In this document: positions 1 to 64,000 of the stretch, piece after piece | How the letters are laid out: every line of letters starts with the position of its first letter | Numbering within the stretch: position 1 is the stretch's first letter | DNA from: Takashimella koratensis | Taxonomy: Eukaryota; Basidiomycota; Tremellomycetes; Trichosporonales; Tetragoniomycetaceae | Direction of reading: 5' to 3' | Length of the DNA stretch: 64,000 bases | Assembly (NCBI GenBank): GCA_003116875.1 | Contig: BCKT01000022.1 | Location: 62,488-126,487, forward strand | Notes under the pieces: model-generated | Seen by the model: only the letters and a program-made list of their open reading frames with translations | Told to the model about the DNA's origin: nothing | Database searches by the model: none | Translations under genes and position numbers: made by a program

Positions 1-8
1 CCCCCGCC

Positions 9-2498
9 ATGACCCAAACCATGGCCGCGACCTCTTCCTCCTCCTCTCTCCCCTCCGCTCGGCGCGCACCTTACCCCCCTTCCCGCCCTGCTCACCCACA
101 CCACCCCTCCTCCCATCCCTACCCTTCCCACCCTCACGCCCACTCCCACTCCCAACCCCACGCGCCTAAACCCTCCGTGGGGATCCACGAACTTCACCCG
201 GGTCCACGCAACCGTCTTTTCCTCTCCCTCCGTTCCGGAATCCCAGACGAGATCGACTACTCCCTCCCCCGGCTCGTCCAGGCGTCCTTTGAACACACCG
301 AGTCGTTCAGGCTCGAGACGTGGGTAGATAGCGTCACGGCCCTGCGGTACTGGCCTGAGAAATGGGTCGAGGGGCTTGCGCTTGAATCCGCGGCGCGCGA
401 GGCCAGGAAGGCGATTGGCATGGACAAGACAGGTTTGGCCGTGGCTGGAGAGAGCGAGGGCGTGAAAAAGTGCCTCGGGGCGGTACCGGAGTGGACGCGA
501 TCCCCTCAAGTAGAGGAACGAGCAATGAACTCGCTCTTGATCCTTCGAAACGCTAGCTTGGTCCCATCCAACGCCAAAGTCCTCACCCGCACCTCTTTCG
601 CAACCTATATCACGCGATTCTTCTCCCTCCCTCACTCTTTCCTCCTCGACCTCTCGCTCGTTCAGCCCGAAGCGTTCCTACACACCCTCGTCATCCTCAA
701 CGCCATGGTCGTGCACCTGTACCCGTCTCCCCAGATCTTCAAAGTCTTCGGTACGACTTTGCCCCTCTTGGCCGTAGACACGCGCGATATGGCGATCCTC
801 ACCGCGATCTTACCAGTACTTATCCTCACGATGAATGTACCCTTCGTTCCTACCCCGACACCGCGGCTCGTACCTCACCTGCTGCAGCTGCTCACCCTCG
901 CGCCGGCGGGTCACGGACTCATGCTCGACCTCGTTCTCGACCTCCTCATCACCCTCACTCTTCAACCGCAACACGCGCGGGCGATCCTAGCACTCCCTTC
1001 CTTCCCGGCGCACCTGAAGACGCTCGTCGCCCTGCTCGAACGCGACGCGAGGCCGTATACTATCGCGTTCGACCCACCACCTGCTTGGCAGGCGAATACG
1101 GTACCGAACCCCGCAGGACCCACCGTCTCCGCTGACGCAGCGACAAAGCGCCGGGTCGCACAGCACCAGAAGGATCAACCGATGATGGAGGCGAACGGAG
1201 GGCCAGGTGTTACTCGACAAGTCGGGGACAAGCAGCCTACCCTCGACCCAGCTACCGTCTCCAAGCTGTACAAGATGAAAGAGCCCCGCCGCTCGATCGC
1301 CTGGTGAGTGTGGCCCCCACCCTCTACCATATCAGTCGTCACCCTAATATACACGCTGACCATACGGGTTTCGCTCACGCTTCATCTCACAGGATGCACG
1401 ACACTTTCGTCTACAGTTCCACTTCGCAATTATTACAAGTCACATTCTGGCACGCGTATCGCGATTTCTTCCAGAACCCAGCGACGGTCGAACAACTCTT
1501 ATCGGCTTCGGAGGTGATCAAGAATGTGACGATTGCTTTCCCAGGTGCTCAGGCGCGGATATGGATTGATGAGCGTGGGGATCAAAAGTTTGTTATTGCC
1601 GGTATGGGGTTCAGGAAGGAGTCTGGTAAGTTGGGAGATGGCTTTGGGGTTGGGCCTAGGAAATGGAGCTGACTCTCATTTAGCCGAGCAAGAACGATAC
1701 ATGTGCCAATGGCGAGACTGCACCACCGCCCTTGGTCCTAAGAACCCCGGGGAGCTCCTTGGTCACATCCGCTCGACCCACCTCGCGACTCCTCAAGAGA
1801 GCTGCGGCTGGTCGGCATGTTGCCATCCCTCTCCGACGACGGCGCATGTCCTCACCCACCTTCCCTTGATTCCTACCTCCGCCATTCCTGTCGCCGACAG
1901 CGTTTCCTCTCACCCTTCCCAAACAGAAGACGACGCACTCCGGTCCCTCTCTTCCCTCCCTTCCCTTTCCTCTTCGACACCTTCCTCCAGCGCCGTCCGC
2001 GTGGCTCTCACCGCCCGCCCAGCTCCACTTCTCCCCAAATCTCATTCGTTGCGATTCACAGCGCGAGTGACCCCGACCGACGCGCGTCGACAACCAACCG
2101 GCTCGTCGTTCCTCGCCTCCCTTGTCGTCCGAAATCTCGCACGAACACTACGCGCCGAGATCCCGGAGGACCAAGGGGAAGAGGAGAGAGAGGAGAAGAA
2201 GAAACATTTAAAAGAAGAGAGGTTTGGTTTGCCTATTCCGGAATCGGTGTTGAAGGAGGAAGAACAAGAAGAGGATGAGGCAAGGGGTTTGAGAGGAGGC
2301 AAGGTCGGGATGGTGACGGGTAATGCGGGAGGGACTGGAGCGGTAGGGATGGAGGGAGGAGTGGAGAGGATGTTGGGTGACGAAGAGAGGGAGAGGGCAA
2401 AGAAGGCGTTCCAGCAGGTAGAGGAGAGAGTCCTAGAGGTCGTTCAGACAAACATCTCGGGACTGCCACAGTACCTTGCAGACGCGTTTGGGTGGTGA
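9..2498 (+). CDS. RSC9: RSC9-like subunit of an RSC/SWI-SNF chromatin remodelling complex
   Basis: Three exons join in frame: 9-1303, 1393-1625 and 1684-2498, giving 780 residues. The N-terminus is rich in Pro, His and Ser. A block beginning NRLFLSLRSGIPDEIDYSL follows and resembles the start of fungal Rsc9 proteins. The middle is helical and Leu-rich, like an armadillo-type fold. Exon 2 encodes a conserved segment containing LLQVTFWHAYRDFF. Exon 3 begins with a zinc-finger-like motif, CQWRDC followed by HIRSTH, and then a second Cys/His cluster (CGWSAC, HVLTH). This layout matches Rsc9/BAF200-type subunits, which help the nuclear remodeller bind and move nucleosomes. I see no ARID domain. 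The gene starts at the window edge, so a longer N-terminus or an upstream exon outside the window is possible. The C-terminal tail is acidic and low in complexity. It converges on the next gene, 168 bp away. Confidence 0.8.
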
Positions 2499-2666
2499 GA
2501 TTGTCAAGCAGATGAGAAGAGGATGTAGGAGAGTGTAAAGGGGTCGTTGACTGTTCTTTTGGGTTACTTGAGGCATTACTTTGTGACTGATGTAGACTTG
2601 GGATGCAACTCGCATCATAGGCTACGATATTCTGCATCTCTTCTTGGTCGGTGATTGCAGCCAAGA

Positions 2667-3633
2667 TCAGAGCTTGGCTTGTCGACCAGATCCAGGGATG
2701 GCAGCGACCATCTCGATTTCGACATCGGTTCCGAAGGGTAGACTGCCAGCACCGATACAGCTCCGAGCGGGAGGCGGGTTAGGAATACGCCGAGAGTAGG
2801 CTTTGTTGATTGCGTCAAAGTTGGCGTAGTCGGTGATCTGGGGTAGTCAGGGACGAGATTCGAGCGTGGGGTGAGGGGTGAGGGAAAGGAGAGTGGGGAA
2901 AGTAGGAGGAGAGGCAGAGTATTTTACAAAGATGTTGGTCTTGACGACGTTTTGAAGAGAAGTACCGTGAGCACGGAACACGGCGTCAAGGTTATCCAGG
3001 ATTTGGTCCTGTGGGTATATCGTGAGCTCGAAGATGAAGTCCAGGGGATGGGAAGGTGTGATAGAGGTGAAGGAGGAGGGATGGAAGAGAGGAAGGGGGA
3101 TGGGAAGAAAGACATGGACGAAGAAGATGGACGGAGAAAGGTCTTTGATAGGCTTGGTGGATCAACTTACCACCCGACGCTCGATAGGTCCAGTCACCAT
3201 GACCCCATCTTTGGTTCCTACTTGACCCGAGGCGAATACGAACCCATTTGACCGGACGGCGGAGGCTGAGTGAGAGTGAGAGCGAGAGTCAGAGTCATTC
3301 GAACCGAGCCGAGTCAGGAGCCCAGCGATGGCGTAGCCGCGGGAGGGGGAGGGGGATGGGGGAGGGGTGTGGGGGAAGGGGGGGTTGAAGGGTTTAGATG
3401 TGGGCGGGAAAGGAGTCGGTATGAGAGAGAGAAAGAGTGAGAGGTCGGATGCTGAGTAGACCAAGAGGGAGAGAGTGAGGCAGAGGTAGAGGCAGCGCAA
3501 GAAGAGGACGAGGCAAAGGAGGACGAAGAGGAGAAGGAGAAGGAGAAGGAGAGTAGGGCAAGAGGTGAAGCTTACATAGGAACGGAGGAGCTGGTGGGAG
3601 ACCAGGAACAGGGTTGACGATACGCTCCGCCAT
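2667..3633 (-). CDS. RidA/YjgF/UK114-family enamine/imine deaminase
   Basis: Four exons on the minus strand: 3633-3576, 3265-3171, 3008-2928 and 2837-2667. They give 134 residues, the usual length for the family. Family blocks appear in order: an N-terminal MAERIVNPVPGLP, NGFVFASGQVG, a helix containing QILDNLDAVFRAHG, VVKTNIF and, near the C-terminus, PPARSCIGAGSLPFG followed by VEIEMVAAIP. The Arg in PPARSCIG corresponds to the conserved substrate-binding Arg. RidA proteins hydrolyse reactive 2-aminoacrylate-type imines made by PLP enzymes. I see no clear mitochondrial presequence, so a cytosolic form like yeast Hmf1 is likely. The introns fall between conserved blocks and each junction keeps frame. 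The long low-complexity open frames around 3.2-3.6 kb lie in intron 1. Confidence 0.9.
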
Positions 3634-4209
3634 GACTAGGTGAAGGTAAGTGTAGATGTAGGTGAGGTGTAGGCAAAGTCAGAGACGGGGGACAACGAGC
3701 AGAGTTCAGAAGCAGGGCGCAGGGATACATTCGATGAAGAGGATGGAGAGATAACGCGGGCCAAGTCCGGAACGCGGGATTGAGCCAAACGATGGGATTT
3801 GATTCTTGATTACCGATCGTGCGCTAGGCAAAGCCAGGTAGACAGGGGGTGGCACTACCGTTGCGTCGTCATATCCTCTCTTCAAAGGTTACCCGGTCGC
3901 GGTCGCCGTGTCCAGTGTGTAGTGCGATGTGATATGGAACGCGCATGTACTTTGGAGGGATGGGCAAGATGCAAGTATGCATATGTATGTCTGTGTTAAG
4001 GATGACCAGTTCTAGATATCCTACTCGCCCAGAGATCCAAGACTAAAGACTAACGATACAGTATCAACCAGATCATCCTTCTCAGTATATCCACTTGTAA
4101 CTCCATGTCCAAGAAAACCTGGAGCCATCAAATAGAAGGATTTCAAACCACTCAGTCAATCTAGTGAACAAACACCCAACCAACCTCACCACGCCTACCT
4201 ACGGACTAC
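3634..4209. promoter_or_regulatory. Intergenic: RidA-gene promoter and 3' flank of the transporter gene
   Basis: This 576-bp stretch separates the start of the RidA gene from the stop of the transporter gene; both are on the minus strand. I see no conserved coding block. It should hold the RidA promoter and the transporter 3' UTR. I recognise no clear TATA box or terminator. Confidence 0.4.
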
Positions 4210-6968
4210 TCAATAAATCACACAAACTTCAGCAGCGACAATAAGACACCCAACAATCATCGTAACCACCAATGGAACGATATTGTATCTTGCAAACTCG
4301 ACAACGGAGACGTGTAGCCCCTTTTGAGTGAGAATGTCACGCCACAATAGGCCAGCGAGGGATGCGGAGAAACTAGTGGTGATTAGCAACTGCAACTAGA
4401 ATCACAACAACTACTGATAGATATCGAAAACAACCACGTCGACGATGGTTTCCCAGATGAACAGGAAAAGATCAACCAGCACAGCGATTGGAAATAATAC
4501 TTACACAAACGAGTACGCTCCAAAGTTGCTCCCTATCGCAAGTGCAAAGACAGATCCATACAATGACCGTTTCGAAACGTCCGTTGACGCCTGCCACGCC
4601 TGCATTACTCTCGAGAGCAACACTGTCGCCCCAATATTCGTTCCCAATACCTGTGGACTATTAGCTCAGTCCTCTCTCTCCTTCTCGACCCTGCTTCAAA
4701 GTATTTCAATGCCTGACTTTTACTCACATTACAACCGAGGACACCGATAACGCCCATGAGCCAAATACAGCCCGCTGTCCCGCCTACTCTCGCCCAAGCA
4801 GTCCACCACCTCCCAAATACCTCGACCCACCCGGTCTCCTGCAGACCCTCAACGAGGATGAACATGGAGAACGCAAAGGGTACGAGTGGGAGTGGGAGGC
4901 GCGCGACGACAGAGGTTGCGGTCGGGAACGTCTCCGAGAGGGTGGTGAGGAAGTGAGGGCGCGGGATGTGGGCACGGGGCCGAGCGGGTGGGCTGGAGGA
5001 GGGAAGTGGGGAGCAGACAGCCCCAGAGGGAGAGGAGGGAGAGGTATGGTCGGCTTGGGTGGCAGAGATTGGCGGGGCGAGGTCGGAAGTGGTCAATTCG
5101 TCTTCGTTTGGAGTTGAAAAAGTGAGTGGCGGAGGAAGGATCGGTGTTGGTGACGGAGAACGAAGAGACGGGTTCGTACGCCTCTGTCGTAAACTACGCA
5201 CGCCAGCGGCCGACGTTGAAGGTGTATCTCTCTTCCCCTCTTGTGCACCAGACCCTAATTGACCACTAACGGGTTTCAACTCGATACTGGTCCCGTCAAC
5301 GAATCCTTGCTCAACAGTAACGTCGGTGTTGAAACTTTCCCTCGCTCGATCAACCTCTCCCCCGTTCTGCTCGGCCCCGGCACCCTGAACCTGCCTCGAC
5401 GACGCTTTGGACGCTCCAGCGACCCAGAGATCCCTCGAGCAGTCGCGGAGCAACATGACGATCGCTGCTGGGGCTGTAACAGTCCACACGCCCTCGACGC
5501 CCTCGAGTTTACTCCCCGCCGACAGACCTACGAGCGCCACGATGGTCACGATAAAAAGCGCAGCACCAAACACTCCTCCTACGGCATCTGTCAACGCCGT
5601 ACGCGGGTCGGACCCGCCGTCACCACCACCTGTATCATCTTTCTCAATCTTGTGCGGGATCATCTCCTCTGATCTGAACACACCCCACCTAAGTAAAGGG
5701 TAAAGCACGGCTGTCGACGCAATGGTCGGTAGCGCCGTCCATGCCGAGTAAGAGAGAAAGGAAATGTTGAATGCTGAGGTGAGGACGAGGTTGGTCGGGT
5801 TGGAAGAGACCAGAAGGGCGGAAACGAGATTGGCAGCTTGGAATTGGGTGAAGATGAAGGCTGTAGGTGGAGAAATACGAGCGTGGCGTGTAAAGTAAGC
5901 GAGAAAGGGAGTACCGGAGAGGACGATGGGATCGTTGCCGATGATCAAGCCGGAGATGACGAAGAAGAGGTAGAGCGCGAGGTACAGGGTTCGGCCCGAG
6001 GAAGAGGTACGGGATGCAACGAGAGCGGCTAGGTAGCGAAAGAGACCTGTGCGGTCGAGCGAGAGCGAGATATACGCCTACATGGGGGTTGGTGTTAGCG
6101 AGAAAATCTCTTGTCAGAGGGAGAGGCAACTCACAAAGCTCAGGAAAAGCGTCATGATATCGTACGGCCGAACACCGCCGCTACCCACGATCCCACTCCG
6201 CACCACGCTGGGTGGTATACACGTCGACGCGAGAAGGAGGAGGACACCGACGACTGGGGCGGTAGCGAGGTCGAGTGTGAGGGTGATAGGCAGCCGAGGA
6301 GAGGTGACTTGGTGGGGTTGGTTTGGGGGATTAAGAGTCGACGAGGGCTCAGAATCACGCGGGGCCGTAGTCGTAGGAATGGTGGAGTGAGGGGTATTTG
6401 GCTCGGGCGGAACCTCGGTGGCGGAGCTGAAGTCAACTGTTTCTTCTCTCGTTGGACCCCCGGTGTCGACTGCTGCTGGTGTAGAGTGAGACGCTGCTTC
6501 TTCCTTCTTTGTATCGGTCTCGTCCGGCTGGATCGGCTGCTCCGGCTGTTCTGCCTCTGCTTTGTCTTGCCCCTGCTCGGTCTTCGCACCAGTAGACAAG
6601 TCCCCGACCTGTTCTTTGATATTGACCGTGTCCGCAGAAGGAGGTGCAGGCCCCAGGTCCTCTGTCCATACTTCGATGGGCTCAACGGGGTCCGCCCAGC
6701 TTGACGGGACAGGGATGGACAATTTGTATCCAATTGGCCAGATGACCACAGCGTCTGGAAGTATCAGCTACCAGCTCGGCCAGGTCAGATCAAGCGAGGA
6801 GGAGCTAGGAGTAAGGACAAGCGAGGACTTACTAACGAGCAAGAAGACGATAAGGGTGACGATACTTCTAGCGTCGATGGTATGGCCTGAGGTAGACGCG
6901 GTGGTCGTTGCGAACGTCGGTGGACTTGACCGGGATACCGATCGCCGCAAGTTGGTGTCGATGAACAT
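4210..6968 (-). CDS. ArsB/CitMHS (ion transporter superfamily) membrane permease
   Basis: Five exons: 6968-6833, 6754-6135, 6077-4728, 4650-4505 and 4372-4210, giving 804 residues. The N-terminal hydrophobic segment SIVTLIVFLLV spans the first junction. A long hydrophilic Pro/Thr/Glu-rich insert follows. The core blocks are FLSFAYISLSLDRTGLFRY across junction 2, GLIIGNDPIVLSGTPFLAYF, a helix with NLVSALLVSSNPTNLVL, and near the C-terminus VLGTNIGATVLLSRVMQAW and ALAIGSNFGAYSF. The GNDP and SNPTN hairpin motifs are typical of ArsB/NhaD/citrate-type carriers. It should be a multi-span membrane permease, but the sequence does not show whether the substrate is arsenite, a carboxylate or an inorganic anion. 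A second hydrophilic insert (about 5.0-5.6 kb) divides the two transport halves. An in-frame ATG at 7103 could extend the N-terminus by 45 residues. Confidence 0.85.
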
Positions 6969-8657
6969 GGTGCCTGTGATAGTACCTGAGTGGATACAAT
7001 GAAGAGAGTCCGTCAAAGGCCTAGGTGCAGGTGGAACGAAAAGTAGCTGGCGATGGCCGACTATGTCGGACGGGGCCGGGAAGGCGGTGTGCCGTCTATA
7101 CACAAGGGCAAGGAATGGAGCAAGAGAAGCTCGCTAAGCGAGCGAGCCGAGGGCAGTGGTGTGGACAAGATTCGATTCGGATCTACAAGGTATTCGGAAT
7201 GGGTCGGGCGAGGATAGACATGGTGATGGCGAGGCGGGCGAGCGGCTATACGGCGAAACTGTCACTTGGCGTTCCAGGAAGCAGCGCCGGGCGAGTCGGG
7301 CGTGTCGGGCGTGTCGGGCAGGTGACGTCGACGAAGGGGAGGAAAGGAGTCGAGTGAGTGAAGGGGGAGAAGGAGGATACACAAGGACGGGTCGAGGGTG
7401 GGGTGAAGGAGAGGGGATGGGGGATGAAGGATGGAGGGTGGAGGGAGGAGGGAGGAGGGAGGAGGATGTTGTGATTTCTTGGCCGTGTCTCGGGGGATCT
7501 GACGGAATCTTGGCGATCGGCCGTCATTGGTCATTCCAGGCACCACATGACTACAGTAGACCAGACCACACGTGCCAAACAGTCAGTCAGTCACCTTCAT
7601 TCCTCAGTCTCAGTCCCACTCCCTCAATTCACGTCCCGGTCATTCACAAAGCACGGCGCATCTCGTTTTTCCATCACGTTGAAGTATAATCAAGTTCAAC
7701 AGACAATAAAAACAATAAGACATAGCGGGGTTTAGGGAAGGGAAAGTAAACTTTTTTACCCAGGGCAATCAATCATTGGCACACTGGTAAACTAGGCGCT
7801 CCGAGAGCGAGAAGGATTGTGGGTTGTGGGTATACGCAAGTTCGGGTTGGGGAAAAGACTAAGAGGCGCAAACAGGTGAGAGATGAGAGAGACTGTCGAG
7901 ACGGGACAAAAGAGACAAGAGTAAGAGGGAGGAAGGAAAAGGAGCTATCAAAAAGAGAGAGAGAGATAGAAAGAGAGACATGAAACGATTTAAGACTTTT
8001 TTCTTTTTTTGGAGGCGCGGTATCGATCGGTGGGAATTGGTTAAGAAGCAGTCGATGTGTAGCGTAGACGAAAAAAAACGACCAGAAGAGATGAATCGAT
8101 CGAGGCGAGAGAAGCTTCAAATGAGAAACGTTGAAAGGGGAATGTATAGGTCCCGTTTCAGGAACTCGGTCGCAGGTCACACATGAGACAAGGCGAAAGA
8201 CGGGAATCGTCGATAGGAAAAACATGGACAGGGAAGGACATTGACAACGACTGTATATCGAGTCGAGTCGATTCAAATCGAGTCGGACGAACGAAGCGAG
8301 CCTGTCATGGTGATGAAAATGTATGATTCGAGAAACAAATGACGAGTTTTGGTTGAGTTGGTTTCATTGACTTGATTGGTAGTGTAGTGTGGTTGAGTTT
8401 GGGTCGAGAGCCGTCTGCTACGAGGCGCGCGCCGTGGATGGGATGGATGACGTGACGATGAAATTACCGGGTGGGATAGAAGTCAGGCAAGGCAGGAGGA
8501 AGGGATGGATGGAAAGTGCAGCGCAAGCCGAGATGGACAACGCGATGATGAATGAATTCGTTTACAACATGTCGATGAGAAGGCAGAAACAGAGGCGAAA
8601 TCGACCAAGTAGACTGTCGTTGTTTGGTCGTCAAGTCTCTAGCGACGGGAGACAGTC
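6969..8657. other. Intergenic: transporter promoter and 3' flank of the FLO8-like gene
   Basis: I find no conserved coding block in these 1.7 kb. The open frames are low-complexity Pro/Ser or Arg/Gly strings. A short G/C-rich direct repeat with unit gtcgggc(gt) lies at about 7292-7322, and A-rich stretches lie at 7930-8090. The left end should hold the transporter promoter and the right end the 3' UTR of the FLO8-like gene. Confidence 0.4.
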
Positions 8658-11600
8658 TCAAATGACCACCTCGCCTTCCCCTTCGTTATCTTCCTCCAGA
8701 CCCGCGAGGTACAGTCCGAAATCGAAGCCTTCCCCATTCCCCATTCCCAGACTTGCCCAATCAAAGTCCCCGCTGACTCCATCGCCAAACAGCCCTCCTG
8801 GGTCCGTCCCAATCTCCGTGCTCGTCGTTGTTCCGATGGACGCGAGAGACGGGGCAGTCGAGGCGGGGCCCGTGCTAGGTCCCGTCGCGGGTCCAGCGGT
8901 GACACCGACCCCGACGCCGCCCATATGCGGGACGACACCGACGCCAAGACCAGGAGTTGAGTTGACTCCACCGTGTGAGTTGGTGGCCGATGGGTCGATG
9001 GTGCCGCCTCCCGGAGTCGCGGTCGCCCCGGACGGAGGGGATGGGGTTGGGACTTGGCCCGGAACAGAAATGTCGGGAACGGGGATGGCGGCAGTGTTCG
9101 GTGATGGCTGAAGAGACTTTGGTGTAGCTCCCTCGCGCTGTGGGATGGGTTGTCAGCATGATTCCAGTCACAATTCCTCTCCAATCCCTCCCCTTTTCTC
9201 TCCCTCCTCCAGACCAGCTCGACCCTCATCCCTCTCTCTCAAGCCGTCCTCCTATCAACCCTCTCCTCCATCTTCTAACTCAAACTCACCGGCAACTCGT
9301 CCTTTGTCGCAATCGGAGTCGACGCGCTCAACTTTGTCGGCTGCGGCTTTGGCGTTGTCGTTCTTTGCACGCTTGCACTTGCCGGTGACTGAGGTGGCAA
9401 CATTGCTCCACCGCTTGCCGCTGCTGCTGCCGCTGCGGCTGCGGCTGCGCCTTTGCTCTGGTTTCGCTGCATCCCGTTGGTCATTACCCTCGGTGAAGCG
9501 CCGGGGGCGTTGGCGGGTCCACCCTGCGCTGGGCTGGGGGCGTCCAAAGTTGTCATTTGAGGAGTCTGGGGAAGACCGTTGCCGAGTTGTTGTTGCTGCA
9601 TCGAACGTTGTTGGTTCTTGTCGTACGACATACGCGCAGAGTTGGCGGCTCGTTGCATTCCCTCGATCTGGAGAACAAGCATCAGCAACTTCCTCTTTGC
9701 CAACGGTCCCAGTCGATCCCCGCTCCTTCCGCCCTTCACCGCAAGTGCTCTCTGCCTGCCACCCCCTCGCCTTGCCTCTTCTCTTCAACCAGCCCTCGCC
9801 CACCTCTCCACTCCCCGCCGTACTGGTCCTAAACTCACCTTCACATCCTGCCCCGGCATCATCTGCATCTGCTGCATCTGCTGACCCTGCTGCCCTTGCT
9901 GTCCGCTGAACCCTGGTGTACTCACGCCCACTCCAATCGGCGTCGGCGGCTGCAACGGCTGGTTGGAGATGTACGGGCTGGGCGCGGCGCTGCCTGAGTT
10001 GCGACGTTGACGTTTTCGCTCCGGTGGTGAGTTTCCGGATCGACCAGCGGCGCTGTTGCTCGATTCCGCTTGCTGCATAGGTGTCGCGGCCTCCATCGTC
10101 CCGTTTAGCCTAAAATTGTGGGGTCTCCATCAGCATCTGACACAGGACGATTGATAACAAGCGGCGATAAAATAGGATTCGAACTTACCGCATCTGACCG
10201 CTGGCTTGGCGCTGCTGCATATGTTGTTGCTGCTGCTGTTGAATCTGCTGCTGTTGCTGCTGATTCGCGGCCATTATCTGCTGCTGAAACTGTTGCGCCT
10301 GTTGAGCTTGCTGAACCGCCAGCTGCGCCTGTTGAGGACCCGGTTGAGTCAGGTTTTGGCCCGGCGTGTTCATCTGTCGCCGCGTTGCTTCCGCGACCTT
10401 TTGTCGATAGGTGGAAATCAGTCGGTCCTGGAAAGAGAAGAAAGGACAATCGTTAGCATGCTATTACTCGCAACTCTAGGTATGAACACACTCACTTTGT
10501 CGGTTTCGTTTAGTGCGCTCATGTCGCGTCCGGTCAACCCTAATGAGTCGAGCGAGTTCTGCATCACGCCCGGCATGATATCGCCAGGCAAACCGAGACC
10601 CTGGTAGAGGGCGTTCGCAGAGTTTTGCATTTGCTGTGTTTGCATTGACACAAGCTGTTGGTGGGTGAACGGTTGGTTGCCACCGGGCATCAACTGCTGC
10701 ATTTGCATCAACTGCTGCTGCGTCGGTTGCTGTTGTTGTTGTACCGCCGCTTGTTGCTGCTGCTGTTGCTGTTGCTGCTGGTGCTGTTGCTGCAGATGCT
10801 GCTGTTGTTGCTGGTGGGCGAGCTGCTGCTGCATCGCCTGTTGTTGGGCCTGTTGTTGCTGCTGCTGCTGCTGACGTTGTTGTTGTTGCTGTTGTTGTTG
10901 CGGGTGCTGGTGTTGTGCCTGCTGCAGTTGCTGCTGCTGTTGTTGCTGCTGCTGCTGCTGTTGTTGTTGCAGTGCCTGCTGCTGTTGCTGCTGTTGCTGC
11001 TGTTGCTGATGTTGAGCGAGCTGCTGTTGGGCTAGAGTCGCTGCCGCCTGCTGCGCCGCCTGCTGATGCTGGGCTTGGAGTTGATGTGCCTGGGTGACCT
11101 CGGCGTACGCCTGTTGAGCTTGCGCCTGTATCGCCTGTTGTTGAACCGCCAACAGTTGCTGTTGTCGATGCGCCTGCTGCGCCTGCTGTGCCTGCTGCTG
11201 CTGCTGTTGTTGCGACAACTGGTGCTGCTGTTGAGGCGTCATCGGCGGAACCGTCCCCGCTGGGCTCGGCGCTGTTTGCGGTGTCGCCGGATGCATGTAT
11301 CCCGGAGGCGCGCCCGGCTGGCCTGCTTGTTGCTGTTGCTGCGCCTGCTGTTGCTGCTGCTGCTGGGCCATGGCAACCTGCTGCTGCGGGGTGAGCGCGC
11401 GCATGAGCGGGTTTACGCCTGGAGGAATGCCGCCTGCGGCCGCGCCAGCGCCAGGAGGACCGTTCATACCCGGCGGTGGACGCATGTTCTTCTGGTGAGG
11501 CGACGGCATGTGCGGGGCGTGTTGAGCGACCATGTGTGGCGACGGTGCCATTGGCGACGGGTGATTTGGTGGTCCACCTCCCGCGGCCGCTGCCATTTGC

Positions 11601-13423
11601 ATCCCCATGTGCGCCTGCTGCGGTGTCTGGCCCGGTTGCCCCTGCTGTTGCGGCGGTTGCTGTTGGACTTGCTGCTGCGGTTGCTGTGGCTGCGGTGGTT
11701 GTGGGCCGGCCTGGGGTTGAGTCTGACCGGGCTGTTGTTGGTACATCGGGTGCTGACCGGGCTGGGGCGGTCGTTGGATCGGTGACGCGGTTGCTCCGCC
11801 GGGCTGCTGGGCGAATCGTTGCGCGTTGTTCGCTGCTTGCTGCTGCGCGAGGAGGGCGTGTTGTTGAGCCGCCGCCGCTTGCTGCTGTTGTTGCTGCTGG
11901 ACAGCTTGTTGTTGTTGGATTTGGAGTTGATGCTGCATGAGCTGCGCTTGAGCTTGGGTAAGCCCGCCGTTCGCTTGAGCTTGCGCTTGAGCCTGCGCAG
12001 CCACTTGCGCCGCCTGCTGCTGCCGCATATCGATGATCTGCTGCGCCGGTATCCGTTGAGGCGTCGACTGGGCGCTCTGCGGGAAGTGCTGTTGCTGAGC
12101 CACAACCTGCATCGGCTGCATGTTTGACGCAGCCGCCATAGCTTGCTGCTTCACCGCCCTGATCCGGTTCACCGCCTGCGAAGGGAGCGTTAATCGCTGA
12201 AAACCCATTTTGCTCCGCCTACTGGGGAAAAAGGATTCTTGACTTACGTCGCTATACCCCGCAGGATTGTTAATGCCTTGCAAGCCTTTGCTATTCGTCG
12301 CAATGTCCCAAAAGGTTCCCCACCAGCTGAACAACAATTAGCACGCGCTCAAGATACATCACAGTCGACCTCGCGGAACTTACTCCCAAAGCAGACCATC
12401 GGCCATCTGGATCGGCACCCCCAGCGAGTCTCCCAAAGCCGCTTCATTCCGGAACGCCCCTGCTGTCGTGTGCATATCTCGCTTGACGAGGTACTCGTGA
12501 ATGTATAACCGCAACCTGAAGGTGGCGGTTGTCAGCGTGGACTTGATCATCTCCTCGCCGCCTCAAAAGACTCACAAGTTCTCGCTATCGGATGGGCGCG
12601 CCTGCATCTGCGCTGGACCCATCTGGGACTGGGCGTTGCTGCCGACACGCGACATGTCGAAGCCTTGAACGATCTGGTGCTCCATCCCTGGTTGCTGTTG
12701 CGGGTGGATGTGCTGTCCAGCCATGACCATGCCGTTGGGGACTCCGGGCTGGCCCGGTTTTGCGCCGGCGGCAGCGGCAGCGGCAGCCGCTGCATGCTGT
12801 TGCATCTGCTGTTGAACGTGCGCAGGATGTGGCTGTTGGGGTTGCGGGGCGCCGGGATGCTGCTGGTATGGTGTTTGGTGCTGCGGGATCCCGGCTGCCT
12901 GGGGAGCTGGCGGTCGCGCCTGTTGAGGGTGAGGGGGACGCATCTGGGCCGCGACCTGTCCCGCCGCGCCCTGGGGCATACCAGGGCCTGGTGGTTGAGG
13001 TGGGTGCGGATATTGATGTGGGTGGATAGCGCCGGGACCGCTGACGGGGAAGCCCTGGTGCTGGAGATGTGGTGAAGGGCTGGGGTGGTGAGGGGAAGGA
13101 GGAACGACAGCACGCTGTTGCTGAGCTTGCTGTTGCGCGACAGCTGCGGCTGCCTGTGCCTGCTGAGTCTGCTGCATTTGTTGTTGCTGCTGCATTTGTT
13201 GTTGACGTTGGATTTGTTGAACTTGCTGAGGAGTGATTGGCATTCCTGGTTGGCCGTGGGGGGGTCTGGCGATGGCGTACGGGTGTGGATACCCCTGCAC
13301 CATCTGCATGGGCACCCCGGACGGGCCCGGCTGCCCGGGCTGTTGCATGAGGTGGGCTTGGATCTGCGTTTGAGCTGGCGATGCGTGTGCTTGAGGGGGA
13401 AGTGGAGGATGGGGCAATGCCAT
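8658..13423 (-). CDS. FLO8: LisH-domain, glutamine-rich transcription regulator of the FLO8/SOM1 type
   Basis: Eight exons: 13423-12576, 12515-12384, 12326-12248, 12175-10496, 10427-10189, 10109-9839, 9667-9290 and 9137-8658, giving 1368 residues. A Pro/Gln/His-rich N-terminus precedes a LisH motif at about 283-310 (LRLYIHEYLVKRDMHTTAGA), followed by LLWDWWGTFWDIATNSKG. This LisH plus Trp-rich block is the signature of Flo8, Som1 and SSDP-type regulators, which act in the nucleus on adhesion, filamentation and cAMP-dependent genes. Residues from about 360 to 900 are almost entirely Gln with Ala, Met and Pro. A nuclear-localisation-like KRQRR follows, and the C-terminus is Gly/Pro/Thr-rich with an acidic end. 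ATG 13423 is chosen because an intron-like segment (13542-13427) ends just before it and the upstream exon has an in-frame stop. The family match rests on the LisH/WW segment; the rest is low complexity. Confidence 0.78.
10690..12130 (-). repeat. CAG/CAA-type trinucleotide tracts encoding polyglutamine
   Basis: On the plus strand this reads as runs of ctg and ttg; on the coding strand it reads as CAG/CAA. Uninterrupted Gln runs reach about 16 codons, mixed with Ala, His and Met. CAG and CAA are interspersed, so the tract is less uniform than a pure CAG repeat. The plus-strand open frames of poly-Leu, poly-Cys or poly-Ala opposite it are shadows. Confidence 0.9.
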
Positions 13424-13426
13424 GGC

Positions 13427-13542
13427 CTGATGGGGGAGTAGATCGTGAGCAACGGGACTCGTAATGTTGAGGGTTAGGTGGAAGGATGGGAAAGGTATGT
13501 CGGCAAACAAGGTGATGATTGCACTTGCCAAGTGATACTCAC
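13427..13542 (-). other. Candidate 5' UTR intron of the FLO8-like gene
   Basis: On the minus strand a strong donor (GTGAGTATC) begins at 13542 and a CATCAG acceptor ends at 13427, three bases before the chosen ATG. The upstream exon cannot be coding in the matching phase because it contains an in-frame TGA. A spliced leader is therefore the simplest reading. Confidence 0.5.
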
Positions 13543-16500
13543 GCGCACCCAAAGCCCTCAAAATACTACTGGCCCTTCTCAAACTCTGTTCTCACCCGTA
13601 TGACGGACTTAGTCTTGCTCGGCAATGAAGCGGAAGACTTGAGATTGATCAGAGATGGGGTGGCAACGAGGTGGAGACGATGGTGCCGGAAGAGATAAGA
13701 TGAGTGAAGAAAGGGAGATGACAGCGAGGGGGCGAGGAGGGGGGTTTTAGAGCGTCTCGCGTGATTGACGACGGATCGGCCTGGGTCTAGAGGGAGGAAG
13801 GCGAGAGAGGGGTCAAGTGAGAGAGAGGGAGGTATCAAAGGACGTGCGTGTGGGCGACGAGTCAACGTGTGAACATCGATGTAAAGGGGGTCGGAGGTGG
13901 GACGAGGTGAGAGACGAGGTGGACGAATATGCGTCAGCCAAAGTGACGAGTCATGTAGACGGGGTTGGGTCAAGAGCGATTGAAGAATGATGGTGATAAT
14001 GAAGACGGCGATGATGAGAGAAGATGGACGAAGGTGTGATATTCAGGCCGAGGGATGGACACACATGGGCGTATGTCTGGCGAGGGGAGGGGAGGGGAGG
14101 GGGAATGGGAATGGGAAGGGGCGGAGGGCGGAGGCTTGAGTGGGCGCTAATACTCACCGCTAATGGGATTGCACGAGGCGAAGGCCGAGACGCGAGAGCG
14201 GAGGGATCGTCGTGATGGCGACCTGGGGCTGTGAGAAAAAATTGAAATTGACGAGGGACGAGAGGGCAAGAGGTGATTCCCAGCGCGGATGGGCAGGACG
14301 AAGCGAGGAATGAAGAAGGACACCGAGTCATGTCAGCATTGGTCCGGTGCATGCCCAGGTGGGAAGAGGCAGCGAGCAAGAGCAAAGCAATAGGGATGAT
14401 GGATGTGGACGTGATCCCGACCACACATCGGTGGCATGCGGAGAATCGTGACGTACCGAATAGTCAACAAGAGCCCAAGTCACGCGCTCGGAGATGGGGA
14501 GGATAGAGTTTGGTTCAGACGGCGAGTCACTTGCGGACGCGTGGTCGATGACCCAGACTCTCACGCCGATCACGTCTGGTCTGCGGGAATCGGCAAGGAC
14601 AGATGGACAGACAACCTGGGTCCCTTGTCCCTCGTCACCTCGTCTGTCGTGGACCGCGTGTCTCGCCTAGAGGAAGGGGAAACCGGGAACCGGGTTCGCG
14701 ACCGCGCGGTGACGTGGGAGGAGGTATTGATAGTCTCCACGTGCGTCTGGTGATCGTCCCCGAGGTGCCCGGCGGCTGTGTCGATGTATGCACAAGGAAG
14801 CGGGAGTGCCAGGGGTGTCGGAGCGGGTTGGGGGGTCGCTCGGTCGGATGTGGGAAGGTGGTGACGGCAGGCGGAACGAAGCCGAGCGTTCTGTAAGATG
14901 ATGGGTGGGAAAAGAGAGATGGTGCAGAGGTGATCGTCGTTGAAAGCGAGAAAAGTCGTCGTTCCTTCGGGCTTATCACACCACGAATCTCTCGTCGCGA
15001 GTGGATGAATTCTCGTGAGGTGGACGGGTGGTATGCTCTCTGTCTCTCTCGGTCTCGGGCTCCGCTAGGCCGAAGGATGAGAGGTGGATTTGGAAGAGAG
15101 AGAGAGTTGCGGCGTTTGTCGGGAGAGTGCGATGGGCTAGGCCTTCGGAACGGTCCGCGCGCGCTTGAGAGGAGGCAAGTCGAGGGTTGCGCGAAGGGTA
15201 GGTGAAGATGAATAGGATGGATGGAGGATGATGCTTGGTGTGTATGGATGGAGAAGAAAACAAGGTGTAGGTAAGATGTTAATGAGGAAAACGGGGACCT
15301 GGAATGGGGGATCGCTCTCGGTGTCGGTCGCAGGCGCGCCTTTGGGAATTGGCTTGGGATGGGCTTGGTTTGGCTTTGAGCAGAATAAGGGGAGGGTAGA
15401 GAGAGGGCAGAGGGTAGCAGGTAGAGAGGGAGAGGGACCTGAAAACGAGAGAAAAGGCCCGTCGGGAGTGGGGGTAGGGGAGGCTCTGTTTTTCCTGCTT
15501 CGCTCCTTTTCGGCAAGTACTGTATCGTAATAGGCTGATGCTCGATTCGAGGCAGGCAAATCCCGAGCACAGAAAGGAGAGGCGACGATGCAGCGAAGGC
15601 AAAGGTGGTGGTGGTGGGGAAGGGGAGGTGAAGTGAGATGGGAGGGATGCAAGTGGGAAGGGGGATGCTGCGGGTAGGAGAGGATGGCAAGGATGCGTGC
15701 AGTGCGTCCCAGTGGTCGAGTCTAAGGCGAGATTGGCTCTGGCTCGGGTCGATTAGCAAGGGAATTAGGAAGAGGGGCAGACGGATTAGTCCCGATTAGG
15801 TGGTGACGAGGTGGGGATTACAAAGTGAGCCACGGTTAATCCGCAAGGGGGACAAAAAGGGGAAAGGAAAGGACGGGGGCGCCGAGGCATGGGATCCGAG
15901 GGAAAAATCAAACAAAATAACAAAGACCAAAACGAGCCAATCCTCAGGGTCGACTCTCACCGTACTCTCTGTGGCTGCGTTGCTTTGCTTCAACGCTCGA
16001 GTTGGTACACCCGTCTTAGCACCTGCAATGCAGAGATCCATACCACCTCGCTCACATCGACAACGAATCTATGCATCTCGTTAACATTTCAAGTCTTTGC
16101 TTGCTTGTGCACTGCTGTTGGTTTTGCCCCGGGATCACCAATCGACGTTAGGCGAGTTTAAACTTTTCCGAGTGTGAGCAAAACTCAAAAAGCGTGTGTG
16201 GCGTCCCGCGTGCTCCCCTCGTTCCCCCTCGGTCTGTCTACATGCGTCGTTCGCTTCGCTCGCAGAGGTATGCAAGTGGGCAAGTATGCAGGTATTCCCA
16301 ATTACACCTGGGTCGGGAACGTAGATCCTATCCCCATGCTCCATGCTCTTCGCGATGAAGGAATTACAATACTCGCTACCATCCATCATTCGCTGCAAAC
16401 AACGCGGGATGAATGTGTCACCATAGACTCGGGGTAAGCATAGTCGGGAACGTATTCGAGGTTCCGAGTCCCCAACTCGAGGCAATTGAATACCAGTCGG

Positions 16501-17296
16501 GTGAAAGTACATGCATAGTCGCGAGGATGAATAGCTGTAATAGAGGATTGCAAACCCACGACACGAGCTAGGTCCCGCTGGACGAGTTAAGCGGATGATA
16601 GTTGCCTTGTCCGTCCTCATTTAAGGTTGATGGGTTTCTTTTCCCAACCCTGCGGCCCTGCGGTCTTTTGCCCCTCGTGGCTGAAGGAAAATCACCCACT
16701 AGCGCAAAACCAGCATCATCCTTGCCTCATCGGGCAATTCCCACCCATTCGTCAAACCGCGCCGTCCCGAGCGTGGCACTTGGGTTAGTGATGGGCAGCC
16801 ACGTGCGGCGAGGATTATCCCCTCATCCTCTTGCTCGTCATGAACTAGTTAGTACTCAGAGTCACTCTTCCCTCCTCCAAGTTATAGCCGAGGAACCTGG
16901 GCATCCCCATTTAGACAATCTCGGCATTGACCCTTCAGCTCTTTCTTCCTCAGGCAGTTCGCAGTTATCGGCCAGCGTACAACTCGCCTCGGCAGATAGG
17001 CAAAGTGTTTAATGACACTGCCTTGTTACCCCTGCAGAAGCTCATGCCCGCCACTGCCCCTGCTTGGCAACGACAAGATGGTACCTATGTCAGGCTTCAT
17101 CTTCGGCTTTCTCAGCTATCCACCGCCAGGGCTGATACCATTCGAAGTCTTGTGGAAACAATCAACGCAGACCAACTCTTCGTCCCCGCCCAATGCGCTG
17201 CTCGTACAGGATCCAACTCCAACAAATCCACGTATCATGCTTTCATACATGACTCCGCTCTAAGATGAATGAATAGTTTTTGGGTTTGTCTTCTGT
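13543..17296. other. Long intergenic region upstream of the FLO8-like gene
   Basis: This gap of about 3.7 kb is large for a genome whose other gaps are mostly 0.2-1.7 kb. From 13.6 to about 15.8 kb the plus strand is strongly purine-rich, so the minus strand has the pyrimidine-rich look of a long promoter and leader. I recognise no conserved protein. Between 16.1 and 17.3 kb there are modest non-repetitive open frames: 16174-16437 (+), 16135-16620 (-), and 16602-17012 and 16927-17268 (+). Their composition is less biased than random shadows, but I can assign no family. They could be fast-evolving small genes, non-coding transcripts or chance. Confidence 0.4.
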
Positions 17297-18894
17297 TTAC
17301 TTGCTAAGAGCAGCCTGGAGACCCTCGTACACCTCAACCTCAATACGAGCCTCGGCCTTCTCAGACTCGGGAGCAGCAGAGCCGAGAACCTTGTTGGCGT
17401 CGGCGAGACCGGCGCGGACGTTCTGATAGGAGACCAGGTCAGTATTAGTCACTTCGACGCAATCCAGAAGCGGTGGAGTTGGCGGAGGACAGGGGGAGGG
17501 GGGAAAAAAGAAAATGAAATCAAGTGCGTGTAATAGCTTACCTCGGCGGAGAAGCTCTCAAGGGGGTAAGCCTCGACAGCGTTGATGGAGAGGGTGTTGT
17601 TGCCGTGGACGGTGGCGAAGCCGGCAGAGACTGGGACGAGTTAGTAACTGCACTCGATGGGTTTTGTGTAGTCGCGGTATTTTCTTCTCAGTCTGTCATC
17701 TGCCCTGAACCCAAGGTGCGCCCAGTATCTCCTCGCCCTGGGACCATAATTCTCTCTCCCCAGCCTCGCCTACTCTCTTCTGAAGAATTCCCTTCCGCCC
17801 CCTCCCCCCACCTCCCAACAACTCTCTTATCCCGGAATTTCGTCTCTCGCCCGCCTCTTTCCTTGCTTGCCTCTTCAACTCTCTTCGAGCCTCTCCTCCC
17901 ACTTGTCTACCGCTTCGCCTCGAGCCTCTACCCTCCCTGATGCTCCGCCCTGCATTCCCAAGTCTTCTTCATCTCTTCCCAGACTCATCCAACCGACACG
18001 GAGCTTCTTCAATACCGATCTCTCGTCGTCACGGGATACGGTACGAATAGCGCAGCCGAGACAAGAGCAAGAGCGGGCCACTCTTCAAAGCTAGGTTCAA
18101 GACCCCGGCTCCCTCTCCACCGAGTCATACCTAGCGCCCTATGCGCCCGCGACCGCTCCCTTCTCCCTTGCCCTTCCACTTCACCACCATCATGCTCCAT
18201 CCAAAGCTCCTTCCCGCACTCGACCCAGCCTCCGGCCGTCCATTGAATCCCCTCATTCGTCATTCCTGATCTCCCTGTTTCTTTCCGACCGGATCTCCTG
18301 TTCTCGATCGCAGACACCACCGCATTGACCAGCGCCTCGACTCACCGAACCATTTGGTCGACTTGCCGCCCTCCTCGATGACCTCGACGACACCCGGTCG
18401 GAGCGCCTCGATGGAGGGAACGTGGTTGGCGAGGATACCCATGTCACCGGTCGCGGCGGGGATGTTGACCTGGGTGACACCCTGAGCGGAGAAGAGCGCC
18501 TAGGAGGTGTTAGTGAGATGTAACGAAGTCTGGGATGGACATGAAATATGTAGAAGATGAGAGACAAGAGAGATGACGGTAAGAACGGGATGTGGAATTG
18601 TGGTTGTGAACAAATCGTTGAACCCTTGTCTACATCCACTCAAGCAATTGCACCTCCCTCCCTCCAGTACTCTTTTCCATCGGCTCTTCCATCCGAGTTG
18701 TACCATCATCCCGAACCCAATCCCGTCGCCGTCGTGTTGGGTAAACCGAACACCATACACACCTGGTGGGGGAGGACGAGGCTGAGCTTGAGCTTGTCGT
18801 CAGCGACGTCGGCGTATCCACGGCGGGCGATACGGGAGACGGCGGCCTGGCGGGGAAGGGCTCGGAGGGCGGAGGTGAGGCGGAGGGCGGACAT
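17297..18894 (-). CDS. ATP16: Mitochondrial F1 ATP synthase subunit delta
   Basis: Four exons: 18894-18763, 18499-18346, 17630-17542 and 17422-17297, giving 166 residues, normal for the family. The N-terminus (MSALRLTSALRALPRQAAV, then ARRGYA) is a basic, Ser/Ala-rich mitochondrial presequence. The mature part shows LKLSLVLPHQALFS, VNIPAATGDMGILANHVPS and EALRPGVVEVIEE, the beta-sandwich of F1 delta (bacterial epsilon). A C-terminal helical hairpin follows (AGLADANKVLGSAAPESEKA). The subunit is part of the central stalk that couples the c-ring to catalysis. It is transcribed divergently from UTP14. Introns 1 and 2 are 263 and 715 nt, and their low-complexity open frames are not genes. Confidence 0.95.
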
Positions 18895-19241
18895 GGCGGG
18901 TGGGTGGGGATGGAGAGGTAGAGGGAAGAGGTAAGGGTGAGGTTGAAGATGGGATTCAAGGTGTTGAAGATGAGGTGAAGGCAGGCTGAGGCTGCAAGGA
19001 GAGGCAGAGGGATCCCACCCAGGTTCCGAAATGCCGCGGAGCAGAGGGCAGTGTGGCACCGTATGAACCACTGGATTGGAATGACGTGGCATTGTGGTAA
19101 ATAGTGGGGAACGGTATCAGACCCCCCCGTTCCCTGAATCATCCAGCCCGGTGGAGGTCGACTGATGGTTAATTTTTGAAATCAGAGCAAAGATTTTGCC
19201 GACCTCGACCCACTGTACCTACCACCTAACCTACACTCACC
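18895..19241. promoter_or_regulatory. Bidirectional promoter between ATP16 and UTP14
   Basis: The two start codons face away from each other across 347 bp with no coding block between them. Both promoters must lie here or overlap. I see no classical TATA box, and the half nearest ATP16 is C/T-rich on the ATP16 strand. Confidence 0.6.
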
Positions 19242-22200
19242 ATGGCCAGAGGAACTTCTAGTATCCGGCCGTTCTCAGCCTCTTCCCAGCCGTCCAAGGG
19301 CAAAGCGCGGTCCTCTTCCTCCAAACGCGGGAGCCGGGCCGACCCTTCCGCAGCGTACACGTACCTCCCGACTCTCCCGAAGCGCGCAGGCAGGGCCGAC
19401 CCAGACGTCGCTGCCGGCCGACCTCAGCAGAAAGGGTCACGCCCACCGACCCAGTTTCGCCGCCACGACCAAGGCGAAGAAGAAGAAGGCGAGGATGAGG
19501 ATGATGAAGAAGAGGAAGAGGACGAGGATATGAGCTCGAGAGTGAGAAAGATCGCGATGATGATTGCAGCAGATGATGGAGGGGTAGTGGATGATGATGA
19601 CGATGAAGATGTGGATAGTGATGAGGCTTGGGAAGAAGGTGGGAGCGACGATGAGCGCTGGGGAGATGTTTTCAGGGATTTGGAGAAAGGGAAGAAGGTA
19701 AAGGGGAAACCCAAGGGTAAAGAGGTTGTACTCAAGGTAAGTCAAACTGCTGAGTGAGAAACAGAGGAGGAGGAGGAGGGTAGGTGAGGGAGAGGAGAGA
19801 GAAGTGAGGTGGGATCGGGGAATGGGGAAAGAACTGATTAAATGTCAGCCGGCGAAACCGTTGTTGGTCAACCTCGACGAAAGCGATGATGAGAAACCGG
19901 CAAAGGCAGGCAAGGCGGCCAAGGCACAGGTTGACGACGAGATGGACGAAGACGAAGAGGAGCTGGATGCGGACGAGGATGAAGATGAGGAGGACGATGA
20001 GGACGTTGAATTGGACGGAGAGGAAGTCGAAGAAGAGGATGACGAAGAAGACGACGAGGATGAGGACGAGGACGAGGACCCCGCGCTTCCCTCAGATCTC
20101 TCCGACGACGAAGACGAAGAAGGGATGGACGGCCTCGATGCCTTCGTGGACCAGCTCGCAGCTGCCGACAAGTCTGCCAAAGCTGCATCGGCGCCTGTCA
20201 AGGCCGCCAACAAAACCCGTCGTGTCTTACCGGTCGTTTCTGCACCGACGTCAGGGGACGCCACGGACCTCGCTCTCCGACCTGGTAAGTCTCACCCAGT
20301 TCTTGTCAAACTCTACCCTCTGTTGATAATCTCAAGCTGATCCCATATCCCACCTCGCAGGACAAAAACTCGATCTCACCTCTCTGATCGCTTCTCACCC
20401 GTCTCTCTCCTCGGCGTCGGCGCTCTTACCGTCCAAGTCTGACCGCAAGGCTACGTCGGTCCTCCGCGCTGGGGTCCTCCCTGCCCCGCTCCCTACGGTG
20501 GCTCAGGAACGTATCGACCGACAGGCTGCGTACGAGCAAACGCGTGAAGAGGGCCAGAAATGGGCAGGGGTGATGAAGCGCGTCAAGGAAGCCGAGCACC
20601 TCTCGTTCCCTCTCCAAGCTGCCGATCGCGGCGGCGTTAAGTCCGCCGGCGAGCTTCTCAGCGCGTTTAAGCCGCAGTCTACACATGAATCGGCGGTCGA
20701 TGCGCTTCTCCGGTCCGCCAACCTCACAGATAGCGGCGTCACCGCCGCCGAGGATGAAGCGCTACGAGGTCAAGATCTCTCCACTGAGGAGATTGCAGCA
20801 CGTCGAGCCGAGTTGCGACACCAGCGTGAACTCATGTTCCGTGCCGAATCCAAAGCGAAGCGAGTGGCCAAGATCAAGTCAAAGACGTTCCGCAAACTTG
20901 CGAGGAAGCGGGAGGCGAAAGCGGATGGAGGGGATGCAGAGGATGCTGGTGTTTCGTTGGAGGATCTGGAGAGGTTGGATCCCGAGGCAGCGGCGGATGA
21001 GAGGGAGAGGTTGGAGATGGAACGAGCGAGGGAGAGGGCGACGCTAAGGCATGGTGCGAAGACGGGAAGGTGGGCGAGGAACGTGGGTGGAGATGCGACG
21101 GAGGATGTGGATGCAAGGAGGGAGAGGCAGGAGATGTTGGATATCAAAGAACGTCTTCAGCGTAAAATCCATGGGAAAGGATCGGGTGATGAAGAGGACG
21201 ATTCGGATGATTCGGATGAAGACGAGGACGAGGATGAAGAAGCCATCAAGACCCGCGCATTCGACCAGCTCGCGAAACTCAATGCGGCCGATGGAAAGGA
21301 GGAAGGGACTGGGAAGAAGGGGCTCATGCAGATGGCGTTTATGAAAAAAGCACATGAGAGGGAGATGAAGAAAGTCTCGGAGCAAGAGAAAGAGTTTAGA
21401 CGAGAGGTAGAGGATTTGGATGAGAGTGAAGAGCAAGAGGAAGAGGATGAAGAGAAGGCAGAGATGATGAGAGTTGGAGAAGGAAGGATGGTTTTTTCAG
21501 GGCCTGCTAGTGTGAGTTTGCACCCCTATTGCACCCAATTGATTGGACTTTTCTCTCGGTGGTTGAGGATGAGCTGATGTTATTAGGCCGCTACAACGTC
21601 CAAGTCTGGTGTATCAACAGCAAAGCCTCAGCGACCTCGATCCCCGTCCCCGGTGGCTGTGGACACCCCCTTCGGCGCTGCGAATCCCTGGCTTGACGCG
21701 TCCTCCTCCTCCGGCCCCTCTCGGAAACGCAACGTCAACCTCGGCTCTTCCTCTGCATCCGCCGAAACCAAAGCCGTCCGGTCGTTGAAGAAAGCCAAGC
21801 GAGACCGAGATGCAGAAGCAGACGACGAGAAAGTCGAGATTGATGTGGCGTTGAACCTGGAGAAAGGCGGGAAGGGCAAGGGGAAACCCAAGGGCAAGGA
21901 AGCGAAGAGAGCGAGAGTTCAAGAGGATGAGAGTGAGGATGAGGATGATGATGATGTGGATGAGTTACTGCCGGTCAATGGAGTCAAGGCGTTCTCGCAA
22001 CGAGATTTGGTCGCCGAGGCATTTGCAGGTGACAATGTTGTCCAAGTGAGTGAAACGACTATCGAGAAAGCGAAGTAGTGGCTAGGCAGTCTTATCCAAA
22101 GTATGGCAACCTAACACCTGTAACAGGATTTTGCTCGGGAGAAACAACAGCAAATCGAATCCGATGCTCCTCAAGTGCAAGACACCACCCTCCCTGGCTG

Positions 22201-22581
22201 GGGTTCATGGGGCGGTAAAGGAGTTCGGAAACGCTCTACCAACCCACGTTTCCTCAAAACTACACCAGGTATCGCAGCGACCGACCGTAAAGATGCCGGT
22301 CGGGAGAATGTGATTATCTCGGAGAAGAAGGATAAGAAGGCAGCAGCGTTCTTGGTTAAGGATTTGCCGTATCCGTATACCTCGGTAGCTCAGTACGAGG
22401 CAAGCTTCAAGACTCCCGTCGGGAGTGAATGGAACTCGAGAGCGGGATTCCAGAGGGGGACTGTACCGAGGGTCGTCAAGAAAGTGAGTTGTCGATTGGG
22501 CCAGGAATCAAGAAGGAGGCTGATGCTGACTTTTGTGATTAGCCCGGAGCCATTATCGAACCTGTCCGCAAGCTGTTTTAA
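19242..22581 (+). CDS. UTP14: U3 snoRNA-associated protein UTP14
   Basis: Six exons: 19242-19736, 19849-20284, 20361-21508, 21587-22045, 22127-22483 and 22543-22581, giving 977 residues, within the usual 800-1000. The N-terminal third is highly acidic (long Asp/Glu runs). The core has LPAPLPTVAQERIDRQAAYE, KIKSKTFRKLARKR, ERATLRHGAKTGRWA and KGLMQMAFMKKAHEREMKK. The C-terminus has LPGWGSWGGKGVRKR, KDLPYPYTSVAQYEAS and ends EPVRKLF. These are the conserved blocks of Utp14, which activates the helicase Dhr1 in the 90S pre-ribosome in the nucleolus. The start has a good context (CACCATGG). Two similar Lys-rich KGKPKGKE segments flank the acidic and core regions. The last coding exon is only 39 nt. 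Confidence 0.95.
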
Positions 22582-23425
22582 ACTATACATTTACTTCCGC
22601 CGTACAAGATCTCATGTCCAACATTTGTCTCATTACAATGCGGTCTTCCCCATGCATACTGTATCTCACCCTCATCACCGATTTATCTTGAGTGAAAGAG
22701 CACTGGATGAGACGTCGCCCGTGTCATGCCGCCCTCGAGTTATCACAAATCACTGATTCATACCTGACCACCTTCATTCCACTGGTGAACCCTGGCTTTT
22801 CTTCGTTCGCGATCATATGGGAGAAAGAAGTCGACGCTGTCACAAGTCCTCGAATCGGTTTCTCTCTGCAAAAACTTGTCGACCACTATTTCGAAAGCTA
22901 CTGCCGTAGCTAGACTACAGTATGCTGTCACGAACACCGGTCTACTCGGCCGTAAACTACCCTTACGGTAGACGCCACCAAAGGACAGAGACCTGCCACT
23001 TCAGACAAGAGAAAGGAGTGCACAAAGCGAGGCCATAGACATATATACACAGCCCAGTGATAGTCTTGGTACTCCTTGTCAAATGTTATATTCTGCAACC
23101 AACACTATTTGCAATGTAGTAACAGTTACCGTCTACTAAAGGGACCCACCAGCGATATCCATCACATATGTCTGGTTGGTTTTGAGTCGGGACTCGTTGG
23201 ATTTCTCCGTGGGCAAATCGGCCTTGCTGGTGACAGACGTTGAGACAACTTGTCAGGGCGCTACAACGCCGGAGAGGTACGAGTCACTGTCACCTCATGC
23301 GCATGTCAGATGGCAACGGAAAGTCCTGCGCACAACCGAAGCTTGGCTCAGATTCACACTCATACATACGTTCACAGAACCACATCATACTCGCTCCTCT
23401 GATTCTCGATCAATGTCAAGGACCG
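22582..23425. other. Intergenic: 3' flank of UTP14 and left edge of the accessory island
   Basis: These 844 bp carry no coding block I recognise. Base composition falls to near 50% GC from about here, against clearly higher GC in UTP14. UTP14 and the first island gene converge on this stretch. Confidence 0.4.
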
Positions 23426-24441
23426 CTACGAAGAACCCGATAGGTTTTGGATAGCAGTGATAACTGTGTCAAGCGACTTGATAGAAGAGCTATCATCAGT
23501 CCATACTTCCCACTCGTCCGCGGTTGAGTTAATCTCCAACTCCTTGAAAGATACGCCTCTGTCAGCTGGAACGAGTACTACGATGGTCTCAGATCTGGTC
23601 TTGCCGTATACACGCGTGGGTCCGTCCTGCTGAAGGAAGAGCTTGAGCTCATCCACGAGGCTGAGCAGACCACCAGCAGATGCAAAACGCCTAGCCTGAA
23701 AGAAACTAGGTTCTTCGAGACGAAAAGCGCTCAACTTAGGGCGATCACCTCTCCTATTTCGACGGCTAGACACTTCGATGACAGGGGCTTCAGGCTCCGT
23801 CACGTTGATCTCTCCGTCTATGACCTCTGTTCCGTCTACAACGTTAAGCCACTCGTTCACTTCGAGGTCGTGGAATGCATGAATCATCTGGATTGTCTCG
23901 TCTCTCCCCAAATCGCTGTGGAAATGTGGGATGTCTTTGGTCCACTTGGAGAGGCCTTTGGGGTCTGGCTTTGGGTTCGAGAGTTCTGTCTCCATAAGCT
24001 CATGCTGGAAGTCCGGGTCCGGGCCTGCCATGAAGTGCCCATTGAAGGTGATGACTCGTAAAGTCAACGTTGTAAAGTCAACGTTCCCGCAGCGCCGGTA
24101 ACAGAATCGTCACCGTTCTTGCCGAGAGTGGTCTCGAGGCAATGAAATCCTCCGATTTTCTTGTCGGCGGGCAGTCGGCCAATACTGGATAAAGAGTTGT
24201 GAATCGATTGAGCTGTAAGTCCCCACAGCTCATCGCGTATTGCTTGATCGAGATCATTGGTGTTTCGGCTGATTAGCTGCAGAAACTGCGCCTGAACATC
24301 TGAAGAGCCAAATTCAGGCTGGGTTTGGGGATAGCGCCAAGCTGATGCTACCGTATTGAAAACCGAGCTGTTGTCGAACGTTCCAAGAGAACGCCTGTGG
24401 AACTTCTGCGACTGTAAATCCTCCTTGATCCATGAGACCAT
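23426..24441 (-). pseudogene. Island gene A1: frameshifted member of unknown family A
   Basis: I recognise no known family. Two open frames on the minus strand, 24441 to about 24064 and about 24067 to 23426, line up end to end with the single frame of A2. Shared landmarks, in order, are WIKEDL near the start, TVASAWRYP, a Gln/Leu helix (AQFLQLI), GGFHCLE, TLTL then RVITFNGHF, a helix around MIHAFHDLE, VIEVSSRRNRR and FLQQDG. The frame breaks at an exact 14-bp tandem duplication at 24058-24085, just after TLTL, and a stop follows at once. Without the duplication the frame would be 334 codons. Where A2 and A3 have introns, A1 reads through without a stop. ATG 24441 matches the start of A2. Unless the duplication is an assembly error or differs between alleles, only a protein of about 126 residues can be made. 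No signal peptide or membrane helix is seen. Confidence 0.6.
24058..24085. repeat. Exact 14-bp tandem duplication inside island gene A1
   Basis: The unit gtaaagtcaacgtt occurs at 24058-24071 and again at 24072-24085 with no mismatch. Because 14 is not a multiple of three, it shifts the A1 frame, and the protein similarity to A2 and A3 changes frame exactly here. Confidence 0.95.
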
Positions 24442-25498
24442 TGTGATGATATTGTGTATATCGTTGTAAATCGGTGGGACAAACTGTTGCAATGATGAGT
24501 GATGAGAGCGAGAGGGGTCGAGAGAGACACAAGACGTCTTTTGTAGTAGAGGCAACCATGTGGTGGTCGCAACGGGTAAGACTAGTCGCTGCCATGTCCT
24601 TTCAGGTATTCCGGCTGAAACAGAAGAGTGCTTCGAAGGCATCCAACAGAGACAACATCCTTTGTTGAACATTCGTCCCCACTCACGCTGCCGGGCGAGC
24701 GAACAACTATCGCCGGCTTGCCCCGATATGTTCAAAGCGCCTCTTGAAATGTCCTTTCTCTTACTGCATGTCAACTGCAAACAATCTTACTCCGATCCCG
24801 GCGGCCGCCTTTATCCTTTGACTGTGTGGATGACAGCTCTGGCGTTCGAAATGTCTCTCCATGTCGACTTCTCGTCTGAAACTAGGCAAAGGAGAGCTGA
24901 CCAGCGCCACGGGAGCGCGGTCCCGGTCATACACGACTATTTGGTCGCTGCCTTCCTGTCTCCGCATGACTCGAAGGGGATGATTAGAGCAGTCTTTCCA
25001 GTCTGCTGACTGAGTAGACGGCCGAGACGTCTTCAGTACATCTCTCACGAGCGAAGTGGAACATGGAAATGGACACGACTGGGCGAGCTTGAGTGGGAGA
25101 TGGAGCTGTGCAACCCGCACAACTTTGCACAAAGTTGATTTATGACTCAAGAGTCCCGGACAAGGTGCAGGTCAGGGATCATCCCCGCTTTTATTATTGA
25201 CGATAAGAACAAGAGAAAGGCCAAGGACAAACCGTCGAATCACCCCGGACGTACATAACTACTAGACGGTCTGGAGTTGAGGCCGAGCCCGAAAGGGCCA
25301 TCACGACGGTCTGAACCGCTGCTCGGTCGCCGAGACGCCCCAAAGACAATATGTAAGGATTATCACCGTGAGTATGCTTCCCCATCAATATGCAGACTAT
25401 CTAGCAAGCGGGACTAGAAGGAGCTAAGGGTATTTCTGTCACAATACCTGGTACTGAATAACTCAAACAGGAGTGAGTAATCGAGACTCTGATCATTC
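24442..25498. other. Intergenic between A1 and A2
   Basis: This 1.06-kb stretch lies between the A1 start and the A2 stop. The A1 frame stays open upstream to 24780, but similarity to A2 begins at 24441, so the extension is probably not coding. I see no further copy of the family and no clear TATA element next to A1. Confidence 0.4.
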
Positions 25499-26345
25499 CT
25501 AGTCGATGCGGCCGACCTCAGTCTCAATGTCCCATTGGTCATCAGTCTTCAACAGGACATGCTGCGTGAATTCTTCGGTTGTCTGATCGTACGTCATTAT
25601 CGATTCAATCCTGGTCCTTCCATGGATACGGTCATCAGAATCCTGTTGAAAGAATCGCTCTCGTTCTTCAGCCATGCTCGGTAGAGGGGAGCTGCTGGCT
25701 GGAGGACGTCGTGTAAGGAAGGGGGTTCCGTCTTTCAGGATGACGCTCACCGCCTGGCCGACGAGAGCGACGGGAGGAAACTTCGATCACGACCCCCTCG
25801 TTCTGGGCGTCCTCATTCATATCGTGAAAGGCAGTGATCAACTCACGCACGCTGTCTCGTGACCTGTCGTTGTTGAAGTCCGGGAGGTCTTCGGGCCAGC
25901 ACGTCGATTTATTGAGACGGGGTTGAGAAAGCTCTTGTTTCATTGATCGCACGATATCGTCAACACCTTCACTGACCCTGTGACCGGTGAAGGTTGTGAC
26001 GCATAGCGTTTTGCCGCCAGCGCTTTGTGTTCCCGTGGCGATGGCAATCTCCATACAATGCAGGCCTCCAGTTAAAATCCGTTTCGTATATATCCCAGCT
26101 TTATAAAGACCTTCCGATATAACATTGCCTGCAAGAGCACTTAACACTTTACGCTCCTCGTCATGTAGGTTGTCCGTGTTCACCAACTGCAACACCTGCG
26201 CTTTGACGTTGAAGGAGTCTCCGTTAGCAGATGTCTCAGGGTAGCGCCAAGCAGAAGCAACGGTGGAGAGCATTTGGCTTCCATCGCTTTGATTGGGATC
26301 CTTCATCAGCTCGGTTGGTAGATCTTCCTTGATCCAAGTGGACAT
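25499..26345 (-). CDS. Island gene A2: intact member of unknown family A
   Basis: Two exons, 26345-25751 and 25698-25499, give 264 residues. The 52-nt intron starts GTGAGC, ends CTCCAG and restores the frame that aligns with the C-terminus of A1. Visible landmarks are MSTWIKEDLPTE, LSTVASAWRYPET, VKAQVLQLV, GGLHCMEIA, TLCVTTFTGH, a helix with RELITAFHDM, VVIEVSSRRSRR, ERFFQQDSDDR and TRIESIM. The protein looks soluble and mixed alpha/beta, with no signal peptide, membrane helix or catalytic motif I know. Similarity to A1 runs over the whole length, so this is a real gene family. Function is unknown. A TATAAAAG box lies 126 bp upstream of the ATG. Confidence 0.65.
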
Positions 26346-26470
26346 GGCAACTGAATGCTTCAACTTTGGTGAGATGTCTTGAGTCTTTTGCGCGTAAGTA
26401 GATGATATCAGCTCAATAAGACTGAGTAGCGTTGAAGGAAAAGACGAGCTTTTGCACAATCCATACCTGC

Positions 26471-26478
26471 CTTTTATA
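26471..26478 (-). promoter_or_regulatory. TATA box of island gene A2
   Basis: TATAAAAG on the minus strand, 126 bp upstream of the A2 ATG. It is a perfect match to the TATA consensus in an otherwise unremarkable leader. Confidence 0.55.
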
Positions 26479-27465
26479 CGAAGGGGGCGAGGTAGCCATT
26501 AGACTGCCTAGCTAGATTACCAGGCTTTTTAGCCTCGGATCTTTGTCAACTGTCTGTCGCCGAGTTTCCACGCAATACTGACCATCGGCTGACGAGCCCG
26601 ACTATATTCCTTTGGATTTACTAAGCGCTAGCCCCGTTCGGCTCCAAATTCGTCCCAGCTTGAAACCGATTGACGCCGGACGATGCCGAGGAGAGAGCCC
26701 CCGAGGACAAAGAGAAAATGGCCTTCGAGTATCATCGAGCAGAACACCTCCCCCCCACAGCCAGGATTTGAAGGCGACAGTAAACGCCCTCGGTATCTAC
26801 TTCAACGGACAAGCTGTCAACGATAAAGGAAGTTGCATTTGGTCCCACTTTGATCTGTAGCGTATAGAGACAGCTGCGTCCGACCGGGAGCTAACGCCAG
26901 CAGCAAGCATGCTCGGTATTTATTTTGTGGACGGGTTATCCCTTGTCTCTCTCCTCACAGTGAGTATCGAGCAGTCAACCCAACCAACAAAACCCGCAAG
27001 GCGGTCTACACACTTGCCAACACTGAGATAGGAGGTAGTTCGGAGGCAACGGGGGTACTGTCGTACAGAGCTCTTTGGCAAATCTCAAGCGGACTGGGGA
27101 TCTCTCCCTGACGCCACAGAGTTTGCTGCTGGTTGGGCTGTCGCTTATCCCCAGCTCAGCTGGATCCACACGCTTTTCGTGGGCTGCACGTATAACGCGA
27201 ATTCCCACTGACGAATACATCCTGGTCTCACATACATCTTCGTTCGCCTCCAATGCATTCAAACAGCCAGTGGTGCTGAGTAACGATGGAACTACGAAAG
27301 AAACTGCTTGATTTGGACACTCTTCTACACGGCACCTTTGGGCACACCGTCAACTCTCATCATCGGGGGCCACCGGCAGTACTCCGGAAAGGTTGGGGTG
27401 GGCAGATGGATCGGCATCCGAATCGGCATCCGAATCGGTATCTTTGCTGACCGATGGGAATCTCT
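26479..27465. other. Intergenic between A2 and A3
   Basis: No recognisable gene in this stretch of about 1 kb. A short array of a 12-bp unit lies at 27411-27442, just downstream of the A3 stop. Open frames here are short and unbiased. Confidence 0.4.
27411..27442. repeat. 12-bp tandem repeat downstream of A3
   Basis: The unit tcggcatccgaa occurs twice in full, followed by a partial copy with one change (tcggtatc). Confidence 0.85.
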
Positions 27466-28413
27466 CTACCAGTGAGCCGTCTTCATGATTGACTCCTTCG
27501 GCGCACCCCAAAAGATCCGCCGCATGATCGGCTGGACGGGGGATTGGGCGTCGCCGATGAAACTCGAAGTGAGCTGAGTCGAACTTTCACCGGGGACTTG
27601 AACCATCGTTCGTTGTAAGCGCTCGCCGACAGTACGTTGAGAGCGGGGCCTGGCAGTTTGCACGATGACTTGTTGGTCTTCGATTTCTCTTCGCTGCCGA
27701 GCGATTTGACCGGACGTGCGGTGCCGATCAAAGGACCTGCTCGTCGTCCCCATTGCAAAAGAAAAGAGGTCGAGCACTTGATCTGCGTCCACTTGCGTCT
27801 CGGCCTCTTGGGATTTGGGGAGGTCTTTGGGCCAATGGGTCGGGACTTTGGGACCGAAGAGAGAAAGCTCGTCCGACATCTGCCTGAAGAGAATGTAGGG
27901 CTCCGGCGCCTTCAAGTGCCCGTTGAAGATGAGGAGACGCAGAGTTTGAGGTTGCAAAGATGTGGGGGGGTCAGAGGTGATCATGGGAAGTTCCGTACCG
28001 ATGATCGTGACCGTCGGAATCTCCAAACAGTGTACACCGCCGATGAAGTCGCTGTCTTGAAGCCTGTTACAGCTGCGCAGATAGTCCATCATCCCCGAGA
28101 CCGCCAGTCTGATTGAGTCGAAACGAGCTCCAGGACTGTTTCGTCCGGCGTTGTCATCAGAGAGTTGCAGGACCTGTCCGGTGTCAGGTATGGCATCTGA
28201 AGACGCCTGAGGAGGTCCGAGCGGTCCCGAAGTACCTGGGATGCCGAGAGGGGACCGAGCGGGGTGGCGTAGGCCGAGGCCACGGAGAACAATAAAGACC
28301 ACTAGTAGGGGCGATGCAGCGCTGCGGCGCACGAGCCCGCGAGCGGCTGCGGCCGTGGAGAACGACGGGGATGCATGAACGACGCGCAAGCGGTCGAGGC
28401 CGATCTGGTGCAT
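27466..28413 (-). CDS. Island gene A3: divergent member of unknown family A, 5' end uncertain
   Basis: From about 28173 down to 27466 the frame encodes family-A landmarks: VLQLSDDN, GGVHCLEI, QTLRLLIFNGHL, WPKDLP and, near the end, RIFWGAPKESIM. Upstream, the matching FSVASAYATPLG segment is in another frame. A 62-nt intron (28235-28174, with CTGAC close to its acceptor) joins the two exactly (SASQ to VLQL), as the family alignment requires. Before that, an in-frame TAG at 28302-28304 separates the conserved part from ATG 28376. Either the first exon is spliced at the AG of that TAG, or the copy has a nonsense mutation. The start is therefore unresolved. ATG 28413 abuts a TATA-like element and is unlikely to be used. 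Function is unknown. The first exon is GC-rich and differs from A1 and A2. Confidence 0.45.
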   Translation of the reverse strand: MHQIGLDRLRVVHASPSFSTAAAARGLVRRSAASPLLVVFIVLRGLGLRHPARSPLGIPGTSGPLGPPQASSDAIPDTGQVLQLSDDNAGRNSPGARFDSIRLAVSGMMDYLRSCNRLQDSDFIGGVHCLEIPTVTIIGTELPMITSDPPTSLQPQTLRLLIFNGHLKAPEPYILFRQMSDELSLFGPKVPTHWPKDLPKSQEAETQVDADQVLDLFSFAMGTTSRSFDRHRTSGQIARQRREIEDQQVIVQTARPRSQRTVGERLQRTMVQVPGESSTQLTSSFIGDAQSPVQPIMRRIFWGAPKESIMKTAHW

Positions 28414-28420
28414 TTAAATA
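28413..28420 (-). promoter_or_regulatory. TATA-like element of island gene A3
   Basis: TATTTAAA on the minus strand. It lies at the 5' end of the A3 locus, which makes the overlapping ATG 28413 a poor start candidate and points to a start further downstream. Confidence 0.4.
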
Positions 28421-29859
28421 GCAGTCTGTAGCGTCGAGAGATGAATCCCCAACCCGTTGAAACCTAACATCCGGCGACGTCGAGTGCACTTTTTCCCGGG
28501 TCGTGCACTGGGTAACGTTGTCGTATCTTGACGATGAACGGCGGCGGGGAACCCTGGTCTGGGGAAAGGTCGCTGGTATTTCAGCTTGTCATCCTCGGTG
28601 GAAAGCGTTGAGAGCTCGTCTACCGCAAGCGAAAGTCGTCCAAGACGAGAGAAGAGGGTGCGAAAGGTAAGAAGGATGTGCTGGCAGATCGTGGAAAAAG
28701 CTTGGGGGTCGAGTCGAGGTTGGTGAGGTGAATAGTGCGAGCTGAGGGGTATAGTGGAAGAGACGAAAGCTAAAGTATTTCAGAATCAATTTCCGTCTCG
28801 TCAAATAACACACAGCTGCTGACTTTCCGTGAGCCTCAGTCCGCCTCTTCCGACTTCGCATCCTCCTCTGTCCTTTCATCGGGGAGTCAAGTGGGGCTGG
28901 CGCCGTGCGCATGCCTGCTCTTCCGTCACCTGGCGGAAGACAAGCAGCTCGTGCTTAACCCTCTGCCGACCACCCTCTCTTTTGTGCATTCTTTGACACT
29001 ACTTTGAAACTCGGAGAAAGACCGAGCTGTTTGTGGAGGTGCTATGTTTGAAAGGCTCAGTGTACTCGAAGGCATAGTGCTGCCTGAGGTCTGGTGCAAG
29101 GCAAATAGACGGCCAAACGGCGAAGTATCAACTCAGCATGAACTCAGCTCGGTCGAGACGAATGATCAGCGGTGAAAGGAGAGACAAAGTTAACGTTTGC
29201 TGACAGTGGCTCGGCCGAAAAAGTTCAAGGCCTCAAGTGTGGCGACTCTAAGAGTTGACAGGGATGGTGTCATGAACTCTTATGTGCCACACGAGGTGTC
29301 TCTCAGGCCTTCTTGATGACCCCATGTCGGCCGAAAAGGTGAGGACCTTGGATCAAGCGGCTCTGTGCGGTCCCAGGAGGGATGTCAGGAGCGAACCTCA
29401 CTGTCAAGTTGGTTGCTCGTCAACAAGGGCCCAAGGTGTTGAACTTTCGTTCACACAATGCTCCCTCCTCTCTGCTCCTGATGCCAGCAAGTGAGTTAGA
29501 GGTTACGGATGCACTTGTCGGAGCTTCAGGGGTACTATGAGAGCGGCTCAAGCCGACGCCCGGATACGCAGCAAGAGTGATACGGAAATGACCAGGCTAC
29601 AGTGCACAAGCAAGTGCTCGCTATCGATGCTCACCTATATCGAGCTGACTGGGGTCGGAGGTGATTGTGGAGTATCAGCGTCAGATTCATTAGGACTGGC
29701 TCTTCTGCGATAAAAACGTCCTAGTCACAAGAGTATTACCTATACCATAGCGTATAACACTCATTCGACCGATCAATCAACCACTAGATATCATTATACA
29801 AAAGCAGCCTCGCTGGCGTCCCCTGGAACCATTAACGTGTCAGCGAACTCATTCTTCTG
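28421..29859. other. Intergenic between family A and family B genes
   Basis: These 1.4 kb hold no gene I recognise and no further copy of either family that I could detect. The region marks the change from A-type to B-type paralogues. Confidence 0.4.
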
Positions 29860-30785
29860 TCAGAACGGCTCAGGTCTGGAGTCTTGCTGGTCAGCCACTT
29901 CCATGTTGGGACGGTAGACCGACGTCCACTCCATCGGCTCCATGGCTGAAGGAACTCCTGATACCATGTCTTGGAAGTACGCATCGAACTCGGATCCGAC
30001 CTGGGAGACTCCTTGGATCATGGTGACGATGTCATTCAATGTCCGTTGGAAAAGAGATGAACATTCTGAAGGTTCCCGCGCAGTAATTGGTAAGCCATTT
30101 GCAAAGGACTTGATAAGCTTGGCGTAAAAGGACTTTGCTGTCTGTCCGGTTGAAATCGGGTTAAAATCCTCGAGCTCGCCTCCAGGGGTCTGCCCAAGGG
30201 TGTCTGGCATCCCACGGTATCTGTGAACCCCTTCAAGATTCTGATCTTCGTTGGGCTTTTCCTCAAGCGCGTTCCCGTACGCTACGATGGAGGTATCAAG
30301 AGAGCCGCAGCAATCCTCACGATCGCAGCCCGCAGATGAATGTCCATAGCAGTCCGGCAACATGGTCGTCAGATGGAGGCCTCGAGAAGGGTGACCATCC
30401 CGAGCCATCGAGATCGCGCCAGAATCCACTTCATGGAAGAGGTAAATCTATCCGAAAGGATATCATGGACGCTGCAGTGCCAAGGATGTTCTTCCACCTC
30501 AGCTGCACTGGGTTCTCTGGGGACAGCTCGAACCATGAGATGATAGATATCATCGAGTTCGTCATCAGACATGGTGAGGTCGGCTCCGGTCCACAGAGAA
30601 AGGACTTGAAGGTAGCCATCGTTGCTCTGACGAAGGATAAACGGGAGGCGGGAGCGAAGGGCTTGAGAGGCCCTCGTCTGGGCGGGGGTGAAGTAAGTCC
30701 AGGTGCGACCGTCGACACTCGGAGTTGCAATCGGTGGGCGAATTCGAGAGAGAACGTCAAGCGGTGAAGGTATGCAGGGCAACAT
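29860..30785 (-). pseudogene. Island gene B1: frameshifted member of unknown family B
   Basis: I recognise no known family. Two overlapping minus-strand frames, 30785 to about 30440 and about 30445 to 29860, align consecutively with B2. Landmarks are DGRTWTYF, LRQSNDGYLQVLSL, MSDDELDDIYHL, HCSVHDILSDR, then in the second frame FHEVDSGAISMARDG, GLHLTTMLPDCYGHS, a Cys-rich stretch (CDREDCCGS), QTPGGEL and EFDAYFQDMVS. The frames differ by two bases out of three, consistent with one base lost just after SDR. No GT-AG intron of reasonable length fits. With the base restored the frame would be 309 codons. The ATG at 30785 aligns with the B2 start. It may be a recent pseudogene, an assembly error or a case of programmed frameshifting. 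A TATA box and a poly-G tract lie directly upstream. Confidence 0.55.
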
Positions 30786-30867
30786 GACTCAGAAGTGAGG
30801 TTCCGACTGAGTAGGGAAAAGTGGATGTCGATAGTGAGAAGCGTGTATTCCGAAAGGTCAGTGGGCC

Positions 30868-30875
30868 ATTTTATA
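30868..30875 (-). promoter_or_regulatory. TATA box of island gene B1
   Basis: TATAAAAT on the minus strand, 83 bp upstream of the B1 ATG and 13 bp from the edge of the G-rich tract. Confidence 0.55.
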
Positions 30876-30887
30876 TTCACAAAACTT

Positions 30888-30898
30888 GGGGGGGAGGG

Positions 30899-30936
<38 letters not shown>
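30888..30936. repeat. Poly-G tract with 35 consecutive G, upstream of B1
   Basis: The plus strand reads G almost without break from 30888, with single A bases at 30895 and 30901, then 35 G in a row at 30902-30936. On the B1 coding strand it is poly-C just upstream of the TATA box. Homopolymers this long are unstable in vivo and hard to sequence, so the exact length is unreliable. Confidence 0.95.
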
Positions 30937-30938
<2 letters not shown>

Positions 30939-31472
30939 GACAGAGCAGGTGCACCGACAACACTCCAAAAGCTGATGTGTCACCTTTGACACGCTCTCAC
31001 CTATAATACTCTTAACCTCCTTTCATGATCATCACCATTGTGTTACCTTTCACGAGCATCGGCAACGTCGGCTTATCGCTTATCGACGGAGGAGCTCATG
31101 AACGGAGCAAAAACGTTTCAGACGTCGACGCGGTTTAGGCCGGTAGTCGTGGGTGCTTTACCGCGCTGAGCTGGTTATGCGGCTATGCACGGTACTGCTC
31201 AGTGCTCTTCCGGCTCAGCTTGCCCCTCTACTGTATCCCATCTCGTCTTCCAAGACTGACACACACTGTCCCTCCTGTCAGCAAACTTCGGCAGGGATGT
31301 ACTCTTCTCAGCCACGAAAAGATATTTGGGAGTATCAGCAGCAGAGTTTCCTGGATAGAAGCGTCGTAGATGTAAAGGGTTGTGGGTTGCAAGAGGCTAC
31401 GAGGGCGCGACAGAGAAAGAATGATGCATGTAAGAACTCAGCCTGCCGTTCTGGGTCAAAGGCAGAAGCTAA
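30937..31472. other. Intergenic between B1 and B2
   Basis: No coding block recognised in this stretch of about 540 bp. It should hold the distal B1 promoter and the B2 3' UTR. Confidence 0.4.
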
Positions 31473-32498
31473 TTAGTCCGAATGATGTTCCTCCGAATGA
31501 TACCCGTTGGTGAGTGGCGGCTCCTCCTCCACCATGGTGGTCTCGCCCGTGGGCAGTGTTGGTCGCACTGGTGCGGATGAGGAACCGGCCGCCTGGTCGT
31601 TCTGTCGGGTCGCTCCTGGCCCGTTGCCGCGATGAACCTCGGCCCACTCCTCTCGGCTGTCGGTCAGAGAAGGTCTCGACACGAGATCGTCGTAGAAGGT
31701 GCGGAATGTAGCCCCCTCGTCAGAGATTCCACGTACCAGCGCCGCAGCTCGCTCCAGCAGCGTTGGACCGGGTGACGAAGACAGGGATCCGGTGCCTTGA
31801 CCGGGACTGCGATGCAAGCCGCGTGCGAATGCGTCGACGAGCCCGCCAAGATGAGTGAGGAGGACATTGGTCGGTTGGATAGAGGGATCCATGTCCACGG
31901 CCCTCAACTCGCCGCCGGGAGTTTCTTGAAGGGTCCCGGCCATTCCTCGGCGCTCGCGAGCGAACTGGAGATGTGCTGCGTTGGTTGCGGCTGTTGGGTT
32001 CTGGCAGGGACCAGCGAGGACCTCTGTGCCGAAGCAATTCTGGGTTCGGACGCCGCAGGGGTCCTGAACAGAATGTCCGTAGCAGTGGGGCAGCATCGTG
32101 GTAAGATGAACGCCGCCATGCTGGCTCGTGCCATCGTCTGTCGAAGTCATGACGGAACCGAATTCGTGGAAAATCCAGGATCGGTCCAATGAATTGTGGT
32201 GGAGGCTGCAATGCGTTGGCGGAAGAGATTGGTAGGGGGTGTTTGGAACGGAGTCGATGAGGAGACGATCGATTTCTCTCAGGTCATTGTCGGAGATGGT
32301 GCGGTTGTGAAGTGTGAGGAGCTGGAGGTGACCGTCACCGCTGTAACGGAAGATCTGGCGCGAGCGAGACTCTGCGGGCTGGTTGACGCCGTGATATAGC
32401 CAGGAGCGACCATCGGGACTCCGAGACGAATTCAAGGCGAGAGCTTGAAGCCGAACCGAGTCGAAAGCTTGAGACGCTGCAGTAGACAGTCCCTGCAT
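31473..32498 (-). CDS. Island gene B2: intact member of unknown family B
   Basis: A single-exon frame of 341 residues from ATG 32498; the frame stays open further upstream to 32672. The start is chosen because MQGLSTAASQ aligns with the B1 start and lies 89 bp from a TATA-like element. Landmarks shared with B1 are DGRSWLYHG, RYSGDGHLQLLTL, a helix with DNDLREIDRLLI, HCSLHHNSLDRSWIFHEF, GGVHLTTMLPHCYGHS, a Cys pattern of C-x9-C-x6-C, RRGMAGTLQETPGGEL and FRTFYDDLVSRPSL. The C-terminal 50 residues are low complexity and acidic. There is no signal peptide and no clear membrane helix. The spaced Cys/His residues around HCYGHS could bind metal, but that is a guess. Function is unknown. Confidence 0.6.
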   Translation of the reverse strand: MQGLSTAASQAFDSVRLQALALNSSRSPDGRSWLYHGVNQPAESRSRQIFRYSGDGHLQLLTLHNRTISDNDLREIDRLLIDSVPNTPYQSLPPTHCSLHHNSLDRSWIFHEFGSVMTSTDDGTSQHGGVHLTTMLPHCYGHSVQDPCGVRTQNCFGTEVLAGPCQNPTAATNAAHLQFARERRGMAGTLQETPGGELRAVDMDPSIQPTNVLLTHLGGLVDAFARGLHRSPGQGTGSLSSSPGPTLLERAAALVRGISDEGATFRTFYDDLVSRPSLTDSREEWAEVHRGNGPGATRQNDQAAGSSSAPVRPTLPTGETTMVEEEPPLTNGYHSEEHHSD

Positions 32499-32586
32499 CG
32501 TGCCGAAACGAAAAGTCGAAGATCGATTGTCGAGTAGAATTCGATAGGGAAGGGTAAAAGGCGAAACAAAAGGGTCAGCATGCACC

Positions 32587-32594
32587 ATTAAATA
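32587..32594 (-). promoter_or_regulatory. TATA-like element of island gene B2
   Basis: TATTTAAT on the minus strand, 89 bp upstream of the chosen B2 ATG. The spacing is almost the same as in B1. Confidence 0.45.
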
Positions 32595-33365
32595 CCCCAA
32601 GTCCTCATGCAACTTCACCACACACACGCACCTCTCCGACGAGTCATTTGTCGCCTGACCTTCAGCCCTCACGCCTCTACACGCAGGCTTACGACTTGGC
32701 CGGTCGATATCCTTTCAGCAGCCTAGAAAGCGTCTCACTCGTCGAGTAGACCCGAGGTGAACGAAGTGAGGGCTCAGGTCTGGTGCCCTATAGCGGTCCG
32801 GCTGTATGGGTCTGCGAGACTGTCCTGAGCAAGCTATGACTCTTGAGCTGCTCGAGTTGTAAAGGAGGTAGCCGAGTACAATCCCCCTCGCCTTCTTGCC
32901 GTCCTCCACGCTGACTCATCCCCTCTCTCTTTCCGTACATCCCTCAACCCCCTCATCCCCAGCCCAAAGTCGACCGAGTTAATCCCCACGAAGGCTTCGA
33001 ACAAAAGCCGAACGAGGCGAACCACGCAAGGCGGCTACACCATTTCCCGACCCCCCCTCGCCTTCTCGCACTCTTCACGGCCGCCCGCCATCTGGGTCAC
33101 GTTCGGCCGAGAACGTCGACTGCAGGCCGGCGACAGACCCTCGGCGACATTTCCGAGTCGACACGGCCGATGCGCCGACCAACGCGCAACTGTTAACGGG
33201 CGGTCGTCAATGAGCGAGGGAGATCCACCCCGTTAGTACGATGAGAACAAGGAAAAGGTCGGCCGAGCTTGTAATATTAGTAAAGTAGATAAGAACCGAC
33301 ACTATGGGGTCGATGCATAGCAAGGATTTGCAAGTCCCAAGGTCGTATGAGACATCGACAACCGA
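32595..33365. other. Intergenic: B2 upstream region and MIP1 3' flank
   Basis: I see no coding block in these 770 bp. This is the right-hand border of the accessory island; the next gene is a conserved housekeeping gene with higher GC. Confidence 0.4.
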
Positions 33366-36300
33366 TCACCCTCGGCCGGTGTTCACTGGAACTGCGCGAA
33401 CCCGACGACTCCCACTGGTCCGACTGGGCCTCAACTTAGCCGGCGTATTCCGCTCCCACGACAAGTTACCCAGATCCACCTCGTCCCATGCGATCCCAGC
33501 TCCAATATCAACGTGAGTTTCGTACCCCTCGTCGTTCAATTCCTCACTCCGAGGCCCAACAGGCTTCCCACCTACACCGGCTGTCTTCCGAGCCGACCTG
33601 GCCGCTGACCTCGATGCTGGAGTCCGAGTCCGAACGGCGATATCCGACCAACCGTTGTCTTTCCCCATACCCTGAGATTTGAGCCAGTCACGCGCGGCGG
33701 CGCGGTTCGACTCTGCCTGAACTTGTAGAAACCTCCTGTGTTCGTTTGACCGAATATCGGAGAAGATCCGGACTGGCGGAGGAAGCGTCGACTGCGGTTG
33801 TTCGAGATCGGGCCCGGTGGGTGGTCCGAGGTCCCCTCCGCCAGTCTTCTCCAGGAGAGAAAAAATGTCCACGCTCTCACCCGGTGCGATAGCGTTCGGG
33901 TGGCTTGGCGTGACACAAGACATGTCTGTTTCTTTTCGAAGTACGTGGTCGATATCGACCGCGGAGAAGAAGAGGACCCCCTGTGGCACATCGTCCAGGC
34001 CTAAGTTGTAGCAGAAGAGCGCGCGAGTCCAGGCGTTGGCGATCTGAAGCGCGAGGGCGGCGCGGTACTTGTCTTCCTCACGGGCGAGGTACCGAACCTC
34101 GTCGTGTACCGAGAGGAGGTATCGAGCATTGATGGAGTATCGGGTAGTCAGATACTCCATGGAGGCGATGAGGAGGTGGAGGTAGTCAACACCCGAGGAC
34201 TGGACGACCCAATTGATTCGTGATGGCAGGTAAGACTGCACGTCGTCTAAGTAGTCTCGGCGCAACGCCCGGGTAACTCCACAGCCCAGCGCAGGGGTTG
34301 TAGGTCGATCGAGGAGCGCGATGGATTCGAGCGTGTTGAAGAGATAACTCTCTGACCCACCATGCCAGAGTTGGTCTCGGCCCGGCCGGGGTTCTTTACC
34401 CGCCCGACGCGTTTTCGTACCCTTGGTCGCTTCGTACAGGCTCCGCGCGAGAGCCTCGGCAGCAGGCTTGGTCAGGCTGCTGTCCCCCTGCATAAGCAGC
34501 TGGACAGCGTGCGGCTGGCCCGCACCGTAGATCCGCGAGTAGTTGAACACCTTCGCAGCATCGCGTGAGATCTTCAAGATACTCGCCGTCTTCGAATGCA
34601 GGTCGGTCCCCGCCGACTTTGTCCCTTCGAGGGTCATCCACCCGATCGCAGTCGCGCCGTGTAAGCCGAACTGAGAGTCACCCATGACGCTAGAGATCCA
34701 AAGCTCCTCTGAATCGACATCGGCACCAACGATCGCGTACCCCTCGGGCGCACGGACCATCGCCTTAAGCTCGGACCCGACTCGGTTCTTCTTCGCGTTG
34801 GACGCAGTCAACCACGTCGATTCGACCGCACGGCGCGTCACCGTCCCCATCGTGATCACTTTCGGGAGGATCATACCATGCTCCTCATCCCGCCAGACAA
34901 CCATCTGGTCCATGATCCGCTCGCGGGCGCCGATCCAATAACTACACTGCGCGTTCATGTTTGTCGCTGCAGACGCAGCCTTGGCCGCAGCGCTATCCCC
35001 ATCCCCACTAACTGCCGACGCGAGCTCACCAGATTCCAGAGCATCGAGAAAACTCTTCGTCAACGGGTTCCCGACATTGCTCTCCTCACCGTCCTTGTGC
35101 GGGAGCTTGAAGTAGAGATGCTGGGAATCCGCCGCGAATCGCTCGTCGCCTTTCATCGGAGTAAATTTGACAGCCTTCTTGGGATCGACGGCGGCGTTGG
35201 TGTTGGGAGCGACGGATTCTGTCGATACAACCTCGATGTCAACCTCGCTCAATTCAGTCGGGGTAGCCTTGGCTTGATTTTTCGGCACACGGTACATCCA
35301 CTTGTGCTGACGACTGAGGAAGAGCGGGAAACCGTTCCATTGCATTCTCAGGAGAAGCGGGGCGACCGACTTGCGGACCGTCAGATCGAGCTCTCCAAAC
35401 GGCACTTTCTTGTTGCTCGCAGGCGCCGAGAGGTCCCAATACCATTTGGGCCACGAGGCGGACCCGCTTAACCGCGATCGAGACGAACGAGGCGATGCGA
35501 TGACCGAGTCCCCATTGGACGATACTGCCGGTGACGATTCCCTCCAGTCCAGCTGCATCCCCCAGTCATCGTCCGGCCCAATCTCCTTCATTTTCGCCGC
35601 ACACGCCGCCAAGTCGTCCGTCACACTCGACAAATCCGCCTGCAAGACTTTCTCCAGAACGTCAGGGTAAGGACTAGTAATCAGTCCGTCCTTGACGTCC
35701 TTCTTCACCGCGTGACCGCCACCGACGAGTTTCGCGCGCCGGTTCTCGCCCGGCGGGGGGATCCGGAAGAACGCCGAGGTTTCTGCGGCCGATTCGAGGT
35801 GGACATCCTTAGGTCCTAGCTCAACGGGCAGCCCGTGGGCCTGGATTAGGTCGGAGATGGCGGATTGAGGGACCTTGAAGCACCAGAAGTGCTCGGCGAG
35901 TTGAACGACTGGGTAGCCCTTGTAGGACATGCGAAGGATGAGGGGTATGATATCGCGTTGATATCGGATGTCGAGAAGGGATTGAGAGTTGGCCGCGATG
36001 GGAGCGTACCACCGTGGCAGTGAGGTAAGTGGGGTAGTCGTGGCAGGGGTGGTAGGCGTTTGCTCCGTCAGAGTTAGAGCTATTGCTTCGTTGGCCGTAG
36101 CACTCGATAATTTTGGTGTGTCTTCTTGCCCAGAGACGGATTCCTTCGTCAAAATTTCATCGTATTCCGGACTATCCTCCCATCTCGCCGGTTTGAGCGA
36201 CCAATCGAGCTGACCAGACCAAGGATCGCCCTCTTTCGGCCCCTCTTTTCTCAACTTCTCTGCCAACAGCCTCAACGCCTTCTTCACTCCCTCTCCCATC

Positions 36301-38183
36301 TCCTGATATTTCCCCTCCGCATCTTGGAGATACTTTTCCCAGCTCTTATCAACGGGCAAGAACGCGTTACCCATAGCTAACACGCCTGCAAACGTCGCTG
36401 GATGAGGACATGAAGCGAGGAAGAGCGGAAGGACGACTTTGAACACATCGTGTGTCACTCGCACATCGGTCGCGCAGTAACTCAGGAGGTCATGGAGTTC
36501 GGGTCGAAGCATCGAAGCATGGCTGATCGAGTCGTCACTGAATCGGTCACGCGTAGACTTGTCCATCTCGATCCCGCAGTGGAGGCTAGCGACTTCGGCG
36601 AGAGAGTTGATCGAAGTCGTATCTTCCCACCGTTTCTGCGCCGCATCAGAGGCCGAAACGAGCTGTCCGTTGACCCAAGCATCTTCACTGATCTCGGCAA
36701 GGCTCTGAGCAAGCATCTCGCCTCCTTCCTGTTCCGCCTGCTCACGGAGGACCCGCATCGCGTCCTCTGCTTGAGAAGTATTCACTTGCTTGCGCTTGCG
36801 ATGAAGCATCCACGCCGAGCGTTGGACCGAGGTGATACCCCTTGTGGCCACGTGGAGGGACAACGTATCGAGCCACCGTGTTGGCGTTCGGTCAAGCGAG
36901 TATTCCTCGAGCACTCGAGCACGGTCGTATCCGACGTTATGGCCGATCGCGATCGTCGGTCGCTTCCCATCGAACAGCGGGATCAGGTCGTGTGGGAGGT
37001 GTCCGGGCGCTCGGGTATCCCACCGAGCCCGAGCCTCGGGCGGTGAGTCTGAGGTTGGCGGATCGTCGAAGATGGATGGTGAGAGCCACGAGTACCATGC
37101 CTTTGGACTCGCAGCTGTCGCCATCACAGGGTACGGCGAGATCTTGTGCAGGGTCTCGACATCAAACGAGACGATATCCTCCAACACGTGGTCGACAGGG
37201 GTGACGCTGCCGTCCGCATCGTAGCGATACCAACCAGGCGCCGAGGTTTCCCATTGTTCCGGGAGAGGAGGGAGGTCGATATCCGCGAGCTGCTTCGCCA
37301 TGGACAGGTAGGGCTCAGCGGTCGCGTTACCGAGCGCTTGGAAATGCGCCCGGATGTCTTGGCCTTGTAGCGGCGGCATGTCGAATGAAATCTCAGGGAG
37401 AACGGCAGCACTCTCGGGCGAGAGACCGTGATGCTTGAGGTGACGGCGCGAGAGGTCGAGCAGCTCAGGAGGAGGGGAGGGAAGAGGCGGACCGGGGAAG
37501 AGTTGGGAATGGAGAGAAGGGGAGAGGAGTTGTACGCCGACGGCGTTGCGCCTGGGCTGAAGGGTGGGTTGGATCGTGGGATCGAGGGAGGGCGGAGTCG
37601 AGGCATGCTCTTTCTCTTTGCCCTTGGCGGTGGGCGGGGTACGATCGGCAAGGCGCGAGGGGCCAGAAACGGGTTCTGGAGGTAGGGTTTCAGGCCATTG
37701 CGAGCTGAGCACGGCAGGCTGCGATGAGCCCGACGACAGTGGCGGGTATGCCGAGGGGTCCATCAACGACGGCAGCCTCGGGTTCCTCTTGGTCGTCACT
37801 GCAGTATACATGTCAGTGTCATGTTCCGTCCTCTGCGCCAAAGACTGCTCACCCGGCTGCGCTTGAGCCGATTTCTCCATCTCAACAGCGAGGAGGTAAT
37901 CGTTGTACTCTGCGCGCCTGGGATGCATTGATACCCTATGTCCACGATCGGCTCCGCTACCACCGCACAAGCCAGAGGATACATTATCATTGAGGATGGT
38001 GCCATTTTCATTGCCGCTGGTGTGATCGTTGTCGTTATCGGCTTCGTCGTCAACAGGCTGGACGGCAGCAGACAAGGGTCGTCGTGTGACCGATACCGAG
38101 GCGCAAGGACGGTGCCGCCTGACCCGCACAGAGGGGCGGACCAACACCGCACGCAGGCGAGGGAGGTCGCTGAGGCCACGCAT
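33366..38183 (-). CDS. MIP1: Mitochondrial DNA polymerase gamma catalytic subunit
   Basis: Two exons, 38183-37853 and 37798-33366, give 1587 residues. The 54-nt intron (GTGAGC to CTGCAG, with CTGAC near the acceptor) is a multiple of three, so the unspliced frame is also open. The N-terminus is Arg-rich and acid-poor (MRGLSDLPRLRAVLVRPSVR), as expected for a mitochondrial presequence. Conserved blocks are VGVQLLSPSLHSQLFPG; exonuclease motifs I (VSFDVET), II (IGHNVGYDR) and III (YCATDVRVTHDVF); and polymerase motifs A (IVGADVDSEELWI), B (KVFNYSRIYGAG) and C (LLSVHDEVRYL). This family A enzyme replicates mtDNA with proofreading. It is longer than the roughly 1250-residue yeast protein because of an N-terminal extension, low-complexity spacer inserts and a C-terminal tail. 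ATG 38183 is preferred over the in-frame ATG 38288, which would precede the presequence. Confidence 0.95.
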   Translation of the reverse strand: MRGLSDLPRLRAVLVRPSVRVRRHRPCASVSVTRRPLSAAVQPVDDEADNDNDHTSGNENGTILNDNVSSGLCGGSGADRGHRVSMHPRRAEYNDYLLAVEMEKSAQAQPGEQSLAQRTEHDTDMYTAVTTKRNPRLPSLMDPSAYPPLSSGSSQPAVLSSQWPETLPPEPVSGPSRLADRTPPTAKGKEKEHASTPPSLDPTIQPTLQPRRNAVGVQLLSPSLHSQLFPGPPLPSPPPELLDLSRRHLKHHGLSPESAAVLPEISFDMPPLQGQDIRAHFQALGNATAEPYLSMAKQLADIDLPPLPEQWETSAPGWYRYDADGSVTPVDHVLEDIVSFDVETLHKISPYPVMATAASPKAWYSWLSPSIFDDPPTSDSPPEARARWDTRAPGHLPHDLIPLFDGKRPTIAIGHNVGYDRARVLEEYSLDRTPTRWLDTLSLHVATRGITSVQRSAWMLHRKRKQVNTSQAEDAMRVLREQAEQEGGEMLAQSLAEISEDAWVNGQLVSASDAAQKRWEDTTSINSLAEVASLHCGIEMDKSTRDRFSDDSISHASMLRPELHDLLSYCATDVRVTHDVFKVVLPLFLASCPHPATFAGVLAMGNAFLPVDKSWEKYLQDAEGKYQEMGEGVKKALRLLAEKLRKEGPKEGDPWSGQLDWSLKPARWEDSPEYDEILTKESVSGQEDTPKLSSATANEAIALTLTEQTPTTPATTTPLTSLPRWYAPIAANSQSLLDIRYQRDIIPLILRMSYKGYPVVQLAEHFWCFKVPQSAISDLIQAHGLPVELGPKDVHLESAAETSAFFRIPPPGENRRAKLVGGGHAVKKDVKDGLITSPYPDVLEKVLQADLSSVTDDLAACAAKMKEIGPDDDWGMQLDWRESSPAVSSNGDSVIASPRSSRSRLSGSASWPKWYWDLSAPASNKKVPFGELDLTVRKSVAPLLLRMQWNGFPLFLSRQHKWMYRVPKNQAKATPTELSEVDIEVVSTESVAPNTNAAVDPKKAVKFTPMKGDERFAADSQHLYFKLPHKDGEESNVGNPLTKSFLDALESGELASAVSGDGDSAAAKAASAATNMNAQCSYWIGARERIMDQMVVWRDEEHGMILPKVITMGTVTRRAVESTWLTASNAKKNRVGSELKAMVRAPEGYAIVGADVDSEELWISSVMGDSQFGLHGATAIGWMTLEGTKSAGTDLHSKTASILKISRDAAKVFNYSRIYGAGQPHAVQLLMQGDSSLTKPAAEALARSLYEATKGTKTRRAGKEPRPGRDQLWHGGSESYLFNTLESIALLDRPTTPALGCGVTRALRRDYLDDVQSYLPSRINWVVQSSGVDYLHLLIASMEYLTTRYSINARYLLSVHDEVRYLAREEDKYRAALALQIANAWTRALFCYNLGLDDVPQGVLFFSAVDIDHVLRKETDMSCVTPSHPNAIAPGESVDIFSLLEKTGGGDLGPPTGPDLEQPQSTLPPPVRIFSDIRSNEHRRFLQVQAESNRAAARDWLKSQGMGKDNGWSDIAVRTRTPASRSAARSARKTAGVGGKPVGPRSEELNDEGYETHVDIGAGIAWDEVDLGNLSWERNTPAKLRPSRTSGSRRVRAVPVNTGRG

Positions 38184-38430
38184 GGAGGAGAAGGGAGGGA
38201 GTTGGTCGAGCTGGATGTGGTTAGATGAGGTCCATGGGTGGTGCTGAGGTGAGATCAAGGTGAGATGTCCAGAGGTGAGATTGGCCACCCGTCTATGCTG
38301 AAAACATCAAATGCACATCGGAGCGGAAGCAAATCTGGCTGATTTTGGCCTTTGGTCGGCTAGGGTCACGTCACGGTCAGTCCGCCTCCTGCCTCCTGCC
38401 TCTTCTCCATCCTCCACATCAAGCACAAGC
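38184..38430. promoter_or_regulatory. Bidirectional promoter between MIP1 and the Lunapark gene
   Basis: Only 247 bp separate two start codons pointing away from each other, so the promoters must be shared or overlapping. No TATA box is evident. Confidence 0.6.
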
Positions 38431-40229
38431 ATGGGCTCGTGGTTCTCAAAGGTAAGCAAGCACCTCGCTCTCACTGCCTCACACATCCCGCTCGCTACTG
38501 ACCGCTGCCCGCTGCCTGCTGATACCCCATAGTCCGAGTCGAAAGACTACGAGACCGTCCTCGCCCGCCTTGCAACCGAGATCAACGAAGCCAAGACCCA
38601 CCTCTCCGAGATCCGGCTGCGTGAGCGACGCTTCACTCTCCTCCTCTTCGCGTACGGGCTCGGGCTGTGGGCGCTGTGGGTCGCGCTGTGGTGGATCCGG
38701 GGACTGCCGTGGGGCCTCGTAGGATGGGCAGCGGAGGGGACAGAGGCCAAGGTCGCTGGTGCCGTGGGAGTGGTTGCAGGTCCAGTTCTGTGAGTGGCTG
38801 CGTTCGAGAATTGTTGCAAGACAAGCCCAAGAAGAGAAGTACTTTTTCAAGTAGCTGGAGATAACTGAGGCGCTCATGATCATGCTGACTTGTCACTTTC
38901 TCTCCTCATCGCATCTCTGCTATAGGCTGTGGTCGTTCAACCGCCTGGTACACCTCTTCTTCACCCGACAACGGACGGCAGAGGAGACCCACCTCCGCAC
39001 ACTGCTATTAAAGCAGCGCAAGCAGGTAGACGATATCAAGAAAGCCACAAACTTTGATTCCACACGCAAGCTGCTGGAGCAATACGAGGAGGGTAATGGT
39101 ATGCAGGTGAGTCGCAAGGTTGCCCGTTCACCTCGTGCAGGAAGACCAGGCCACCAGCTGACATTCACAACCCAGCGAGCACCACAGACTCCTATGCAGG
39201 CAGGACAGCCGTCGCCCCGACCAGGATCAAACTTTTCAACCCCGCAACGGAAAGGTGGCGGCAAGGCCGGCTCGCCTGCGAATGTCACACCTGGGCAGCC
39301 TGGACAACCTGGTCCTGCATCAGGTACCCCGCGCGCTCCAGGGCACCTTGTTGGGATCGCTGGGACCCCAGGTCGTAAGTCTATATCTCTTCCTGGCCCG
39401 CGCAGCACCCAATCACGACGATTGACATCGCTGACTTCATTGTAGCCGGAGCAGTTCCCGGTACCCCTGTGATCGTCCCCGAAGGGCTCAGCCCGGAACA
39501 GGCCGCCGCCCTCCACATGCAGATGCAGGCGGTCCAGCCTGTCCTCCCGACCCCTGAGAAGAAATGGTACGACCGACTCGCTGACTCGATCCTTGGCGAA
39601 GATCCCAGTGAGTCGAGCTTGACGTGCAAGGAAGGGAAAGGGCGCTAATGGGAGTGATGCTGGGAACTACGTATAGGCCAAGCAGTGCAGAGCAAGTATG
39701 CTTTGGTGTGTGGAGAGTGCTTTAGACATAACGGGCTGGTTGGGAGCAAGTACGAGTGGGAGCGAATGAGTGAGTGTTGCCTTTGATGCCTGACTTGGGT
39801 GAAGAGAGAGCATTTGCTGACCTCTACCCGCAGAATGGATCTGTCCAAGTGAGTGTCCTCGCAGATTTTACAGACGAGGCATCAATCTGACCTCTTGCAG
39901 GATGCAATCACCTCAACCCAGCGCCCATCAGCCGACCAGAAACACTCGACTCCCTCGGCCCATCAGGCCCCAACCAACCCTCCCAGTCCCTCCCCGCTCC
40001 CAGCTCCACGCCCACCACTTCCGCCTCGCTCACGCCGTCGACACCCGTCCCGCCCTCCCCTGTCACCCCATCACATGTGCCGCACCTGCGGGCGTCTCCG
40101 CGGCCCCGGCGGCATCTGGGCGAGAAGGGCACCCCGCGGTCCTCCAGGCTCGGGCAGGAGGTGTTCTCCGCCTCGTCAGAGGATGATGATGATGAGGACG
40201 CGACGGATAGGATGGAGGTGGATAAGTGA
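38431..40229 (+). CDS. LNP1: Lunapark-family ER three-way-junction protein
   Basis: Eight exons: 38431-38451, 38533-38789, 38926-39106, 39176-39374, 39446-39607, 39677-39769, 39834-39848 and 39901-40229, giving 418 residues. After a short N-terminus (MGSWFSKSE, a possible myristoylation context) comes a charged coiled-coil stretch. Two hydrophobic hairpins follow (LLLFAYGLGLWALWVALWWI, and VAGAVGVVAGPVLLW), then RTLLLKQRKQVDDIKKATNFDSTRKLLEQY, the Lunapark signature. The C-terminal zinc ribbon reads YALVCGECFRHNGLV then WICPRCNHLNP, supplying CxxC and CxxC. The protein stabilises three-way junctions of tubular ER in other organisms. Between the two parts lies a Pro/Gly/Gln-rich linker, and the tail is acidic. 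The 15-nt exon 7 encodes part of the second CxxC. Confidence 0.92.
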
Positions 40230-42957
40230 AAGAAGTGCAAGACGTGAGAGGGGTACCGCGGGACTTGGCAGAAAAGGGAATGATGGGTCCTGAAGAGATA
40301 GGGGTTTGCATGTCTCTGGGCTATGTTCCTCATTACATGTTGGCGTGTTTCGAATGACTACAGATGGTGATGATCATTGACGATGATGAATGAGACGCAA
40401 TGCAGAGATGCGATCAGACGAGATGAGACGTGGCGAGACGAGGTGAACTGCCACTTTTGCCGCATTTGCCGGACCTGTGCTTCCATGAGCAGTTCTGTGC
40501 TGTTCATGTCTCGGCCTGGTACTTGAGTGTTTCGCACTCGCTGCTCGTCGCTCTCTGTCTTGGTGTTTGTTGTTTTTGGGTCCGCTCCGTTCCGATGGAC
40601 CAGGACCCCGTGGACCCTGGGTGGAGAGATGAGAGGAGGGATGCGCCTGAACGGTGTTTAGACTTTTTGCTTCACTGGCATGAAGTTCAGGTCAACTCCA
40701 GACCAAGAGTATGGGACTCGGCCGCCGACCCTGTAGAGACTGTGGGCAAGAGGCAGGGAGGAAGAAAGAGCTCAGGGATGCAGGATAGGACGGTGGTGGG
40801 CAAAGGGGCAGGGGGCAGGGGGGGAAGGGTGCATTTGAATGAACCTAACTTTGACCCCGAAAGAGCAATTTTTGGAATCACCCCCCCGGTTGGTGTTCGC
40901 GTAAAAATTGGCCATCCCAGCCAGGCTGCCAGGGGATGGATTGCCAGTGTCAGAGGCGGCGCGTTACAGAGATCCTAAAAACAGGGTAGCTAGCTGGTTG
41001 AGGAATCTGAGGTCTGTGCAGCCTCGTTGGCGAGGGGGGAGCGAGGGAGAGACTATTCCCAGTCTGGAAGATCAGTGACAGCCCGGAACAACGAGAACAG
41101 GGAGCAGGGCATCTTTGCGCATCTCGAACGCTACCCCCTTACAGACCTTTAGTCATAGCTTCCAGCCCTGGGTCCCTCGTCTGTCTGACCCTAGCCACGA
41201 TCCGGACTTTCGGCTGCTGCGTTCAGTCCCGAGTCTCGGACCCCGAGCCCGACCCCTTTCCCCCGTCGAGTTTTCGTCAGGAAGAGTCAGCGTCAGAGTC
41301 AGGACAGCGGCGACTCTGGACCCCCGACCCCCCATCCCCTTGCTCTTCCCCTCACTGCCTTGACCCTTGTCGCTGGCCCCGACGCACCGACACACCAACA
41401 CATCAACACACTGACCCCGCCCACATCCCGACCGCAGGCATCCAGGACCCAGGTAGCCAAGGCCAAGTCCTGACGAGGCCAGGAGAGATTTCCGAAACGC
41501 AAACCCGACCAAAGCGGCAGTGTTCAAAGTGGTCGCAGTGGGTTTGTGGAAGCAGTGGAACTAGGAGAAAAAATAAACCCAGCACTGGCCCAAAATCCAA
41601 AAAAAATCCCAGCCAACAGTCAAACGCCTTCCGACCCGATCGACCACCACCCATTGCCATCTCCATCTCCATCTCTCTGTTTGCTCCTCCAACACCACCT
41701 GTACCACCCCCCACCACTTACCCATCTCGACCCGGCCTCGACACTCAGTACCTCACCCCATTCGACGAACGACAAACCCACGCCTGTGACATTACTTTTT
41801 TCTTTTCTCAGAACCACGCTGGCCCTTCGCTTCCGCCCCGTCTCTCATCGTGCTCCCTTCCCACCCGTCTCTTCCGTCCCCGCGCCAATAATAATAAAAA
41901 AAAAATTAGACCAGGAGCGCGACGCTATAGCATAGCATAAACGATCAGGACCACAGGACCGCAACGTAAACGGTAAAGCAATATCACGCAGCGCAAGCAG
42001 CACGAGGGGTAGAGACAGAGACAGAGGCAAGGAACGCTCTGGTTTGTCATTTACTTTACGAAGAGGGTTCGACCGACCGGTTGTGAGAGGCAGAGAGAGA
42101 CTGGCAAGCACATAGACAGGAAGCAGGGCAGCAGCGCAGTATACAGGGAGCGACGACACCAGTGGTCATCTTCCTACCCCTGTTACTCCTCGACTAGCTC
42201 TTCGGCCATCCCCTAGTCGACCCTCGACCCTCGACCCCCCCTCTCCACCGTCCATTCCCCGACGGATCCTGCCCACCGAGCGGCCTATCCACCGTCTCAC
42301 CACCCCCTTGTCCCCCGACCACCCGGTCCGTGCACGCGAGTGGACGAACATCCAGCCAACCGCAACCACAACTCACGCCTACCTCGTCGTTGTGGTTCTT
42401 TGTCAACAACACAGCACTCTCGCACGTCTTTCCGACAACGAGATCCAGCGGCTCGACGTATCGAGCGGATCCATCTTCCGCCCCTCTGTCGTCCCACTTT
42501 CCACTTCAACCCATCTCTTACCCATCCCATCCTAGCCAGAGTCACAAAGGTGCGAAGGCCATACCTATCCGTGACGACGATTCCGAATCACGGATCACGA
42601 ATCATTCACGGACCGCCCATACCCCTCGTCGCCTCCCTCCTCCACCGTCCGTCGCATTACCCCGACCGTGCACGACCTCCAAGGCCTCCCCTCTTCGCCG
42701 TTTCTGTGCATCATCTCTCTTTGTCCATCACCCATCACTCCATCGGCCATCTCGCCATTGTCGCGCCCGCGACCCACCCGCGCCTCACTTAGCCGCCAGC
42801 ACGCCCGACCCGAGCGTCTCCATCTAAAGGCGGTTGCCCACATCCTTCCCCCTTCCACTTCCCCTTCCCACCCTCCAGCGTCCCTTTCTACACCGCCCTA
42901 GTTGCGGCGCATTACTCCTGAACCCGTAGGCAGCAGCCCCCCTCATCGCTGCCTGTC
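40230..42957. other. Long intergenic/leader region upstream of the bHLH gene
   Basis: This is a 2.7-kb gap. From about 41.6 to 42.95 kb the plus strand is strongly pyrimidine-rich with many short open frames (for example 42330-42827 and 42340-42792), as in a long leader with upstream ORFs. The frame at 40430-40978 (182 codons) shows no family I know and has a mixed composition. I cannot support a separate gene here. Confidence 0.4.
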
Positions 42958-45900
42958 ATGGCGACCCCACTATCCGTGTCGTCGCCGAGCACGCATTACC
43001 CACAGCATAACGAGTACCTCTCCTCTCTCGACTTTCTCTCCCTCGCCGGACTCGACGGGACCCCGCCCGCCATCCCGTCGCCGCAAGTCATAGACTCAAC
43101 CGTGCAACAATCAATTCCCCCACCACAACATCCCCTGCAACACCAGCAACACCAGCCGCAATCTCACCTCCTCCAGCTCCAGCAGCAGCAACAGCAGATG
43201 ATGCAGGGCGGCGGCGGGCTCAGTAGTTTACCGCCGCACGAGAGCGTAGGCGACCCAGGCCCTTCGTCAATGACGCACCACATGCACGCGGGTTCCAACG
43301 GTCTCGGCGCAGTGGGTGGCGGCGGTGGGTCGAACTACGGCTCGCCTTCGGATCGGAAAGAGGCGGAGTCGGCGCGCGCAACAGGTAGCGGCAAACCGCG
43401 CGGGCGGCCGCCGAAACGTGCATCCACGACGGGGGGCAAGCCATCAAAGGACCAGTCGTCCAAGCAATCCTCGAAACAGCCTGCCCAGCAACAACAACAA
43501 CCCCACCCTAACCAACAACAACAACAACAGTCGCAACAGCAGCAGCAGCAACAGAACCTGCTCGCTCAGCAGCAGCAGGTGCACAGCGGACCGTTGCATC
43601 CAATCTTGTCAGGAATGGTCCCGCCAGATATGGAGATCGACCAAGCCGCGTTCCAAGATCCCCAAGGCAATGTCCAGCATTTGGAGTCGCTCGATTTCAT
43701 TCACGGCTCGCCGTTTGACGCCGCCAACTTGCTTCAACAACAGGCACGTTTCATCTCTCTTCTCCTACCCATCACCCTCAGACCATGCCCACTTCTCCCC
43801 TTCCCTCTTCCTCTTCCCCCTTCTCCCTATCCTTGTCCCTAGGCTTTGCTCCAAGGCAACGTCTCCCTCTTTCTTGCCCTTGCCCCCGTTCGCTGACTTT
43901 CATCCTCTCTTCAACTCATCACCACAGCTCGAGCACATCCACATGCAGTCCCCCTTGTTCGACCCGAACAATCCACAAGCGGCGTACCATAATCAGATGG
44001 CGCAACTATTCCTTGCGTCCCCCGTGATCCCGCAGGGCCCATCATCTGGCGGTCCTACGCCGCCCGCGCCGATGCAGAGCGATCACCCGATGGGCGAGAG
44101 CCTAGACCAAGAAGGCAAGCGGTGGGCGCCGATCACGTCGCTAGGCGGGATTCTTACACCAGGACCGAGCGGAGAGATGGTCCCAGAGCTCAGGATGGAT
44201 ATGATGAGCCCCATGCAGCTCGAGCTCCTCGTCCGCGGCGAGATCGATGCGGCTGACGTGAGTCGAGCGCGTCTTGATTGAAGCCAGGGATAGTATAAGA
44301 TCAACATGCTAACAAGATCCATCACCGTAACCGAACAGCTCCACAACGTCGTCCCGCTCCTTTCGCCCGCATTGACGCAGCACCCATCCGGATCGACGTA
44401 CGCTTCGCCCGCGAACCACGCCGCTTTCGGGGGAGCCGAGGGCCAGGGAGGCGAGTTTGGCCAGGTCGGTTTGGAGCAACTACAGCAGCAACAACGGCAG
44501 TTCCAGGAACAGCTCGCTATTCTTCAACAGCAGCAACGTCAACTCGAAGCTTCAGCGATTGTTGGCCCGTCCAACTCGACCTCGACCTCACCGTACCAGA
44601 CTGGACCAGGCAGCACTGGCCGGCCGGCGATCACGCCCGGTGTGCAGTCGACGGGATCGATCAACACTCCTTCGCCGGGTTATTTCTCCCCCTTAACTTC
44701 TCCCGCGCTCGAGGCGTCGATGGGCGGGCGAGCAAACTATGGCGTGAGGCCTTACTCCCCCTCGGTCTCTACGAGCCAACACCAAGTGCGCCCCCCGCAC
44801 CCGCTCTCGGCACTTTCCTCGCCCGCGCTCAACCCGGTTGGCTCCTCTGGCGGCGCTCAGCAGACACTCTCTCCGGCGCTCGGACCGCAGAACGCGTCCG
44901 ACATGGCTGACCCAGACTACATCGCCACGCTCCAGGGGATGCTCGAGGCGAACGCTGCCGCTGCAGCTGCGCTGAACGCTGGCGGTGCTTTGCCGCAGAA
45001 CACCCAGGCTTACTACGGCCCGACCAACCCGGCCCCGGGCCAGCAGCAGCAGCAAGGATCAACAACGACGCAGAGCCCCCTCGCGTCACCTGCGATCACA
45101 GCGAGCGTCGGTGGACCTCATAGAGGAAGTTTGCCGCCAAAATCACGCCCGTCGCCGATGATGAAACCTTCTCTACACCGGTCACATAGCCGTCACGCGT
45201 CGGGTTCTGTCCCCGCCTCGCCCATGTACAAGTTCCACAACGGCCCAGCCTCGGGATTGGGTTCCCTCCCACCTGCCGCGATCGACCAGCGTGGCGTCCT
45301 CCAACACCAGCAACAACAACAGGCTCTTCAGTCCTCGGCGGCATCGACATCGTCTACCCCCTCACCGGTTGACTTGAGCGCAATCATGCCGCCCCCGCCG
45401 GTACCCGCGACGGGACCCAAGTCGCTCAAGCCCATGACACCAGCGAGCTTAATGAACCTCAAGGGCGAGGGAGACGGGCCGTCGATGGCGCACGACAACA
45501 GCTCGGGTTCGGGCGCGGCATCTGGATCGAGAAGAGGGTCGGCAATGAGCATAGATGGGAATGGAGCTGCTGGTGCGGCCGCATTGGCGCCACCGGTCAG
45601 GGCGGCAGCGAAGAAAGCGACAGCAGTAGTGCACTCGGCGCAGAAGAGGGGAAGTAGACTCGTGCCTGCCGGAGGAGCGGCGGCGGCTAAACGTGCGCTG
45701 GCGATCCGACCTCCAGGTGGTGTTGGTGTCCGCACAGGTATGTGCTGTTTCGCCCTATTGGCCCTTTGCCTAATATCCTTCTCTTTGACTACTCTTCTTT
45801 AGGCTCTGAGCATCGCTGACAATCCTCACAGCGACCAAAGGTGCAGCGGCTGCAGCTGCCGCGGTTCTTAATCCCGAGCCCGAAGCACGCAAGACCTCTC

Positions 45901-46556
45901 ACAAAGCTGCTGAGCAAAAACGCCGTGATTCTCTCAAAGCCGGATTCGACGAACTTCGCCTCTTGCTACCCGCTATCAACGTTGAAGCACTCGACCCTGA
46001 ATCCGGTGAACCGATCCCAGGCTCTTCCGCACCTCGCCTTCTCCCTAAATCCTCTCTTGTCCCCGATGACAACCCGAACCGGGGTGTCTCCAAAGTCGCG
46101 TTGCTCAAGTTCTCAAACGAGTACATTGTCCGCCTTCATTCCAAGGTCGAGAAGAGGGACGGGTACATTGATCGCCTGCGGGATGAGATCAGGCGGTTGA
46201 GGGGGTTCGGAGACCCGAGTCGCGCCCACGAGGAGATCAGGGGAGACGAAGGGGAGGATCTGTTGGATATGGAGATGCTTGATGGAGAGGAGGATGACTT
46301 GGGTGGGGATGAAGACGAGGAAGAGCCCGGGGATATGGACCTTGATGGGGTTTTGAATGGGTCAGGGGTAGATGGGAAAGCGGTTAATGGGACACCGGCT
46401 CCGAGTACACCGTTGATGTCGGGGAAAGCGGGATCATCGCACGGGTCGGGAACAAAGGTTGGGAAGAGCCCAGCACTGGGACCGACGAAACGACCAAGTC
46501 TCTCGCATCGCGGCAGCTCGTCGGCCACCGTTACCCCCAAGTCGCGTAAGGAGTAG
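42958..46556 (+). CDS. bHLH transcription factor with Gln-rich N-terminus
   Basis: Four exons: 42958-43743, 43928-44257, 44339-45737 and 45832-46556, giving 1079 residues. The N-terminal 850 residues are Gln-, Ser-, Pro- and Gly-rich. An AT-hook-like GKPRGRPPKR lies at about residue 144. The bHLH domain is in the last exon: basic region KTSHKAAEQKRRDSLKAGFD, helix 1 ending ELRLLLPAIN, then an unusually long loop of about 35 residues, and helix 2 VSKVALLKFSNEYIVRLHSK. A coiled coil (DGYIDRLRDEIRRLRG) and an acidic region follow. His, Glu and Arg in the basic region fit E-box binding. Intron 1 needs a GC-AG boundary (CAACAG then GCACGT) to keep frame; nearby GT donors shift it. The target genes cannot be read from sequence. 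Confidence 0.85.
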
Positions 46557-47889
46557 CCCAGTGAGCTTCTCCACGTGCCGAGACGAACTCCCTTTCTGTC
46601 CCGGTACCGCTTGAGCACCCAAACCCGCAACACAAACCAAAACACACCGATTCGACACGACTCGAATCGACGTGATTTATCGATAATCTTTCAACAAAAA
46701 ACACCCTTCTCATCCATTCGTTTTTCGCTGCATCGACTATTTCTTATCTTTCTTCCCTCGCCCCTTGCGTTTCCTTTTAATCTTCGCCTCGCCCAGTGAA
46801 GAGCGCGATATTCAACGACCTTCACCCGCCTCTCAACTGCGATTCCGACTATGACTGCGACTGTCTGACGCCTGCCTCCCTTGTCTGTTTGTTTGTGTCC
46901 ACCACCTTGTTCGCATCTTGACGGAATACCCACCACATCCTTACCCCTCTCCTTTTCCCCTACCCTTCAAATGGTCGACCTATACAACTGTAGTGTGTAC
47001 TCTCCCCGCGATTTTGAGCTGTATGAGTTTGCCTTCTCTGCCTCGTTTGATCCGGGTCTGCATAGAATACCATACAAGTGGACGAAGGGGATGAGAGTGG
47101 GGAAAGTGGGGGAAGGGGAAGCAGTGGGGAAGTGCTTAGTTGGTTGGGTCGGGTTGACCTCGATTCGTTTAATCCTGTTTTCATACGATAGGTACAGTAC
47201 AAACATACAAAAAAAGAGCGCCCCACGGCATGCATGTACACGACGTAGCGTCTAGGCTCTAGTAACGAGACCTGGAGCTGATTCCTCACTGAATTTATTC
47301 GCATATTCATACAGCCTTATGGTCTTGCGGTCTTGTGGTCTTGTGGTCTTGCGGTCTGTTTGAAATGGTGAAAAAGAGGCTGAAGTCATCGACCCAATTG
47401 AATGGTGTTCAGTCGAGAGTACCCCACCCGTGCTATAATTCCATTTGCGTCAGGCCACGCACAATGACGACTGGTCCTAGTCTCCCATCTCCAACTTTCT
47501 CTGTCTCATATCTACGTTCCAATAGATAATGTAACTGTATCTTTTACTCAACTTGTCGATGCTCCGTCTGCCCAGTCTGGGTAGGGGAGGGATGCGATCG
47601 AGTCGACCGGTTATTGAGATTGACTGCAATTGGCAATCTGTCTCCACCCGGTATCGAGTCATCATCACCTACCCAAGTCGTGAATTTCCACATGGGTGCA
47701 CTGGGTTCCCTACGCACTGGGAGGGGGGGGGGGAGGGGCTCATATAACCCTCGAGAGTTGGCATGAATGTTATTCTTACACCATTGTCCGTCCCCAGAGG
47801 ACAGATTCCAGTGACCTAACAGCAACCAGTGACTGGAGATACTTGACCACCGCTGAGCATCAGTCACGTACCTACCATCTAACACCTCC
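46557..47889. other. Intergenic: bHLH 3' flank and promoter of the first GNAT gene
   Basis: No coding block seen in these 1.3 kb. It contains an 8-bp tandem repeat at 47321-47357 and a G-run at 47722-47736. Confidence 0.4.
47321..47357. repeat. 8-bp tandem repeat
   Basis: Four copies of ggtcttgY (Y is c or t) followed by a partial unit, in the gap before the GNAT pair. Confidence 0.85.
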
Positions 47890-49119
47890 ATGTCCGTCCG
47901 CCGCCTTGTCAACCCAACAGGTACGTCTCTCACCTCCTGATACCTCCTAACCGCCTTTTCCTACCCCACCTACTCCCCTCTAGTCCCTTCTGTCCTTACC
48001 CAGGGCAATGCTGACTCTCGCAGCGGCGCAACTCGAGACCGCCGCCTCGGTCCTCGCGTCTGCTTTCTCCACCGACCCGGGGTCAATCTTCCTGACCAAC
48101 GGCGGGGACCCGTCCATTGCGCGCCTGCACTACCTCAAGACGGTAACCACCGCTGCCCTCGACGGGGAGCTGTGGGTGGCCACTGTGCCACCGGGAGCGA
48201 GGAGGCGGACCGAATCGGTCAGCACGATCAAAGCGCCGCCGAAGCCAAACACGGTCGAACCCAAGGTTCCGGTGGAAGTGGCTGAGAAATCGGAGAAGGA
48301 GAAAAAGGCGGAGACGGAGATGGGCAAGGAAACGGAAGGGGAGGATGAGAAAGGGGAGGTGAAGAACAAGGGAAAGGGGAAGGAAAAGGATCTGATAGAG
48401 GAGAGAGAGAGGGAATTGGAGGAAGAGATGAAAAGGAACAAGGAGAAGGAAGCGTGGGAAGATGCAGGTGTACCTTTTGCGAGAGGTGGGACGGCGGCGG
48501 CGCTCACGAGAAGGTTGAGCGCGGGTCTCGTCTGGGCAGGAACGAAGGCGATCGAGACTGCCCTGGGCGCGGGGCGAACCTCTCACTCCGATACCACCAC
48601 CAATGCTGAGACAGCCGTCAAGGCCGATACCAACGCCAACGCGACTACCGACGTGACGCCCGCCACCACGGGTCGGCGCGGAAGCCTATTCGGCATGGTA
48701 GGTGGCGGGTCATCGACTGAAGCCGCTGCCAAGGGAGCCGACGAACATCCTCACCTTGCCGATACCGGACCGGTGACTATGGTTCCTGTTCGTCTTCCGA
48801 TCGGGAACAAGGGCGTCGTCTGGGTCCGTCGAAGCAGCTTGGACGTCGGCGGACCAGCAGCAGGGACAGGCCTAGATGCAGGAGGACCAGGCGGAGGAGG
48901 AGGGGGGACAGTGCTTGTCCCCGCTGCGTCTCCCGGACCAGGAGGAGAACTCGAAGCGGAGAAACAAATGAAGATAGCGGAAGATGGACATGTGATCCCA
49001 CCTGAACCACTGGCGACGACGACTCAACCTCTCCGACGAGCGAGTATCGCACCGGAAGATGACTTTGGAGCGGTAATGTGCCTTTACCCGCCCGGCCTGG
49101 TCTACGGCGAAACGTGAGT

Positions 49120-49194
<75 letters not shown>

Positions 49195-50147
49195 TTTCCT
49201 CTTTGCCAGACCCAAAGATACCCAGGAAACCAAGAGCTGGACCTCAGAAAAGCGGGAGCATGGATTGGTCACGGCGATGGCATATCCAATGTCAAGATGA
49301 TTGGACCCAATAAATTTGTTCATCAGGTACTGACTATGACTACCTTGATTAGGCCAAACGCACATGGACCCCACGCACAAGCAGCTACCGCCGCCTACCC
49401 TCCCGCTGGCCGAGCCTACTTTGAGAGAGTACGTTACCCAACTCTCCCTGATTCTACTTCTCCCCTTTTCTCCCTCCTACTCTCCTACCTTGCCCGTTAT
49501 CTTTCCCGTCCTCCTTCTCTCCCTGCATTCCCTTCGATGCTCGCCTCGCTGACAAGAACCACAAGGTCACTACCGCGTGGCACGAGCTCGAACTCGTCGC
49601 TTATGGGCCCGACCGCACCGTTCCGACATTCTACATCAGCCACTTGGGTACTCGCCGCGATGCACAGGGACTCGGGCTGGCCGGGGCGTTGTTGAGTGGG
49701 TTGATGGAGAGGGCGTCAGAGTGGGGGGATCGAGTGACTTTGATCACTCAGAACGAGACGAATGTGAGTGGACCCAAGGTAGCGAAGATACGATGTGAAC
49801 GAGCTAGTCTATTCTCGGGCTGGCAGGCAGAAAGGGAGATTGGGAAGATGAGGCGAGATCGTAGCTGACACAATGCGCAGGTCAAGTATTACACCCGATT
49901 CGGGTTCAAACTCACCTCGGACGCGGCGGTCCACGCGACGGGTTTCGACTCGCACTGGTGGGCTATGGTCATGGACCCGACTTCGGCCGATGCCGGGTCC
50001 GAAGCGAGCAAAGAGGTCAAGGAGCGCTCAGCTGGGGAGGGTGTCGAGGGAGAGGAGGGAGAGGGGAAGGAGGACAGCACCGAAGGGACGGAAGGGAGCG
50101 GGGTTAATAGTCCTAGCGTGAACGCGGCGAGTACCGTGGTTGCGTAA
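47890..50147 (+). CDS. GNAT-family N-acetyltransferase, expanded paralogue (GNAT-1)
   Basis: Five exons: 47890-47920, 48024-49113, 49353-49428, 49566-49763 and 49881-50147, giving 553 residues. The N-terminal MSVRRLVNPT leads into AAQLETAASVLASAFSTDPG and then WVATVP. After an inserted segment the fold resumes at FGAVMCLYPPG. The acetyl-CoA-binding motif is DAQGLGLAGALL (Q/R-x-x-G-x-G/A type), followed by VTLITQNETN, YYTRFGF and DSHWWAMVMDP. All four intron positions are the same as in the downstream copy, which proves duplication. Relative to that copy, exon 2 carries about 274 extra codons, mostly charged, Ala- and Gly-rich low complexity. The C-terminus has a further acidic extension of about 50 residues. 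The substrate is unknown. Intron 2 holds a long CT/GT microsatellite. Confidence 0.85.
49123..49194. repeat. Compound microsatellite (CT)29(GT)7
   Basis: About 58 bp of perfect CT repeat followed by 14 bp of GT, inside intron 2 of the first GNAT gene, 10 bp after the donor. Confidence 0.97.
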
Positions 50148-50804
50148 GAACAAGAGAACATGGTCACGGAAGGTTATGGAAGTACAAGACACGCGATCCG
50201 GAGAAGAGAAGGGGTAATGTGAGATCTGGGAATGATAGGTAGAAGACATGTACAATACTGTGCCATTGTATGAAGCGGTTCGGCTCGATTGATAGACTCG
50301 TCGTTGTGAAAAGGGGCGATCACTGTCGATCGCTTACCCCTTTGACCCATAGTCGAGCCGGTATTTGGGCGACTCACTCTCGCGATCACGCGATTTGGTC
50401 CAATCATGACGCAAGTACAGGTGTAGTAGTAGTAGTAGTAGTACCCTAAATACCTCGAAGTGCGTTGAAGTGCGTCGAAGAGGGTAGAAAAGCATGGAGG
50501 TATGGTAGCATGTGGCTTACGCGGGCGCCGAAGGCCGCCGCCACCGTCATTTTCGGAGTGGGCACCAGGGCTACAGGGCACCAGACGAAGCACATGGTCC
50601 CCGGTCGGTTATCTGTCTTCGGGGCCCGATTCACGGTCAACTCAACCCGCTATCTTCATCGTCTCCACGTTGACATTGACATTGACATTGACGACTTTGA
50701 CAACTATCACATCGCCTGTCTGCATCATAAATCTTCTCCAGCTCCTGCTTTGATCAAGTTCTCAGCTCAGTTCCTCACCAACACCAACATCACCAAGAAC
50801 AACA
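50148..50804. promoter_or_regulatory. Intergenic between the tandem GNAT genes
   Basis: These 657 bp hold the 3' UTR of the first GNAT gene and the promoter of the second. They include a (TAG)6 microsatellite at 50424-50442 and a short tgacat-type repeat at about 50670-50691. No coding block is seen. Confidence 0.45.
50424..50442. repeat. (TAG)6 microsatellite
   Basis: Six perfect TAG units in the gap between the two GNAT genes. Confidence 0.9.
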
Positions 50805-51908
50805 ATGTCTATCCGACGTCTCACCAACCCAACAGGCAAGTCCTCCCCACCTGGCTTTCCCTTGTCCGCGTTGCTCACCCCCTGACCCCTTCATCCAGAG
50901 GCGCAGCTCGAATCCTGCGCTCGCGTCCTCATGTCCGCCTACTCCACCGACCCCGGGACTGTCTTCCTCACCAACTTGGACCCGGTCGTCATGCGTCTCC
51001 ACTATCTCAAGGGCGTGACGACGGCCGGTCTGGATGGCGAGTTATGGGTCGCGCCTATGAAGCCAAAGGCCGCCCAGGGAGAGGCAGAGGCAGGAGGAGA
51101 AGGAGACGAGGAGCAGTTTGGAGCGGTCATGTGTGTTTGGCCCCCAGGGTTGGATATGAGCGAAGGGTGAGTACCTCTTGGTATTGCTTCCTGAAGAGAA
51201 ACTGACAAGAAACTCTGTCTAATGATCGTCTATACAGGCCTAACTCAAATGGACCACACGCAAAAGCTGCAAACGAAGCGTACCCACCTGCTGGTCGAGC
51301 CTACGGCGAGAGAGTAAGTATAGTTTCCCCACGATATTTGTCAATATCCACATTGTTTCATGTTCTCGATACCTTGTCGTCCTGGTTTGCCTGTCTTGCA
51401 TATCTTGTATGATAATCGGCTACCGACCTTCATTCTCCACTCGCAGTTCACAGCTCGCAGCTCGGAGCTAACCTTCACAGGTCATCGCCGCCGGCCACGA
51501 CCTCGAAGTCAACGCCTATGGTCCCGGCCGTACCAAACCAACATACTACGTCAGCCAACTGGGTACCCACGAAGACGCGCAGGGCCAAGGTCTCGCCGGG
51601 GCGTTGTTGAGGAGTGTCGTGGCTAGGGGAAAAGAGGAAGGGGAGAGGGTCACACTCATCACGCAGAATGAGGGAAATGTGAGTATCTCTTTGCGATTGG
51701 AACCAAGGCCACGGCGAAAAGTGCAAGCTAGATCGAGGATGAGAATGAGAGAAGATGGGTGAAGGGAAGAGAGTGGAAGCTGATAATGACACAGGTCAGG
51801 TATTATGGAAAGTTTGGGTTCACCAACCGTGCCGAAGTCACCGTTGAAGCTCCCGGATACGACTCGCATTGGTGGGCTTTGTGTATGGACCCGAAGGAGG
51901 CCAAGTAG
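50805..51908 (+). CDS. GNAT-family N-acetyltransferase, compact paralogue (GNAT-2)
   Basis: Five exons: 50805-50835, 50899-51166, 51238-51313, 51481-51678 and 51795-51908, giving 228 residues, a normal GNAT length. The sequence starts MSIRRLTNPTEAQLESCA. It has FLTNLDPVVMRLHYLKGVT, FGAVMCVWPPG, the acetyl-CoA loop DAQGQGLAGALL, VTLITQNEGN, YYGKFGF and DSHWWALCMDP. Exons 1, 3 and 4 are identical in length to those of the upstream paralogue. Intron 1 begins GCAAGT and so is a GC-AG intron at the position where the paralogue has GTACGT. This copy probably shows the ancestral domain layout. The substrate is unknown. Confidence 0.88.
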
Positions 51909-52189
51909 GCAAAGTTTCGTCTGAGACGCAGTATCGCAGTGTTTGCCCACAGGTATAGTGATCCGTAGCCACAAAGTTACCAGTGTAGACTGTAGATGAT
52001 TTGACATGTATCATACGCAGCAGAGTTGGGTGGGTCAATGTATGGATGTTTGTGAATTGGGGGTTGGGTGTTTGTGATTTGTGATTTGAGATTTGAATGA
52101 TGAGAGACTGCGTAGTGGTCTATGTAACGATTCAAGTCAGGAAGGCGAGACCGACGCGAGACTGGAGCAAGAACGACGGCGTTTTCGGC

Positions 52190-53339
52190 TTACTTGCCAA
52201 GGCGCTTACGCTCCGCCCTTGTCGCCTGTACTTGTCAGCCAAGAGCATCTCCAAGACCTGATCCCATCCCAACTCACCTTTCTCCTCTTCTTGTACTTGT
52301 GCTTGTTGATCTTCTTCTTGCGCTTCCTCTTGACGCTATCCATGATGACGCCCTCGTTTGTCGCCAACTCAATCTCTCCGCCCAGCGCTACATTCGAGGC
52401 TGGGATCCGAGCAAGGAGGGTGACGAGGTCTGCGACAGCTCCGTCGAGGGCCGCAGCGTCGGATCGGGTCTCGATCTCAGGCTCGACGGGGAGGTTCCCG
52501 CCCGTCGTTGGGGCACGAGGGGCACGAGGGGCGGGGCCGGCTTGGAGACGAGTGAAGAGAGCGTCGAGTTCCGAGCCAGCGTAACCCCACTTCGCCTGCG
52601 CGTCACCGATGATACGTGCGAACGCGAGGGGCTCGGAAGGAGAAGCGGTGGGTTTGGAGGCAGATGAGATGTCTTCGAGGACAGCTTGGATAAAGGTGTG
52701 CTCGTTGACGGCCGTGTCGGCGTCAGCGGGGTCGGCGCCAGGTTCCGAGAAAGGGTTGGAAGAGGCATTAGGTGTCGCCGGGCTGGTGAAGAGCTCGTCA
52801 ATGGAGATATGGGAAGGGTTGAAGTGGGCGGAGGAGGGGTGGAGAGGGGCAGGCAGGGATGGGGCGACAGTGTACAGAGAGGTGCCGAGGTTGAGGGGGA
52901 GAGGGAGGTGAGGTGGGTTGAAGGCAAGGTGGAGTGCGAGCGGGACAGGCGCGGGTCGGATCGCTTCAAACCCGAACGAAGGGGAAGGAGAGGAGGTGGA
53001 GAGAAGGGAAGGGGAGAGGGTGAAGGTGCGGCGTTTCCGACCCCGAGTGGAGGGTGGGAGAGAAGCAGAAGGGTGGACGAGGTGGCGCAAAGCGAGCTGG
53101 GAAGAGGAGGACGGCTGGGGTGCGGGTCGAGCGCGGGCCACACGAGTCCGACCCCGCGGTCGAGATGCAAGGGTCTCGGGGGAAGTAGAGGTGCGAGATG
53201 CGGACGAAGGAGAGGACGAACGCGATCCGGATGAAGAAGACGAGGAGGAGGAGGAGGAAGAGGCGGAGGCGGAGGTTGTTTGCGTCAAGAGAGCGCGGGT
53301 GACGCGCGAGGTCACGGACGAGTAGAGGCGTCGAAGCAT
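52190..53339 (-). CDS. COX24: Mitochondrial small-ribosomal-subunit protein mS38 (COX24/AURKAIP1 family)
   Basis: Two exons, 53339-52278 and 52225-52190, give 365 residues. The N-terminus (MLRRLYSSVTSRVTRALL) is an Arg/Ser-rich mitochondrial presequence followed by a Ser run. The body is low complexity. Only the C-terminus is strongly conserved: MDSVKRKRKKKINKHKYKKR, then, across the intron, RKATRAERKRLGK at the stop. This Lys/Arg-rich tail is the mS38 (DUF1713) signature, which binds rRNA in the mitoribosome small subunit and is needed in yeast for COX1 mRNA handling. The terminal exon encodes just 11 residues. It converges on GNAT-2 (281 bp) and diverges from TRM8. It is longer than yeast Cox24 because of the spacer. 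Confidence 0.85.
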
Positions 53340-53677
53340 GGCGAGTGAGCCCGGCGGGGGGCGGCGGGGGGCGTAGACAGAGGGTCGAAAGGGAGAGATG
53401 GAGAAAGAAAGGGTGGGGTGGGTAGGTGAGTTAGACAGCTGGTGAATGAAGAGATTGAGAGGACAAGGGATGTTGAAGATTGAATCGGACGGAGCGGGAC
53501 AGTTTCGGTTTTTCGTCGGACAGAGGGGAAAAGGTCACGTGATCACTGGGTGGACTGGGGAAAATCTTGAATCGGGAGAGCCAGTGGAAGCCAAGAGATC
53601 AGTCACCGTATCGCCAACTACACCAATCACAACCACACCAACAACACCGCGGTATCGATAGATAGTCACTTCACGCA
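53340..53677. promoter_or_regulatory. Bidirectional promoter between COX24 and TRM8
   Basis: The start codons are 338 bp apart and point away from each other. A short (ACC/ACA)-rich stretch precedes TRM8. No TATA box is apparent. Confidence 0.6.
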
Positions 53678-55174
53678 ATGACGAAGAGACAGCGAGAAGA
53701 TGACGAGGGGTCGGCGGCCGTTGTCGCTGAAGTTAGCTCGACTGCCGCGGCACAGGCACTGCTTCGTGAACCTCAAGTGAGTAGGCTCTTTTTAAACGAC
53801 AACGGCTGTTGGGTTGGTCCCATCGATGTGCATGAGTTGTAGCCGTCCCATGGGGTATAGCTGCAGTGTATAAAGCAGTATGGAGGGGGGGCTACTTGCG
53901 TTCAAAAGGATTGAGAACAAAGCGCTGATCCGTTCTCTAGAAACGATTCTATAGACAACGTGCACACGCCAATGTCTTTATTGATCACGTCCTCGACTAG
54001 TAAGTCCCGTTCCACCTGAGACCGCAAACGGGGGGTCTTGTATGAAGATCAGACAAGCCGAGTGTCGAGGTGGTGTTAAAGTGGGCGATGAGGTGGTATG
54101 AAGTGTTGTTGTGCTGGGTCTTGAACTACATACTAACTCATCCCAGCCCGCCGGGACCTAGCGAAATGGACTGGTCCACCCACTTCCCGGCGTACTTTAA
54201 CGAAGGCGCTCGAGGGCCTACTGGGGTAGATGGGAAAGCCGTCGAGTGGGCAGACGTAGGATGTGGATTTGGAGGGCTTTTGATGGCTCTTGCCCCACAG
54301 TTCCCCGATACACTGATGCTTGGTGAGTTGCAGGCGCAGGTCTTAACGTCCCTTCCTCGAGTTTGAGCTTGTCCATTCTGAGCCTCACTAGGCATTCACT
54401 AAAATGCACGCACTCCTGCTGTCTGAGCTACCGCTGATAACACTTTACTTTGACCTCTGCGTGGTATCGTTTGTGTTGGCAGGAATGGAGATTCGCACTT
54501 CGGTCACGCAATACGTCGCGGACCGTATCGCCCACGCTCGACAAGTCGACGCCCTCCTCCCTCCTTCCGACGACGCCACCATCCCCACCCCTCCCGTTGC
54601 GACCGAGTCTGCCGTCTCCGCCTCTGCCTCCATAACCACTCCTACACCCGCTAGCGCTTCTGCCGCAGTCACAAACCCAGTTCGTACACCCGGCGGCTTC
54701 CAAAACGTCTCCGTCATTCGCGCCAATAGCATGAAACATATGCCCAACTTTTTCGCCCGTGGTCAACTCTCCAAAATCTTCTTCCTCTTCCCTGACCCGC
54801 ATTTCAAATTGCGTAAACAAAAGGCGAGGATCGTGACAACTGCGTTGGTTGCAGAGTACGCATATGTCTTGAGACCTGGGGGGATCGTGTATACCGTTAC
54901 CGATGTGAAAGGTGAGTCGAGTCGACTGAAGTTTGAGGGAGACAGAATGGAGGATTGTGGACTAAATTTTTTTTTTTTAACAGACCTGCACGAATGGATG
55001 GCATCCCACCTCAACAAACACCCGTTGTTCGACCCTATCCCAGCTTCAGAACTAGTCGATGACCCAATCTTACACGCCGCCAAGACGGCCACTGAAGAAG
55101 GTCGTAAAGTAGAGCGAAACCAGGGCGATAAGTGGGTTGCGTGTTTCCGACGTCGCGAGGATCCGCCGCTCTAA
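53678..55174 (+). CDS. TRM8: tRNA (guanine-N7)-methyltransferase catalytic subunit
   Basis: Five exons: 53678-53776, 53941-53999, 54147-54322, 54483-54911 and 54984-55174, giving 317 residues. It has a basic N-terminus (MTKRQRED), RFYRQRAHANVFIDHVLDYP and the SAM-binding motif WADVGCGFGGLLMAL. These are followed by GMEIRTSVTQYV, VIRANSMKHMPNFF, KIFFLFPDPHFKLRKQKARI and LRPGGIVYTVTDVK. These are the TrmB/METTL1 blocks for m7G46 formation in tRNA with the partner Trm82. Between the GMEIR helix and NVSVIRAN lies a Pro/Ser/Thr/Ala-rich insert of about 50 residues not needed for the fold. The last intron ends in a T12 run before AACAG. Confidence 0.93.
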
Positions 55175-55811
55175 ACACCCGAGTTGAGGAGGGGAAGCGA
55201 TATCAAGGTGTGGGAGGAGGTAACGAATGACAGGTAGCGAGATAGTGAGTCCTTGGAGTCAAAGCTAGCCAACAGGACAACGAAGTGCGTGGGTTTGGTA
55301 TTTGTTGTATCATTATACTCTCTTTCATAAGGTTATATATCATCAGAATCCCAATGCAGGAATCAGTTCAGCGCTCCAGTAAAGACAATGGATCCTGCCA
55401 AGGTAGCAGCTGGGAGGGAGTCATAAGTGACATTGGCCGTTGTCATTCTTGAAAATGAACAATGCAGAAGAAGAGCAGTAAGAAGGGAAGAACGCCTAAG
55501 CGAACGAGAAACAATGGACCTTGAGGATCGAAATGGAATCAACTGGCTAAAACATAACATGACACCTAGAATATACGGTCTCTCCTACTACTCTCTCTTC
55601 TTTCGCAGCGTATCTGTTTATTTTCTCTTCCAGTGCATGAGAGGTAGAATGTGAGTGGCTATCTATGACAAGATGACCTCAAGGGATGGAAGAATTGTGG
55701 GATGTGGAGTATGTGAACAAGGCGATGGAGGTAAAAGGGATCGGGATGGAAAGTGGGCGTTGCGTGCGTGCATGTCCGTAGTTGTACGGCTTTCATTCTT
55801 TACTCATTTCT
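55175..55811. terminator. Convergent 3' region of TRM8 and SEC24
   Basis: These 637 bp separate two converging stop codons. The sequence is A/T-richer than the flanks and has no coding block, as expected for two 3' UTRs and polyadenylation sites. I cannot point to an exact site. Confidence 0.4.
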
Positions 55812-58800
55812 CTACGCGTTTATCTAAGCACAGTGTCAGTATGTGTTCTTCTTTCTACTGTGTCATGTTGGATTTTCTCATTCGCTGCTTTGCGACAGCT
55901 TGACTCACCTTGTTCTTAACCGTCGTGAGGAACTGAGCATAGCTACTCATCCTATCCATCCTATCCTCAATGAGCAAGCTCAGTGCCCAACTCCTTAGCG
56001 CTGGTTCTGCGTCGCTCTTCACGACATATAGGTGCGGCCTGTACACTCCTCTCCTCAATTCACGAGTCTTCGCTACCACCGCGTTGACACGCTGGTTGAA
56101 TGGGTTGTCCAATTGCGGAAGGGTAAACTTCCCACCCGTCAATTCGGCGTAACCAGGCAAGTCGAAGACGTCTTGTACGAGTCGGGGGACAGCCTCGTGG
56201 CCGACCCAGAGGAAGATGTTTTGACCGTCTTCGATCAGGTAGAGACCGTGGCGCTCGAGTTTCTCCGAAGTGAGGTTGAGAGGAGGAGGGAGAATGACAC
56301 CCCGGTCGCCGATGGTTCCCGCCTCGGGGGGCATGTTGTGCAGCGAGTAAAAGCGAGGGTGGATGTAAGGCACAAGAGCCTGGCAAGGGAGGGTGGTGAG
56401 GAGGCAGAGAGCGTACGCGCGAAGATCCGGTGGGATCGTCGAGCCTTCTCGAAGTCCAACGTGCTTCACCAGCGCAGCCATGAGCAGCGGCAAGAGCGCG
56501 AGGTTGGAAGGGAACGCCAACTGAGCCGACGCGCCAGCCGACCCCGCAATCTGGTTCTTGAAAACCGACATCATATCACCCAGCTTGTTGACGATGAGGG
56601 TACGGGCTTCCTCAAGCGAAGAACCGATCGCCTTCTCGGCAGACTTTTGGACGAGGTACGCCGCGATAGCAATCTGGTCCGCGCCCGCATACATCTCTGC
56701 CACCGAGTCGGTCGTCGGCAGCGCCTGGGTGATGACTCGAATCCGCCGCTCGCCGTAGCACGTGGTATGCAGGATAGCCGTCTGGATCACCACCGTGGCG
56801 GCCTTGATATCGTCCTCGAGCTGGAGCTCGATCACGTAGTTCTGGTCCGTGGGGACGGTCGGGAGCGCGAGTAAGTCACTCGCCCGGTGGAAGAAGTTGC
56901 CGTGGAACGCGCTCTGTCGGATCCCGCGAGACGCACGGACTCGGATAACGGCCTCGGACCCGATCGGCATCGCAAGGACTTTACCAAACTCGGCAGCAAA
57001 CTTGATCGCATCCTCGGCGCGCGAAGCGTTGAATCCCGGGTACAGATAGGTCTGGCCAGCAAGGTAACGCGGGAGGCAGCTGAGCGTGGCCACGTCCGTG
57101 TACGACGCGGCGAAGAGGAACATGTCAATCGAGACATGCTTGCTGGAACAGTCGACCGCGAACGTCTTGTAAAAGTTGTTCTGCGCCTGGAGGAGCGTCG
57201 ACTCTTTGCTTGTCCCGAGTAATTTGGGGTCGTCACGCGCCTTGAGCGCGGCATGGCCAAGCGTTGGCAAGCTACCGCAGAGCGCGATGATCTTGCCTCC
57301 AATTTTGTTGATCAGTTCGAACGCCGACTGGAGCGCCGAGCCGAGCGCATTACCGACGACGTTGGACTCCTGGAACATGTCGCTAAGTCGGTTAAGCAGG
57401 TTCTCGATCGCTGGGCGGGACTCGGTGAGATTAACGAGCAGGTCGACGGGCTTGGGCAAGAAGACGTCGGCGAGATCCGAGACGACGAGCATCGATGGCT
57501 CCGACGACCCCGCGGGGAGGGAGAAGAAATGCAAGCTGGTAGAGACGGCAATGAACGCGACCTTGGTCCGGTTGTCCGCGTTGGGCAAGTTGTCGAGGTT
57601 TTCGAGAATCGTTCGCGCGGCAGTCGCGACCATACCTGACTGGATCGCGGCCTGCGAAACGTCGATCACAAAGCAGTAGACCGAGGGTTGAGGCGGTCGG
57701 ACCATGTACTCTGTCGGCGCGACAAACTCGACGACCGAGTGAGTGAGCTCCTTGCGTGAGAATCGATCGGCGGGTTTGTTCTCGGCCTGGTTCCAGTCAA
57801 AGAGCTGGGGGACCTCATTACTCAAACCACACATGCAACACTTCCACCTGTTCCCGCCCTCGATAAACGTCACGAAAGGGTTGATGTACGCGCGGCATCG
57901 GCGACATCGAGCGATGATAGTGTCGCTCACCACGGCCACGGGGTCGTCGCCGTCGCTCTCGCGGTACGATCGGTAGGGAGCCATGACGAGCGCGAGCGGG
58001 AGCTTGGACTTGTTCAACAGCGACTGCGTGGTAGGGACAGAGGTGAGCGTGCATCGCTGGTACGATGGGTCCGGGATGTTGTGCGGGGACGGGATGATCG
58101 CCGCGTTGGAAGCGAGGAACGTGGGTGGAGGAGGCGCGTCGAGACCCTCGACGTTGGGTTGCAGGCCGATGAGATTGATGGTGGACATTTGGTGAAGTTG
58201 CTTTTGCTCGGCGTATCCACCTGCCGCGGCACCGACTGGCGCGCCGTAGCCTGCGGCTGGCCGGCCGCCGACGCTGCCCGCACCACCGACGTTCATCTGG
58301 CCAAATTGGTTCGCGACCTGGTCGACACCGTACGCCGGCTGCTGGCCCTGGTAGCCCCCGCCGTAGCCTCCGGCCCCCTGCGGTGCTCCCCCGGCGACCG
58401 GCTGCTGCTGCCCGTACGCCGCGGCGCCCGCGTCCTGTGCCTGCATCTGGCCGGGCGTAAAGAACTGAGGCGAGAAACCCGGATCAGAGTATCCAGCTTG
58501 GGCAGGTTGGCCGTTGACGTCGTATCCGGGCCCGCCGGATGCAGCGCCCGCAGCAGCACCACCGGCGCCGCCGTAGACCTGCTGCATCTGCGCGACGGGG
58601 TACTGTCTCCGTCCTGGGCGGTGAGACGAGGCCGGCGCGGCAGACGGGTCACCGGCACCCGGTGGTGGAGACTGCGAAGGGTGGGACGTAGGGTAGGTCG
58701 GTTGTGTAGGGGGCTCCCATTGTGATTGGCCCGTCGCTTGGTCTGGGGAGGGAAGTCAGTAGCTGGACGCGATGAGGTAGGTGGCAAGGGTTGGAGGGAC

Positions 58801-59043
58801 GTGTGAAAGGAGCTGGCGATGAGATGGTTCGCGTACTGATGTAGACGTATTGGTTTGACGCGGGATCTCTGCAAGTGGCAAGGGAGGAGGGCTTGTTAGC
58901 TGGAGTGTTATGTGGTATAGGTGGTGATCACGCGTCGAGTGAGAGGCAAGACTGCAGCCGCGCGAGGTGGAGATGACCGGGTGAAGCTGTACTCACAAGC
59001 GAGCTTCCCACCCTTGCGGAAGCATGAGAGGCTGGGCGCTCAT
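55812..59043 (-). CDS. SEC24: COPII coat subunit SEC24 with an N-terminal WW domain
   Basis: Four exons: 59043-58997, 58868-58837, 58742-55909 and 55823-55812, giving 974 residues. The first two exons and the start of the third build a WW domain: [11 protein letters not shown], then NQYVYIN, then GQSQWEPP, with Trp12, Tyr23/Tyr25, Trp35 and Pro38. A Gly/Ala/Gln-rich linker follows. The Sec24 body has the zinc finger [15 protein letters not shown]...WKCCMCG, the trunk ([12 protein letters not shown]), beta-sandwich and helical parts, and the gelsolin-like end ([17 protein letters not shown]). It selects cargo in COPII vesicles at ER exit sites. The final exon adds only INA and stop after KNK, which replaces an unlikely read-through tail. 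Each of the N-terminal junctions keeps phase and each completes a WW residue, so the fusion is unlikely to be an artefact. Confidence 0.92.
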
Positions 59044-59555
59044 GGTGGGTTGGGCGTGGTGGGGCGGGTCGAAGGGGGTCAAGGGCGGGGTGAGGTCGGG
59101 TCTTTTGAGGGAGGTGTATGGTGAGGTATGATAGGGTGTAGACGTGGAGATTGAGGTGGAGAGGGGCAGGGGCAGGGGTGAGGGGAGTGGATGTGGATGT
59201 GGATGTGGATGTGGTGGTGGTGATGGATGGTGGTGACGATGCCGAGTGGCAGACTGGCAGACACACACACACACACATACACACACACACACACCACCGC
59301 GCTGGAAGGGGAAGGGAATCCGGTAGCAGGTGGCACAACGCTCAGCCGCCACAGTCCCGATCGACTCGGGATTATCGAAACCGTAGCCATCGGGGTTATA
59401 GCCGATTTGCTAAAGGGCAGACCAGTTCCGAGGTAGCCTAGCCCGGAAGCAGTTGCTATGCGCTGGCCCCAGATGAGCAGATCCCTTTCTGTTTGCGAGT
59501 CCACCCTCACTCGACTTTGACGTTGACATCCACCACCACCACCATCCCGCCCAGC
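59044..59555. promoter_or_regulatory. Bidirectional promoter between SEC24 and SEH1
   Basis: These 512 bp lie between divergent starts. A (ggatgt)n-like stretch at about 59188-59215 and an (AC)n microsatellite at 59261-59294 sit in the SEC24-proximal half. No coding block is seen. Confidence 0.6.
59261..59294. repeat. (AC)n microsatellite
   Basis: A 34-bp AC repeat with one T interruption, within the SEC24/SEH1 intergenic promoter. Confidence 0.95.
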
Positions 59556-61492
59556 ATGCTTCAGACAAACCTCATCGCTCCCGGTCACGCAGACCTCGTC
59601 ACTTGTGAGTAAGAGTTCATTCTTATCCTCAGGAACCGACTCTCCAGGTAACCAGGCTGTTACCTGCTGTGTACTGCCTGGCTTTTGATCGGTTGTCCCA
59701 GGAGGTGGAGGTCAGCCCGAGTCGGGCAGGACAGCCGAATGTTACTCATAGCATAGCCAAGCTGACACGGTCTCAGATGCGACCTACGACTTTTACGGTG
59801 AGAGACGTGAGTATCTGCCAGACTCGAAGAGTGGAACAATCCTCTCCCCTTCTACTACTCAAGAAACAACTAGCAATGGGTAAGGGATTGTCTACTGACA
59901 AGAATTGCTCGACCAGTCGCGACGTGTTCAGCCGACCTCAAGGTCAAGCTGTTCCGAAAGTCCATAGATGCGTGGGAGCCCGAAGCCGAGTGGAAAGTAA
60001 GTCCTAACTCTGTTCCATAGGGCAATTCCCTCACTCACTTTCACCTCATCCTCTTCTCCTTCCCCCGGCCTCGCTGAAACTTCCAGGCTCACGACGCGCC
60101 GGTTCTGCACCTTTCGTTCGCGCACCCAATTCAAGGCTCTCTCCTCGCAAGCTGCTCACATGACCGAACTGTGCGGGTATGGGAAGAGCCCTCATCCTCT
60201 TCCACCTCGTCCTCAGCCGCCAATTCGGCGCCTATCACACCGGGCCAGCAGCCAGGCCCTGCGGCGCAGCAGGCCGCTCCATCAACGGTATGCGTGTTGG
60301 GCGGGCCAAGTGGCAGTAGGTGGGTCGAGAGAGCGGTGTTGTCGGGTGCGAAAGGGAGCGTGAGAGCAGTCGAATTTAGCCCACCGAACCCATCGTATGG
60401 TCTTCGTTTGGTAAGCCCTTCTTCGCACGACTCAAGCGTCTTTCCCCTCCTCAGCATCTATTTCCCTTCAGATCTCCTTTCTTGATTCACTTTCCATTTC
60501 TTTATTTCGGTCCAGAGTTGGTACTGATATTCGCAGGCATCTATATCGACCGACTCGCACTTGCGTATCCACGCCTCCCTCGACCCGGACTTGTCGGACT
60601 GGTCACTCGCGCACGACATTCACATCCCGACCCTCCCTGCCCCCGGGTCGTCAGACGACCCCACCGCGCCCGCAGGCACGCCCGTGACGCTCTCTGCGGC
60701 CGATGGGCAGGCAGGGTCGGCGAATGAGATGGCAATGGGCGCGTGGGGGATCAGTTGGTGTAAGGAGAAATGGTGGGGGAGCGTTGTTGCCGTCTTTACG
60801 GGTTTGAACCCGACAGTCAAGGTTAGTCGAGAGGCAAGGATTTCTTGGCCGCTGCTTTACTCTTCACTCCCTTTTCTCTGAAACACTGATCTCAACCTTG
60901 AATGCTGACAAATGATGCCATCCGTAGATCGTCTCACTCGACCCAACGCCAACGACCCTCCTCCACCTGACCCCCTCGTCTTCTTCCCCTCTCACATCCG
61001 TCGCGTGGGCACCTTCTTGTGGTCGGTCATACCACTTGATCGCTACGGGCTCTCGAGACGGCTCAGTCCGGATCTGGCGTGTAGAGCCGCCTTCGTCCGA
61101 CGCCGGAGATCGAGAAGGGTGGAAGGCCGAGGTGGATGCCGAGTTCCCAAAGGGGCCCAGGATCGGGATGGTCGCGGTGAGTCCAGGTAGCAAGAGGGCA
61201 CGAAGGGATAATGTGTAAGGTTGGGATGAAGCTGATGAGGAACGATACTGTTTAGTGGAACGCGACGGGAACGACGTTGACGACGTCGGATGACGAGGGC
61301 GTTATCAGGATTTACAAAGGTCAGTGGCAGCGATCAAGAGAGTAGAAAGAGGATGTCGAGCTAGAGATAGTCGGGAAAGCTGACTGTCTACCTATTTCCC
61401 TTTGTCTTCATTATTCAGCAACGTACGCAAAAGCATGGAAGTTGTTGGGCAAGATGAGCGCAGAAGAACCTCCTTCGGAAGATACCGCCTAG
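59556..61492 (+). CDS. SEH1: WD40 nucleoporin SEH1 (Nup84/SEA complexes)
   Basis: Eight exons: 59556-59604, 59777-59806, 59917-59996, 60087-60410, 60537-60821, 60928-61176, 61256-61319 and 61419-61492, giving 384 residues. WD40 blades are visible: GHADLV and YDFYGERLATCSADLKVKLF; HDAPVLHLSFAHP and LLASCSHDRTVRVWEE; SVRAVEFSP and LASISTDSHLRIH; ISWCKEKWWGS; LTSVAWAPS and LIATGSRDGSVRIW; and VAWNATGTTLTTSDDEGVIRIYK. The EWKAHDAPVLHL and YDFYGERLATCS segments single out Seh1 over Sec13. It is a beta-propeller of the nuclear pore Y-complex and of the SEA/GATOR2 complex. Two Pro/Ser/Ala-rich loops (after blade 2 and within blade 4) make it slightly longer than yeast Seh1. Exon 2 is 30 nt. It converges on the ThrRS gene. 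Confidence 0.92.
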
Positions 61493-61916
61493 TCCACTCC
61501 CACCTCGATACCGGGCTAAACTCACATGGCCTTGGTCCTCGACGTTTTTGGGTCGAGCGCCTACATACAGTACATTAGAATTCACAAAAGATGTTTTAAT
61601 TTCTTTGCATATCTGTTTTGGTCATGAGTTTGGGCTGAAGAACCTCCCCAGGGTTTCTGGGACCATGCGATGAAGGGAAGTGGAGGATTAAAGAAAGGGT
61701 CAGAGTGGATCTGCATGCATACGACCAGGAATCTTCTCGTATTTCCCATCTCTCTCAGACAGACATCTCTCTCACACTGTCTGAAATTCACTCTCACTTC
61801 ACTCTCTCTCTCTCTCTCTTTCTCTGGGCTGTACATTTCCCTTCAACCCAATCCAATCTAGTCCACAATCCGACTCTGCTCTACGTCTCGACGCCTCAAT
61901 GCCTCGCGCTTTTGGT
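61493..61916. terminator. Convergent 3' region of SEH1 and THS1
   Basis: These 424 bp lie between converging stops. They include a CT-rich tract at about 61800-61822 and no coding block. The region should contain both 3' UTRs. Confidence 0.4.
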
Positions 61917-63911
61917 CTAGAGCTTGGACACGATACTCCTGCTCTCCTTGAGCTTGACGAGCTTGGTCACGGCGTCCTCGAGTTTGACGACTTCTTCACG
62001 ACCTTGAACCTCGTCGTCCCTGTTTCGGATGTTGACAGCTCCCGCATCGGCTTCGTCTTGCCCCACAACTAAACACATCAGCAACTGTTGCACAACGAGG
62101 AAGGAAGAAAAGACAAGAAAAGAAAGGAAAGAGAGAAAGAGAATAATAACTCCGATTTCACATCCGTTTTCTGAGAACGTCGATGGAATACCAGACTCAC
62201 CCATGATAAAGTTCCACTGAGCGATTTGGGCATTTCGAATCTTCTTCGGCAATGTGTTATCCGACAAATCGACTTCTGCAAAGATCCCGGCGTCCGAGAA
62301 GGTCTTGGCGACTTTCCCAGCGTACTCTTTGTACACCGCAGCGACGGGGATGACGACGACTTGGCGAGGGCTGAGCCAGAATGGCCTGTATCGCGAATCA
62401 ATAGTCATGAATGTGAACCGGAGAAAGACTGGTCAGCTACATTCCAGTCACCAGTCAAACAGAGAATGAAGACCATAGTTGAAAGTCTGGACCCGGGACT
62501 AGAATTTCGAGCTCTGACTTGAACGCGATTTAGACTCGAACTCACCACTTGCCGCCAAAGTTCTCAGTGATGATAGCGATGAACCTCTCCATGGAGCCCA
62601 AGATAGCTCGGTGAATCATGACGGGCCGGACAAACTGGCCACCACCGCCGGCACTGCCCGAGGTATCGGGACCGCGGTACTTGAGGTCGAAGCGCTCAGG
62701 GAGCTGGAAGTCGAGCTGGATAGTACCGCATTGCCATTTCCGGCCAAGCGCGTCGCTCAGCTGGAAGTCGAGCTGCAGGAAGGTAATATCACCTGGTCAG
62801 ATACCCATTCTCGCATAGCAGTTGATCATCCAAACTCGAAGCTCAGACCCCAACTCGGACCTACCTTGGGACCGTAGAAAGCGGCGTCGCCCTCGTTGAT
62901 GTTCCAGTTACCGGGAACCTTGTCCTCGAGAACCGACTTGAGCGTCGACTCGGCCTTGTCCCAAACGGCCAGGTCACCCATCCACTTGTCAGGGTTTCGC
63001 GTAGACAAGCCGACTTTGTATTGGAATCCGAACGGAAGGTAGACGGCGTTGAGGAAGTCGAAAGCGGCAATCAACTCGCCCTCGATCTGGTCGACCGTGC
63101 AGAAGATGTGTGCTGCATGGAAGGCAGTCGTCAGTGAAAAGCTTGCCTGACATTTCTGCAGGGATGCCGCGCTGTTAGAGAACAGCGTTGTCAAGACCGC
63201 AATCATGACCAGCGGACCACTCACCATCGTCCTGAACGAATCGGCGAACTCGAGTAAGACCTGACAAAGCTCCACTCGCCTCATTACGGTGTAACACGCC
63301 AAACTCGGCAAACCTCAACGGCAGTTCACGGTACGACCTCTCCCTCGAATCAAAGACGAGACAGTGACCGGGGCAGTTCATAGGTTTCAGACCAAACATC
63401 TCTTCCTCAACTTTGAGTTGGAACATGTCGTCCGCATAGTGTTTCCAGTGACCAGAAGTCTGCCAGAGCTTGGCGTTGAACATGTTGGGAGAGCCGACTA
63501 AGAAGATTGTCAGTGCAAGTGTAAGGAAGGGAGAGAGATATTAGGCCTCTGTCTGGATAGGGAGTGCGGAAACATGACCTACCCTCAACAAAGCCACGCT
63601 CGTGGTACTCAGCCTAGACAAGTCAGAACAATCGAGGAGCATTCACATCGCCAGACCCTACTCACCCTAATGAACGACATGAGCGTGTTGTAGATCCTCA
63701 TACCCATGGGCAAGAAGAACGGCGAACCGGGACTGAGGTCATTGAAAAAGTACAATTCCTGCTCTTTCCCGATCTTTCGGTGGTCTCGCTTCGCTGCCTC
63801 CTCCTGCAATTTCTTCCACTCGGTCATCTGTTTAGAATCGGGGAAGGACATGCCGTAGACGCGCTGGAAGGAGTCGTTGTCTTTGTCGCCGAGGAAGTAA
63901 GACGACGAGTT
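61917..63911 (-). CDS. THS1: Threonyl-tRNA synthetase, C-terminal part (5' end beyond the window)
   Basis: Seven exons are visible: 63911-63666, 63613-63583, 63497-63225, 63112-62865, 62772-62546, 62385-62201 and 62068-61917, giving 453 residues to the stop. An acceptor at 63912 shows that coding continues upstream, beyond 64000. Class II motif 1 is [27 protein letters not shown] and [18 protein letters not shown] (motif 2) follow, then [14 protein letters not shown], and motif 3 lies around [18 protein letters not shown]. The Cys of MNCPGHC and the His of HIF and MIHRAI are the catalytic zinc ligands of Thr[20 protein letters not shown] starts the anticodon-binding domain. The missing part should hold the TGS, editing and early catalytic regions. 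Exon 2 here is only 31 nt. It could serve the cytosol or both the cytosol and mitochondria. Confidence 0.95.
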
Positions 63912-64000
63912 CTGTCATTATAGAGTAAGGAGAGAGCGATGATTAGTGATCATGCTCAGTTGCTGAGAGGATGAGAGGAAAGGGGAGAGAAGAGCCTGGC

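Follow-up and report, generated by a model that had tools for sequence, protein, structure and literature searches.

In Neurospora, lineage-specific genes are reported to cluster with HET-domain genes (PMC10684091), and lineage-specific genes have also been explained by homology-detection failure (PMC7660931). Here we describe five loci in a 64,000-base stretch of DNA (the window; contig positions 62488-126487). Its sequence points to a tremellomycete-like fungus as the source, with no near relative among the MIP1 matches listed. The locus resembles the Neurospora clusters in that its genes lie together, have a restricted distribution and show recognisable domains rarely or not at all; it differs in that no HET domain is seen in the copies and in that two paralogous sets lie in one array. 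It resembles the detection-failure genes in that the proteins have no detected relatives beyond the lineage, and differs from them in that the cluster paralogues mostly detect each other, so that relatives at the same distance would not have been missed. We propose, at a probability of about 45%, that fast-evolving orphan proteins are encoded here by an old tandem array native to a fungus of this kind and formed by duplication, divergence and loss, with the two sets perhaps belonging to one family as two branches. None of the analyses points to a function, and for now the locus simply adds to the unexplained orphan arrays. If the family is real and has no relatives elsewhere, the locus would be a compact natural test of orphan family origin, with old duplications, intact beside disrupted copies and housekeeping flanks for synteny.

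A same-strand array of two gene sets

Five loci, A1–A3 and B1–B2, lie at 23426-32498, all on the minus strand and flanked by UTP14 and MIP1, exactly as the initial annotation had placed them. The features are as follows, in window coordinates.

Ending near 22.6 kb, plus strand: Utp14 gene (PF04615)
23426..24109, minus strand: A1, 3′ open piece of 227 amino acids (A1c), C-terminal domain included, similar to A2 and A3
24058..24085, minus strand: 14-base tandem duplication in A1, two exact copies, by which the frame is shifted
24106..24441, minus strand: A1, 5′ open piece of 112 amino acids (A1n), with 37% identity to A2 across 108 codons (no shuffle of 200 as high)
25505..25714, minus strand: C-terminal domain of A2, in a different frame from the rest of A2 and homologous to that of A1
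25668..26345, minus strand: A2, open frame of 225 amino acids, with TATAAA lying 133 bases before its ATG
27466..28413, minus strand: A3, open frame of 315 amino acids, like A1 and A2 from about 28179 down, 5′ end uncertain
29860..30441, minus strand: B1, 3′ open piece of 193 amino acids (B1c) in another frame, similar to B2
30369..30785, minus strand: B1, 5′ open piece of 138 amino acids (B1n), with TATAAA 90 bases upstream
30902..30936, unstranded: G/C homopolymer of 35 bases (G on the plus strand) upstream of B1, the sole homopolymer of at least 14 bases in the window
31473..32498, minus strand: B2, intact single frame of 341 amino acids, with TATTTA 96 bases upstream
33369-38186, minus strand: MIP1, mitochondrial DNA polymerase (PF18136 and PF00476)

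Protein-level similarity within the sets

Pairwise alignments of the seven overlapping within-set pairs were each compared with 200 shuffles under stricter and looser gap costs. Under the stricter costs no shuffle reached the real score in any of the seven; under the looser ones, A1n–A3c was reached by 5 of 200 and A1c–A3c by 1 of 200. The z scores were 26.8 (A2–A1n), 17.1 (A2–A1c), 14.4 (A2–A3c), 7.6 (A1c–A3c) and 5.8 (A1n–A3c) in set A, and 20.8 (B2–B1n) and 31.8 (B2–B1c) in set B. Amino-acid identity was 22–37% throughout, and in all seven comparisons conservation was highest at codon position 2 and lowest at position 3, the signature of protein coding: identities at the three positions were 0.46/0.63/0.34 for A1n–A2, those at positions 2 and 3 were 0.58 versus 0.38 for B1c–B2, and the pattern was weak for A3c–A1c (0.44 versus 0.38). 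Similarity beyond that of shuffled sequences, together with this codon pattern, bears out the earlier view of the copies as real duplicated proteins; its description of them as fast-evolving, in the sense of fast protein change, is also supported. Third-position identity was 0.34–0.39 against 0.26–0.28 expected from base composition (computed for five pairs), a level so low that the duplications look old.

Codon usage points the same way. The eight pieces scored 0.61–0.71, above all 15 intergenic readings (0.55–0.59) but not above the leave-one-out range of housekeeping genes (0.61–0.79; five pieces), and the true frame scored best in six of the eight, with A2 and B1n tied to within 0.005. The usage appears native, without strong bias, and on these sequence features the A and B loci are, or recently were, protein genes.

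Neighbouring same-strand copies are homologous within each set, as in a tandem array, A3 being the weakest case. The last three quarters of its frame resemble A1 and A2, and single-sequence genome searches link it to them only at E 0.14–0.64, making it a far weaker member. The motifs first listed for the sets are present, except that the TVASAWRYP block occurs in A1 and A2 only and is absent from the A3 open frame. A second-frame N terminus for A3 was sought and rejected, as upstream frames matched the A1/A2 N terminus insignificantly (at best, 44 of 500 shuffles scored as high).

Intact and disrupted copies

Some copies had been called broken, and two, A1 and B1, do look so. The frame of A1 appears to be broken by its 14-base duplication; a splice that skips the duplication may offer an alternative, which qualifies the call for this copy. 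In B1 the two frames overlap and leave no room for an intron, and B1 looks like a frameshifted copy. That frameshift could itself be an assembly error, and the 35-base homopolymer nearby is a possible assembly trouble spot.

The C-terminal domain of A2 matches that of A1 (E 4.8 × 10−4 in the own-genome search; score 77, with none of 500 shuffles as high) and is either joined to the open frame by an intron, with a GTGAGC donor nearby, or cut off by a frameshift lesion. A scan demanding strict donor and branch signals returned no intron in A1, A2, A3 or B1, two on the antisense control and one within the uninterrupted frame of B2; the GTGAGC donor near A2 does not carry the required branch signal and was likewise not picked up. 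No TATA-like box was found for A1, and that of A3 sits just 7 bases off.

Reach of the homology searches

The inability to name a family, on which the initial annotation had remarked, persisted: no Pfam family reached its gathering score in any of seven pieces, none of five pieces had a PADLOC family, no NCBIfam family reached its cut-off, and a search of some 5.8 billion proteins yielded nothing for A2 or B2 at E 10. A match to a common known family, named at the outset as a refuting outcome, did not emerge. Sub-threshold Pfam matches to R2K_3, DIL and DUF2826 (one each in three pieces) and weak NCBIfam matches in two of five pieces were set aside as chance, as were weak PDB sequence matches (none for A2 alone). 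Among the papers listed by our literature search none concerned this locus; we make no claim that it is missing from the literature.

Within the genome (25.1 Mb, 24 contigs), searches with five open pieces out of seven (A1c, A2, A3c, B1c and B2) returned, at E < 0.1, solely the copies at this locus; two matches of A3 elsewhere (E 1.04 and 4.07) were treated as chance. A profile search found no further copies in the window, other matches having E values of 1.5 or worse.

How far these negatives reach depends on the method, as the protein search considers only sequences of similar length that have five-residue words in common with the query, and its queries were A2 and B2. The B2 and A2 searches had 5577 and 285 word-sharing candidates, respectively. 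As a control, residues 900-1400 of MIP1 returned 3550 relatives at E 0.001 among 7987 candidates scored; among the 120 matches listed, the best had 72% identity, including Saitozyma sp., followed by, among others, Vanrija and Kwoniella at about 70%. Exact five-residue words are shared by A1n–A2 (seven), A1c–A2 (four) and B1c–B2 (six), so relatives that close would have become candidates; A2–A3 share one and B1n–B2 none, so relatives as distant as these would be missed.

These figures frame the main rival to lineage specificity, namely that homology-detection failure may lie behind the orphan status. The genes would then belong to an ordinary fungal family that evolves fast and occurs in many relatives, where its orthologues have become too diverged to detect; the cluster would reflect local tandem expansion only and would not be lineage-specific. 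We regard this as a serious contender, somewhat less probable than our own reading. Paralogues within one genome have already fallen to the identities given above, with low third-position identity, so orthologues in genera with about 70% MIP1 identity could escape detection; Weisman et al. are cited in support, and relatives at the B1n–B2 or A3–A2 distance would go unseen in a word-based search. Against it, relatives as near as A1n is to A2 (50 bits) or B1c to B2 (66 bits) should have shown, and none did. The proposal that the locus is lineage-specific stands to the extent that A2 and B2 have no detected relatives, and goes no further than the sensitivity of these searches allows.

A proposed native array and its predicted products

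Our preferred reading, the old native array, draws on the paralogy, the codon pattern, the single locus, the old duplications, the native codon usage and the TATA-like boxes 90–133 bases upstream of A2, B1 and B2; the poor structure models and the failed tests of kinship between A and B count against it. Such an array would evolve by birth and death, through the duplication, divergence and loss of copies, and its genes would be dispensable accessory genes, expressed weakly or conditionally.

The products would probably be small, soluble and intracellular. Maximum 19-residue hydropathy means are 0.89 for B2 and 1.01 for A2, with no strongly hydrophobic stretch, and over the first 35 residues the maximum 11-residue means are 0.59–1.23 for B2, A2, A1n and B1n, which, as far as hydropathy can tell, speaks against a signal peptide. 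It is from the absence of a strongly hydrophobic N terminus in B2 and A2 that we infer soluble intracellular proteins. The exception among the loci is A3, the frame of which starts hydrophobically (11-residue mean of 2.79) at an uncertain 5′ end; if that reading is right, it speaks against an intracellular location.

Structure prediction of A2 and B2, proposed earlier as a check, was run and gave poor models (mean pLDDT of 40.9 and 45.3), and a fold search with them returned no match that reached E 0.001. The Foldseek matches (best E 0.047 for A2 and 0.15 for B2) were set aside on account of the poor models, and with no fold match either, both fold and site are guesses. With that proviso, the proteins may have an alpha/beta core bearing constant residues, including the HC and GH dipeptides, followed by a variable tail; the His/Cys residues would most likely allow the core to bind a metal ion or a partner, and the partner would change quickly. 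A shared function of such a His/Cys site, if proven, would make this a new protein family. The HCxE element recalls the H/CxE motifs of deaminases; that reading was rejected, set A being without the following second cysteine pair and set B without the glutamate. A zinc site in set B, built from C-x2-H twice and then two more cysteines, is only an idea.

Relationship between the two sets

Pairwise, profile–profile and shuffled-profile tests all failed to give significant similarity between A and B. The doublets W-Y, LQ, HC and GH are conserved in both sets, in the same order and at similar spacing; each of the five loci has both HC and GH, and W-Y is absent from the A3 open frame. Picked after it had been seen, this pattern was met by none of 100,000 shuffles. 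A fairer test than one on a pattern chosen post hoc takes all conserved doublets and redeals the letters among conserved places; there a chain of five was reached in 86 of 5000 trials, and the reversed sequence gave two. In the low-confidence models, strands and a helix come in similar order around the W-Y, LQ, HC and GH residues in A and B. That the sets are two branches of one family is perhaps the case, and the evidence from sequence and models is suggestive only.

Conflict, recognition and capture

That the copies are incompatibility, spore killer or similar conflict genes at a self/non-self locus or in a selfish element, and turn over by recurrent selection, seems to us unlikely. Tandem copies, low identity, two disrupted frames and the lack of homologues would all fit, as would the clustering with HET-domain genes reported in Neurospora (PMC10684091). 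Recognisable conflict domains (HET, NLR or toxin) did not appear in the Pfam search of seven pieces or the PADLOC search of five, and the four neighbours that could be identified by their domains (Utp14, MIP1, a Sec24-like protein and a Trm8-like methyltransferase) are all housekeeping genes. The conflict, recognition or host-interaction role put forward in the initial annotation is possible but unsupported: no result favours it, the N termini of B2 and A2 included. Slightly less probable still is the broader proposal that A and B are two branches of one undescribed alpha/beta superfamily in which the HC...GH site is constant. In a group of basidiomycete yeasts, this superfamily would have expanded at one locus and would act there in recognition or conflict, as a module with rapid turnover.

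The fall in GC relative to the flanks, also noted at the outset, exists but is modest: the island has 0.538 against 0.567 and 0.572, and values as low or lower occur in 25 of 220 overlapping windows of island length. By part, GC is 0.51 in A1–A2, to which the dip is limited, 0.588 in A3 and 0.563 in the B part. Capture from a virus or by horizontal transfer, followed by decay, is the least credible account, for which the missing relatives, the disrupted copies and the lower GC of A1–A2 can be cited, against near-native codon usage, protein constraint kept through old duplications and the failure to confirm any A2 or B2 relative in viral contigs by a search that reaches close relatives only.

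In the surrounding sequence, no Rfam family was found in 22500-33400, no tRNA was found across the window in a bacterial-code search, and telomeric repeats are absent from the outermost 10 kb at either end of the contig (151,826 bases). A run of 3938 Ns at contig positions 58550-62487, perhaps a scaffold gap, directly abuts the start of the window. MIP1 (33366-38306; 1606 amino acids from 38186 down) and the Sec24-like gene (55855-58755; 966 amino acids) are each a single unbroken frame, unlike Utp14, which comprises several frames with short intron-like gaps between them. At 10418-13591 of the window, the minus strand carries long glutamine-rich, low-complexity frames that, judged by the frames alone, apparently encode a coactivator-like protein.
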